DNA of 64,000 nucleotides from Ectocarpus siliculosus (Eukaryota; Sar; Phaeophyceae; Ectocarpales; Ectocarpaceae): NCBI GenBank assembly GCA_000310025.1, contig FN648327.1:102559-166558 (forward strand), in the 5' to 3' direction. The position numbers and the translations under genes were made by a program. Within the stretch, counting starts at the first letter, position 1. Each line of letters begins with the position of its first letter. This document shows positions 1-64,000 of the stretch, piece by piece. Under the pieces are notes generated by a model. That model made no database searches. It worked only from the letters and a program-made list of their open reading frames with translations, and was not told the origin of the DNA.

Positions 1-3000
1 GAGAACATTTTGGATAAAGAGAGAGAGAGAGAGAGAGAGGGGGGAGGGAGAGAGAGCGAGAGGGAGAGGGAGACACACAGGGAGACAGAGAGGGGCGGTG
101 CACCACACGGAACGGGTGGGGTGATGAATCTCTTCTTGCTAAAACGCGTGGATGACTATGTATAGCATAGCACACGGTTACAGTGGCAATATTCATACGG
201 CGAATGACTGGCTTTGTTGCATACGGGGATGACTCACTGTACTGTGTAGGATCAATGCGTGGATACAAAGAGTATGCGATCGCAAAAAAAACGAACGCAA
301 AGCCGAACGCAATAGGATCGACGGTCACATCGGAAAGCAATTGTGACGAACAGTCCAATATTCCATCCAGATCGCACTGTTTTGTCCCTGCGCAGGGCAC
401 ATCAAGTAACGGCTGGGCGGACCTCGATATATATGCTGGCCTGTGGTACGCCAAGAGAGGAGTAATTGCTGCAATCCTGGGTAAAAAGATGAAATGCTAC
501 ATTGTTGTGTAGATGCATCCGTATGCACCTACACATACGAGGCCTCCCTCAGGACTCCCTCAGGAGTGGAGTAAACAAAGCATGCACCAAGGCAGGGGGA
601 GATGCAAGAACTTGCAAAGAGCATCAGAGGAAAAACCATTTCCGTACCATGAACTTTTTTTGCAGCACGCTGCGCTTTTTTTGTTTTTTTCTTGGCTCAT
701 GTCGCTTGCTGATGCGTTCTTCTTTGGCTGGCTCTGCGCTACACTGGAAGGCGATCGCTTGCGGTTTCCTCCCCTGCGAAAGAATCGCCAGTGTGTGATC
801 TCCAGAGGAACTAACGTAGGCGGCACCTTGTCAGCATCTTGCGTGTCTGATTCGCACATCATCTTCTACCTGCATGTACCATCATATGACCGACCATGGA
901 TGTCGGATTCTAGGCTTTGGAGAACAACAGCAACGACAAAACCAACAACAGATTCATGCACCCGGGTACGCACTACACCATGTATCTACAGCAGTACACC
1001 ATACAACTGCATGAGGCCTGCATGAGCACCGTTTACCACCCAAGAGCGGACCTAGCCCTACTCCAAGTACCACCAACCTATTGCAGCATTTACCCACGTC
1101 AGGAACAACCTACTGTAAGCACATATCCAAACCAACCTATGTGTATTGCGTGCACTTGCCCGAAAAGTATTAGTATTTCTCTTGCACTTTGTGAAGCCGA
1201 ATTAGCCGAATTAAATTTGGCTCTGGTTTTCTGATACTATGGATGGGAGTGCATATCACACACACGTGAATTGGGCTAAAGTTTGCCTACGTGCAGGCAA
1301 GAAGACCTAAAGAAAGTAGACGGACGGAAAAACAAAAACGAAGAGGTCACATCAGCCCCAGCAAACACAACAACAACAGGGCTGATGCACAGCCTCGCAG
1401 TCGGTCTGGTTTTGCACCCTGCTTCTACTCCCGCTCTCGATCTGTGTCTGTCTGTGTCTGCTTGTCGGTCTCAGTCGGACTCTCTCTATCTGGTTGTCTC
1501 TCTCTGGCCTGTGATTCTTGTGACACCATATGCATATAGATTCGTTGAGCGGCGGGCGGGGGAAAAAAAAAATGTGACCGTGAAAAAAAAAATCCAGGCC
1601 TTTCTTTGTGGCATGTTTAGAAACGCAAGATTGCCTGCTTGAGAGTAACAACCGTCCACTGGTGAGGCGGTAGAGCGAGATACATTGCCCCAAGCCGAAG
1701 TGGGTGCGGGTCTGGTGGTGACCTCGTGTTTTTTGCCCTCCGCGAAAAGATCGTGGCGGCAGCATCCATCACCGCGATTTGAGACGGATGCTCCACTCGG
1801 CGTTTACAAACCCACCAACTAATTAATTAATAAATTAGGAAAAAATACCACATACAGAATACTCTCGGTGACCGACGTGTTATAGGGCGTAGTCTAGGAC
1901 TCGTCCATGGTACCGCTACATATCGTCGCTTGTATCAGTGTCATATCTGCAAGCGGATCTGTGTGACCTGTGCGTGCCAACGTCCCAAACTCATCCTCGG
2001 CGGTCTGCACGGCTGTGCATTTCTACGCATAATGCACCTCTGTTGACGACAGACACACCGCCACGACATGGCTCGACTGCTGGAAACTACATGTTGCTTG
2101 CTGCTGTATGTAAATACTGTAAGTACTTGGTAGAGCAGTTCAAATCATGCCAGCAGAACGACTTGAAAAAATAGCGGCCCTCCAAGCAAACGCGCCACCC
2201 ACCCTAACTACTGCTGCATGATTAAACACCAGGGTTTTATATTGGCCATAGCATCGTGATGTCGCGAAACGCGTTGGGAATAGGGACCTTTCTGAGGCGT
2301 TCGGGTGTTCAACCAAGCCGTGGAGAGATGAGACGGCGCAATCCGCAACGTCTCCACCGCCTTATGACGGGACTGAACAGAAAAAATTAAAATGAAAACT
2401 TTCACTCTCGTCACCGGAATTGCACCTGGTTGGATTCCAGCGGCGGCTTTCCTTCGACCGTGTTTTCTGTCCCGAGAAGACAAATCGTCCACTGTGTTGT
2501 TCACGTTGCAGCAGTAGTTTCGACGTGATGACCGATCACCTGATGTCGGCATGTGCTGACCTACTGTGCCGTTCAACTTCAGAGACAGCAGCTGCCACCG
2601 CTGACGTTATTTATTGAAGCTGATATCTTCTGGCGGGTTGACACTGGCGGCCAAATTCTTCAGGTTCTGGGAAAGGATTGACACTCATCTGTATGTAATT
2701 CGTTCTATGCAAATATGTATTGATCTGACCCTTGGAAGCTGAAGCTACACGCCACCGACCTCAGCACATGCACGTATATAGGTACATTGGTCATCATGCT
2801 CGGCTGGATTCATATAGCTTGGCGAAGCGGCGGTGCCACCTGTTCCGACTGCTCCTAGCTGCGGCTACCATTCATTGCAGGGTAAGAGATATTGTTCATG
2901 TTGTGTATGGATGGAATTGGATACCAACGGGACTTTTCGCCGATGCAATTTAGTTGTGTGATGTCGCAGATATACGAACTGCTGATTAGGCCAATTCTTG

Positions 3001-3800
3001 CATGGTCAGCATTGTTTCTGGAAACCACAGAAGCATCAGGGTACTGCTGTAGGAAGGTGATGACTGAACTGCTTTTGAATCTCGATTTCACATCCAGATT
3101 CGCGTAAAAGAAAAATACAAGATGAAAAAACTCTCGTTTTGATTGGGTGAAAAGTTCTTCGGCCGGTCCACTCTAAAATCAACCACGTATCACTACTAGG
3201 CCTATCTGTCCATACTGCTGTGTACGATTCGGTGGATAGATGAATTAAGTGAACCACCAGATCTATCTGCCAAACAAAATGTGGAAACGAATCTCTACAG
3301 CTCACCGCGAACCGCGAACAACCCGAAAGCTCCGCCGGGTTGCCGGTTGCCACAGGTTGCTGTTGTGACGTGGCGATATCAAATGGGGAGCTACCCCTCT
3401 TCAGCAGCACACACCATTCGCGCGTTGTGTTTTACTCTCATGATGTGTGCATGTGATGTTCTGAATCGAGCCTCATCCGACCGAAAGCCACGAATTCGTC
3501 AGTCAGTACGTTTAAGCCCCCGAGAATATGTCCCACAGGCCTCCTGACTAACGCGTTCTCTTCAGCGCCAATCATCACGTGTGTCCAAGAACGATGCTGC
3601 GCGGTCACCCTTGGGTCGGTTTTGTGTGTTCTCTCCCTCTGTCTCTCCCTCTGCCTGCTCGGCGGTGTGCGATATGGTGTGGGTAGGGGTGCAGGGGTAA
3701 ATGGGCACACACGCCGTGCGTGCAAGTAAACAGCTTACATTAATAGCCAAAATTGGGTTCCGGTTCACTCAAGTCCGAGATTCGAATATATCGTTGTTCC
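1..3800. other. Gene-poor stretch, no supported gene
   Basis: I find no exon chain, conserved protein motif or RNA gene here. Short open frames occur on both strands but none looks like a known family or is bordered by convincing, phase-matched splice sites. The stretch opens with a GA microsatellite and is otherwise mixed-composition DNA with short poly-A and poly-T runs. Confidence 0.6.
17..95. repeat. GA-rich microsatellite
   Basis: An uninterrupted GA dinucleotide run passes into impure GGGA/GAGA purine repeats at the window edge. It is low-complexity DNA with no gene attached. Confidence 0.9.
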
Positions 3801-3954
3801 CTTTGTCAAATTCTGATTTGAATTTTGGGTGATCCTGTTCTAAGTCAAAAGAATGGACTGGCGGAAGAACTTTTTACCCAATCTAAAAAGGAGCTTTGGA
3901 TCTTGTGTCATGCTGACGTATTACAAACAGATTTGGTGTCATCGTCGCCCATTT

Positions 3955-4320
3955 TCTCACTAAATAGAAAATATATCCAATGGACACCAAACCAATTTCG
4001 CTGTGTTCCCACCGCCCCAAGCTGCCGCATCGTCATTTGGCCTAACCCAAAGATAGAGATTCGCCCCAAGAACGTGACCCCAGCACCACGTCGTCGGCGG
4101 TGTCCTATGTACGCCATACGCCATGTTTACGACACGATGCGAAACGTTTCAAAAACATTTCCAATGGGCACGAAACTCAATGCGGTGTGTTTCCACGGCT
4201 CCCAGCTGTTGCGAAAGTCACCGTTTGACCCAAACTGACGCATGGTCGCCGATATTAATGTAGGCCCAGAGGCAAATGGTATTATTATTGTTGACGAAAG
4301 TGCCTCGGTGCCAACCATCA
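3955..4320 (-). repeat. Inverted relatives of the 187-bp tandem repeat
   Basis: The reverse complement of this stretch contains the words seen in the array at 7955-8480: a block like GGCCAAATGACG, then GACAGCTGGGG-like, GGGAACACA, GAAATTGGTTT and CCATTGGA. At least two diverged units can be recognised, near 3960-4060 and 4130-4260, in the opposite orientation to the main array. Coding potential is not apparent. Confidence 0.6.
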
Positions 4321-4530
4321 TCCAGACCAGCCATGAAATTCATTCATGGAGGATTTTCTGTGTCCGGAGTACCGGTATGAAACCGAGTCCTCACTCCTAC
4401 GTAGATGTTGCGTGAATGAACCGACCGGGCGTCGTCACCAAAAATCTGTTTCGTTGCAGCGTTCGACTTGGCTTCCTCTTCATCGAGGGAACCGATATGC
4501 ATCTGATACCAAAGCCTCTTCACTTTCACT

Positions 4531-5046
4531 GATGGCGAATCGGATGTGAAAATGCTGCGAAGAAACCTATACGCCGATCCAAGGGGAAATGATACAAATC
4601 GGTGAACAAATGAAAATTTGTTGTCGAAGACCGAACAAACTGTAGTTTATTGTGCGCGGAAGAATTCAGAACATCTCCCTGATCTACGTGTGTATTTGGG
4701 TTCTCGTTGTGCCGCCCTGGAGGCGCGTTGGTTCGGATGTCCTGGTTCGGTTTTCTGGGGTCCCAAAAAGAGAAAGGTCTTCGGAGTTCTCATTCTGCTG
4801 CCTCGCTGCTCCTGCGGCAAGAGTTTAATAGACGTTTGTCCACTGGACCCAGGGGCCACGTTGTGAGAAAGACACAATGTGTACCATGCAGCCCGCTTTG
4901 TAGGGTCATGCGGCAGAGAAGGGCAGCAGCTAGCTACATCGAAATCTGGACGATAGCTAGCAATCATGTCGTGGCTTTTCTCTCACTGGGCTGAGGGACG
5001 AGGGCGGGATGGTGATGAAGCATGCTTGGCCGGAGCGCACTGCCGC
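4531..5046 (+). repeat. Dispersed repeat family, copy 1 (uninterrupted)
   Basis: From about 4611 this segment matches copies at 6176-6860 and 59298-59728 along most of its length (shared words include GTAGTTTATTGTGC, GGAAGAATTC, CCGCCCTGGAGGCG, GGTTTTCTGGGGTCC and CAGCAGCTAGCTACATCGA). The preceding 4531-4610 (GGCGAATCGGATGTGAAAAT, CCGATCCAAGGGGAAATGATA) matches the sequence directly after copy 2 at 6853-6930, so the duplicated unit is larger than one copy. Open frames through it (4618-4866) recur in the other copies but show no known domain. This copy keeps the intact TTTGTAGGGTC site that is interrupted in copy 2. Confidence 0.75.
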
Positions 5047-6175
5047 GTAGGGGACTGCTACTACTCTGGAACCCAACACCCCGTGTGGTATTCGCTTTCG
5101 TATCAAACCCCATCATGGGTTGGTAGAATCACTCATCTCATGACAGCAGTACTGCCACCGTGTGAGCGGTGCAACTCCGACCTACCGTATATGCAATTTC
5201 GGATGTATCCATACGACGCCGCCACATGAGATCACACAACAAGCGCCTTTGCCCGTAGTCTACTCAACCAGCTGCCGTGCGTGGTGCTATTTGTACGAGG
5301 ATTGTGCGGGAGGTACTTCTCGTCTGCCTCGCCAACGCGCGGTTTCTGCAATCGTACCACAGGACAAGCAGCAACTCTATCTATGTTGCACATATGTATT
5401 GTACACTCATCGAGAGGCCCCTTTGTACGGGAGTGCGTGTACTGCAGTCGCCCGCGGCTATGCGTAATCTACCCTCAACCGAACACACTAAATGTGATAG
5501 AACGCCCGAAGACCTCAAAGATACAAGAGGGAATCAAGCAAGTCCATGAAAACCAACAAACTGCGCGGGCCTATGGCGATCAAGAAGGGCAAGACAAGCG
5601 ACACTCAGCGCTTCCTACAGTAAGTGCCCCACAGTTGTTCATCGCCAATCGGTACTGCACGCCACCACCGAGAGACAGACTGGGGTCTCTCCGAGGTAGC
5701 GCTCGCCGGTGTGCTTCTTAGTGGAGGACCTCTCTGAGTCCTCCGGTTTGGGGTCATTTAGGCGGGCGGGGCGGCACGAAGCCCAACGGCTGAGCTGTGC
5801 CATTCCGTTTCGCGGTCAAATTTCACACAGGGTGTGTATCGTACCAGTTCTGTACTGATAATATAAGCGTATTGTGCCACATCGGACCACCCGACGGGTT
5901 ATACTGTTGTCTCCCGAAGCAGTTATCGCACGACTTCGAATTGGGTGTTTTCTGAATGGTAGCGTACCATTGGGAGGCTCAATCGTCCGAGACTGCTACA
6001 GTACAACAGTTTCGTCCCGTCTGGTGGTATTCGGAGGGAGCTTTGTGTTTAGTAGCAGAGACACGTTAGGATACCGCGGAGGCTTTGTGCCGTGCAGGAC
6101 GTGTGGTACGGGGGAAGCCTCCCTCCGTAGGCCACAGAAAATATTAATCAAGGCAATTCGAAAGAAAAACAATAA
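5047..6175. other. Intergenic between two repeat copies
   Basis: No gene supported. One frame near 5521-5620 reads a short hydrophilic stretch ending at a GTAAGT donor-like site, but no partner exon was found. Confidence 0.45.
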
Positions 6176-6454
6176 AGTGAAAGTTTGTTGTCGAAGACCG
6201 AACAAACTGTAGTTTATTGTGCACGGAAGAATTCGGAACATCTCCCTGATCTACGTGTGTATTTGGGTTCTCGTTGTGCCGCCCTGGAGGCGCGTTGGTT
6301 CGGATGTCTTGGTTCGGTTTTCTGGGGTCCCAAAAAGAGAAAGGTCTTACGGAGTTCTCATTCTACTGCCTCGAGTTTGATAGACGCTTGTCCACTGGAC
6401 CCACGGGCCACGTTGTGAGAAAGACACGATGTGTACCATGCAGCCCGCTTTGTA

Positions 6455-6779
6455 CACAGGTGGACGTCCACCCCCCTCCCCAAAATGTCGGATGCCCTCG
6501 CCCCCTTGTGGAGACCTTGACAAGGTCGAACACCTTGGAGAAGACAACCAAGGCCTCGAAAGGGGAGAAATCGAGGTATTTTTGAGGNNNNNNNNNNNNN
6601 NNNNNNNNNNNNNNNNNNNNNNNNNNNNNNNNNNNNNNNNNNNNNNNNNNNNNNNNNNNNNNNNNNNNNNNNNNNNNNNNNNNNNNNGCCGCGCGACGCC
6701 GTGGAGACCTCGTCAAGGTCTCCACAAGGGGGCGAGGGAATCCGACATATGGGGGAAGGGGGGTCGACCTCCACCTGTG
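6455..6779. mobile_element. Non-autonomous TIR transposon nested in a repeat, TA target duplication
   Basis: The ends are inverted copies of about 73 bp. The left end begins CACAGGTGGACGTCCACCCC and the right end, read on the other strand, begins CACAGGTGGAGGTCGACCCC; both continue through a shared GTCGGAT..CCCTCGCCCCCTTGTGG block. TA lies on each side (6453-6454 and 6780-6781), and the uninterrupted copy at 4.6-5.0 kb has a single TA at the same place (TTTGTAGGGTC). This is a clean insertion with a TA duplication, as made by Tc1/mariner-type and related DDE transposases. The centre is an assembly gap, so true length and any internal gene are unknown. Confidence 0.8.
6588..6687. other. Assembly gap (100 N)
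   Basis: A run of exactly 100 N inside the TIR element. The size is probably a placeholder; long inverted repeats on both sides would explain the failed assembly. Confidence 0.95.
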
Positions 6780-6930
6780 TAGGGTCACGCGGTAGAGAAG
6801 GGCAGCAGCTAGCTACATCGATATTTAGACAATAGCTAGAAATCATGTCGTGGATGGCGAATCGGATGTGAAAATTCCGCGAAACCGATATGCCGATCCA
6901 AGGGGAAATGATACCGATCAGTGAACAATT

Positions 6931-7954
6931 AGGGCTTCATGGAAACGGGTCTGACAAATTTCACTACATTTGTCCATGCCATTCACAGTAGATTCGGCGA
7001 TATTCAAAGAAATACCCTACATCTGCACCAACTCGTGACAGGCAACGAGAATAACGTAGTCAACCCACCTCTTGCGCTCAAGCACAAATGCCTTTCTCCG
7101 AAACCTATGCACCGTCCGAAGCAGTTTCCGACCCGCACACTCTTGCTGACGGTGGTCCGCGGCGGCGTTTCGGTCGCTCACAACCTCCGGCGCGTTCAGT
7201 GAACGGGTGTTGGCCTTCCACCCTCCACCCTCGTACATGCCTTCTGCTTGTGGACATTGGTGGTTGCGCGTTTCCCTCACCCCGGTAGACAATTGAGTCT
7301 ACGTAGATCTCAAAAACGAAGGCGTCAAACAATTTCACATTTCATGCTGCTGTGACCCTTGATCGTGGCCTCGGGAAACACGCCTGAGTTGGTGGAGGTC
7401 AAGGGCAGCCATCAAAAACAAAGGGATCAGGAAGCTTGGATATCCGTTCCTTGCACCTCATCGGACCGGGGTGGTTATCGGCGATGGCATGCGTACCCCC
7501 TCGCGGTTTCGAGGGCAGCCTGTCGTTGGGCCCTCGTTCAGCCAAGGGCATAGTAGTGAGGGTTCGAGTTCTTCGTAGACATGCGCCTCGCCATTTTCGC
7601 TACCGCTGCTGCTGTGCTGTTCTTTGCCGACATATCTTTGGTACGCAGCAGGTGGAGAGGTGGGTGGAGAGGTGGGCGCGGACGAAGTTGCACGGAACAG
7701 TCAACGCTTGCGCCCCCAACTCCTTCCGCCACCTGAGTGAGTTCACGCTCGCATCTCCGTAGTCGGGGTCATTCCGCAACACGTATTGACCTCTGGGTGC
7801 TGTGCGCTGGCCAAAGTGCTGACCAAGATGCTGACCAACGTGCTTAGGGGTTCCATTCCTTTGTATGCAGAGATGGAGATGGTCTTCTGGGTGGATTCTG
7901 CAGTATGCCCTCGATATGCCTTCGTACGAAAGGCAACTTGTAGTCACACCCTTG
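6931..7954. other. Intergenic, no supported gene
   Basis: Several overlapping short frames on both strands, none with a recognisable domain or phase-matched splice borders. Confidence 0.5.
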
Positions 7955-8480
7955 GCCCACATGTATATCGACAACCATGTGTCAGTTATCGGTCTAATGA
8001 TGACTTTCGCGACAGATGGGGGTTGTGGGAACACCGCGCATATAGTGTCTTGCCCAGTGAAGGCTTTTCGGAAAGTAAATGCTTCACGCTGTGTCTTGAA
8101 ATAATAGGTCAAGTTGCGCAAATTGTCCATACCGATTTACGACACCGCCAAATTACGACACCGCTGAGGTTGCGTCTTGACATCATATTGGGGCATGTAT
8201 CGGGTATCGGGAACCACATGTTGGTTTCGGCCAAATGACGGCTTACACGACAGCTGGGGGCCGCGGGAACACAACGAAATTGGTTTGGCGCCCATTGGAG
8301 GTGATTTCGGACGGTTTCGCGCGGTGCCGCATGCACATATATTTTACGACACCGCCGAGCTGGTGTTCTGACATCATTTTGGGCCATATCTCGGCAACCA
8401 CTTGTCACTACGGGGCGAAAGAAGGCTTTCGCGACAGCTGCGAGCCCCAGGAACTCAAAGAATTCGGTTTCGAATCATTT
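7955..8480 (+). repeat. Degenerate tandem array, unit about 187 bp
   Basis: Three diverged units follow each other. A recurring order is visible: CGACACCGCC, then TTGACATCAT.TTGGG, then CAACCA..TGT, then GGCCAAATGACGGCTT, then CGACAG.TGGGGG, then GGGAACAC. The TGACATCAT word recurs from about 8178 to about 8366, giving a period near 187 bp. Related units in opposite orientation lie at 3955-4320. Confidence 0.65.
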
Positions 8481-9783
8481 TTGTTTGTTGTAGTGTCATC
8501 TCATATATTGATGTCATTTACAGTTATTCTCGACGCACCAGCCAAGGGGACAAATAGAAAGAAGGCCACGGGAGTTGGTCAGCCTTCCTTCTGCGGTGTT
8601 GCCTTAAGGTTTTCGCGAGAAGGATCTACCCGTTCCTTTACTCCCTTGAAAAGCGTCACTTCCAGCTGAGAAAGAATTTTCAGCACGAGCACGTCGTCAT
8701 TTCACACCAAATCAACGCGGCACACCATTACAAACAAGACAAGTCGGCATGATGCCCACGTACCACACGAGTTTCGCCGGTGTCTCTGTGGCTCTGGAGC
8801 ACGCAAGACCGACAGCAGCTGTTGTCAACAAGTTGCGTGTTCTGCTGCTCTGTCAACTGCTGCTGTCACGGCGTCATGCATTCCCCTACCGGACAGTTAC
8901 AATAGAAATCTAACTCTGGTGCATCCCTTCACCACACCACAATGACGGACACACCGTTTCGCATAGCGCAACAAGACTCGACGAGAAGATCCATATACAC
9001 GTCCGTTCCCGGCCACCCGCCCCCCCGCGGTCTCGAACCCCGTCATGGAGTTTTCTGGTTTCGTCCTGACGCCCATGAAACAATGTTCGAAGCGCGATCA
9101 CACCGTCAAAGTGGCTGCAGAGCCGACGAGCTGACTCAAATTCCCTCCGTTTCACCCGGGAACTACTGACACCCCTCGGGCGAACACCATTGTTGCCGCT
9201 GCTCCTGCGCCCCAATGTAGCCAACTCGACGGTTCTAGGCGAACTGTGCCTCTCTGACATTCGAATTTAGGAGCCTCTGCACTTCTACAGACCTGTCATG
9301 AGCGATTCCCGAAAATGCAAACAACACGGTTCATTCACAAGCAAGGTGCGGGACGGGCGGTTCAGAGGGTCGCCGTCCAGAAAATACTGTCGGGCAGCAT
9401 GTTTCATTCCATGTCAAGCGTGATTGCGTCCGTAGTATCGAAACACGTGTGCTTCAGACGAAAATCAATACCACGTACCAAATAAGATCACACCAGCCCC
9501 GTCATCGCCCCGCCGCAATGCTCCCTTTTCCAAGTTCGCGAATGAGCCATGTCTCGCCCAAAGAACCGGCGGAATCTACGCACGAGAATTGCATGTTCCA
9601 ACAGCTTACGAAACATGATGACCACGGAACTGATGGCGCGTTCGCTCCTGCAGAGACTCGAGGAGACAAAAAGGCTTTTCTCCCACTCACTACAAAGAGT
9701 TCAGCACATCCTCGTCGACTGTGGCATTGTCTCGAATGGGTGTAGTTGTCTGTGATTGAATGTACACAAGAAAAAAAACTTAC
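8481..9783. other. 3' region of TDP1 or intergenic; last TDP1 exon not found
   Basis: The minus-strand TDP1 gene must continue below 9784, because its last recognised exon ends with a split Trp codon at a GTAAGT donor. I could not find a matching terminal exon here: one acceptor-like site near 9650 is followed by an open frame without the expected conserved C-terminus. No other gene is supported. Confidence 0.4.
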
Positions 9784-12700
9784 CACGGTCGCTCGCTCTT
9801 GAGGGTGTGCATGTAGGGCGCGAAGCGAACATTCGGAGACTCCGTCAACGGGTCCGTGTACGCCTCGCTGTGCAGGCAAAAAGGTACGGGCAGGGGGATC
9901 GACCGTGGTGATACCATTGACGGCGGCGGCGGCGGCGGCGGAAGTTCACGGGTATCGGTGCGGGTGCAGTGCGGAGGCCCACCGCTGCCGGGTGAGCAGC
10001 CACACGAGGGGCACGCGCAGTCCGGGAGTGGTGCCGTGTAGTAGGCCCGCTCCGGGGAAGAGTGGAAGAGCACTCCGAGCTCGACGTTCTTGAATATTGC
10101 GCCCGGGGCGGCGGTGCCGGTGCCTGTTCGGTCGCCGTGCGCGACCACCTCGCCCTGGGCCCCCTGTGTACGTGACGACCAGATGCGTCATCGTTCATCG
10201 GTTTACAAGGGTAAGAAAAGACAGACGAACCAAGTTGCCTACATGGAGAGAGACGGAGTACAGGCGATGGTGCTGCGCGGGATGCTGTCCGCATAGTCCC
10301 CTGGTTTCGCAACTGAACGGACGTTCTCAGGCATGGCGAAAAAGGTGGTAGCACCCTCGCCCACGACCCCGAAACACACAGCAGCGACACACACGGCGTG
10401 CGCAGTCTACTCGCCTTGGAGAGGCAGGCGCTGGTCAACAGGAACCACGAAAAGTGCTGAACGTTTGTGCACACGACGGGGCGTGCGCCGTCACACCCCG
10501 TATCCCCGCGCACATCCGCGGTCCTACCCGCCGCCGCGGAACCCCCCGCCGCCGCAGCAGCAGCAGCATCAGCAACAGCACCCTCGGCAGAACTGTGGCT
10601 CATGGTGCTGTTTCCAATTCCGCCTCGGTCACAAGTGTTGGTATTCTTGTTGGGCGTGAAAATGGCTTGCTTCTGTGGCGACGGCGGCTGCGGCCGTAGA
10701 GAGAACGGGGCCTTCCTCAGGCGCATGACGCTCTTCACGTGGGCGGGGCGAAGGGGGAGCGCAAGAGCGGTTGCCGGGTGGAGCTGAAATGTCTGTAGGC
10801 AGCAGTGCAAGTCTAGGCCCATGCCGTCGAATTGATCCGGCGACATGAACACGAACCCGTTGCTGTCGACCAGGTAGAGTTAAATCGTGAGCCGTCAGAT
10901 GGGTGGATGGGTGGGCGGGCGGGCGCGGACACAGACCGAAAGACGGACAGACAGGTAAGGCAGCCGGCAAGGGAGACAAGACAGAAGAGAGTTGAAGGGA
11001 AAAGGGTCTAGAGTAGGACACGTGAGGTCTTTGTGGGCAAGAAGCGAGGGTCCTGGGAGTGAAGTAAAGGTCGAACTTGGTGTGTCCACCACCAAGATAC
11101 CTCTCATGCCAAAAGAAAGAGCCCTCGACCTTGAAGAGTCAAAAAATGTAAACGAATGAAGAATGTCAAGGTCCTAAGTCTGAGGCTCCTCAATTGCTAT
11201 CGTTCGAGAATCACCGTATGGGATATCTCACTCTAGATACTTTACGGCTGTGACTAGCAGTGTTCAAACCACTGCGAGATTTACTCTCGCAAAAGGTCAA
11301 TGATTTCGGTCTTGAGCCTACGATCAAGTGAGAGCCTGTACGGCTTCCACGTCACCAGCATTGTCCGAGAAAATTGCCACAACTAAATGTTGGGCCAAAT
11401 CCATTGGTACGAAAAAACAAAAGAATAGCACACAAACTGCCTTCATTGGATCCTACTTCGTGTCGTCTGTGGGACACCAAGAGGCTGCCGAGATCCTGCG
11501 CACCTTTGGCTACTATTTTCACAGAAGTGTCAGACCGTTGCACTACGACAGTCACAGCTCGCGGGAAAAAACAAACCTTGCACTCGAAACAAGCATTCCC
11601 ACAACACTGCACTCGCTGAAGTTTATACACCCGTAGTTCACGTTTCGCTCGCTTAGATTGACAGAAGATTCGCAAGAAACAGTGCTGCACGGCAGGTGTG
11701 GCATGCTTTGGTCAAAAGAGTTGGTAAGTTCTTCCTTGGGTTCAAACGTTTGAACATAATAGCACCCCGTTACTGTTAGTATTCTTCGGAGCTTGCATAG
11801 CGCGGAACTCGTTGGCGGGCTCAAAGACGCGTGTCTTGCGTGGGGAGGGGAAACCTTTATTGTGGTGAAATATGTGTCTCTTGGTAGCTCACTTGTCCCA
11901 GTCCGGGGTCTTCCCGTCCTCTCCCATGACGTACTTGTGGTCCACCTCCATGATCGTGGACGCCTGCCGGTCCCGCAACAAGGTCGACTTGCTCCTGCGT
12001 TCGCGCGCGGGAAATTTTCGTGTGTGTTCGTCCCCCATCTATCCCGACGTCAGGCCACGCCTTCCGGTACATATTTGATGCACCAGCCGGGGTCGCACCG
12101 GAAGGTAAGCCCAATCTTCCCCCATGCACTGCTTGCCTCCAACATGGGATCGTTCAGCCTTCCAACCTTAAGCTGCGAAGTTTCCACTCCAGTGATGTTC
12201 GAGCCCACAATCTAGATAGTCAAGAGGATTTTGCCGACTGAACCATCGCCGGGGCGATCGGCGTCTACAGGCACCAGCAGAAATAACACACCCATGGCAG
12301 AAGCAAGAGAGACCGGGGAGGATTCGCGCCACAGATGTTCTTATGTGGGCTCCTCGCCCAATATATGCACACACGTCGCTGCTGTTGTACACTTGTGCCG
12401 TACGACACACCCGCCTCTGTCCTCTTGAAAGAAAATGGCAAGAGCTTGGTCTCCCGGAAGAGATCACCCTGCGCAGGGCTTTCGGGAGTATCACCTTCCC
12501 CACCGTAGACATCAACCGCCTGCGCCGTGTATCGCTCACGAGATACCCGGCAAGGCAAGATATTTCCTCTGAAAGCGGGAAAGCTAGGGCGCATGAATTC
12601 CTTGTCTCAAGCCTTGGTTCCGGCCAACTTTTCTACGTCAGCTCAACTTGGGGAAGAACACCAAAGCAAGTTGTTGGGGATGGGCTCCCACTCACATTTC

Positions 12701-15700
12701 CTTGCGACAGGCGCCCATGTATTGCATGGATGGCCACACAATACGAACGGAGTCGAGGCGGCTCTCTTTCCAGGCTCCCCGAAGCGGCCCCGCGGAATCC
12801 GGCATTAAATTCTTGGCAAAAATCTGAGTTGAGATGTAGCGCACGCGAGAGAGAGGGGGGGGGACGAGTGTCGAAGCCGAAAGGACGTTTCCTTGCACAA
12901 GGCCAGTAAAAAATACCACCAACGTATAAAAAAGACCAAATGCTGGTAGCGGAAGGAACAAACAGTACGGATTGAGCGTGCGGGGCGGGAATAACTGAAG
13001 TACTAGCACACCATGAGCATCCCACACCAAGTCTCTCGCGGCACAAACTCCTTCTTTGAGCTCGTCTTCTGGTCATTTACGCACTCTAATGCCGTGGTAC
13101 AGAATCCAAACCAGTCATACATAGTCTCCGACAACAGCATTCGTATACTCAGCATTGACTCAGTCGTCTGCGGATCACTCGAAGACTCCGCTAGGTGTGA
13201 ACTAGTGTACCAGTTCAAGAGACAAGATTTGCAAGGCTTGCACAAGATGTGGATGGTTCTTTGGACCAGGATCGTGGTGCCGAGGAATTTCTGTGCAACT
13301 CTTGCGCGCGACATCTCCCGAATCCCGCTTCACCGAAGAAGAAAACACTTTACATAAGACGATGCCGCCCCAGCCGCTCCAGGAAGACAGACACGCAGGC
13401 CAAACACCACGACAGAACTGTGTCCAAACAACTTCCAGTACCCCTCCCTTTACACCCACCCGCCTCTCGAATGACGCCAAGAACACACGCGCTCAACAAT
13501 ATGCACAGGGGTCCAGCCAAACGCGATTGCAACGTAGGAGCCTTAGTAGACACGTGCAGCTCTCTTGGTTTGCTACCATTCACGTCTTCAAATCCGGAGA
13601 GAAGCTTCGCTTCCCCCATGACGCCCCCTCACGGGGTCCCAGATCATGGCCTTTAGAAGCACTGTCTGCTTTCAGTTGCACTGAGACTGACGTCTATCCA
13701 TTGGTCAGTCGCTTAGCGCGGTCAATGCAAGTAATAAAGACACGAACACACACACACACACATGCAAGAACACGAGACAGGCGGCAACGCGCTACGCCAG
13801 TGGAGCAGTAGCACCTACCTCAAGGAACCCTGCGTCGATGCCGGCACCGATGCTTGTGGGCTGGAGGATAAGCAGGTCCTCCGGTCCGGCCTCCTCGACC
13901 TGGCCTCTCCGCTTGCTGAGCAAGTACTTCATCCTTAGCTGGCCGCCGTAGTAGCGAAGATCGGTCCCTCCTGCCCCGCCGCACTCGATCGCGTCGCCTC
14001 CTTCCGTATCGGGGGCCCCTCTCGCGGGGCCACCGTCAGGGGCGTCGAAATCGTCTGCACGGCTACTCGTAGCGGCGCTATCAGCGGCACGTTGACCGTC
14101 GAGATCATCATCCGGGTCCTCGCCGTCTCCGGAGCCCGTGGCAGCACTGAGCCGGCCCCCTCCTCCTCTTCGTGTTGCCCCGTTCTCCTGGTGCGTTGAC
14201 ACCGGCAACAGCGGCAGCGGCGACATTGAAGGAGACGCCAGGCATGGGTCCTGCCAACAGGAGCGCGATGAAGACTCCACTGGTGTGTTGCCGCCGCCAC
14301 GACCCCCGTCCCAGCAGGTGCTTTCATTGCTGTTGGGCTGCAAGGACACCGACCTGTTGACATCGCCGCCACAACCGCCACTAGCGGTAGCGCCGGCAGC
14401 GACCGCGAGCGCCGGCGCCGACGGCGGCGGCGGCGACAAGCGGTGAACCTCCTTATTTTGGCTTTGCTGCTGTTGTTGCTGCTGCTGCTGTTGCCTCTGC
14501 TGCTGCAGCGGCGGCCGCTCCCAGGGACGGACCCGCGCACTGAATGTCAAGGGAAGAGTTGGATGGGCGCCGACAAAGGCGGATGCAGGCAGGAGACACG
14601 GGCATCACAACAAAGAGCAAGCTGGTCGACTGAAGAATCGAACGCGAAACGCATCGGTGCCGAAAGCGCCCAACACACGGGCATTCGACACCCTCCCGTG
14701 TCTACATGTGTACTACGCCTTTTGAAAAAGTGTGTCCTCATGAGTTTTCTTCCTGAAATATGCATATGCGGAGGTCGGCAGGCAGCGCTCCCTACCAAAA
14801 AAAAACTCCCAAGCCCACCTATAACAGGGGCCGAGAGCGTAGCCGAGTTACAGAATACCTGAGTCTACACTCGCAGACCTCATTCCAACTCTTCCGTGTT
14901 CAAGCCGAGGTTACCGCAACCTGCCTATACCAACGCAACCGAGAAACCCGGTGAGCCCCGCTGCTGGCTGAGGCTTTCTCCCAAGACAAACAAATACATC
15001 TCCCATGCAACACACAAGTGGTTGGTACGGGTAAAACCCAAACATTTCAATGGGGTGACCTCGCGACGCAAAGAGTACTCACAGTGTGGCGCCCATAGGA
15101 GTCGGAACCGTAGGAACTAGGTCGACCGCCGCCGTTCTAAAGTCGAAGCTGTCTCCGAGTCGCTCGATGCCCAGCTCTCGAAGCATGAACTCCATGGGCG
15201 TGCTGAGGGGGGCATTTGTTTTCCGGAAACAAAGGGGCCGGGGTGGAGGGCGTGCGGGGGGACGGGTGGGGGTGACATGAACATGTCGCCCAGAAAGAGC
15301 GCAGCCAGAAAGCACATCCGCACAGAGCCAAGCAAACGAGCGGGGAGGGCGGGTCCAGTGGTCAGGGAAGTAGACACATGTCTGGGACGACACTCTGAAA
15401 TATGGACTGTATATGTTTGAGGTGGGTCAGTTGATAGTCAAGGCATTGCGCTCTACGCAAAACGAAGCGAAGTTCAACTTTCGTCAACATTGCGGGATGC
15501 AGCCGTCGGGGGCTTCTAGAGCCGCGCGTTCCCGGGGCAACGGTGGTCATCCATGCCGATCGCTTGGAGGTGCGCAAAGAAGCCGTCCAGGCCGCCTCCG
15601 CGAATTTCGCCGGGCAACGCCGGAAATCAGCCTTGGCGGATAAGTCGACGCGTTTTTGAGAGCGCACACAGCCGGGCGTCGGGGATGGGAGAGCGCCACC

Positions 15701-18700
15701 GACGCCGACGTACATGACTGGTTGTAAATATACGCCGCCAAATCACTTGCGTATACCCTAGAAACGCAACACATGGGTTGCCACAGGTTCTTCAGGCAGA
15801 GACATCACGAAGCGCACATCGGTGCGAGACGTTCAGCAATACCTTGAGCCTCATCCAAACAAATGTAACCGAGACGTGCTGCGGCACCGTTTTGCCCACC
15901 CTCTCGCACGAGAAACAGCTTCGAAGTACTCCGCGATAGCCATCGAGCGTGCAAATGGATCATAGCTATGTTAGGTTTGTCAATTGTAGGACTGTGGGGT
16001 ATCATGGCTCCAGTCGGCGAGACAAGGCCATCATGACACCACCCCTCCCGCTATCCCACGTGCGATAGGAGCGTACGTGCGACAGCACGCAGACACAAAC
16101 ACCAGTGCCAAAAACAGGCATCGCACACAGAGCTACAAAAGGTATCGTGTGCAGGTCGGTAGGCGTGGCAGTACCCAGCACTTGCAGTCGACTCCGAGCA
16201 CACACCAACTTTCTATTCCGTACCCCGTCCTGAAAACACCTAATAGCGATCTACCTCCTCCCAAACAATAACAACAACAAACATCTCAATCATTTCACCG
16301 TTCTTGACTCCCCCCCCCCCCCCCCCCTTCGTTGCATCAGCGATTGTGTCGCATGCACTCTGCTCGGCCACCTTGATCTTCATTGGTACACAGCACACCC
16401 GCCACAGCCCCCACCCCCTTCCCCCGCTTCTTTGGCTTCCCTTGGAGGTATAACCCCAACACACTGACAGGTCTCTCTCTCTCTCTCACTTTCGCAGTCT
16501 CCTCCGGGAGGTCGCAGTCCCGACCTTCTTATTGGGGTCTTGTCGCATCAGCCGCGAGTACCCTGCCAGGAAGGCTTGCAAGGTGCTGACAATGTGACGA
16601 TGTGATTGGTTGATGGTACGTGACAGGCACACATTGCAAGAGAGATTAGAGTGAGGGGGGACGAAGCGGATTTGGTTGTAATGTAGATAGACTCATTGAG
16701 TGTGTTTGACGATTGGCCGATGTATCACGGTCATCGACAAGCACTTCATCTCTGCCCCCAAAAGTAGCGCACTGACAACTTCCAACCAGCAAACGTCTAC
16801 CCACACGAGGCTTTGCGCCGTGTGTACCCGAAACCACATTTGTTTTCAGCAGTGAGCCTCGTGCACGATAAGGAAGCACTCACGTATTCCACTGTTCTCA
16901 TTCGCTGATACAGGGAGAACGCATCGTGGCCATCGCAGAAACGCATGCGAATCAAGAAACAGTACCCCAGGGTGGACTCATAGTCGTGCATGCCGTAGTC
17001 GTCAGACGGTTGACCTCGCATCCCTACAAAGTCGGGACGGGGCACGCCCGGTTCTCACCGAACCAGGCGATCACATCACCAAGCGCGAAGCGCCGTGTGG
17101 TATTCGGCGAGTAGCATGAAGGGTGCGCTGCATCCGGCTAAGGGTGTTCGGCATCTTGTGCTTACTTCCTTGCGTAGGGATGACAGCTGCGTATGACTTA
17201 ATTTTTTTTCTGGTGCTTCCACTTTCAGAGACAATAGTAAGCACTGTGTAACTGCCCAGAGGGTGTTTGACCAATTTAACACAACGTGCGATTATCCCCT
17301 TTGCGCGGAGTGAGGGTTCTCGACCCCGCACAACATAATCTACTCGACCGCGATTCATGGTTACCGCAACAAAAAAAAAGGCAAAAAAAAAAGAACGGTA
17401 ACTTGGTTGCCGAGCTCACGACGTGATCGGCTTGTTTTACAACATCGCTGCCAAGCGCCGAAACCCCAACCCCGATGGCAAACACCGGGGGGGGCGGCTT
17501 GTTTTACAACGTCGTTGCCAAGCGACGAAAACCCAATCCCGATGGCAAACACCGGGGGGGGCGCGGGGGGGGGGCGTATAGTTGTTCCTCGGAAAGTTGA
17601 AGAGAGTAACCTCGGTAGGTCTACAGTGATCGCCGAAATGCAAGGAGCCATGATGCTGCTGCCACCGATCGGTCTGCGTCGAGGCCATTCGTTGAACCGC
17701 CCGTTGCCTTGTTCTGTTTCCTGGCATGTGGTTGTAGGCTCTGGTTGTTGCGGTCGGTTGTCGATGGTGGTGTTCTTGGTAACAGTGATGATGATGGTGG
17801 TGATGATGATACACTGCTCCCATTTAACATACATCATCTGTTGTTGTGGCCGTTTGTTGTTATGTAATAATGACAAATCCACTTCCATCTGGGAACGTCT
17901 GTTCGCTGCTGCTGTTGACGCACATAATATCCACGACGACGAATGACACACGCACATGAAACGGAATGGGTCAGCCACTGGTGCCGCGATCTGCCGGGGT
18001 GGCTAGTCCACTGAAAGTCGCTGCTTCTACCGGTAGAAATTATAAATAACGTTAGAAGGCTCGCTGCGGTCAGTTACTTACACACCAAAGTCGCCTTTCC
18101 ATTCTGACGTGCCCCCGTTGTCGAGGTCTCTTGTGCAGGCTGCCTCTCCCTTGTTGCTTTGGCCGAACCTTTGCACCCTGCGATCGCGGTTTTCGATTTT
18201 CGTTTTCCGGTTTTGTTTGCTTGTGGTGCTGTTCTCGTGTCTACGCAGCAACCCGTCGTTTCTTTGCTTCCTGGTCAATCCCCCGTGCGTGCAACAAAGA
18301 GCACACCCAGCACTAACAGCAAAGTCTCGACGTGCCGCCTCGACCACTCGCCCCAAAGACAACACGACTGCCGCTGTATATCAGGTGACGGTCTCCTACA
18401 ACGCAATCTAAATCCCCCGAGCCGCTACCAAAACACACACATGTATGTACACTAGGGGTCCCTGTCTATGGCCGTTTAACAAAGGCCGGTTGTCCTATTT
18501 AAGGCCGGTGAAATCGCATGACACAGAGGAAATACTAAAGTGGTCCCGTACTCTGAATAAGGCCGGGTGCCCTGTTTAAGGTGGGTGTTTTGCCGTGGCA
18601 CATGGCGGCCTTAAACAGAGATACTGTATGCACCTGCGTCACCAGCACAAGCATCGCCTCACCAGGTGGCGTCTATAGCGGTGTCCACGCCCAAGTTTCC

Positions 18701-21226
18701 CGTGCCCACGTATACCACCAGGGAATCGTCCTTGAGAAAAAGAAGCCCAAACTTTGGATGGTGGACTCCAAGCCCTCCCGTGTGAACCTTGAAACTCGTC
18801 CAGACCATAACAGCAACATCAGCACCAACGGGGGGGGGGGGGGGGGGGGGGGGGCCCCAAATCCTGCATGCCCGAATCCTTTGGGCCTTTACCCCCCCTC
18901 CCCACAAAACCCGGAAGGAACCCCCCGGGGTCTCCCCCGAACCAGGTGGGGGGGGGGGGGGGGGAAAAAACCCGGGGGGGCCCCGAAAACCCCAAAATTT
19001 TTGGGTTCCCCCCAAATTTTTTTTTTCCCCCCCCGGGTTTTTTTTTGGGTGAAATNNNNNNNNNNNNNNNNNNNNNNNNNNNNNNNNNNNNNNNNNNNNN
19101 NNNNNNNNNNNNNNNNNNNNNNNNNNNNNNNNNNNNNNNNNNNNNNNNNNNNNNNGGGGGGGGGGGGGGGGGAATCAGCCAGGGGGCAGCCGGAAGCGCT
19201 ACAACTTTCTGGTTCTCCGCTAACTTCATTTTCTCTCTGCCGTGCTTGTTTTTTGGTTGAACGTGTGGCCGATAGCCAAGATGTTGAAGATCGAGAAATA
19301 GTAGTGAGTGCAGCGTGAAACACGCATGCGGTTCACGGATGAGGTGCGTTGTGGTGGACTTCTGAAACGAAATGCTCTCCACCGTAGCCGCCGACCCCTA
19401 GATGTGCCTATGTGATTCGACACACTACAACGAACGATCACCAAGTCCAACCTGGCGCGTGCAGTACGACGCAGGCGCAGAGGTGTGATCACCGCTGCCT
19501 TGCGGTTACGCGGCAGAGCTGAAGCTCAGTAGGCACAGAGCGACAGCGTGTGACGTTACCGCGGATGAGCTTTTTACAAGTACTTGTGTTGAACACACGG
19601 GCATGTTCAGGAGTTCCACTTGCGTCCGTGACACAAGAACATCCAGCCAGCCTCTCAGAGGCTACAAACCGGCCTACCCGAGCAACACCGAGGTTATTTT
19701 TGGTAGAAAGGCTAAAGCGGCGCAATGTGACGTCCGCCACAGATCCCGTCGGACCTTCGCTACAAGACGAAGACACCCCGCTCGCGCGGCTAAACACGTC
19801 TCAGAACATGCAATACACGGAACCCCTTTTGTTGTTCGCACGACACCCGTTGCACCCGGAAGCGAACCCCGCTGACTTACTTTTTCGACTTGTACGTGGG
19901 CGGGCATGGACATTTCCCAATAGTCCAGGCGATCTTCGCGTCCCGCGGCTTTCAAGCGTTCCCGCTGTTCGGAAGATGCGTTCTTCCCCAAGCTTTCTCT
20001 GAAGAGAATGTAGTCCGCGCCGTGGTCGCTGTTTGTGCGATAGTCGCTAGCTCCGCCTTTGCCACCGCCGCCGCCGCCGGCGGCTTCTCCCCTAGTAGTA
20101 TTGATCACCTCTGCAGATGAGTCCCGCAGCCGTCTCAGGGACTTCTCCCCGTGCAAGACCAGCACCGGGACTGTGAGGTTCGATCTCGAAAAAAGGCTGG
20201 GAATCTCCTCAGCCAACCGGCTATTGCGATCGTTTGCGTGTGTGTGTGTGCGTGTCGTGGCGTTTTTATCGCCCCCACGCCATGCGCACAATTTGTTGGA
20301 CGTGTTGAAATTGCGCGGCCGTGCGCGCAATCGTTTTTCGTTCATTGCCGTGCATTGGTTCCGGCGGCGACCGGTGACGGCAGGTGCATATGTTGTGCAG
20401 CAGGGGGAGGGGGGGCGAAGCAGGCAGCGTTTTTGAGAACAGGAGTGCACCCCGAGCTTAGCAGCAAATTCAGCGTCAATTAGCTGCGCCAGCAGCAGCG
20501 GGAACTAACAGTGACTAGCGCTAGTTCCGTGCGTATCGAGACCGTGGGGCTTTTAGCGTTCCCCGATAGGGGAGAAAATTGGGCGCCAACCCAAACGAGC
20601 TCGTACGCATACCCTCCACACAAGATTTGGTGCACAGAGTTAACGCAAATAGTTGTTCACAATCCACGTGAAGAATACGCCTCCGTGAGGGTCAGGAGGA
20701 TGCACAGAGCGCGACGCTTTCACTGCAAGCAATAACGGTATTAGGTTGATATCGTGCTTCTGTGCGGTGCGTTGCGCCTGCCGCCTAATCGCGACGAAAC
20801 GTACCCAATCTGGAGCGACATTGTTCCGAAAATGGCTGCCTTGATCCCGGGTCCCCCCTTGCCGCTCACGACGTCGACGAGTCTCTCGAGCGAGAAGAAG
20901 GGGCCGTTCGCGTAACCTCGCCCTACGCTATCGCCGCCCCCGTCGTGTTTGCTGCCGCTCCTGTTGCTCTCGGACTTGACGTTAGTGTCTTGTGAAATTT
21001 TCCAGTCCTCCCCTTGGCCATTCCGTTCGCTCTCTCGCACGGCGGGGATCACGTTGAGGTAAAACCGGTCTGCAAGCCAGGGAAGAGAGAGGTCATGGCC
21101 GCCAATGCCGCCGCTGGTCCCGTGGCCGCCCTGCTTAGGACTTTGCTGCGGGCGGTGAGCTTGTCGCGGTTGCTGCGAAACGTCTGATGCTGCCGCCGCC
21201 GTTGCTGCTTGTGCGGAGACGTTCAT
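9784..21226 (-). CDS. TDP1: Tyrosyl-DNA phosphodiesterase 1 (TDP1), 3' end missing
   Basis: TDP1 removes topoisomerase I peptides and other 3' adducts from DNA ends in the nucleus. Exons on the minus strand, in order: 21226-20805, 20220-19881, 18787-18663, 18177-18086, 17023-16966, 15202-15083, 14539-13819, 12172-12084, 11994-11893, 10862-10411, 10123-9784. All have GT-AG borders and every phase matches. Family signs: FYLNVIP and FGTMSLQIG at the N-terminus, VLVLHGEK, first HxK motif in [11 protein letters not shown] (about residues 264-266), [25 protein letters not shown], second HxK in AHVKSVMR (about 731-733), [20 protein letters not shown] and SERPW. About 953 residues are accounted for, against 608 in human, because exon 7 carries a poly-Gln and acidic insert and exon 10 an Ala-rich insert. 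Family and strand are firm. The start codon (ATG 21226; the frame stays open to about 21472 through a poly-Ser run) and exons 8-9, which resemble no TDP1 segment I know, are less certain. Confidence 0.82.
13746..13762. repeat. AC microsatellite in TDP1 intron
   Basis: A pure AC dinucleotide run just 3' of TDP1 exon 7, inside the intron. Confidence 0.85.
17428..17562 (+). repeat. Two-copy 67-bp tandem repeat in TDP1 intron
   Basis: CGGCTTGTTTTACAAC starts at 17428 and again at 17495. Both copies continue through CCAAGCG.CGAAA, CCCGATGGCAAACACCGG and a poly-G run, with few differences. It sits in the intron between TDP1 exons 4 and 5. Confidence 0.8.
18452..18629. mobile_element. Possible degenerate TIR element in TDP1 intron
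   Basis: The ends show weak inverted similarity: the reverse complement of the right end reads CAGTATCTCTGTTTAAGGCC and the left end reads CACTAGGGGTCCCTGTCTAT followed by GGCCG. Inside, the words TTTAAGGCCGGTG and TTTAAGGTGGGTG repeat. This resembles the ends of pogo/Tigger-type elements but is too diverged to be sure. It lies between TDP1 exons 3 and 4. Confidence 0.3.
18829..19171. other. Homopolymer-rich, probably low-quality sequence around a gap
   Basis: The sequence becomes a string of extended G, C, A and T homopolymers on both sides of the gap and ends in a pure G run. All frames stay open, which gives spurious long ORFs on both strands. It lies in TDP1 intron 2 and reads like poor base calling, not biology. 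Confidence 0.7.
19056..19155. other. Assembly gap (100 N)
   Basis: A run of 100 N in TDP1 intron 2, flanked by poly-G. Confidence 0.95.
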
Positions 21227-22772
21227 CGCGGGTTCTCTGGACCCATTCCTGTCATCGCCGCGGCGGGTTTGCCGAAGGGGATTGATCTCGGTGGGGCGGG
21301 GACGCTTGAGCGATCGAGGCCCATGGCTGCTGCTGCTGCTGCTGCCGCTGCTGCTGCTACTGCTGCTGCTGCTTGCAAGACGTACAACGCACACGCACAT
21401 ACAAAAGGAGGAGGTAGACCGAGGGAAAAGGGGTCGCGTGCAATACCACGTACACAAAGCGAGGAGACCCACACACGGCGTTCGGGACGAACGGGGGTGA
21501 GCAAGCTTTCACGGGTTCGCAACCACCACGGCATGTGGTGGTCTGCACCTGTGCATGCAGCTGTCCCATGTACGTGCGAACGAGGATCACGGCCTTGACG
21601 AATATCAGTCGTTGTCCTACAGTAGTATTCTACGTGAGTACTTGCATCCTAAAGTATTTTGGTGTTTGTTGTGTTCGAGCCGTTCCATAGAGCAATTGAC
21701 CGCGCGCCCATACGGCATGAGCGTTTTTCAACCACGTCTCGTGTGAATGGGCGATGGGGTGTGTTCCACATACATTTCGAGTTCGGGAACAGCAAGGTTC
21801 CCTGACAGAGATTTTTCTATGGCAACGTGCTCACGCAAATACTTTCGGCTATCAGGTAAGAAGAAGTCCAGAGCAGCAAGCTACAAACTGCTGTGCATCA
21901 TCCCACTTGAAACACGTGCAGTCAACATTTTTTTTTTTTTTTTCAAACGCATCAACATGCTGGCAATCTCAGCCTCGCTTCGCAGCTGAAAAATCTGCGC
22001 AAGCGCCCATACTTGTGTGATGCCCTACCGTCCATGCGCAAAAAGGCAGCAGCGGTGCCCACCGTGCGTGTGTCTCATGCGAGAGAGGACTTGTGGCAAC
22101 CAGAAAATTTGAAATGGTAGGCTACAACTAACAATCAGACTACCTTTTCGCTGTACGCAACAGCGACAATCCCCAGGTGAACAAACAGCCGCTGGGTCCT
22201 ATAGAAGCCATCGCTCACTCACCATGCAATGGGATCGATCATCACCAACCTGTGCAGTCTCAACCTGTCAGCTCTCAACCTCTCAAGAAGGAGTACGCCA
22301 GCAAGACGCGGCAGCGGCGGCGGGGGGAGCGAGGGAGCGCGAGGGTCTCGTACAGAGAAAGAGGCGTTGCGGTTTGTCATGAAACCGCCAAATTCCGAAG
22401 TTTTGTCCGACGAAAATAAATCTTGTTTTTTGCCGAGTAGCCGCACGTCACGTTCCTGGCTTCTGGATACCATCAGCATGCTAGCTGCCTAGCGAGGAGA
22501 AGCAAAGCGGTCTTATCTGTGCCATACAGCTTCGTTCCAGACGGAGCGTTGTGTGCCGCATGAGAGGGAAACGGGCACCGACACGCGGTGGCACGCGTCA
22601 TTGCAAGACATAAAGCGCGGCACAAGGACCATCGCCCGAGGAGCACATCAACGTTCATACATACACGACCATACCAAACAGGATCCACGAATCGCTCCGA
22701 AGGACACTCCCATTTACCAATAAAAGCCCACCGCCGTGGTAGAAGAGGAAGAGGAACAGCCGCTGCACGAGC
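21227..22772. promoter_or_regulatory. Divergent intergenic region between TDP1 and PP2C genes
   Basis: About 1.5 kb separates the proposed starts of two divergent genes, so both promoters probably lie here. A CTG/CAG repeat at about 21322-21372 keeps the TDP1 frame open as poly-Ser and may still be coding. I see no specific promoter motif. Confidence 0.4.
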
Positions 22773-25700
22773 ATGCAGCCAATCCCAATCCGCTCTTCCC
22801 CACCGTTTCCGACACGACAGCAGCAGTCCGCTCGAGGTGGGGTCGGGCTGGCAGACTCCACGTCCTACCGACGGGGTGATCTTAGCGGCGGGGTCAGCGG
22901 CGTTGGTGGACGAGAAGCAAGCCCGCTCTTCCGAAGAACAAACAACAACGCCCAGCAGGATCGAAGCAACTCCAACCCGGGCCTGCAGGCCTTGCGCCAG
23001 ATCGCCTCCGACGCAACAGCCGCGTCTCCTACTCCTGGTCCCACGCACGTCGTGGCGCGTCCGCGGACGACGGGGTCGATGAGCCAGTACTTGGACCAAG
23101 CCAGGCGACGATCGATTAGCTCGATCCGTTCTACGGCACACAGCAATAATAGCAGCAGACCTCCGAGCGGCCATCAGCAGCAGCAGCAGCAGCCCCGTCT
23201 TACACGCAACGCTACCCTAGGAGATCTTCGGTGGACCCCCCCCGCTGCCGTTGGTTTGGGCGGGAAGAATAAAGAAGGTCGTGACGATACTGGGGGGGAT
23301 ACTAGCGGGGGCGGCGGGGATATGATAGCGAGGCGACGTTGGCAAATGGGGGCCACGCTGGGGGGCGGAGGCGTTGGGGCTGCGGGCGGTAGCGCACGCC
23401 CGCTCATAGTAAGACAGAGCAGCAATGGCCACTCGAGGCCAGGCAGCCCCGAAGTAGTCACGGCGGGAAGGGGGTCGAGGCTGCCACTTTTGGACTCTAC
23501 GCCGACCCTACCACAACAGCAGCAGACCCAGCGACAGCGTAGCATGCATGTTTCAGCTGAGAGCAACGATCTCTTCGAGCACGGGCTCTCATTCGGTGTT
23601 TCGACCCTGAAGGGCCACAGGCCGTACATGGAAGATGAGTTCAAGGTATGCTTCGCAACCACCCATGATCCCGATGGTAGCACTAGCCTATTATAGCTGC
23701 GGTTCTACGCAAACGTTCCGAACGTTTTGAATCACAAAGTATTTGGGTCCACTCGTCTGCCACACGAATGTCGAACTGTGAATGACGCACATACGAGCAG
23801 CTCGGTTTACTGGGTTGTAGTGGTGGGACGGACAGATACGAGGAAAATGGGGGGGTACTCGAATATTATAGTACACTATACTTTATCAAAGCGATGAATA
23901 ACCCTGGGTTTTTTTTTTTTTTCGGCAAAAGAAAAAAGGAGGAAAGAGTGCGGGGAGAGAGACAGAAGACAGCAGAAAGAGACGAGTGTACTTCTGTAGA
24001 CGCAACAGCTATCTCCACCCATAGGCCATGAGGGCTGCCCGCGACAGGACGGTGGGCACAGACAGGGTCATAGAAGGGTTGATGCGTGGTCGCGGTGCGG
24101 CCGCTAGGGCAGGTTAGGCTTGTAGACCTCGACAAGATCAGTCGTCAAGCCACCCAAACTACTCTATTTTCAGTATATTCAAATGATCAGTGAAAATGAT
24201 CAGTGAGAGGGCTTGTAGACCCATATATCTGGTTCTCGTACTTCTGCACTTCTCTGTCCCCTCCTCGATGCGAGCCCTGCCGGCTCACTGCATCATGTAG
24301 TTATGTGGAGTTATTGATGTGTGTCTCTGTGACCGGATACTGGGGAGAGATTCATGGTGGCATTCTCATTTAGAGCAGTGTGCATTTATCGAATTTTGGC
24401 CGTTCCAGGGACCTTGATATACCCGCTGGCACTAACGTATTTTCATTGGTCACCGGTACGCGGTCGATGCGAATAATATAGACACACCTACCAGTTGACT
24501 TGCCAACACCTGGCGCGGAGGGATGCAGGACGGCAACTCCATGGCATGTCACAACGCCAGCATGTACAAATGATCAATCAATGATCTGTCAGGACGCCTG
24601 TAGACCCAAAAGGGTTAATCCATGTACAGCACGTACAACGTGTGTACTTTTCTCCGCTGTCCAGTATGCGCAAATGCCCGCAGGGTGTCTCCGAAAGCAT
24701 AGCAGTATGTACCAGCGCCGTTGTCGGCTGATGCACACGTGTAACATGCTTCCGACTATGTCCTGAAATCAAACCCGTTGTCTTTCACACCTCTACGCCA
24801 GATACTGCAATGCATATGCTGTACTGACCCGTTCTATGCGCAGGTTATTCCAAACCTCGAGCTGAATGGGGGGGCTAGTGACTTGTTCAGAAGAGAGGGC
24901 AGGGACATGGAGCCAACCCACTTTTTCGGGATGTTCGATGGGTGAGTGGGTCAGTAGCCGTGTGGCGATACGGTAGTTTTTGGGGGACTGTGTATGAAAA
25001 CTGTGCCATCATTTCCCTCCGTGTTCCTTCCTCTTGGGTGTTCTCGCGAGCTTTTTCCCACCCGGTGGGAGGCCACAAACCCGAGCGAAAACCCTTTCTT
25101 GGAAAGCCTGTTGGGATGTGTATCTCGGACAATTGCTCCCGCACTGTTGTTCCTGTTTGCTTTTGAGATAGCGGTCCTTTCAAAGCAACGAGGAAGACAT
25201 GGGCCTCTGTCTTTGCGGCACTGCCCTGTGACCTACGGCGACCCTGGGCCATGCACCAGAGGTACATGACCAAACGTCCGAAGTGAGGTTGCAGTGGTAT
25301 CATGGGAAACTCTTTCCCCCCCCGTTTTCACAGAGCATCCCCTGGCTCACTTAAATTTAGGCGCCCGCAAACGTTGTTTCTCGGTCAAACACAGCAACCC
25401 AAACCCTGGAGGTAGTGGCCAAAAGCGTACATTCATGACCCGAGTCTTTGTTCTCATGGTTGGCATGCCAAGAGGAATACGCTGGGTCGCGAACCCTATA
25501 ATTGCGTCCCTCATGCGTACTCATTACCCCAATCCCACTACGGGGCTGGCTGCGAGAATAACAAGAGGTGGTTGGTTCCGTGGTACATCATTGATCACTT
25601 CTGTCACTGGCCAAGAAACGCTTATTGCCACCGGCCCTGTCACCCTGTTCGAAAAAAAAGGCACGCCGGCGGAAGATGCAGCAAAGCCCTAACGCATATC

Positions 25701-26685
25701 CTGGGGCAGACGGTGTCCCGTGAGCCCGACTTCAGCTTGGAGCTGCAGTCGGCCGTGCACAAGGGGTTCCTTCGGGCCAACGCAGAGTTTTTGCGCAAGG
25801 CAGAGAGGTTCTGCGCTAACGACGGTGGGGAAGCGGGCGTAGGGTACTGCCATCCTTGCGTATGCGGCGATCATACGTTGCTGTTGCTATCGTGCGATGT
25901 TTGTACAGGGTGGTGCGTGTTCCTACACGAACGATCTAAGGCTGCACGCACCAAATGAAGAACGACTTAGCATCGAAACGCCTTCGTGGGATAAGGCGGG
26001 AGGACGTCGCTAGCAATATCAGGGGCGGGCAGCAGGGCATGACGTAGGCACTGGCGGCGCCCGGCAATCTCGCTAATTTCTCTCTATCGTTGGTTCCGAC
26101 GTGCATGCTGGTACATCACCCCGCCACCACCACGACCACCACGACCATGACCCAGCTTCTTTCCTCATCGCTCGACCGAGAAGGTTCTACGGCGGTAACG
26201 GCGTTCGTGCGCGGGCGGCGCTTGGTGGTCGGAAACGTGGGCGACTCCCGGGCCGTGCTCTGCTCCGACGGGCGGGCGCTTCCGATGTCGAGCGACCACA
26301 AGCCGAACAAGCCGGAGGAGAGGAGGAGGATACAGGCGCTGGGCGGGCGGGTAGTGTACAGCTTTGGGGTCCCAAGGGGTGCGTGCAGACGATGACGTTC
26401 GAGCCCTACGTAGCAAGCAGCACGCGCCCAAGGTTCACGCATGAACAGAGAGCACACGTTGACATCGATTTGAATTATGTAATCTCTCTCTCTATGCACC
26501 TTCCTGCTGTTCATTTTCGGAAGCCTAGCTTTGCCGGCGGTTCTCCATTTGGACAGTTACACATGTGGGATTTGCGATGAGTGTCGTGTACCGAACCCCT
26601 ATTTGCTACGAAAGTCATCCCTCTATTCGGTCTATTCGGAATGGAGGTCCTGGATAGAATCCTCAGCGCTTGTTCCTGTGAGGGT

Positions 26686-26725
<40 letters not shown>

Positions 26726-29212
26726 CCCGCAGCAGGAACGTCTCGTAAAAAGCAGCGTCACGAGTCTTGTCCGAAGGTGGCACTCTTTGATGAGAGTGTG
26801 CGAACGAGATCGGAGATCGTATGTGGTGTAAGATGGGCCGCCGCGGTCAGATGGGAGTAATCTACTCTTCACAGGAAGAACAAACCCTTACTCAAGCCCC
26901 CCACCCTTCCTTCTTTCTTGAGCCACCACAACAAAAAGTGGTGAAACTGTAACGTTCGACGTTTCGGCACACCCACCGTCGAACCACATGAAGTACATGA
27001 AGAGGTCACGGCCCAAGCCAGTGACACTTGCCCCGAGACTCCCCAGGGTCCTCAAACACATCCCACGGCTGAACACCAAAAACCAAACGTACCCCCCCCC
27101 CCCCCGCCATCCGTGCCAATTGATCACGGCCACCCCAAACCGACCGACGAACCCGAGCAGTCAACGGCATCTTGGCGGTGTCGCGCGCCTTCGGCGACCG
27201 CAACATGAAGGGGGCCGTCAACGCCGAGCCGGATGTGCGCGAACGCAGCCTGGAGCGGCACGACGACTTCCTGGTGCTGGCGACCGACGGCCTCTGGGAC
27301 GTCATGACCAGCCAGGAGGTGTGCAACATCGTCTACAACTCCGCCCCTGACGTGGGTCCGCAGGTCTGTGGGACGGTTCATTCTTATATTACACTCTTCG
27401 TACCGCTGTGAGGGGCCTGGGACGAGAAGTGACGGGACATTTCACGCGATACTGCTGTGCCCTCGGACGCGCTGTGTCCGCCGGGGACGGATATGTATAC
27501 GTCGAAAACGTTGGCGGCGTTTCTATCAGGCATTTCCTAGTCCACAAAGGTTTTTCTTGTCGATCCTGTCTCACTGCCTCTGTCTCTCTCGCCCTGATAG
27601 CAACGTTGTTCGAAGCTCCCGGGAGTACGACTACGTTTCCTTGTGCCCAGTGTTGCACCTCTGCATCGGCTGCATAAGCCCAGCAAACGACCGCGCCAGT
27701 TGTGGAGAGATCAGACTACAACGTTTGCGAAGTTTAAGGCATCTTGGAAAAAGGCCCAGTTCTCTGTACCTGCTGGGCAATATCCAAACCAAACACGAGT
27801 CCACGACAATATGTCCTCTTAGAAAACCATATATCACTGGCCTCATGTTTCTCTCGCGATTGTTTGTTTTTGCGCGAAAGGGGTGCTCCGAGCTCCTCAC
27901 CACCATGGCGCTACGGAAGGGGTCACTGGACAACACCAGCGCGATGGTGGTCGACCTACGAGGTCTTTGGGATGTCGACGAGGGGGCACAACCGAAACGC
28001 GCGGGAAGCGTCGCCGTTGCTGCTGTGGATGCTGAGAGCGCCGGTACCGCCATCTTGAGACAAGAGCTTAAGGCGCTCTCGCCCTCTTACTCTTCGTCGA
28101 AACAGATCCTAGTCAATGGTGGTGGGAGTAGCGGCAACGGCGTCGAGCCAGATGGTGCCGGTGCCGCGGGGACAGGCGATAGGTCTAGGCCTTCTTCGTC
28201 GCCAGGGCTTTGGGCGTCGTCGCAGGTGCACGTAGTCGGAAAAAGGGAAGTTATGTTTTTCAAAAAAAATAGTACTTGAGTTGATATTTTGCCTACTTTC
28301 CTGCAGTGGCTTGCGTGCGTACAACATAGTCCGTTCTGCAGACGCTAACATGTTGGTATTGTCGCTTCGCTCACAGCTTAAAGTTGGAAAAACATTCCCA
28401 GCCTCAACCTCTCTCTGCCCGAGCTTCAACACTGTACGTTCATGTGTCGCCGGCGAAAACGACCGTGACGATGACAAAGTTGACCGTCGCCCAATCGACA
28501 TGTAGTCAATGTCCCCACCTACCCACCCATCCATCCTCCCTTGGGCCCGTCAACTCGCCGTTCGGTTGCGGGTCTGAAGTTGTTGGGAGGATCACGTCGC
28601 CCTCGACATTTCAACATCGTCCAGTCAGCGCAGTTTAGGCGACGTATTCGTGCTTGTTTCGAAAGTCTCTGGTAGGGTCCGACGATCCCGCTCAATAGTT
28701 TTTAATGGCCCTGAAGCGCCACGGAAGTAGCGCACATCGCGCCTCTCCCGATAAACGGCATTTATTCACCGTTCCACACCAAGAAAAACATAAATGATTT
28801 TTCACTCAATCAATACGGGGCTGCATTGGGCTGCAGCAAATATGTCGGTGTCTTTTCCTCCTCAACGCCCTGCGCCTGCTCAAGTTCGGACGCCAAACGG
28901 GAATCAAAATCGTGCCTTGGATTGTTACGTTCGATTCTTCAAGCAACCAGTGCATCGATCCATCACTTTTTTGTTGTATTTCCGTATCCAAACAAAGAAC
29001 AAGCAACGTACTGAGCCACGCCTTGCTGCTTCCGCCAGGCTCATCAGAACGGCAATATGGAGCAGGTCAACACCGTCCCCTCGGCGTGGAACTCGCTCGT
29101 GCCAAGAACGAAAGCCGGGGGGAACGGCGTGACAAACGGAGGTGGTATCAAGGGGGGAGCTGGAATCGCTAATGGCAACAGCGGGCGCTCAGGCCAGAAA
29201 AAGACGCAGCAA

Positions 29213-29244
<32 letters not shown>

Positions 29245-29704
29245 CCGCAACTTTTCTTCCCGCCGAGGAACAAGGAAAGGCCAACAGCAACAGCTTCAAC
29301 AGCAGCCTATCGTCGATGCTGACGGCGCGGCGATGACTGCGGGCACTTTTCCCGCGGCGGCGTCGTCACGCCAGCATCCGCAAGAGTCTGGGGCAGGGAG
29401 GGGAGGGGCAGAGGCAGAGGGGGCGAGAGGCGGCAGTACTGACTCGTCGATAGCCCCTTGGTCAAAGGCGATGGCTTCCAAGGCGTGGGGAATGAGCGTC
29501 GCTACTGGCTCGGCTTGGAGCTTTGCCGGCGGCGGTGGCGGTGGCGGTGGCGGTGGAGGTGGCGGTGGTGGCGGTGGCGGTGCTCCAGGTCATACCATGT
29601 CGCCATCAGGCCATACGAACAGTACGGAGTTGGCAATGAGTCTCTACGGTGGTGGTGGCGTCGGGAGTCGTTCTCGTTCGCATGCTCGCCGGTCATCGGC
29701 GTAG
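22773..29704 (+). CDS. PP2C (PPM-family) protein phosphatase
   Basis: A Mg/Mn-dependent Ser/Thr phosphatase. Exons: 22773-23645, 24844-24941, 25661-25838, 26156-26378, 27161-27363, 27881-28225, 29039-29704; GT-AG borders, all phases agree, 861 aa. The ATG is the first after an in-frame stop. Residues 1-265 are a Ser/Gln/Gly-rich leader. The catalytic domain runs about 268-560: RPYMEDEF (metal ligands E287, D288), FFGMFDGHAGG (D323), [39 protein letters not shown] (D500, D504) and [11 protein letters not shown] (D542). All expected metal-binding acids are present, so it should be active. The tail of about 300 residues has a poly-Gln run (near 29210-29240) and a poly-Gly run (near 29527-29580). 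No membrane segment or targeting peptide is evident. Weakest points are the start of exon 4 and the end of exon 3, chosen by phase. Confidence 0.88.
26687..26723 (+). repeat. CAG trinucleotide repeat in PP2C intron 4
   Basis: About twelve uninterrupted CAG units lie in the intron between exons 4 and 5 of the phosphatase gene. Since it is intronic it does not encode poly-Gln in the model. Confidence 0.9.
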
Positions 29705-32424
29705 AAGTAAAAGTAAATATTTTACTGCGTGTTGTGAATGTGAAAAGACGATTTTCTCCGCACGGTTTCCCCCCCCCTCCTGCGGACTCCCCGCCCCTCA
29801 CTGCACCTGCAGCGCCTCACAACAACGGGGCATGCCGATGGTAAAGATGGTATGAAGCTGGTGTAAAAGTTTATCCCGCGGGTAGATAGAATGGACGGTG
29901 GGCGATGTAACGCGACCTGGGAACGCGGCATTGCAGCAGAGTAGATGGTGATAGTGAATGTTATTCCAACCAATGGGGGAGGTCGCGGGAAGCGGTCGAA
30001 GTTTCGTGATTGGAGTGATGAGAGAGACCGGGGGGGGGGGGGATGGGCAGACCGACGGGCACAAATGATGGTACTCTGCAAGAGAGTGAAGTTGTTAGGC
30101 AGGCGGTAGCTTTACGAGCGCGTATGAATGGCGCGATCGAGGATGTGTGGTTGAGTTTCATTTCTGCAAACACGGCTGGTGGGACATTTGCCATTTTTGG
30201 AGATACTGGTAGGTGGCCGCCGGTACATTTTCGGATTGAGAAGCTCAAGTTGGCGCGAAGTTGAAGTTTAGCCTTGGATGCTTGCCGCAACATTGACGGC
30301 CCTTTGGTAGCAACAAGTTAGATGCGGTGTTGTTTCGGTCTGTTTGCTTGCTTGCCGTCAACAAAAGAAACGTTTTGACTGCACGCGGTTTACGAATTTC
30401 GGGTGTGATCTTTACAAGAGCTCACGAACAGCATCATCATCGTCAGTCCATCGAACGAGATGCGATCACATTCTTGTTGTGCATGTGCACCGCTTGGATA
30501 ATAAGGTCACAAACCGTACCACGTATGTCGCACCTCCGCCCTGGAGCTCGCCGGGGTTGGTTGTTGTGCGGAAGTTTGACAAAATCTACCCACACCAAAC
30601 CAGGACAACAACAGCAGCAACAGCCGACCGGGTTATTTGCAGGTTCTAGACCAGCAGTGAGCCGCATATTTCGGCAGCGGGCGCGACTGTCCTCCCAAAG
30701 GCACATTCAACAACAAGGAGCAAAGACGTTGGGGAGAGCACACGTACATAACGCTCGCCGTTGGGGGGCAGACCAAAGTGGCGTGCGCCCGTCGAACAAG
30801 TCAACACGAAAATGTGTGGCTCCTGTGGGCATGGAGCGTCATCGAGGGCGCACGCAGGACATAGAACCAAGAAACGAGTCGAGTCACAAAACACATGGAA
30901 CATTTTTCTATCGTACAACAAGACATCATGAGATTATACCATCGATCGATGCGAAAACCCCGTCATCCGCTACACACAGCAGTAGCATAACCTGCCCAAC
31001 ATACTCCCCAGCAGGCTCCTCTCTTTTCCTCTGGTCGTTGGCGCCCGCCCACATGTTCGCCCGATTACCACCCTACCACAGATCCGAGCATTCCCTACGC
31101 TATGTAGCTGGTCTACTGAGTTTCTTCCCCGGACAATCCGAAAACACACAAAACACTCGATCGTACGTACTCGTTTAGAGCACGCACCACTAAATAACTT
31201 GAGTCCCTCTCTTGAGCCCCTTCTGGTTCTCTCGCGGCGAAGACATTCCTACCTCCTACCGCACCTGCTCCCGGGCGAGAAACGGCTGTTGTGGCAAAAC
31301 TCCACTGGCAGACTTTGGTTACGCCTGCCGGCGGGGGTGTATACCCGCTCGTCCATTCTACGGACAATCGAAACATTCACAAGACCAACTACCTGACTCG
31401 ACGATGACAGTTGTTTTTTCTATTTCCCGTACACAGCACCTTCACGGCAGATGCTGTGTAGGTGGCACGCTCACCACGCAGCACGACGAGGACCAAACCA
31501 AAGACATCGAGAGTTCGGACGACAGGCCGGGCGACAAATTTAGCAAGAGAGCATGCGAGGGGATCACGTCCCACACTAACTACACGGAGAGGAGTATATA
31601 CCATTTTCTTTTCGTCAACGACGCCTCGCGTCGTAGACTATGCCAAGAAAAAACGTGCAACAACACCATCATCACTCGAAGAAACAAGAATACAACAGCG
31701 GCAACGCGGCGGCGACCGATCGTGGCTCGTTTCGCCCTACACACGTCTCGCCTCATCATGCCTTAAGGAACCCTACTTCTCCTTGGTGCTAAGGGCTAGC
31801 AGGGGGTGCGGGGCAAAGGGGCCTACTTTCTCGCCTACGTTACCAGCAACAACGCCGCGGTCTACTTCCTGCGAAGGACGGTCGAGAGAAACAGAAAATA
31901 CACGCTAACATCACAACCATCCGCAGGAGGAAAAGGAGACACGCTGCTACGCGGCGCCGGCCACGACCCAAAAAAAACGCCCCGCAGGTACGCCCACCCG
32001 CCCGACACTCCCTTCATCGTTTAGCATTTTCACACCCGAAACATTAACCCCGGCAACACACCCCGGCGGCGTGCCGGACAAACAGCCCTCATCCCAGCTG
32101 CATACCAATAGTGAGCACGCGACAGCCTTCAAACCCCAGCACGAGGCCCTGCAGCTCGGTCAGGAGGGGGGGTTAGGGTGGGGAACAGGTCGTCCATAGC
32201 CAACCCACACAACAACCCCTTCCCCCCCCCGGCCCCGCCCCACATTCTCATCCGTCCCACCGCACCGACCCAACCACTCCCAGCAACAAGCAGAGCCGCA
32301 GGCATCAAAATCAAAGGCAACCGTCGTCCGAGTGCAAAATGTCTACAGCGAGCCGTACCACGATAGGACAACACCACCCCGGATGCAAACCCAATTCTAC
32401 GACAGCGGGTCGCCGCCGCCTTTC
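29705..32424. other. Convergent intergenic region
   Basis: It lies between the stop of the PP2C gene and the stop of the minus-strand PHD gene, so it should hold both 3' UTRs. A plus-strand frame open over 30327-31178 lacks any recognisable domain or coding bias that I can see. No other gene is supported. Confidence 0.5.
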
Positions 32425-35400
32425 TCATCGAAACGAGAGCATCGCCTGCGCCGCCATGGTTCGCCTCTGGTCGTCCGCCACCACCGGTATAGACACGCCC
32501 CGGGGTTGCTGATCCTCCCCGCCTTCCGCTCCGGCGGCGCTCTCCTCTCCCTTCTGCCCCCCCGCAGCGACACCGCCAGTACCAGCCGCGGCCATCACCG
32601 CGCACTCCCCGTTGCTCCCGCCGCCGCCGTTCGCGAGGGCGGCGATGGCCGCTGCTACGATGTCGCCGTGGGCCACTACCGGTCCTGGCGGCAGCGACGC
32701 CTTGGGAGAACGGGGGGCGCCGCCTGCGTCAGCCGGGGACGGAACGGCGACGTCGCCGCCCTCAGCGGCGGCGGCAGCGGCAGCCACCGCCGCCGCCTGC
32801 TGCCCGCCCTCCTCCCCGACGCACACCTCTTCTTCCTCCGCCACCTCTCGGCCCTGCTCAGCGAGGGGGCTGTCCCTGCCGTTGCGTCTCTTGCTCCTGC
32901 GAACGATGCCGTGCTCGGCTCCAGCGGTGGCAACGCTCAAGCCGGGCGAAGCGGTACAAGCAGCGGTGGCCGCTGCTGTGGCTGTGGCCGTGGCGGTAGC
33001 CGCAGCCGCAGCGACCGTTCCCGAAATTGCCGTTTTTCTCTCCGGTTGTTGTACTACCCCGTAATCGGCTGACGGAGCTACAGGGGTCGGCAACACCGGT
33101 GCTGCCATGACCTCTGCAGGCTGGCGCGGTTCGACCTTCTCCCTCGTCACGACGCCGGCCCCGACACCGCTGACCCCTGAAACCAACGCAGAACCGTTGC
33201 ACGCGTTCCCGTTGTTGTTGGCGTGAGCTAGGGGGGGCGGGTCGACGGCCACCGCAGTCGGGACGCTCTGGCCGTTTTTCGCTGCATCCCCGACCTCCCG
33301 GTCGTCCGCAACTCCCCTAGAAACTGTCCCGGTGCAACCGGTCGCCGCCGCGGCCGGAGCGGCAGCGGTAGCAGTAGAAGCAGCAGCGGCAGCAGCGGCG
33401 GCGGTGTTGGTGGCGGAGGCAACGTTCCCGGACGGATCGTGTTGCGGCACGTCCACCGCCGCGCCTTGCACGCACCCCCCAGCCCCGTTTTGGGTTGCCT
33501 GAAGATTGTCGCTAGCGATCGGGTAGCCGGGCCCAGCGGTCATATCCCTTCTTTCCGGCAGTTGGCTGGCGCCGGCTTCGATCTGCGACGGTTGCGCTTG
33601 TTCCGCCGTCACGCCCAGCTCGTGCGACCGCCACCCTTCGATGAACCCCGCCGCATTATTCTCCCCAACCCCTGCCACCGACACCGCCACCGCTGCTGTT
33701 GTTGCAGCCCCGTCCGCACTGTTTCGCTCGCCGCCGCTGTGCAACGGCCGGGAGTCGTCTTCGCAGGCCGCCGCCGCTACCCCAACGCCTGACGACGCCG
33801 CTGCTGACGTGCAAACCCCGTCTCTCGCCGGCGGCGAAGGAGACCCTAGGCCGAGACTCACACCGGTGACCCGAGTAACCGCACAACGTTCAACTGCCAA
33901 CGTGTCCCCGTTTGGACCCGGCCACGCTATTGGTTGCTGCTCCCGGGACACCACCACCGCTGCCTGCGTTACCTCCGACTCCCCAAGCGTGGCAGCAGCA
34001 CTAGCAGCAGCCGGAGCAGCAGCAGCAGCAGGAGCAGGAGCAGGAGGAGCAACAGCAGCAAGAGCAGGAGCAGCAACAACAGGAACAGCAACAGCAGGAG
34101 CAGCAGGAGCAGCAGGAGCAGCAGGAGCAACACCAATAGCAGCGGAGGCTCCCTCCCCACACCCCGGCAGAGGCGCGCCTCCGTTCGTGTCCGCGATGAT
34201 CGTGCCGTCGACCTGACTGTTTGGTACCGGTGGTTGAGGTTGGAGCTGCTGCGGGTGCGGGTGCGGCGGCGAAGGCTCGTCGACGCAAGCGGTGGCGGTG
34301 GCCGCAATTGCGGCGGTAGCTTCAGCCACCGCCACCCTCCCCGCCTCCGCCGCTGCTGCCGCCGCTGCTGCTGTAGCCGTTGCCATCGGTACAACCCGCC
34401 CCGCGATTTCCGAAGCTTGTCCTGAGCACGTGTTCGCCCCTCCCTCTTGGCAAGCTGCCGCCGCTGGTGCTGCCTTGTCCCCCTGCTGTGCCATCGGCGT
34501 CGACCCGCCCCCCGTCTGAGCAGTGTTTTCGCCGGCAACCCCGGCAGCAACCGCCGCCACCGTCACCGCCGCCGGTGCTGTTGCTGCCGCATCCACAGGG
34601 ACGGCACCGGCCGCATGCACCACAACAGCCGGCTGGGATGGTGACGGAGGGAGGGTAGAATCTAAGCGGCCCTGGCCGACCATGACTACGCCATTCGTAG
34701 GCTGTGGTCGCTGCTGATGCTGGCTGTTGCAGTCAGAGAACACGTCATGCATGCTGCGGATTTTAATCTCCAGCCTGCGCTTTTGGTCTTCCAAGATGGT
34801 GCGCATCTCTACGAGGTGTTCCGCAATGCCTTCTCCGGTGACCTGCGCGAACAGACGGCGAATTCCACGACAAGAGGGGGGGGGTCAGAAACGATTTCCT
34901 CAAAAAAGACCGCGAAGGTCTACCAAAGAATGGTCCAGAGAGAACAGCCACGTACAGATGGCGGGGAGACCGGTCACATCACCGCCTCCACCGGCGGCCT
35001 TCACCCACATCACCGCACGATTCGAGGCACTCGCCCACTCTTTTACCTAACCTTTTCACAAGAGACACAACTGACACCACAACGACACCGGGAGCGACGG
35101 ACGGTACATACTGCTCGGCCAGACTAACCTGATCGAGCATCTTCATCTCCTCCACGCTCAGCACACGCATGTGCAGCTGCCGCAGCACCGCCGCCCCCGA
35201 CGTCATGGGGTACCCCATCTCGCGTTGCTGTGCCCCCCCCCCCCGCCGCTCGCCATCCAGGCTCGTCGACTTCCGCCGGCGCGGTTGGACCTTCACGGCG
35301 CCCTTCTCGCTGCCGCCGCCTGCCCCCGTCCCCGCCCCAACAATGCCATTGCCGCCGCCACCGCCCGATCGCGTGTCGCGGGAGAGAGCGTCACTGCTCA

Positions 35401-38400
35401 CGGCCCCCGTGGTTTGCTGTTGCCTCTGGTCTTCCGCGGTAACGCCCTCGGGTTGGGGCGTGGCGTGCATCGACTCGACCTGCAACATGAGCCGGGGCGC
35501 CCCGGGAAAAAAAATGCGATGAGAGCGCTGACACACGGGAGGCGCGCGTATCCTGGCTATTTTCCAGGCATCGATTGGTTTGCAGCACATGTGCACGGTA
35601 CACCGCACACAGACACACACGCGTTGAAAACATCACCACCCGCGTGGCCTATCCAGTTCATTGGGCAAACACAGCAAGGCATGAACGAACTACTGCCGCC
35701 GCTTACGGGAAAAACACGGGTAAGCGTTCGTCGCACGCAGCCTCGCGAACCTGGGGGGAAACCCCCAACATTGATTTCCATGCCGCGCGTGCCGTGCGGC
35801 CTCACCTTTCTCTTCGACCGTCGAACCGGAGCGGTGGAAACGCCCCCGCCCGCTCCCAAGGTCGACGGAGCGACCGGCGGGGCCCGGTGGTGCAACCTTG
35901 GCCTGCTGTAGTCGTTCTCGACCGCCGGTTTTGGTCGCTTAGAACCGGCCGAACGCCCCCCTCTCCCCCTCCCCCTGGCCCTGCCGCCGCCCCGCCCCCC
36001 TCGCGCTCTGCCATTCAACGTCTCCTTGCCGGCCGCCGCCCGGCCGCCGCGCCCGCCGGAGGAGCCCGGCGTCGCCGAAGCAGAAACGGCGACGGCGTCA
36101 TCGTTGCCGCCGCCTCCGCCCGCTTCCGCGTCGATGCTGTCCCGTCTTCTCTTGAACTTGCGCCCGTCCACCACGACGTCCTCCGGCTGAGGCTTCTTTC
36201 TCAGGTTGTTCGGCCTCCTGGTGGCATCTTCGGCTGCCGCCGCCGCAGAGTCGGGCGCCGCGGAGGGCGCTAACATCGTCGCCCTACCGGGCGGCAACGG
36301 ATGCCCCTGAGGCTCTACTGCCGCCGCCGGTGCCGCCGCCGGTGCCGTTACTGCTGCCGTACCCCCGTCCTCGTGAGCCCGTTTTCGTTGTCGAACGTTG
36401 GGTCTATCCATCGACGACGACGACGACTCAGCAGCGGCGGCGGCGGCCACGCCACCGCTATCCGCCGCCGCGAATTGTGCCGGACCCCGCCCTGCGGGCG
36501 CAACCGACGAGATCGACGCGGCGGCCACCCGCACTGCTGCAAAGGAAGGCGAAGAGGAAGATTGCGACATGGACGAGCATGCCGACAGCGGAACGGCCCC
36601 AGCAGTGGCCGCGGCCGCGGCCGCAGCGGTAACCGCACCCGTCCCCGCCGCCGCCGTGTGCACCGCCGCTGCCGCCGCCGCCGTCATTGCACCAAGCTCA
36701 TCGATCCGTTTCTTCTTTCTTCTGCCTTCCTCTGGCGTGTCCGAAGCCGCCGTCCCCGCCATCGCTTCAGGAGAAGCGCCTCCTCTGCCGCCCCTGCCGC
36801 CGCCTACGCCGTCACCGCCGCCGTTGGCGGCCGCCTTCGCCCCAGAACAATCCCCCCTCGTCCTGCTCCCGCCCGAACGTCCTCGCCCCTGGAGATCTGG
36901 CGGGCGGTCCATTCGAGCCTTACGGGGAGACATTGATGACTCGCTCGCGGGCGCAGGCCCGGCGGTCCCGCCGGCCCTCGGCGCCCTCCCCGCCCTTGGG
37001 GCGCTCGGAGGCCGGCTCGAGCGCGACCGGGCGGCGGCGGCGGCGGTGTCCCCGCTCCACTCGCCCCCGCCGGCGGCCGCGTGCTTCTCAGCCGGGGGGG
37101 GGCCTCTCCCAGGCCGAGAGGGGGAACCGGTTTCCTGCTTGTTCTGACTGCTGCCGTCTAGGGAATCCGGTGGTCGAGGAGTGACGGCGGCAACGGCGCC
37201 GCCGCCCGGGGCCGACGCCCCCGCTGCACCGTTCGCAGCAGCAGCAGCAGAGACAAGAGCCGCTCCACCGGCCGACGTCCTCACCGTCCCCGGCGCAGCT
37301 GCTGGTGCCGCCGCCGGTGCTCCGTCCTTCGTCACGAGACCCGCCGGGTCTGCCTTCCTTGCCGCGGGGTGCACCCAGCCCCTCTTCCCCAACGGCGAGT
37401 TTGGGTCGTTCAACGCTGCCTCCTTCGCAGCCGCCGCAGCCGCCGCAGCCTCCTTCGCCGCGGCCGCCGCGGCCGCCGCGGCGGCGGCGGAGCCGGTGGA
37501 GGCGGGGGTTCGCGCGTTGCTGTGCGATGTAGCGTTGGGTGATGCCGGCCACGGCGGCTGTGGTGGGCCGCGTGCGTGTGTGCACAGGACCGCGCAGAAT
37601 CCCAGGGGAACGTGGCGGCTATGCTAAGGGTGCTAAATGTGNNNNNNNNNNNNNNNNNNNNNNNNNNNNNNNNNNNNNNNNNNNNNNNNNNNNNNNNNNN
37701 NNNNNNNNNNNNNNNNNNNNNNNNNNNNNNNNNNNNNNNNNGCGTTTCGCGGGGTCGCCGGCTTCCCGGCCCCCTTGCCGCCGCCGCGCCCCTTCCCGCC
37801 ACCCAGAGCATCGAAACCCTTTGCCTTGCAGGTGTCGCAGTACCACTTGCCCTTGGGCACTTCGGTGAGCGGGGGGTCGAGGCAGTACGTGTGGTACTCG
37901 TCGTCGCAGTGCTCGCAGAGCAGGGCGAGCTCGGGGTCCTGCTTGCCGTAGCACTTCCGGCACGAGCAGAGCGGGCACATCATCACCTCGTCGTCGTCCT
38001 GGCAGAAGGCGCAAGCGGCGGTGTTAGCCCCACGCCCGCCGGTCCCTCCTCCCCCTCCTCCCGCGGCTCGCCCGGCCGCTTCTCGACGGCCCCCGACCCC
38101 GGCGACGCCTCCGGCGACGCCTCCGGCGCCACCAGTGCCGTCCGACGCGCCGGGCTCGGACCCGTCAGTCGGCTGTATGCTCAGGGCTCCGGGGGCGGCG
38201 ACAGTACCAGCAGCTGCGACGGACATCGCGGTGCAGCGCGCGCGGTGTCGGGGGCGAGTGAGAACGACGAAGCTGTGGTTCGAACTCGACGTCAGCGGAC
38301 TTTCATGCAACAGACAAGATGAGGTGAGCACTGATAGGAGTCCGTGAAACAACGTGTTACATATGCATATACGCAAGGAGCACTTCTATCCAACCCGTCT

Positions 38401-40713
38401 GCGTAAATAAAAAATGTTGCACACACTAACAGGTATGTACAGCACGCATGATATCAACAACGCCTGAGCCCGCAAAGGTTACAACGCGACAGTGATTCCT
38501 CCATCCCATGCTAAAGCGTGAATCACGTCGAGCCTCCCACTTCCACAACTCGGGAAATGGACGCCCCCCATACTCTCGCCCTCTCTGCCTCAGACACACT
38601 CACACTCGTGACCCTGAGAGCTGTAAAATCCTGTTCCTTTCTTCCCCCGCTGGCACTGACATATTTCCATTGGCTTGCCGCGAAATAGCGAAGTTCATGT
38701 AAAACCGTAGCATGAACCCCCCCCCCCCACACACACACACACATATACACGTCGTACGGTCTATGACCTTCAACCGTGACACAAAGCAACATGCGCGAAC
38801 CTGTCTTGGGCGGTGCCTGCGCGCTCTCCGGAAAGTTCAGCTTGGCCTTGGTGCCATCCGTGGCCTTCACGTGCCGGTCGTAGCACCTCGCCGCCTCGTC
38901 GGCGGAGGCGAACTTCCCCAGCGTAAGCCACTCCTTCGTGCCGTGCTTGTCGAAGTGGGTCACCACAAACATGTTGTTGGCCCAGTGGACTCCCCGATAT
39001 CTCAGTGCCTGAAAAAAAACAGAGCCACCATGCGCGACGGGAGCGGGAAAAGAGGCGGCGGCGGCGGTGGGACAACACGGCAGGAGGCACGCAGCGCAAA
39101 AATGAAAAAATACAATCGCAACCCCAAAAGAGAATTGCACAATATCTACCGCAAAACGGAAGCACGTCACATACGACGAACAACCGTAAGCGCGGAGAAA
39201 GCGTGAGGGGGGGGGGGGGGTTGCATCGGATAAAAAAAAAATGCCTTAAAACTTGCGGTATCTGTAGCGGGAAGGGGCACATCAAATAAACTCTCCTGTT
39301 GCCAATAAAGTGCTGAGGGATGAAGGGATGACACCATATGTGCCCCGCAAACCCGGCCGCCGCACACTACCGCAAGCGCCTAGCTTTCCAAAGTACGCTG
39401 TCCTAGCGGGCGAACGGCGCATTGCCTTCCCAGAGAGGGTTGTTTCTGAAGATAATTGGCGACAATAAAAGAGGCAGACAGCTCTCCAAATAGGGGAGCA
39501 CTACTATATTTCTAGGTCAAGGTCTTCCCGGCCTAGCGCTCAATAGGTGGCATGACTCGAGTACCACGTTGCATGCGGCAAGATGGCGCAAGAGCGCCAA
39601 CAAAAACGGTCTGGCGCGGAAGAAACCACACAGCAGTGTAGTACAACACGGACAGCAGTACAAGAAGTGTTTCACAACTATCCAAGCGGAAAACAGAGTG
39701 AAAACCGGACGGCATCGCATCGCACCGCCTCGCATCGCTTCGAGCGGAACCTTACCTTCTGCTTCTCGTCGACAAGCGTGTCGCCCCTCGTCTCCGGCAT
39801 ATACATGTTTTGAACCCTTCGCATAGCCGCCACGTTCCGCTGGGCTTCTGCGCGGTCCTCTGCACACACGCACGCGGCCCACAACAGCCGCCGTCGCCGG
39901 CATCACCCAACGCACATAGCACAGAAAAGAAAGAAACCCAAGCAGACAAGATTACGTCGTCGGTGACAAGCGGATCCGAGGTGACACATATTTCAGGACA
40001 TTCTGCCTATTTTATAGTCTCTGTGTGTGTGCTATGTTGGAACAGTTCTCGAAGCCTGCGCGTCACCTCCCTGCACTTCTTCACAGGTCCATGGCAGCGT
40101 AAATTACACTCGTGGTATATACCTAATGCCGCTCCAAACAGGGTGCCAGGGTGCAGTCACTCACGGCAGGCATAGCAATACGAAACAACGAGGCACCTCC
40201 CCCGTCTCCCGACGACGCCTCCTCACGATTTGCACCCGGTGTTGGGGTGTCACTCAAGCGCACGCGCCCCGGGCTCTTATTGAACTACGCATAACAGCAC
40301 AAAAACACAAGCTCACACTGACAGCACCAACGGACCGACAGAACAAGACCGCCCACACACAAAACACGTCACGTCAAAGGTGCGTACGCTCTGGGTGTCA
40401 CTCTCCCAAACAAGACTACCGAGAAAAAACGAAAGGCGGTAAGGCCTTGCGGGCGATCAAAAGCTCCCGCTGATCCGTAGGAACAACAACAACAACAACA
40501 ACAACGGTCCTGCGCAGGTCAGTGATCACCCGAAAACAGCGTACCAGGTGGGACGTGAGTGCTGTCCGCCACGCAGAACTGGCAGTTCCAGTCTCCCGCA
40601 GGCACCTCCTTGAGCTCCGGACGGTGGCACTTGGTGTGGAACACCAACGAGCACGTGTCGCAGCACAGCAGGTCGCCCCCGTGCGAGCACACCTCGCACA
40701 GATCGTTGTGGTC
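32425..40713 (-). CDS. PHD finger - AP2/ERF-like - UHRF1-type PHD nuclear protein, 5' end unresolved
   Basis: A probable chromatin or transcription regulator. Minus-strand exons: 40713-40545 (PHD1, [34 protein letters not shown], a full C4HC3 finger); 39859-39756 (charged linker); 39008-38801 (AP2/ERF-like, [34 protein letters not shown]); 38213 to the gap at 37742 (second PHD); about 37530-35806; 35479-35108; 34842-32425 (stop TGA). Phases agree at every junction outside the gap. The second PHD carries extra upstream cysteines ([15 protein letters not shown], then [25 protein letters not shown]), the arrangement of UHRF1 PHD fingers, which read the unmodified histone H3 tail. The C-terminal part (>1500 residues) is Ala/Gly/Pro-rich with basic NLS-like clusters (KRPKP, RRSKRK) and a short coiled-coil-like segment encoded at the start of the last exon. 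The start codon was not found; the ORF at 43288-42815 may supply it. Confidence 0.78.
33990..34140. repeat. AGCAGG/AGCAGC-rich repeat inside the last PHD-gene exon
   Basis: Imperfect AGCAGC/AGCAGG units encode the Ala/Pro/Val-rich tract of the minus-strand protein. Frames on both strands stay open through the region, so the shadow ORFs here are not genes. Confidence 0.75.
37524..37641 (+). repeat. Inverted copy of the PHD-gene linker exon, next to a gap
   Basis: Read on the plus strand this matches the minus-strand sequence 39921-39800, which holds the linker exon ([12 protein letters not shown]) and its upstream intron border. The copy reads [12 protein letters not shown] with about 10-15% base differences. 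It ends at the assembly gap and points opposite to the gene around it. Confidence 0.8.
37642..37741. other. Assembly gap (100 N) inside the PHD gene
   Basis: A 100-N gap removes the 3' end of the second PHD exon and the sequence up to the next exon. Coding sequence is probably missing. Confidence 0.95.
40482..40505 (+). repeat. CAA microsatellite
   Basis: A short run of CAA units in the intron 3' of the first PHD exon. Confidence 0.85.
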
Positions 40714-42814
40714 CTGGTAGGGGTTGGGGGGACGGGTCGCGTGCGTGACAAGGACACACGAGCGCATCGAGCGGACAATGGGGTAACCGAGAGATAGACA
40801 GAGGGCGAGAGAAGGGCAGTGGACAGAGAGATCGTAGACACGGGGGGGGCGGGGGCGGGGGGCGTTAGAAGGTGTGGTTGAGTAAAGGCAGAGGAAAAAC
40901 GCCAAGAGAAGTTGCTACACAACCCGAGGTGCCAAACGTGTTCAGAGCACAAAAGAGGACTGAGGTATGCAGAAGGATACCGTCAAAGACGGTGCTTATT
41001 CCCACTCGCGGGTTTCCGCAATGGGAACGGAAAAACCATACCCCCCGAAGCTAAAAATCACGAATACAATTCAAAGCGAAACCACGCTCGGCAGTCAAGG
41101 AAGAAGATATGAAACACCCCGCCGTAGAGTGGACCACACTATATGCAAGGAGAGTGCGCAACTGCTGGAAGGCACGTCGTACTCCTTTGGTAGACTCTAC
41201 CACAAACGAGAGGGTGTTGACCTACACATGCATACCACACCTTACCAAAAAGACCATGACGTGATCACCCGTGGTGTCGTACGCACCGGCGTCGTTACAG
41301 TAAGTATGTTACACGCTTACAGGACTTGAGAAACAGCTGGAAATAGTAAATTCCACATGGGAGTTTGACATTGGTCTTGGCCTTTGTAGCGTAGGCTCAA
41401 GAATGATTCTGCAGCAATAAGCAAACCAGGCGGAAAGATCACGCGATTTCAGGTAACATCTTGAGCAACTTAGGTCTTTTGGCTTCAAGGCAAACTTGCT
41501 CGTAATCATGTCAGGCACGCGTCGTAAAACTATAGAGTAAAAAAAAAGGCGATGCTGAGTTTTGATATGTTTCAAGTGCTGGCAACCCACCAGTAGCCGA
41601 GTATCGCTACCATGCGCAACGCGGGCCTGCGTTGCCCAATACCAGTGCACGAGCGGTACACTGCTCGGTAAAACAGAATGACAATGTTCACAGGTCTTCC
41701 TTCCGGTACCACTGGTTATCCGAAAGGACAGCAGCGGCATCCTCGTGCTGTGTGCTTGCCACCCGACGGGAAATATTCGTGCTCAGTTGCTTCGATTTGG
41801 GGGGGTGGTCTTCTGCATGCAACAAACAGTAACATTTACTGCTCATCAGTCATGCCGTACATACGCGCGTGAAGAAGTGAAAGTCAATCTGTCAGACGGC
41901 GACAGCTTTGACGAACGAATGTATGTACAGTATGTAATCGAAACCATCGAGGTACATGGTCAGTTCCTTGCTGCTGGTTTGACTGAAGCGCAATAACCAG
42001 AACACGTAAATTGAATGAGCTTTGAATCTAGACTCGCACAAGAGCATTGGAATCGCATGATCACACCGGCGCCCTCACCCCCCCGTATGTACGTGGGTAC
42101 ATTAATGGGCCGGCCGAAACCACAACCTGCCATTGTCATCTCTGGCTGCACCACCGCCGTTAGTATGTATGCATAGGTAGCCCGGAGGAACACAGAAATA
42201 GTGTCATTTTTCTCTAAACCTCAAACTCCGACAACGGCGGTAGATTGGGAGCTACATGCCGTGTTGACGGTGCTTTACTACCGGTAGTGCGCACATCGCC
42301 GCTAATCCGGGGACAAAAAGATAGCGGGCACTACTGCGGCAAGTACACGGAAATCGCTCTATTGTGACGTTCAACAACAGCAGACAGAGCACGGCGGTCG
42401 CAGGCGAACAACAGGGGGGGACATGCTCAAGCAGACTACACCCGAGATAACAAAGAGACCTCCGCGCCCCTTCCACGAAACACCTACTTGGTACAAAAGT
42501 ACTTCGTCGTCCATCGGCTATTGTATGCGTAAGTGTGAAGTCTTTAGATTCAGCTGGTATTCTGGCAAATGGTCAACACGAAAAGGTGTGCATGTGGTAG
42601 AAAGAGCGAATTGGCCAGATGTGCTATCTACTGATGTGCCGGCTGTAGTCTACAGCATTAGTTCGGCGACACCTTTGGGAGTGAGAATAGTTGCTGGCAA
42701 TCACACCATCTCTGTTGTGGTATCCGAGAGAAAAACACGGGGTTATCATCATCCATCCCTCTCTCAAGCGCTCTGACATAACCACACACCCCCACCGCGC
42801 AAAACTCATCGTCT
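40714..42814. other. Intron of the PHD gene or intergenic; no exon recognised
   Basis: Upstream of the PHD1 exon on the minus strand. I find no start codon exon with a phase-0 donor and no motif. Several short frames exist on both strands but none is supported. Confidence 0.4.
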
Positions 42815-43288
42815 CTACTCTGCCTTTATGCTGCATTTGCTTGCCTCTTTCCACTCGATCTGGATCCCTGGCGCAGCCTCTAGCCCGGCGCCGCCGTCTC
42901 CAAGCCCCCCCCCGCCGCTCAACTTCTCCTCCCCTCCCACCGCAGACGATCCCCTCAGGCTCCTCTGCCTCTTGCTGTCGTTCCTCGACTTCACCCCGTC
43001 CGCGAAGGCCTGGTCCAGCCGGAGCTCCTCCCTGAGCGACTGGAGCACGCCCCTGTGCGAGTCCCTGATGCCTCCGGGCTGAGCGGCGAACGCGGTGTAG
43101 AGCGTTTCGTACGCCGCCCGCGACGCGGCCGCGTGTCGAGTTACGCTTTGGTCCACCCGATCCATACGCCCCGCCGGCGTGCGTTGCACCGAGGTCGCCC
43201 TTTCGAGCTTGACCCCCTCCCTGGCTTCGTGAAATTCGGGGCCCTCTCTCGGATCTCTAAAACGTCTAAGAAGCAGAGGCCAAAGCAA
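42815..43288 (-). CDS. Hypothetical basic, helix-rich protein or 5' exon of the PHD gene
   Basis: An open frame of 157 codons from an ATG at 43288 to a TAG at 42815. The middle (RMDRVDQSVTRHAAASRAAY, then LQSLREELRLDQAFADGVK) looks helical and charged, followed by a KRQR basic cluster and a Gly-rich tail. I do not recognise the family. It may be a complete small gene divergent from the eL43 gene. Alternatively it is the first exon of the PHD gene, because a GTGGGAG donor after the SLRGSSA residues lies in phase 0, the phase that the PHD1 exon at 40713 requires. The composition looks coding, unlike the flanks. Confidence 0.45.
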   Translation of the reverse strand: MLWPLLLRRFRDPREGPEFHEAREGVKLERATSVQRTPAGRMDRVDQSVTRHAAASRAAYETLYTAFAAQPGGIRDSHRGVLQSLREELRLDQAFADGVKSRNDSKRQRSLRGSSAVGGEEKLSGGGGLGDGGAGLEAAPGIQIEWKEASKCSIKAE

Positions 43289-43998
43289 GCAGTTTGCTGT
43301 GGTCTAGCCGAGAGCGTTCAATAATATCTCGAGCGGCCACGCTGCCGCAGCTGCTGCAAAAAAAATGACGGGCCTGTTGCCCGCCCGTCCTTTTTTTGCT
43401 GTCGCCGTCACGCTCGGCCTCTCTACGCAAACACACAAAATACAATCGCAGGCCAACCCCTTCAACCCAGTCGCCTCTTTGTCTCTGTCTCTCTCGTTTC
43501 GATCTTCCAAGAGAATCTCTGTGACACCAACGTGCCGCCCCCGCCGCGTGTGTCCCCTTGCCCCCCGCTGCCTCGCTCCGACTTTTTTTCTGAGATCAGC
43601 AATTTGGAGAAACGCCTGTTTTCACGACATAGGGGTAGGGGGGACGATTCGAACCCCTTGATGATTGTTCCAATTGATTGTTCAAGGGATTGTTGATTGT
43701 TTGATTTTTTCTTCGAGAGACACGGCGGTGGGGGGGACTGAGGTGCTGGGCGAGGTCACGGATGCTTTTCCGGTGACGAAAAAACAGCAACAGTAATATC
43801 CTGGGCGAAAGGACGAAAGGACAGACAAGACCATGCAGGAGTAGGTCACAATTTTATGTGTGTCTAATTTCTTGATAATTTCAAGTTTGCCCAAAGGGCG
43901 AATATATGGAAACCCAGGGGATACGAAGAAATTGCCCCCGGGTGTGGATGGTCGTGTAGGCACTGTCCAGTTCACGGCAAGGCACCCCAACCAACACC
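43289..43998. promoter_or_regulatory. Divergent upstream region with pyrimidine tracts before eL43
   Basis: About 0.7 kb between the minus-strand ORF and the eL43 start. It holds CT-rich tracts (TCTCTGTCTCTCTCG near 43480). Such a position and composition fit a ribosomal-protein promoter, but no specific element can be named. Confidence 0.35.
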
Positions 43999-46900
43999 AT
44001 GGTAAGCACGCGTCGTTGCCTGAGGAAGCAGAGGATGGCAATGGGTAGCGTTGGTTGTGAAGCCTTCGTCTTGGGTCGATCGTCGAGCGCGATGCTTGAC
44101 TCTCAGGCGTTGCTGTGTTCGTTGGCAGGACCGGCGAGCACCGCCAAACCAGAGGCTTTTCAGGCTTTCCTCTGGCTTGCCTCTGTTGGCAACCTAGTTG
44201 CGCCCTGGGCGTCTATGCCCTGCTGGCGAGCGGAATTCCTTTCGTCAGCAGGAATCTACGCCTTTGCAATCTATCGACATCCCCAGTTTTGTATTGGCCA
44301 GACAGCCAAGCTAGAGCAAAGCAGGTGTCCTCTCCAAGAAAAAAAGTTGGAGGGGAACGTGCCGCCTCTGTGCGGAGGGGCGAGCACCTCTCCCTGTAAT
44401 AGTTGTGATGAGTGAGCAACCATCCTGCACTCCACCAGAGACACACACGGGCCACAGGCACGATGTCTCCTTGGCAATCACCGCGACGTTGACATCTCGC
44501 CGAGCGCCGATAAGCTAGGTCCGATGCGTAGCAGCGGCCTCTCTCTCGGACATCAGAGGGCACAATTGTGACCACCCACACTTCAAAATCAAGACAAACA
44601 AACCCTTCGCCCTTCCCTGCAGTATTGCGTGTTGTGGCGAGAAGGGAGGGGGAGGGCGAGTAGCTTGCTCCACAGCAGCTGTGCATTATATTGCTGGTCA
44701 ACCTTGATGCCATGGTAGGGTATTTCGCCTGTTTGAGATGGTGGCTACATCGGTTGGAACACAGTTTTGCCGTCATCTGCCCCAAATATGTCTCACCCGA
44801 ACAGCAGCAGTATACTAAACACTACCAGTACGTAGTTCACAGAGATGGATATCCTCACCAGCTTCTGTGGGAGGTGAGGTGCCCCATGTCTCCCTCACAC
44901 GCCAGCGTTGGAATGTCACTAAGAAAGCTTATTAAAGAACTTACCCGCTCTTTCCGTGGATATTACAGTAAGTGTCGAAGGTCGCGGTTTGTGTCAGTAA
45001 TCGCGCCGTTCTACTACTGCTGCTGTGGTGTGGCCAAGCTGGCAAACTCAACGAGCTGACACCTGCTGCACCTACCGAGAGATTCCGTGCGTTTTGCACA
45101 AAGCTTTTGGCGGATGCCTGCTTGAAAATGTATCAATGCACACCACGTCATTGTACATGTTGTTATTGTATACCAGTGTGCTGTTTATGCTTGTAGATAC
45201 CGTGAGAGCAAACAGCGTTGTACTGCGGTGGACTCGCGCCATGAATATCCCCGCTTGAACTTGTGTTGTCCGCCCCCTCCCCCATCCCACCCGTCCCCCA
45301 AAAAAATGCTGCTGCTGCTGCAGGGTAGGCGCACGAAGAAGGTGGGAATCACCGGGAAGTACGGTGTCCGGTACGGTTCGTCGCTCCGTAAGGTCATCAA
45401 GAAGATCGAGGTGAGTTCAACTTTCTAAAGTTCAAGTTTACAAAGTGTCAAGACATACATGCAAACGCGTGAACTACGGCCGCGGTTGAACGCCACCTGA
45501 CGCAAATGACCGGGAGTTTTGATTTCTTTCTGCATGCACAGCCCGCAAGGGAGGGGAATCGAACATGCAGCGGCCGAGTAGTTTGGTTCCGAGGTGCGGG
45601 CAGGAAGAATCGGCGGGTGTTGCATTGCCTGCAGTCCGCCTGGCGTCCCGCATCTACAAAGCGCTTGGCAGTTCGAATGCCACTTAAGGAGGGCATACTG
45701 TAGGCACTCGGCAGCGATGTTATCCTTGCGCCATTATTTTCAGCAGCGATCAGAGGATGGACAGGCACGATGGCTTGTTGTTTCCCTTCGGCAACGTTCA
45801 CGCGTGCAGGGGACCAAGCTCAATCTAATAGCGTTTTTTACCTTGTCTCCATAGTCTTGCATAGCTCGTAGTTGTTGGAAGATTCCCAAACCGTGGTTCC
45901 TTGTCACACCTATGATATGATGGGACATCCGACGTGGGCGCGTCACGTACAATGCGCGTACAGTACTGTAAGACAGTCGCACGGTACGATCATAACCTCA
46001 TGGTTTCCCCTACACGAAGACCTTGAAGAAATATACAGCAAGAGTCGTGCGCGCTTGTAGGCGAGCACGGCAACATGTAGACACGAGTTGTGGGCAACGT
46101 GAAGGAAGCTTGCGCAGGTACAAAGAGGCTGGGGAAACCCCTGAGGCCAGTCTCCATATCAACTGCGCATACATCAACCGGGATTCCTTAGTGGGGATCC
46201 CAAGTCGGACTAAAAGCACTCGTTCGCCCTCGAACTCACGGGCAGCGGGCCGTTGCGTTCGCAGACATTCTTTTGGGTTTTTGTGTTAGCTTTTTTCACT
46301 GCGATCAGCGAAAGTGTACCGTGACGCGTCAATACCCATCGCCGCCGTTGCTCATCATGTGCATACGACACACAGTCGCGCCGCTCCTATCTAAACATAT
46401 GTAGTTGTTTCAGCGCTTATCCGTGGAAAAATTGGTTGGGTAGTAGGTCGGTACGCGAACCGTCGGTCGTCTTTTTCGCCTCCCCCGCTGCCGCTGCGCG
46501 ACCAGAAGCCCGTCTTGTTGGTTTATTGTGCCGTCGTTGGTTGGGATTGTACCAGAGTGACAAGTGCTCGTTCAGTCCCCACCCACCCACCCACCATCTC
46601 GAGGGTCTCACAACTGCTGCTGCTACTTGTCGCTGCCGCGATTGCGCAGATCACCCAGCACGCCAGGTACACGTGCCCCTTCTGCGGAAAGGACACGGTC
46701 AAGCGAATGGTGTCCGGAATCTGGAAGTGCTCCGCCTGCGGGAAGATCTCTGCGGGCGGCGCCTACACGCTCAAGTGGGTGTCTTGTTCTTCTCTGTACA
46801 TATTATAGTATGATGTTGCATTTGTGTCCTGACACTTACAAACAACAGCTATTATATGGTGTGGTGAACCCTGTTCGTGGCGATGATTTTTTCTCAGCGT

Positions 46901-48175
46901 AACACAACGGGCCATCTATATGCGCAGATAAGAGTCGAAGAGAAAGTTGCAATGAATCCATATAATAGCGTCAGCGAACGCTACCCGTGTGTCTACGTTT
47001 CCGATTTGCTACCGATAGATTTTCGCCTGGACAGACGATCAAAAATCCGTATGTCTTTGCGTGACGTCTTCTGCTTCGGCGGCGGGTATCCCGTAGACGG
47101 TCGTCTCAGCGAATGTTATCGCAGCATACGTACGTAAATAGTGTACTGCGTCAATACTTCGTATTTCGTCCAAAAGGCTGCAACTCTTACAGGCATGGGT
47201 AGATTATATCGATGTTGCTTGTATGTGTAGTGCACTCGTGCTTTCGAAGTGCAAAAGAAATGCTTTTGAACTGGCGCTAAAAGGGGCAAGTGTACGAAGC
47301 ATCTTGCGCAGGTACTACGAGACTGGGGAAACCTTTAGGCCAGTCTCTATATCAACTGCGCATATATTAAACGGGGCTTCTTTTTTGGAATCCCAAGTCG
47401 GACTAAAAGCACTCGTTTGCCCTCGAACTCACGGGCAGCGGGCCGTTGCGTTCGCAGACAGTCTTTGCTCTCGTTGTTTTCTTTGGGGAAACCTTTGGTT
47501 GCCTCACTGGCTGCTGTGCTTGCGGTTGTGTGTCGAGTACGATGTTGTGACACTGGTATAGTTAACACTAGTGTTTTTGAATTTGCGTTTTAGTACTCGA
47601 GGAGGTGCTTGCATCAGTCTTGCAGTTTTTAACCCGGGCACCAATTTTCAAGAGGATCTCTTGCCCTGAGAAGCATGACAGCCGTGTCGCATGTGATGTT
47701 CGTACATTGCTGTTGCGTTGAAAAGAGTTGACTCGTGTTTTTTCGTCGGTATCAGTAATGTCGGTGGTAGTTTCTTGTTCGAGCCATGGTGACCACGGGT
47801 GGCGTTCCCGTGAGCTGGACCAGTACGGACATTGGCAAGGTACTCTGAGCGTAGACCGGGACGACTACTAATGTAAAGACAGCATCAACAACCCATTTCG
47901 GTTATTTCCCTTGGAGAGAGTATGAGCGAAAGAGGTACTCCCGAACTTAGAGACCAAAACATGTGTCCTTCAGTAAGAGATGCAAGCAACAACAACGGCA
48001 GCGTTCGGACTCTCATGTTTAACACCTGCGCCCTTCCTTGTTCCCTCCCTTCTTGCTTTCCCCCTCGCTCCCCGCCGCAAACGATGTGTTCTTATTTTAT
48101 AGCACCCCCGCGGCGGTGACCGTGCGGTCCACCATTGCGCGCCTGCGCAAGGGCGCGACGGAGACTGGAAAATAA
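43999..48175 (+). CDS. RPL37A: 60S ribosomal protein eL43 (RPL37A)
   Basis: A zinc-binding protein of the cytosolic large ribosomal subunit. Exons: 43999-44001 (ATG only), 45324-45410, 46650-46774, 48103-48175; total 95 aa, close to the usual 92 or so. Splice sites are ATG/GTAAGC, CTGCAG/GGTAGG, GAG/GTGAGT, GCAG/ATCACC, CTCAA/GTGGGT and ATAG/CACC; all phases agree and the last junction restores an Asn codon. The protein begins [19 protein letters not shown] and carries the C39-x2-C42...C57-x2-C60 zinc finger ([15 protein letters not shown]), then [16 protein letters not shown] and a basic C-terminus. The first exon would be missed by most gene finders. Introns 2 and 3 each carry a copy of a ~165-bp repeat. 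Confidence 0.95.
46108..46272 (+). repeat. Direct repeat copy A in eL43 intron 2
   Basis: This matches 47302-47466 over about 165 bp, with a nearly identical right half (CCCAAGTCGGACTAAAAGC, CTCGAACTCACGGGCAGC, GGCCGTTGCGTTCGCAGACA). A frame in both copies reads RRYxExGET, faintly like part of a transposase helix-turn-helix, so a mobile-element remnant is possible. Confidence 0.8.
47302..47466 (+). repeat. Direct repeat copy B in eL43 intron 3
   Basis: Second copy of the ~165-bp repeat, about 1.2 kb downstream of copy A and in the same orientation, in the next intron of the same gene. Confidence 0.8.
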
Positions 48176-49064
48176 TCTGTTTTTCCTGTTGATGTCGGGT
48201 TCGGATAGGAACGGAAAAGGTTCTGTGGATGGGGGTGCCAACTCTCTCGGGGTTTGATAAAATGCCGAAGTGAACCATTCTTACCTTTTTTTCCTGTTGT
48301 ATTCGAGTGGCGTGGGGAATCCCGTCCTGATGCTGGGGCAGCGTTGATCGATCGACCCGTGCACGGTGGGATGCTCGCAGATGATGCTGTGCCTTGGCCG
48401 CTATTTTTTCGAGACGCGCGTGCGTCAGAAGCGGCCGCGCTTTGTTTCCAGTAAGGGAGCGGCGCCGTACTCTTGCCGCAAAAACCTCCTGGCGACCTCC
48501 TTGTGCTCGAGTTTTGGCTCTTGTGCTGCGTCACGCTGCGCACGTACTTTTTTGTGTGTGATGACGATGTCACCCTCGTGTCTCACCAAACACCGTGTGC
48601 AGTTCACCCGCACCATCCGTGCGCGCTTAGTCCAACTTGTTGAGGCGCACTGATTGGATGTGACGGAACTTCAGCACCGTTTTATTGGATCACAAGTTGA
48701 CCTAGGCACGAGTATTTTACCGCCATAGTTGTACGTGTCGGCGGTGTCGACTTGTTCCCATCTATCAAAAACCCGATATGGCCAGACAAGCTTCACCGTT
48801 GTCTCTGTAGTACTGCGGTTGTGCGCACCGCGACTTTCTTTCTCACACAGGAATGACTGAAAACGAATGTCGCTACAGAATACTTGAGACACCTTCAGAG
48901 TGCCTCGGCACAGTGAGAAGGCCCTCTAGGTCTGACCCTTTCATTGTTCCACCTCTCTGATGTTCGGGATGTGTTGCACTGATTGCTGCCAGTGCCAATT
49001 TTTCCCCCTGACGCACGCATGCAGTCAGTGTCGCTGTTGATGTGCACGGCCCGCATTCAGAATA
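48176..49064. other. Intergenic downstream of eL43
   Basis: No gene supported. The first part is presumably the eL43 3' UTR. Confidence 0.45.
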
Positions 49065-49281
49065 CCGTATATGACACAAGATAACACACCCCCTGGACCG
49101 ATTTTCAAAGCTCGACTACTCCACGACGAAGAGGATGCATAAACGAAACAATACATTTTCGAAAACCTCTCGACGAGACGGTTCCAACGCCGCCGTTTTC
49201 GGCGCTGTGACTCTTCCTGCTGTTGAGAAATCGAGCTTTGAAAATCGGCCCAGGGGGTGTGTTATCTTGTGTCATATACGG
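49065..49281. mobile_element. 217-bp MITE with 52-bp TIRs and TA target duplication
   Basis: 49065-49116 and 49230-49281 are inverted copies with essentially one central mismatch. Each end starts CCGTATATGACACAAGATAA and runs through ACACACCCCCTGG and CGATTTTCAAAGCTCGA. TA flanks both ends (49063-49064 and 49282-49283). The interior of about 110 bp has no coding capacity, so it must be moved by another element's transposase. The near-identity of the two ends suggests recent activity. Confidence 0.88.
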
Positions 49282-49283
49282 TA

Positions 49284-50575
49284 GGCCCAAAGACTTGGAG
49301 TCCACAACAATGTGTTCAATGTGGCGTGATCGAGAACGGTCGAGAGGATCACCCCACCCATGCCTACCTTGCACCACAAAGTGCAGTGGCACACACAAGT
49401 AAGGACGACAAGAAGTGAGCAGCCATCTTGTTTCAATCCGAATGGGATTGGTTTCTGCTGCGGAAACACGCAACGTATAGCTTGACCTTGGCCGATTTCT
49501 CAGCCCAATCACCCACGAAATGGGGACCCCGCATTGACTGGAGGCAGCCCTGCATGAAGAGTAGTAGGGCAATTTCCACACTCCGATGAGGGTTCGAACA
49601 ACTCGCGGGCTTGGTCCACGCGTACGCATGTCGCGTGAGAAGATATATTACCACAGCCGATGGACACAGCATTGAAAGCTCAACTGTGTCGAGGCTGAGG
49701 CTGAGACGATCACAGGATTTTCTTTGTCGGAGAGCCCTCGACGAGACGATTCTACAGCAGTATATCGCCGTGGTTGAAGGGAAACTTCCTACAAAAGTAT
49801 TCACCACCTCTTTAGTTGGAGGTAGTTTTTTTTTTCTCCCGCTGGCCCGTACGGATAGCAGCTCTTCCGTTCATTTCGGTAGGTATGCACGGATGCATAG
49901 GCGGGGCGGCGGGGGAGGATATATACCCCGATGGACGTCAAAAGCGACCCGAACCACACTGACTGTACTTGTTTCTTGGTTCGGATCCGGGGCGGCTTGC
50001 CGCAGCAGATCCTATCTGTTTTGAGCCTTTCGATCCGGATCCAATCCTCCGCCCTCTCCCAAGAGCTATATATTGGGAGGTGCTAGGTCACTGTACGTGT
50101 AAGCCAAAGTGTAAGCCTATGCCGCGGTACAAGCGCTACATAGGCTGGTCTACGTGAAAGGCTCAGCCGCGGCGCAAGAGGGGGTAAGAGCGAAGTCGCT
50201 GTAAGCTGTAGCACGAGCTTCACCTACCCAAGGAATCGTCCGAGAATCTTATTCGGACGGATGGAGACCACCACCACTGATCAAGCCGTAAGCCACACGC
50301 TGCGCCCCAAGAGAGAGGGAGAGGCACGGACTACAACCAACTCCAACATCGGATCTGGTGAGTGAAGAATTTGCAAGCACCTGCTCCGAGTTGTGGCCCA
50401 AAAGATAAGGGTGTACAGAAGCGCGGAAGATAGGTGAGGCGGGTTCCGCGGTCAAGACGAATTGGGTCTCCCGCGGCGAAAAAAACTTTTTTCAAAAAAA
50501 CGCTTTTGGTTCTAAGTCTAAAACGACGTTTCAGCGCATAGAAAAAAGAGAAATAAAAAAAAATCAGTTCGGATC
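49284..50575. other. Intergenic, no supported gene
   Basis: Short frames only. GC-rich and poly-A/T patches occur before 50576. No LTR, tRNA or promoter motif could be supported. Confidence 0.45.
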
Positions 50576-51142
50576 ATGCCGAACTTTTTTTTTCGGCGCA
50601 TTCCCGATCTCGCCGCCTCCATTTCTCCTCGGCAATCGACTCCGCTTGGCCGATTTAGGGGGGGTAGAGCCACTCAGAAAGTTGGTCTGACCAAAAGTGG
50701 CCGCGGGAGGGGGCCATATATGAGTGGGGCTGGGGCTGGAGCTGGCATCCCAGCGGGCAACTGCATCCGCATCGTACCGCTGGGAGACAAGCAGTGGAAA
50801 GTAACGCACCAATGGGTTCCACACGACCTAGGCCTCAAGCTCACCACCAAGCTGATGGACCAGCGGAAGGATACCCGCGTTGTCGTACAGCTTGTGGCCT
50901 ACCCCAAGGATGACGAGGATGCCTTATGCTCGAAAGCTAGGGAAAAGGCCGAGGAAATCTTGAAGACGAGAAGGGACAGATACGAAAAAACACTGCAGCC
51001 TAGCAGCGGCGTGCGAAGATGCGGCAACACCGGCAGGAGGGCAGACAGCGAGATGAGCTGTCCAGTGAGAGCGGCGTTGCCGCGGAAGACTCGTGCTGGC
51101 GTTACAAGGCCGACTGCTCCCGATCGCCCCCCTGAGGAAGAG
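50576..51142 (+). CDS. Possible N-terminal exon of the transposase-derived gene
   Basis: An open frame from ATG 50576 to a GTAAGA donor after PDRPPEEE. An alternative start at MSGAGAGAG (about 50720) avoids the odd poly-T-encoded Phe run. The middle (IRIVPLGDKQWKVTHQWVPH, DTRVVVQLVAYPKDDEDALC) looks coding. The exon ends in phase 0, while the best downstream acceptor (51570/51571) needs phase 2, so the link to the next feature is unproven. Family not recognised. Confidence 0.35.
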
Positions 51143-51570
51143 GTAAGAATCTGCTGCTGCTGGGTGCTGCTGGGTCTGTCTGCTGTCTTTCTCTCGCTAT
51201 CCCCTCTTGAACCCCTCTCCTCTTCTGTTGTACTAGATGAAAAAACAACAACCTTGAGGGTACTGCTGTATGGGAAAACAAAACTGAAAGGTTGCCTGCA
51301 TGTACTGGTACCACCTTTGGTTGTAGACTGCTGTCTGCTCTCTTTACCGTAGATGCCTGCCGACTGCTGAAGGTAACAACGAGTGTTCGCTGTGATGCGA
51401 GACTTCTTCTCTACCTCCAGAGTTGTGGATTGCTCTCGCTCGATGCGTTGTATGCCACCACTGGCGCAACTTCCGATTGCTGTCTACGGCGAGTGTACAT
51501 TTGGTATTCGCATCGAAGTAAAAATTGAATCACAGGCTTTCATTCTTGATTTCTTCTGCTGCTACCCCAG

Positions 51571-54528
51571 CGCTGACGTTTCCAAATGCCCCCACTGCTG
51601 TACGTTGCACTTGACCCACCCTGCCGCTCAAACCTTCCAGCCACCAGAGCAATTCGAGTGGAGTGACACCTCGCCAGCATTCGTGGCGGCCATGAGAGCG
51701 ATGACCACAACAGAGTTGTTGCGGTGTCTGGCAGAGCTCAAGGTGCCCGCCGCTGACAAGCTTCGAGAGCAGCTGGAGGAAGCGAGGGAGCTCCAATCGG
51801 CATGTCGTAGAGCCTTAAAGGATGCCGCAATCCAAGGGCGAACCAAAGAGGGAAGGAGAACGTTCCAGACGTTTGCTCACGGCTGTTGCGTACGATGGAG
51901 ACGGGCCTTCGAAGGTGACAGCCAAGCGCAAGTCCGAGATCTTTGGCGTTCACCCAGAGCACCTCGTCGTCGCCCGACGGCGGGTGACAGCGCTGAGGCC
52001 TGAGCTCCCTCCACTTCAGGCAATCGACGAGAAGGCGTACTACTTCCACTCCCGGACCAAGAGGAGCGACGCAACCCCTCCAGAAATGCTGGAGCTCATG
52101 GGAACATTCTGGCACACCGACGAGGTATCTCGTGCATCGGGGAACTCCAAGGACATCTGGCGGGAATCCAAGTCGCCCAGTGCGAAAGGACACCCTCGTC
52201 GGCAGCTCATCGTGGAGGGACAGGGTGAGGCAGTCTACGAAAAGTTCTTGGTGTGGCCAGGTTGGATCAACTTCAAGAGGGTCTGGAAGGAGGAGAACGG
52301 CGAGGTCCTGGCGGACCCCGGCCGCACTCTGTTCCTCTCGACGCGGTGCAGGTGCTTGACTTCCCCGAAGACAGACCAGTGCGCGTGCAAGATCCACACG
52401 CAGCAAACTTATTACCTGGCTGCGCTTCGTGAGGTTGACGTGCAGGGGCGTGACGCGTGCAACTGTCGGTGGTGCAGCGTGGAGAATGGAGGCTCCGAGT
52501 GGAAGAAGATGTGGTCGAACCTTGGGTCTTTCTCGGAAGCCATCGCGTGCCCAAAGGTTGACCTGCGAGCTGGGGACCCCGACGCCACGGGTGAGTTCAT
52601 GGGGCGGAAGCCGGAATGCGGTTCTTCGGACTGTGAGGTCTGTGGGTTCGGGCGGGAGGGGGGCATTCCCACGTGCAAGGCACTGGAGGAGTCTCAGCAG
52701 CTGGTGGAGTGGACGCGCTACGAAGATCTAGACAGGGAGGGGAAGAAACCGCTGCCGAACCAACTAGTGACCAAGGAGGGCAAGCTCTGCGATCTTTGGA
52801 GGGATTTCAAGCAGCACAGCAAGGTGTACATGGATCACCACACGAAGGCCATGTGGGGGAGGAACTGCCACAGGGAGGACATGTACACGTTCCCAAACGG
52901 CGACCTGGTTATTGAGGTGGACTTCATCGAGAAGTTCGAACATGTCCCTCCATCCGTTCTGACGTGTGCGAGACACGAATCGACCACCCTCATGGTCGCA
53001 GTGGTACACTTCAGCCCGCAAGTGTTGGAAGGCGGCGGCAGGGTGCACCTCACCGAGACATGGATCTTTGCTTCCGAAGACCCTCGCCACGACTTCGACT
53101 TCCACCTCCATGGGATGCGTCAAATCGCCGATCACTACCTTGACGGAGACGGAAGCGCAGCAACTGCGGCCGCTCGAGAGGAGAAGCGGACGCCCCGCAT
53201 GCACATTTTCACGGACGGCTGCGCCAAGCAATACAAGGGCAAGCGGAACTTTCGGTTTCTGTCAAACAGCGTGCGGCAGCTCGGCTACATCGTCGAGCAC
53301 CATTTCGCGGTTACGTCTCACTTCAAAGGCAGCCACGACGGCATCGGCGCCATAGCCAAGGGTGCCATGAAGAGAGAGATGCTCAGGCCAGGGGGTAAGC
53401 TCATCACCGGCGCGGCCGGCGTGGTGAACTTCTTGGCCGAGTACTTCAAGAGCATCGGAGACAGGACGCTAGCTGACTTCTTCGCCTCGTGGACGCCGTA
53501 TCGCATTCGACGTGTGTATGTGAAGCTCGTCGGACCAACGGAGATCTAATCGGCCGGAGCCGGTCCTGAAGGGGATTAAAGGTACGCGGGACACTTACGT
53601 CTTCATCGGGGCGAACACGGCGAGAGACGCTTCCACTACCACCGGGCTCAGCGGAAACTCACGCATTCCAGACGTCATGAAGAAGGATTGGGAGTTGGCG
53701 AGGGGAACGGAGACGGGGAAGGTGGCGGGAACGGAAATGGTTGTGCTCACGGCGAGGAAGGTTGGGGAGGAGGAAGAGGGCAGCGTGCCCGAAGAGGGAG
53801 GGGCGGGGGGTGCAGGGGGCGGGGCGGGCGGCACCAGGAAGGGTAAGAGGAAGCGTTCAGGGAGGCAAGGCGCCCTCCGTGGCGAGCAAGAAGAGGAGGG
53901 GCGGGCGGCAGAGGCGGGGGGCGGTTCTGACGGCATCAGGAGGAGCAAGAGGACGACCGCAGTGAGTGTGAGGCATATCGCCCTCCTTGGCGGGAACTTG
54001 AAGGGCGGGGGCGGGGGGGCTAGAGCGAGCAGCGAGGAAGAGTCGTCGGAGGAGTCCGAAGAGGAAGAAAGTTCCGAGAATGAGGAGGACGACGAGGACG
54101 ACAAGGACGACGAGCACGACGAGGGGGAGGGGGAGGGGGAGGGGGAGGAAGAGGAGGGCGGGGAGGAGGGGGGGGAGGAAGGTCCCACTCTGGCGAAAGA
54201 GACGGTTTGTGTCGAGAAGGTGGTTCTCCGGCACAAACTGCACACCGGTTCGGCCTCTTGTTTTTGCTCTGCCTGTCGCGTGCATGAGTACGAGCGGTGC
54301 TATACCAGGAGCAAGTACCCGGCCTGCGGCACGAAGCTCGAAGAGCAGGTAGTAGAGGAGACAGTCATCATGGTCACTGGTGTAGATCCTGTGGTTGGGG
54401 TGGATCCTGTGGTCGGGAGCAAAAAGAAGGCGAAGAAAATTGTTTTCCGGAAGGGGGCGACCACCTGCCAGATGGACAGGGTTACCGGTACACAGTTTGG
54501 GGTCTCATTCTGCGGTAGCAGCAAGTAG
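51571..54528 (+). pseudogene. Transposase-derived RNase H-like gene with two frame changes
   Basis: Three frames carry one apparent protein: 51572 to about 51870 (Zn-like CPHC, then a helical region), 51822-53549 (575-codon frame) and about 53545-54528. The main frame has Cys clusters (CRCLTSPKTDQCAC, CNCRWC, CEVCGFG), then VIEVDFIEKFEH (Asp367 of this frame), FTDGCAKQYKGKRNF (Asp465) and TSHFKGSHDGIGA. That order resembles a widespread family of uncharacterised, probably transposase-derived proteins with an RNase H-like fold; I infer this from memory of such motifs. At 53547 the frame stops, while the +1 frame continues LKGIKGTRDTYVFIG and later an acidic Glu/Asp tract and a Cys-rich end. 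A similar frame change lies near 51,830-51,900. It is either a decayed element or has sequence errors. No terminal repeats were found. Confidence 0.55.
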
Positions 54529-57183
54529 ATATTATTGAGGGGCTGGGTGATGGTGCGTTCAAATCTTGGTTTGCATTTTTGCTGTATTTTGTGGAGATAA
54601 GCGCGTGGTTTGGTGGAGATTGTGCGTGTTGCGACTTGTAAACTTGCAGTTTTTCTGTTGTGCTTCAATCGGCGGCGGCGAGAAAAGTGTAACGTACAAC
54701 ACCCATCATAACTTTGTTCAGAACGCGAGAAAAACAAATCCAACGACGGATTCGTGATCCCCGCCCCAAAATTGACAAACCCTGAATTTTTCAGATCGAT
54801 CTGACGATTTTTCAAAACCGGGGATATTTTGGCATCATCCCCGGTCTGTGCGTTTTCGCAAATTGGCGAGCGAAAAAGAGCATAATCTATTGAAACCCGG
54901 CCACTACCATCGAGTTTGTTTTTAAAATTTTGCATATCATCATAAGTATGACATAGGATCATTGTATTTAATTTTCAAATGTTGGGGAGGGGATGGTCAC
55001 AATCCGTCCCCCCCCCCCCCAAATAAATTCGGCTTTACCGCGGAACCCGCCGTGAGCAAGCTGTTCGACCGACCGCCTGTAAGAGCACTAGAGGAGAGAA
55101 TGCAACGCTTGACTCAACCCAATCTGAATGCTGTGCACCTGTTGAGGTTCCTCGCTCATCCCAGGTGCACGGTCTCGCCGCTACTGGCGCGATGGCGTGG
55201 ATTCTAACTGCGTCAAGCGTTCGAGGTAGACTACTTACGAAGTACAGAATACCGCAGTTACTTGCTTGTTGTTGTTGTTGTTGTTGTTGTCTTCACAATA
55301 AAAACCGTTCCGATCTCTCGCTACACAGCACCTTAACCGTACTGATCCAACACTTGACGCGGTCCATTCCAGTCAGGGTCGGGAGAAACTTTCAATTGAA
55401 AATATTCCGGCCGTAGTCTACAGAGTACCGTTCCACCACGGAGTTCCCCCCCCCTAGTAGAGTTTCCCGCCCCCCCCCATTACCTTTTCGGCCTGGAAGC
55501 ATGGTTTCGTTGATTGAGCCCCGGGGTAGATCGTTTTCGACCAAAAAAAAATCCCCCCAGGGTATTTCAATTTCCCCCCGGTGCTATTTTTCCCACGAAG
55601 GGTCGGGTCACGCAGTGATGATGATGCGTTTTAATTATTACCATGGTGCAGTGGAGGGCCCTCAACGCCGGTGTGTGCCCGGCGCATCGCCGGCGCTATT
55701 CTATGTACAGAAGGACTGTACCTCTTGTCCTGCCGGCTGTAATAACCGCAGTCGGTGAGTCAGTCTGTGCCCAGTAGTTTCACCGGCGCTATACAGGGCC
55801 ACCGGCGCAAATTAACCGTCGTTATTGACGCCCCCCCACTGCTCTATGCCACAATTTTAGGTTTCAAGTACAACACAAAAATAGATAGTCTACACAGAGC
55901 TACTTCGAACCACCGGATGCCCAATATGTGGTGATGTCGATGGACGACGTTGTCTCCACGATGACCTACAACTCAAATGACGATGTTCTTCCTCAAAGCT
56001 GCAGCAACGAAGCCCACGACGTTGAGTGCGAGGTTCTCCTGTCCGCGAGGAAGGATGAACGAAGGAGGCGCCGAAGTCGAAGTCAGCGCGGCCGTAGTCC
56101 CGTTCTTCTGATAGACGTAGAATCGGCCAACGGTCAGTTGGGTGTTGCTCATTCCTATGTCCAGTAGGCGACGGGGTGGGCGTGATCAGCCGTGACTTAT
56201 GTAGTTGGCGAACGCACGTCACGTCCGCTTTGCATGTTTGTGCTTGGGTTGGCGAGAGTCTGCTTTGGGATGCTCCTAATTGTGACCCGAGCAGAAGGCG
56301 GGGTGCGGATGCGCAAGGGAGTTCATCGGAATATGCTATTTGGGATCACCGGGAGACTAGGACGATTCCGACATTAGTGCCGTCACGTAGAGCACTCAGA
56401 CCAAGAGGTGGACACCAACCAGAGTACGGGGGACACAATGGTCCAGTCAAGGAGTTATGTTTGTCGGGCGCACGGCCTTCAAGCAATATTGTCGGGATGC
56501 CGACATCTTTCGGGGGGGGGGAAGAAAATAACACCCACAGACGAATGTTCGGTCCGCGAGTCTGTTGCGATCAATCCGCGAAAACCACGGTTTCGTCGGC
56601 ACCGTCTCAGTTGGAAGGAACAGGGGGAGCCGATACTACTGCGCGATCCACCCGGCCCGCGACCCGCCCACCCGCCCGGGGTGAAAATGTATTCCAAGCC
56701 CTAAAAAGTGACGGGGCCCCCAGCACCCAAAGGTACTTTGTTTCCATACAAAGGTCGTTTGTTTCCAACAAAGGTCGCTCAGAACATTTGCGTTGGGGGG
56801 GGCATTTGATAAACGATATGTACGCGGCCAGGACGACGACGATTGTGGTGGCAAAGCTATCTTACTGCTTTGTTTTCTTGTGATGCTGGTCTTTCGGGGT
56901 TAATGCATCTTCCCAGGTAGGCTTTAGAAACACAAGCCCTCCCTGTGTAGATAACAGCTATTTCGTCCTTGTCGTCACCCTAAACTTATTTCCAGACGAT
57001 GCACTCGTTCCGTTTGTCTTGCACCGATACACAGAGCCAGTAATCGTCAGTGTGGATTGTGCTTTTCGTAGCATCGTCTTGTCCCACCAAACCACAGCCG
57101 CGCTTGTTCAAGAGGAGCGAGCCACGAGAGAAGAAGCGAGGTGTTCGACGTGCTGGAAGAAACGGTGGAAGCGTCCGAGTAGG
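54529..57183. other. Intergenic, no supported gene
   Basis: Mixed AT-rich and homopolymer-rich DNA. Plus-strand frames at 55928-56167 and 56176-56883 are open but show no domain. The promoter of the RCC1-like gene should lie toward the 3' end. Confidence 0.45.
55266..55290 (+). repeat. GTT microsatellite
   Basis: A run of about eight TTG/GTT units with no attached gene. Confidence 0.85.
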
Positions 57184-60100
57184 ATGTCGCGTTTTGTGTG
57201 GTTGGTGTTGGCTTTGGGCTGTACCCCGGGGGCAAGGGCGGCGTCGGCCGGGGCTTCACACAGCTGCGTCGTTCTGGTGGGCGGCAAAATCAAGGTATTT
57301 GCTTTGATTCGATTGCGGGTGGCTCTTGTTTGCACGCGAAACCCAGAGCTTGTTCGTACGTACGTGTGGTCATTATTAGTTTGTTGCATTGCCAGGCATA
57401 CATATGAGTTGATCCGCTTTCATCCACCAGCATGCCGCCTTCCACCTTGTCTCCCGAACTCCATCCTTTCTTGCGATATCCGCCGGCATTGTCTCTCTTT
57501 GTTGTAAAGTGCTGGGGTGAGAATTACTGGGGCCAGGTAGGCCAGAACGACAACCTCGTCCGTGGAGATGACGCCTCCGACATGGGCGACAGTCTCCCGT
57601 ATGTTCCCTTGGGGGAATTCGAAGCCAGCTTGGTCGCCTCTGGGAGCGAGTTCAGCTGCGCCCTCGCCGTCGACGGGGCCGTCAAGTGCTGGGGCCGCAA
57701 CAGCTCCGGCCAGCTAGGCTTGGGCGACAATGAGACGAGGGGTGGGCAGGACGACGCGTTCGAGATGGGGGACAACCTACCCGTGCTTGACCTGGGCACC
57801 GGCGTCGCCGTGGAAAGCATCGCCCTCGCGGGCTCGCACGCATGTGCTGTACTCGCCGACGGGAACTTGAAGTGCTGGGGGGAGAACGAGGGAGGACAGC
57901 TAGGTCTGGGAGACACGTTGACCAGAGGGAACGCCATGGGCCAAATGGGAGACAACCTCCCGTTTGTGGACTTAGGGGACGAAGTGCTTGTATCATCGGT
58001 TGCTCTAGGGGCGAGACACACGTGCGCGGTAGTCGGGGACGGCGACGTGAAATGCTGGGGTGAGATAACGCCTTTTGGCTTGCAGCAGCGAAGAAGGAAG
58101 GTGGAACATAACAAGTGTTGTTTCCGTGTGGTCCTTGCTCGTGTGCGACCCTGGCTGGAGGGCGAAAACATAGTATATTATATCGAGAGGAGTGCCAATG
58201 AGCTCAAGATTGTACGGTAACACACACATCGGCAAATTTGTTTTTGTTTTTTGCCAGCATCCGCGTACTGTGCCTCCCCGGTGATGCTTGACTGTTGTTG
58301 CGGCCGGTTGCAGGCTGGAAGAAAGACAGTTGGTGACATCGTTGTCAGTTTTTGTGGTGGTGTTCGCGCTGTGCATGTTTTGCGTGGACAACACCCGTGC
58401 CTGGAAAGCAATTCGATGTCTTTCTGTGCCGTATTTTCGCACGCCAGGTAATAACGACGGTGGCCAGCTGGGTTACGAGGATACGGCTGCGAGGGGCATC
58501 GCTGTCGGTCAGATGGGGGACTTGCTACCTGCGGTGGACCTTGGAACGAAGCAGAGGGCAATCGCAGTTGCGGCCGGATTCTTCCACACCTGTGCCCTGC
58601 TTTACACGGGTGACATCAAGTGCTGGGGTGAGTTGATGAACTGCATGTGCGATGCCCATCCAGAAAAAGATATGGCCCGTCCATCGATACTGTCGACCGA
58701 CACTGTCAGCGTTGATATACAGTAGGTGGCCCGATATAGTGGCATGTAGGGGCAAGGGGAGAATATGCCACTATTCAGGTCAGGGCCATCTTTCGATATA
58801 TCGGGTGTATTTTTATAGATTGTGACAACAGATTTAGATTTTACGCCACTATATCGGCAGTTCCACATTTCAAGTTGCCACTGTATCGGGCCAACTACTG
58901 TACAGCGCCCGCTACTTTCGCGGGTGCATCCGCGGAAGCCTGTCGCGTGCGACGGGAGCTCCCGCGAAAGTCGTAATGATGGAAGTGCGGAATAGAGGAA
59001 TGTGGAAAGCCGGGGTTAACGGCAATTGAACCGGTGGAGCCAGAAAGATTACAATGGGTGAGCCACGACACTCTCCAGAACGTAGGCCAAAAATCGTGTG
59101 AACAACACGAATGGTCGAATGGTGGGGGTAAAACCTCTGTTGTTATTCTCGTCAAGACGCGTTGTTAGCAGGTACAACGTCGTCCGAGGTAAAGAAACCA
59201 CGAGAGAAGAGGGAACGTCGGCACGACCGTTGCCAACGATCAGAGCTAAAAGCACCAACACCTGGACGGCTACCGCAATCACATGTGTTGCAGAAAAATG
59301 AAAGTTTGCTGTCTTAGACAGAACATACTGTAGTTTATTGTGCACGGAAGAATTCGGAACATCTCCCAGATCAACGTATGTAGTTGGGTTCTTGTTGGGC
59401 CGCCCTGGAGGCGTGTTGGTTCGGATGTCTTGGTTCGGTTTTCTGGGGTCCGAAACAGAGAAAGGTCTCACGGAGTTCTCATTCTGCTGCCTCGCTGCTC
59501 CTGCAGCAAGATTTTGATGGACGCGTGTCCACTGGACCCGAGGCCCACATGTTGACGAATGTACAGTGTGTGACATGCAGCCCGTGTCGGAGGGTCACGC
59601 GGCATTGGAGGGCAGCAGCTAGCTACATCGAAGTTCGGACCTAGCTAGCAGACATTCGTAGTTTTTCTCGAGGGGTTGCGGGACGAGGGCAGGATGGTGA
59701 TGGAGCACGCTCGGCTGGAGCGCCCAGCCGAGGAACTGTTCACCGTCATCTTGTGATGCATGCAGAGGCGATGCACGATGTGACAACGAAAGGGTTCGTA
59801 TGCATCCGTGCGTGCAGGTTTTGGATCAAATGGTCAGCTAGGGCAAGGCAGCAATGCCTCAATCGGGAACGCCGTCGATAGCATGGGCGACAACTTTGGG
59901 CCTGTAGATCTCGGCGCTGACCGAACGGCCATCGCCGTGTCCCTGGGGGGGACTCACTCATGTGCAGGTTTGCCCGTTTGTTGTTGTTGTTGAGATTTCG
60001 GTTCTTCTTGTTTTGTTTTGTTTTCCTCTTCCCGTTGCTTTACCAACGCCGCGAGGAAACAATCGCGTGTCTCGTCAGTGATTCTCGTTTCTATGAAAAC

Positions 60101-61877
60101 ACGCGAGCGAGCGGCTGTCTCGTTGCCGGTTCTGTCAGGAAGGCTCCCTCTGTCTGTTTGCCATTGCAAAGGGTTATTTCACCACAACCCACTTGTCTAA
60201 CCCCCTGCCCCCCCACCCCCGCTTGCACATGCTGTAGCGTTAGACGATAGCACGGTGAAATGCTGGGGCGGCAACTCAGTGGGGTCACTGGGACTCGGCG
60301 ACTCGCTGAACCGTGGATTGGGCCCGGGCGAGATGGGCGACAACCTTCCGACCGTAGGCCTATCCTTCGGTCCTGGTCTTGGAGCGGCCTCCAACGTTTT
60401 CGCCGGGAGATTTCACACCTGCGTCTCCGGAGCAGAAGGGGGTTTGGCGTGCTTTGGTCTCAACGCAGGAGGGCAGCTGGGATCGGGGAGTGATGAAACC
60501 AATATCGGGGATGAACCCGGAGAAGTCAAGGAGTTAACCTCGATCGATTTGGGGGCGGGCGAGGTTGTGTCCGTCCCAGACGCACCGGGCTTGGGCGTGG
60601 CGTTAGAAGGTCAGACAAGCCCCCCACATGGAAGTGATGCTGGTCGTGAGGTTGTCAATGTCGTATGTATCTCCGAGCTGTGAGGTTTTATGGAGCACAA
60701 AGAACAGTAAGTGGTAGGGTTCCCTCATGCTTTCGGTCTCATTGGTGCCACGTTACTCTCCGCCGTCTGGTCAAAAGGTGGGGGGTATCGCCCTTCCAGA
60801 CAGGGAGCTCTGAAAGCTTCATGGGCTTACACAGGGGCCAATTTAGCACTTTCGAAGACATGTATTATAGTTGCCTGCTCGGCAGCAGACTACCATTTTC
60901 TCGGGATGCCGTACAAAACTTTTGGGTTGTTTGTTCTCAACCGAACGCCCCTAGGCAGCTACACTTGCGGCATCCCTCGACACACGCAAGCGGATCGCGC
61001 GTGGCCGAAGAGAGCGAAACCTGGCAGACGGGGTGAAAGCCATCCGTCCACCGATGGCCGTGTTCATGTGGTGCGCCTTGCATGTCTGATTTCCGGGCCT
61101 CCGGCGAGAGGAGCGCGCTGTGCATGCTCTCCCGGGGTCCTCCATTGATACTTGGTCCCCTATCGATTGATGAGAGGCCAATGAACTGTTGCGAATACGC
61201 CACAGCGACAGGCGATGGTGACAGCGAAGGAGCAGGCGATACTTTTAGTTCGAGCACGGTGATCGCTCTCGCAAGCGCAGCCGCCTTGGTGTTTGCCCTT
61301 GTGGCTGGGGCATTGCTGTGGTGCTTGTGCCGACGCAAGCGGCAGCAACGAACGCCCTCCACGGCCGCTGCGGCGGCTGGCGACAACATCGAGGGTGCCA
61401 CGGGGAACGCGGAAGCCTCAGCACAACCTCGGGACGCAGGTGAGAATGAATAATGTATCGCCTCCGTTGGGCGAAGGTTCACTATGTCATTCTGATGGCG
61501 TGTGCAACCTACGCATCCGTCGTCGACCTCTGGTGGGCCCCGACCACCCCGCGGTTGCTGGGGGCTGGGGGCTTTGGCTGATATTGGACAAAAGTTGTTT
61601 CCGGATAGTAGTCTCTCCTGCGGTGCTTCGATGGGTCATGCTTCGGTACCCGGCTTGAGACTCTAACGAACCAACTGCTTCCTCAATATCCGCAGGCGAG
61701 ACCGGAGGCGGCTCGACATCGGGTGACGGAGGAAGCGATTCTGCTCATCCGACACAAGATATAGCCGCGGCGCGTGCGACATCGTCTACCGGGCCTTTGC
61801 GTCCTTCTCCTCCTCCCGAGAGCGGAGACTCCGAGAATAGGCCTGGCGGTGAAGACCCAACTCCACATCATCAGTAG
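57184..61877 (+). CDS. Type I membrane protein with RCC1-like KCWG repeats
   Basis: Exons: 57184-57294, 57510-58059, 58448-58627, 59818-59967, 60238-60609, 61206-61439, 61696-61877; all phases agree, 592 aa. Residues 1 to about 20 form a signal peptide (FVWLVLALGCTPGARA). Then come about seven RCC1-like repeats, each marked by KCWG (or ACFG), a GQLG-type turn and often a MGDNLP..DLG linker: KIKCWGENYWGQVG, AVKCWGRNSSGQLG, LKCWGENEGGQLG, then KCWG-NNDGGQLG, KCWG-FGSNGQLG, VKCWGGNSVGSLG and ACFGLNAGGQLG. A hydrophobic helix (VIALASAAALVFALVAGALL, about 473-496) is followed by CRRKRQQR and a Ser/Pro/Asp-rich cytosolic tail. Topology predicts an extracellular beta-propeller, perhaps a receptor or cell-wall protein. 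It is not the nuclear Ran exchange factor RCC1. The junction at 60609/61206 rests on phase only. Confidence 0.85.
58720..58900. mobile_element. 181-bp pogo/Tigger-like MITE in RCC1-gene intron 3
   Basis: The left end reads CAGTAGGTGGCCCGATATAG and the right end, reversed, CAGTAGTTGGCCCGATACAG; both continue TGGCA. TA flanks each side (58718-58719 and 58901-58902). CAG-starting ends with TA duplications are typical of pogo/Tigger-like elements. No coding capacity. Confidence 0.8.
59298..59728 (+). repeat. Dispersed repeat family, copy 3, in RCC1-gene intron 3
   Basis: Matches copy 1 (4.6-5.05 kb) and copy 2 (6.18-6.86 kb), about 53 kb away, through GTAGTTTATTGTGCACGG, GGTTTTCTGGGGTCC, CAGCAGCTAGCTACATCGA and GGGACGAGGGC.GGATGGTGA. 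It is in the same orientation as the RCC1-like gene. Confidence 0.75.
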
Positions 61878-63663
61878 CTTGAAGATGCTGCTCCGTGCGA
61901 TAGCGGTGTGGATTCGCGTGCGCCTGTGCCATCCGTATCTCCACCCTCGGCGGCTGAAAAATCGAGAAATACCGTACCGCCGCGGGTGCTCGCAGAGCAG
62001 GACGGTGCCGGCGTTGATGCCAGCAAACTCCAACTAGCAAGGGGGGTACGAAGGTCGAGATCGAGGGGCATCCGGTCCGTTCCGTGGTGGGGAAGCGGGT
62101 GGAGTGAGCTCGGCGGAAAACACCACACACACGAACGAGCGCCCGAAGGAGCATGGTGAAGTCGTTGCGCATGACCGTGAGGCTTGAGCCGGCAGGCATG
62201 ATGACGTCGTAATAACCGCCGTTTGAGGCCACACATGAATCGGCTGGTCGCTCATCGAGTGAGCGAAAGAGCAAGGCCGGTGTCGAGTTTGGTGCGTGTG
62301 TTTGCCAACCGGTGAGGTGCCCGACGAGATGTACTTGAGGGTCAGACGGTTCCGTTCGATATCTTATCATGCTGGAGCGGGCGGGCAAGGTTGGGAAGGC
62401 GAGCGATGCAGAGGTATCATGCCTATCTGATCTGCTCCACAAAATGAGCTCCTCCGCTTTCCAGTAGCCCTTGCCTGAAATGTTCGCTTGAGCTTGGGAG
62501 CTCAACAACTCGGTCGGGAAGGACTGAATATCCTTAGCCGCGGAGTCTCTTCTCATTGGTTCTGTAAATAGTCGTGTAAGATGGATCGTTGCGACTGGTC
62601 GAAGGGTCAACCTTGCCGCAGCATTGAAGCATGCTGTACAGTACACTCTATGCCTCTCTGCGTGTGAGCGACGTGCTTGGGTAGGCAGGCCACGTGTCTA
62701 CTTGGATGAACCAATCGCATGAAACAAGGATGATATAACCAGCGGAGAAGTCGTGTGCGTATTGATCGAGAATTTGTAAGGGACTGCTGGGCTGGGTTGC
62801 TCGGGGAAAGCCCTCTAACTCCAGCGAGGTCTGTGAACAGCTAACTGAGAGACGTGACCGGTCGGTCCCGATCGTGCGAAAGCAATACGAACTGCAGTGC
62901 CCCAGAAGGCTCTTCGTAAACAACAAACGGTGATATCGTCTCCGGTTGTTCGATAGCACTAGAGACGGGGCGGCAACGGGAACCGCAGCCAGGAGGGTGC
63001 GACAAAGAGTACGCAAGAAAGGGTGCATTTGTGCGTTTTATGTACGACACGCAACAACCCAAAAACGTGATGGATCCAATTCTCTCACAAAGACCACCAC
63101 TACTCCGACAGTAGGTGTCTAAAGCATCGAAGTGTCGCCAACAAATGCGTGCGATGGTCATTTCGCGTGTTACACGCGGAACTACTTTGGTTGGGCACCC
63201 CCTCTCGTCAACCGAGGGTCAGTGCTCTGATCCAACAGGCAAAATAGACGCGCCGTCCTTCCAAAGTGAAGCAAACGCAGGGACCTGGCTTCCTTCTGCA
63301 CGCTACTACATACACGCACGATTTGGTGGTCGAAACACGGGGGCCTAAAGACATAGGGAGACAAACAGAGTACCAGCGACTTGATTTTGCTAAAGCGAGT
63401 TGTTCATACACGTGTCGAAGCAGCTTCTAGCCCCTGCCAAGGAGGGGGGAGTGAGCAACCCAACCAACAAGAATGAGCACCACTTCACGCCAACGAGGGA
63501 AGAAGACAAACCACACGGTTTGCACAGAAAAAAAATATCTTTACTCCCGTGTGACTGACTCGGATACGGTAGCTCGAACGCAACCTGGGGGAGATCAATT
63601 GTATCGCCTCCCCGGCACCACCAGGCCATGGGTATGGGGGGCATCCAAGCATAATGCAGAGCG
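61878..63663. other. Convergent intergenic region
   Basis: Between the stop of the RCC1-like gene and the stop of the SirB-like gene. A 286-codon minus-strand frame (62646-61786) overlaps the last RCC1-gene exon and has no recognisable domain; I do not call it a gene. Confidence 0.45.
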
Positions 63664-63945
63664 CTACTCTCCGCCGTGTCGCCACGCTCCTCCCGCAACC
63701 GACTCCGACACGGCCGCGTGCATCACCCGCGGCATGAGTTCCTGAAGCCCCAGCGGCTCCGACACGACCCAGCCTACTCCTGGGTGCCGCTTCGCGGCCG
63801 CGACCATGAGCGCCGGGATGTCCGACGTAACGTGCCGGCCGGGGCTCAGGAAGAACGGGTGCAGGACTACCTTCTGCGCGCCCGCGGCCACGCAGCGGTC
63901 GAAGGCTTCCTCGATGCTCGGCTCCGCGAGCTCCATATGTGCCGC
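63664..63945 (-). CDS. sirB: C-terminal exon of sirohydrochlorin chelatase (SirB/CbiX-type), partial
   Basis: SirB inserts ferrous iron into sirohydrochlorin, the last step of siroheme synthesis, which serves sulfite and nitrite reductase; in algae and plants it acts in the plastid. The exon begins at a TATGTAG acceptor and encodes 93 residues: AAHMELAEPSIEEAFDRC, GAQKVVLHPFFLSPGRHVTS, DIPALMVAAAKRHPGVGW, EPLGLQELM, ending with TAG at 63664. The order HMELAEPS, PFFL.PGRH and DIP is that of short plant-type SirB and CbiX proteins, and the His in PGRH is the expected metal ligand. The upstream exons lie beyond the window end, which runs into poly-G. Transcribed toward the RCC1-like gene. Confidence 0.85.
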   Translation of the reverse strand, partial: AAHMELAEPSIEEAFDRCVAAGAQKVVLHPFFLSPGRHVTSDIPALMVAAAKRHPGVGWVVSEPLGLQELMPRVMHAAVSESVAGGAWRHGGE

Positions 63946-63977
63946 CTACATACGTGTGCGAAGCGGGGGGCGCAGTG

Positions 63978-64000
63978 GAGTGGGGGGGGGGGGGGGGGGG
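63978..64000. other. Poly-G run at window end
   Basis: A pure G run ends the window, similar to the one flanking the gap at 19156. It may mark a neighbouring assembly gap. Confidence 0.6.

Follow-up and report, generated by a model that had tools for sequence, protein, structure and literature searches.

A gene that probably encodes a large nuclear protein associated with chromatin was recognized on the minus strand of the window, a 64,000-nucleotide stretch of Ectocarpus siliculosus DNA (contig FN648327.1), between about 43.2 and 32.4 kb. We give roughly a two-in-three probability to this reading, in which one gene of a PHD-AP2 family specifies a multivalent protein. The proposed domain order is, provisionally, ENT-like helices, then a PHD finger of the CHD4/AIRE type (PHD1), a linker, an AP2-like domain, a UHRF1-type PHD finger (PHD2), an assembly gap, a basic low-complexity region and a helical tail. 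PHD1, the charged linker, the AP2-like domain and PHD2 were all present where an earlier note, made from the DNA alone, had placed them, and all lie on the minus strand in phase-compatible exons (Table 1). The ENT-like exon, the downstream exons, an inverted copy of the linker and two paralogous PHD-AP2 loci were found in addition.

Table 1. Features of the PHD-AP2 gene in the window and its two paralogous loci (positions in the window unless a contig is named; a slash marks the splice junction)
Feature	Position	Strand	Details
Exon 1	42845-43165	minus	ATG at 43165; donor GAG/GCAAGC (GC-AG); phase 0 out; GC3 0.84
ENT/EMSY-N-like helical segment	~43010-43117	minus	within exon 1
Exon 2	40545-40713	minus	PHD finger 1, C4HC3, 40573-40698, CHD4/AIRE type; phase 1 out
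Exon 3	39756-39859	minus	charged linker; phase 0 out
Exon 4	38801-39008	minus	AP2/ERF-like domain, ~38829-39002; phase 1 out
Exon 5	37742-38330	minus	Gly/Ala-rich stretch, then UHRF1-type pre-PHD knuckle and PHD, 37828-38013; 3' end lost in gap
Assembly gap	37642-37741		100 N, length nominal
Inverted partial copy of exon 3 and upstream intron flank	37532-37637	plus	~92%; ends at gap
Probable downstream exon	35806-37518	minus	rich in Ala and basic, with patches of the RGRGRGG type; uncertain 5' boundary; donor AAG/GTGAGG
Probable downstream exon	35129-35479	minus	coding stretch
Probable last exon	32425-34842	minus	charged, probably helical stretch, then low-complexity tail and stop
Second PHD-AP2 gene	C26 near 1.988 Mb (1986000-1992000, ~2140-3220 within)	minus	UHRF1-like PHD, then directly AP2-like domain
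Third PHD-AP2 gene	C2 near 5.814-5.818 Mb (5810000-5818000, ~4030-7700 within)	plus	PHD split over three exons, then AP2-like

A divergent AP2-like domain

By sequence, profile and predicted-fold tests, exon 4 belongs to the AP2/ERF superfamily. All five matches returned by phmmer from the PDB were AP2/ERF proteins (E 8e-6 to 0.38), and the shuffle z scores of the exon were 17 against ERF096 and 15 against AtERF1. An independent profile, built without the exon from four plant AP2 domains and one AP2 of the same genome that is unlinked to a PHD finger, gave it 33.8 bits, compared with 10.0 bits for the best of 2000 shuffles. The single-sequence AF2 model (pLDDT 72) had a strand-strand-strand-helix arrangement, and its top Foldseek match was the AtERF1-DNA complex 1gcc (probability 0.99, E 5e-3). 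The structural support is moderate, because AP2 structures did not stand out for this model in VIA-align; the HIV reverse transcriptase rows that it returned (Z 5-6) were judged to reflect a common sheet-helix arrangement.

The Pfam profile PF00847 gave no hit on exon 4 at E<=10 and none in a whole-genome search, and the same tool found the positive controls AtERF1 (61 bits) and TEM1 (35 bits). The domain is therefore named AP2-like, as a divergent relative and not a Pfam-grade member. An AP2 profile search had been proposed as a possible refuter of the domain assignment; with PF00847 it indeed came back empty, while the independent profile, phmmer and the fold tests spoke for the assignment. 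NCBIfam and PHROGs searches added nothing firm. A match to phrog_99, an HNH endonuclease (E 0.021), covers a stretch that fits a part of an AP2 and was likewise not firm. No relative of the exon was found in viral contigs.

It is unlikely, though it deserves serious weight, that exon 4 is coding but no longer binds DNA and instead has a structural or protein-interaction role between the two PHD fingers. The Pfam miss is in keeping with such a loss, whereas an AP2 of the same genome that is unlinked to a PHD (contig C457) scores 28 bits with PF00847, for which reason the PHD-linked AP2 domains look like a divergent set. The partial retention of the DNA-contact residues of AtERF1 is also in keeping with a loss of DNA binding: R147, W154, W172 and Y186 are kept in the alignment, with W154 and W172 uncertain on account of gaps, and others are absent. 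However, the core fold motifs YRGV, LGKF, EAARCYD and KLNFP are all kept, and it is a DNA complex, that of AtERF1, which best matches the predicted fold.

Two PHD fingers of different classes

Both PHD fingers score above the PF00628 cutoff (E 9.5e-9 for PHD1, 9.3e-11 for PHD2) and possess the C4HC3 ligands, the set in PHD1 being complete. The nearest PDB relatives of PHD1 were CHD4, PHF12, AIRE and TRIM33, and the alignments contain a GGDLLCC core and an aspartate two residues before the first cysteine (C1-2). The best PDB matches of PHD2 were all UHRF1 (6vfo, 1.6e-17), and the likeness includes the C-x2-C...C-x2-C pre-PHD zinc knuckle. Both the complete first finger and the extra cysteines of UHRF1 in the second had been described in the earlier note, and both were confirmed. 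Of the two aspartates with which UHRF1 contacts H3R2, PHD2 retains one and carries a glutamate in place of the other, D334.

The PHD fingers of CHD4, AIRE and TRIM proteins are readers of H3K4me0, and that of UHRF1 reads unmodified H3R2. Since PHD1 has the core and the aspartate at C1-2, and PHD2 has UHRF1-like residues, these features suggest that both fingers prefer the unmodified H3 N-terminus. The proposal that the protein reads two histone states is not supported by the residues of either finger.

PHD-AP2 genes elsewhere in the genome

The gene in the window belongs to a small PHD-AP2 family and does not stand alone, because the combination of PHD and AP2 recurs at at least two other loci of the 189 Mb of genome searched, one on contig C26 and one on contig C2. 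In the C26 gene, what seems to be the first exon (MEKPPSSSRP...) contains the PHD finger, and the AP2-like domain is split over two exons (SKYTGVYW...SYHSEK, then EAAGAYDAEAKRVFGDTHPALNFP). The C2 gene contains an AP2-like domain and, in addition, parts of another. The splice joins of both genes were made by eye. With a profile that excluded them, the C26 AP2 scored 34.0 bits and the C2 AP2s scored 37.1 and 30.5 bits.

PHD1 is identical to the C2 PHD at 29 of 50 positions (58%), and PHD2 to the C26 PHD, its only relative found in the genome, at 23 of 49 (47%). Thus, the gene in the window combines both PHD classes. No second copy of its AP2-like domain or of exon 1 was found in the genome, and in the 10 kb examined, the three AP2 genes on contigs C479, C17 and C457 lacked a convincing PHD.

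Two further observations were made in the course of the genome searches. On contig C3 (4966500-4972500, ~1800-2650 within), a PHD of the PHD1 type is accompanied by a SANT-like stretch, recognized by eye, and no AP2 was found there. The genome also contains many light-harvesting protein genes, one of which best matches fucoxanthin-chlorophyll a/c proteins, as would fit the stramenopile origin given in the earlier note; on contigs C92, C232 and C488 such genes (PF00504) form clusters with equal scores and are apparently intronless.

Gene structure and the assembly gap

Exons 2 to 5 are joined at GT-AG sites with matching phases (phase 1 from exon 2 to 3, phase 0 from 3 to 4 and phase 1 from 4 to 5). 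The earlier note had counted three phase-matched exons between 37742 and 40713; the phase match held, and the number of exons in that span is four. The conceptual translation of exons 1 to 5 comprises 463 residues with no stop, and GC3 is 0.76-0.88 in the exons. The gene extends past this span on both sides, with an upstream first exon and, it is likely, same-strand downstream exons that continue past the gap to 32425.

The ATG of exon 1 is the sole in-frame ATG within its open frame, and to join exon 2 it must use the GC donor and span an intron of 2.1 kb. The exon matched the ENT family PF03735 at E 0.0012-0.007 (19.3 bits, below the gathering cutoff of 28.5), and its predicted structure consists of two helices with pLDDT over 90. 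Because of this sub-threshold score, and because Foldseek and VIA-align had no EMSY structure among the matches listed for the model, the label is kept at 'ENT-like'. A phmmer search of the PDB matched exon 1 to a helical repeat protein of artificial design (9e-5 for the entire chain, with no single stretch reaching significance); this match was attributed to helix composition, as were weaker unrelated ones.

The exons of PHD1, the AP2-like domain and PHD2 are predicted to lie on a single transcript. The competing arrangement has two adjacent genes on the same strand, namely one with the order (ENT-like)-PHD-AP2 and another, with the UHRF1-type PHD, that runs from an ATG at 38226 through the gap to 32.4 kb. 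Exon 5 could begin such a gene because this in-frame ATG is its own and is followed by a low-complexity N-terminus, and because the UHRF-like PHD of C26 seems to lie near the start of its gene; the coding signal upstream of the ATG is also weaker (GC3 0.71, GC1 0.51). Exon 4, however, has to splice onward to a downstream exon, since its read-through has a GC3 of 0.54 and bears CA and G repeats, no stop being reached before the microsatellite stretch. A usable donor is present, and coding sequence resumes with exon 5, which offers a phase-matched acceptor (ctcctatcag/TG) in an open frame. Two separate genes are on this evidence improbable, and the single gene is preferred.

Beyond the gap, the three downstream stretches can be spliced together in phase 0, and the last of them runs to a stop; no Pfam family was found in the parts scanned. 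They are likely to be part of the same gene, and their link to exon 5 is one that we infer, because the gap hides it. The inverted copy beside the gap pairs with 39808-39913 on the minus strand and has an open frame; only these two copies were found in the genome. The gap and this copy at the 3' edge might also hint at a false fusion by chance juxtaposition or an assembly join, but this is highly improbable given that exons 1 to 5 all lie on a single gap-free stretch and that PHD and AP2 occur together at the two other loci, on large contigs.

Elsewhere in the window, fragments of RCC1-repeat proteins were found on the plus strand at 57408-58217 (PF13540, 1e-23) and ~60201-60683, and a 576-aa open frame at 51819-53546 (plus strand), with no Pfam family, is possibly related to transposons.

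Proposed function

If the single-gene reading holds, the two PHD fingers would bind the unmodified H3 N-terminus at K4me0 and R2me0, and the AP2-like domain would contact DNA. The protein might thereby tether a regulatory complex or partners to promoters that lack H3K4/R2 methylation. The earlier suggestion that one protein joins DNA binding to histone reading is favoured by domain homology and by the recurrence at C26 and C2; 'sequence-specific' binding goes too far for a divergent AP2 with part of the AtERF1 contacts. More tentatively, and with somewhat less than an even chance, these genes may form a family of chromatin regulators, specific to the lineage, that carry an AP2 DNA-binding fold within multi-PHD readers, so that one polypeptide could check both the DNA and the unmodified H3 tail; by analogy with C26, the gap after PHD2 could then hide a further AP2.

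Comparison with known systems

No named PHD+AP2 family was found in the literature searched, in agreement with the earlier note. AP2-domain proteins of Ectocarpus (PMC12629598, PMC4108028) and AP2-EREBP in Nannochloropsis have been reported, and the available portions of these reports do not mention a link to PHD fingers. Since PF00847 does not detect the AP2 domains linked to PHD fingers, the number of AP2 domains counted in genomes of this kind is probably an underestimate.

The AP2-like domain shares the AP2 motifs and the predicted three-strand and helix arrangement with plant AP2/ERF factors (AtERF1, 1gcc; ERF096, 5wx9), but it is divergent, falls below PF00847 and is embedded between PHD fingers. 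PHD2 shares the knuckle and PHD spacing with UHRF1 and UHRF2, whereas the exons scanned with Pfam had no recognized UBL, TTD, SRA or RING domain (the gap may hide sequence). Similarly, PHD1 has the core and the acidic residue before Cys1 of the CHD4, AIRE, BHC80 and TRIM24-33 fingers, and the exons scanned had no recognized chromodomain, helicase, SAND or bromodomain. Exon 1 resembles the ENT-domain proteins EMSY and EML only by its weak match; it differs in scoring below the cutoff, in the absence of a detected Agenet domain and in a two-helix prediction without an ENT structural match.

A parallel in arrangement is the apicomplexan GCN5 complex, which in Plasmodium contains the multi-PHD proteins PfPHD1 and PfPHD2 and the factor AP2-LT as separate subunits (PMC8396726). 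Multi-PHD readers and an AP2 factor are joined in one chromatin machine in both cases; in the complex they meet as separate subunits, whereas in the window they appear in cis, in one gene. If this is correct, AP2 and PHD readers in a single protein would tie DNA sequence directly to the state of the histones in this algal lineage.
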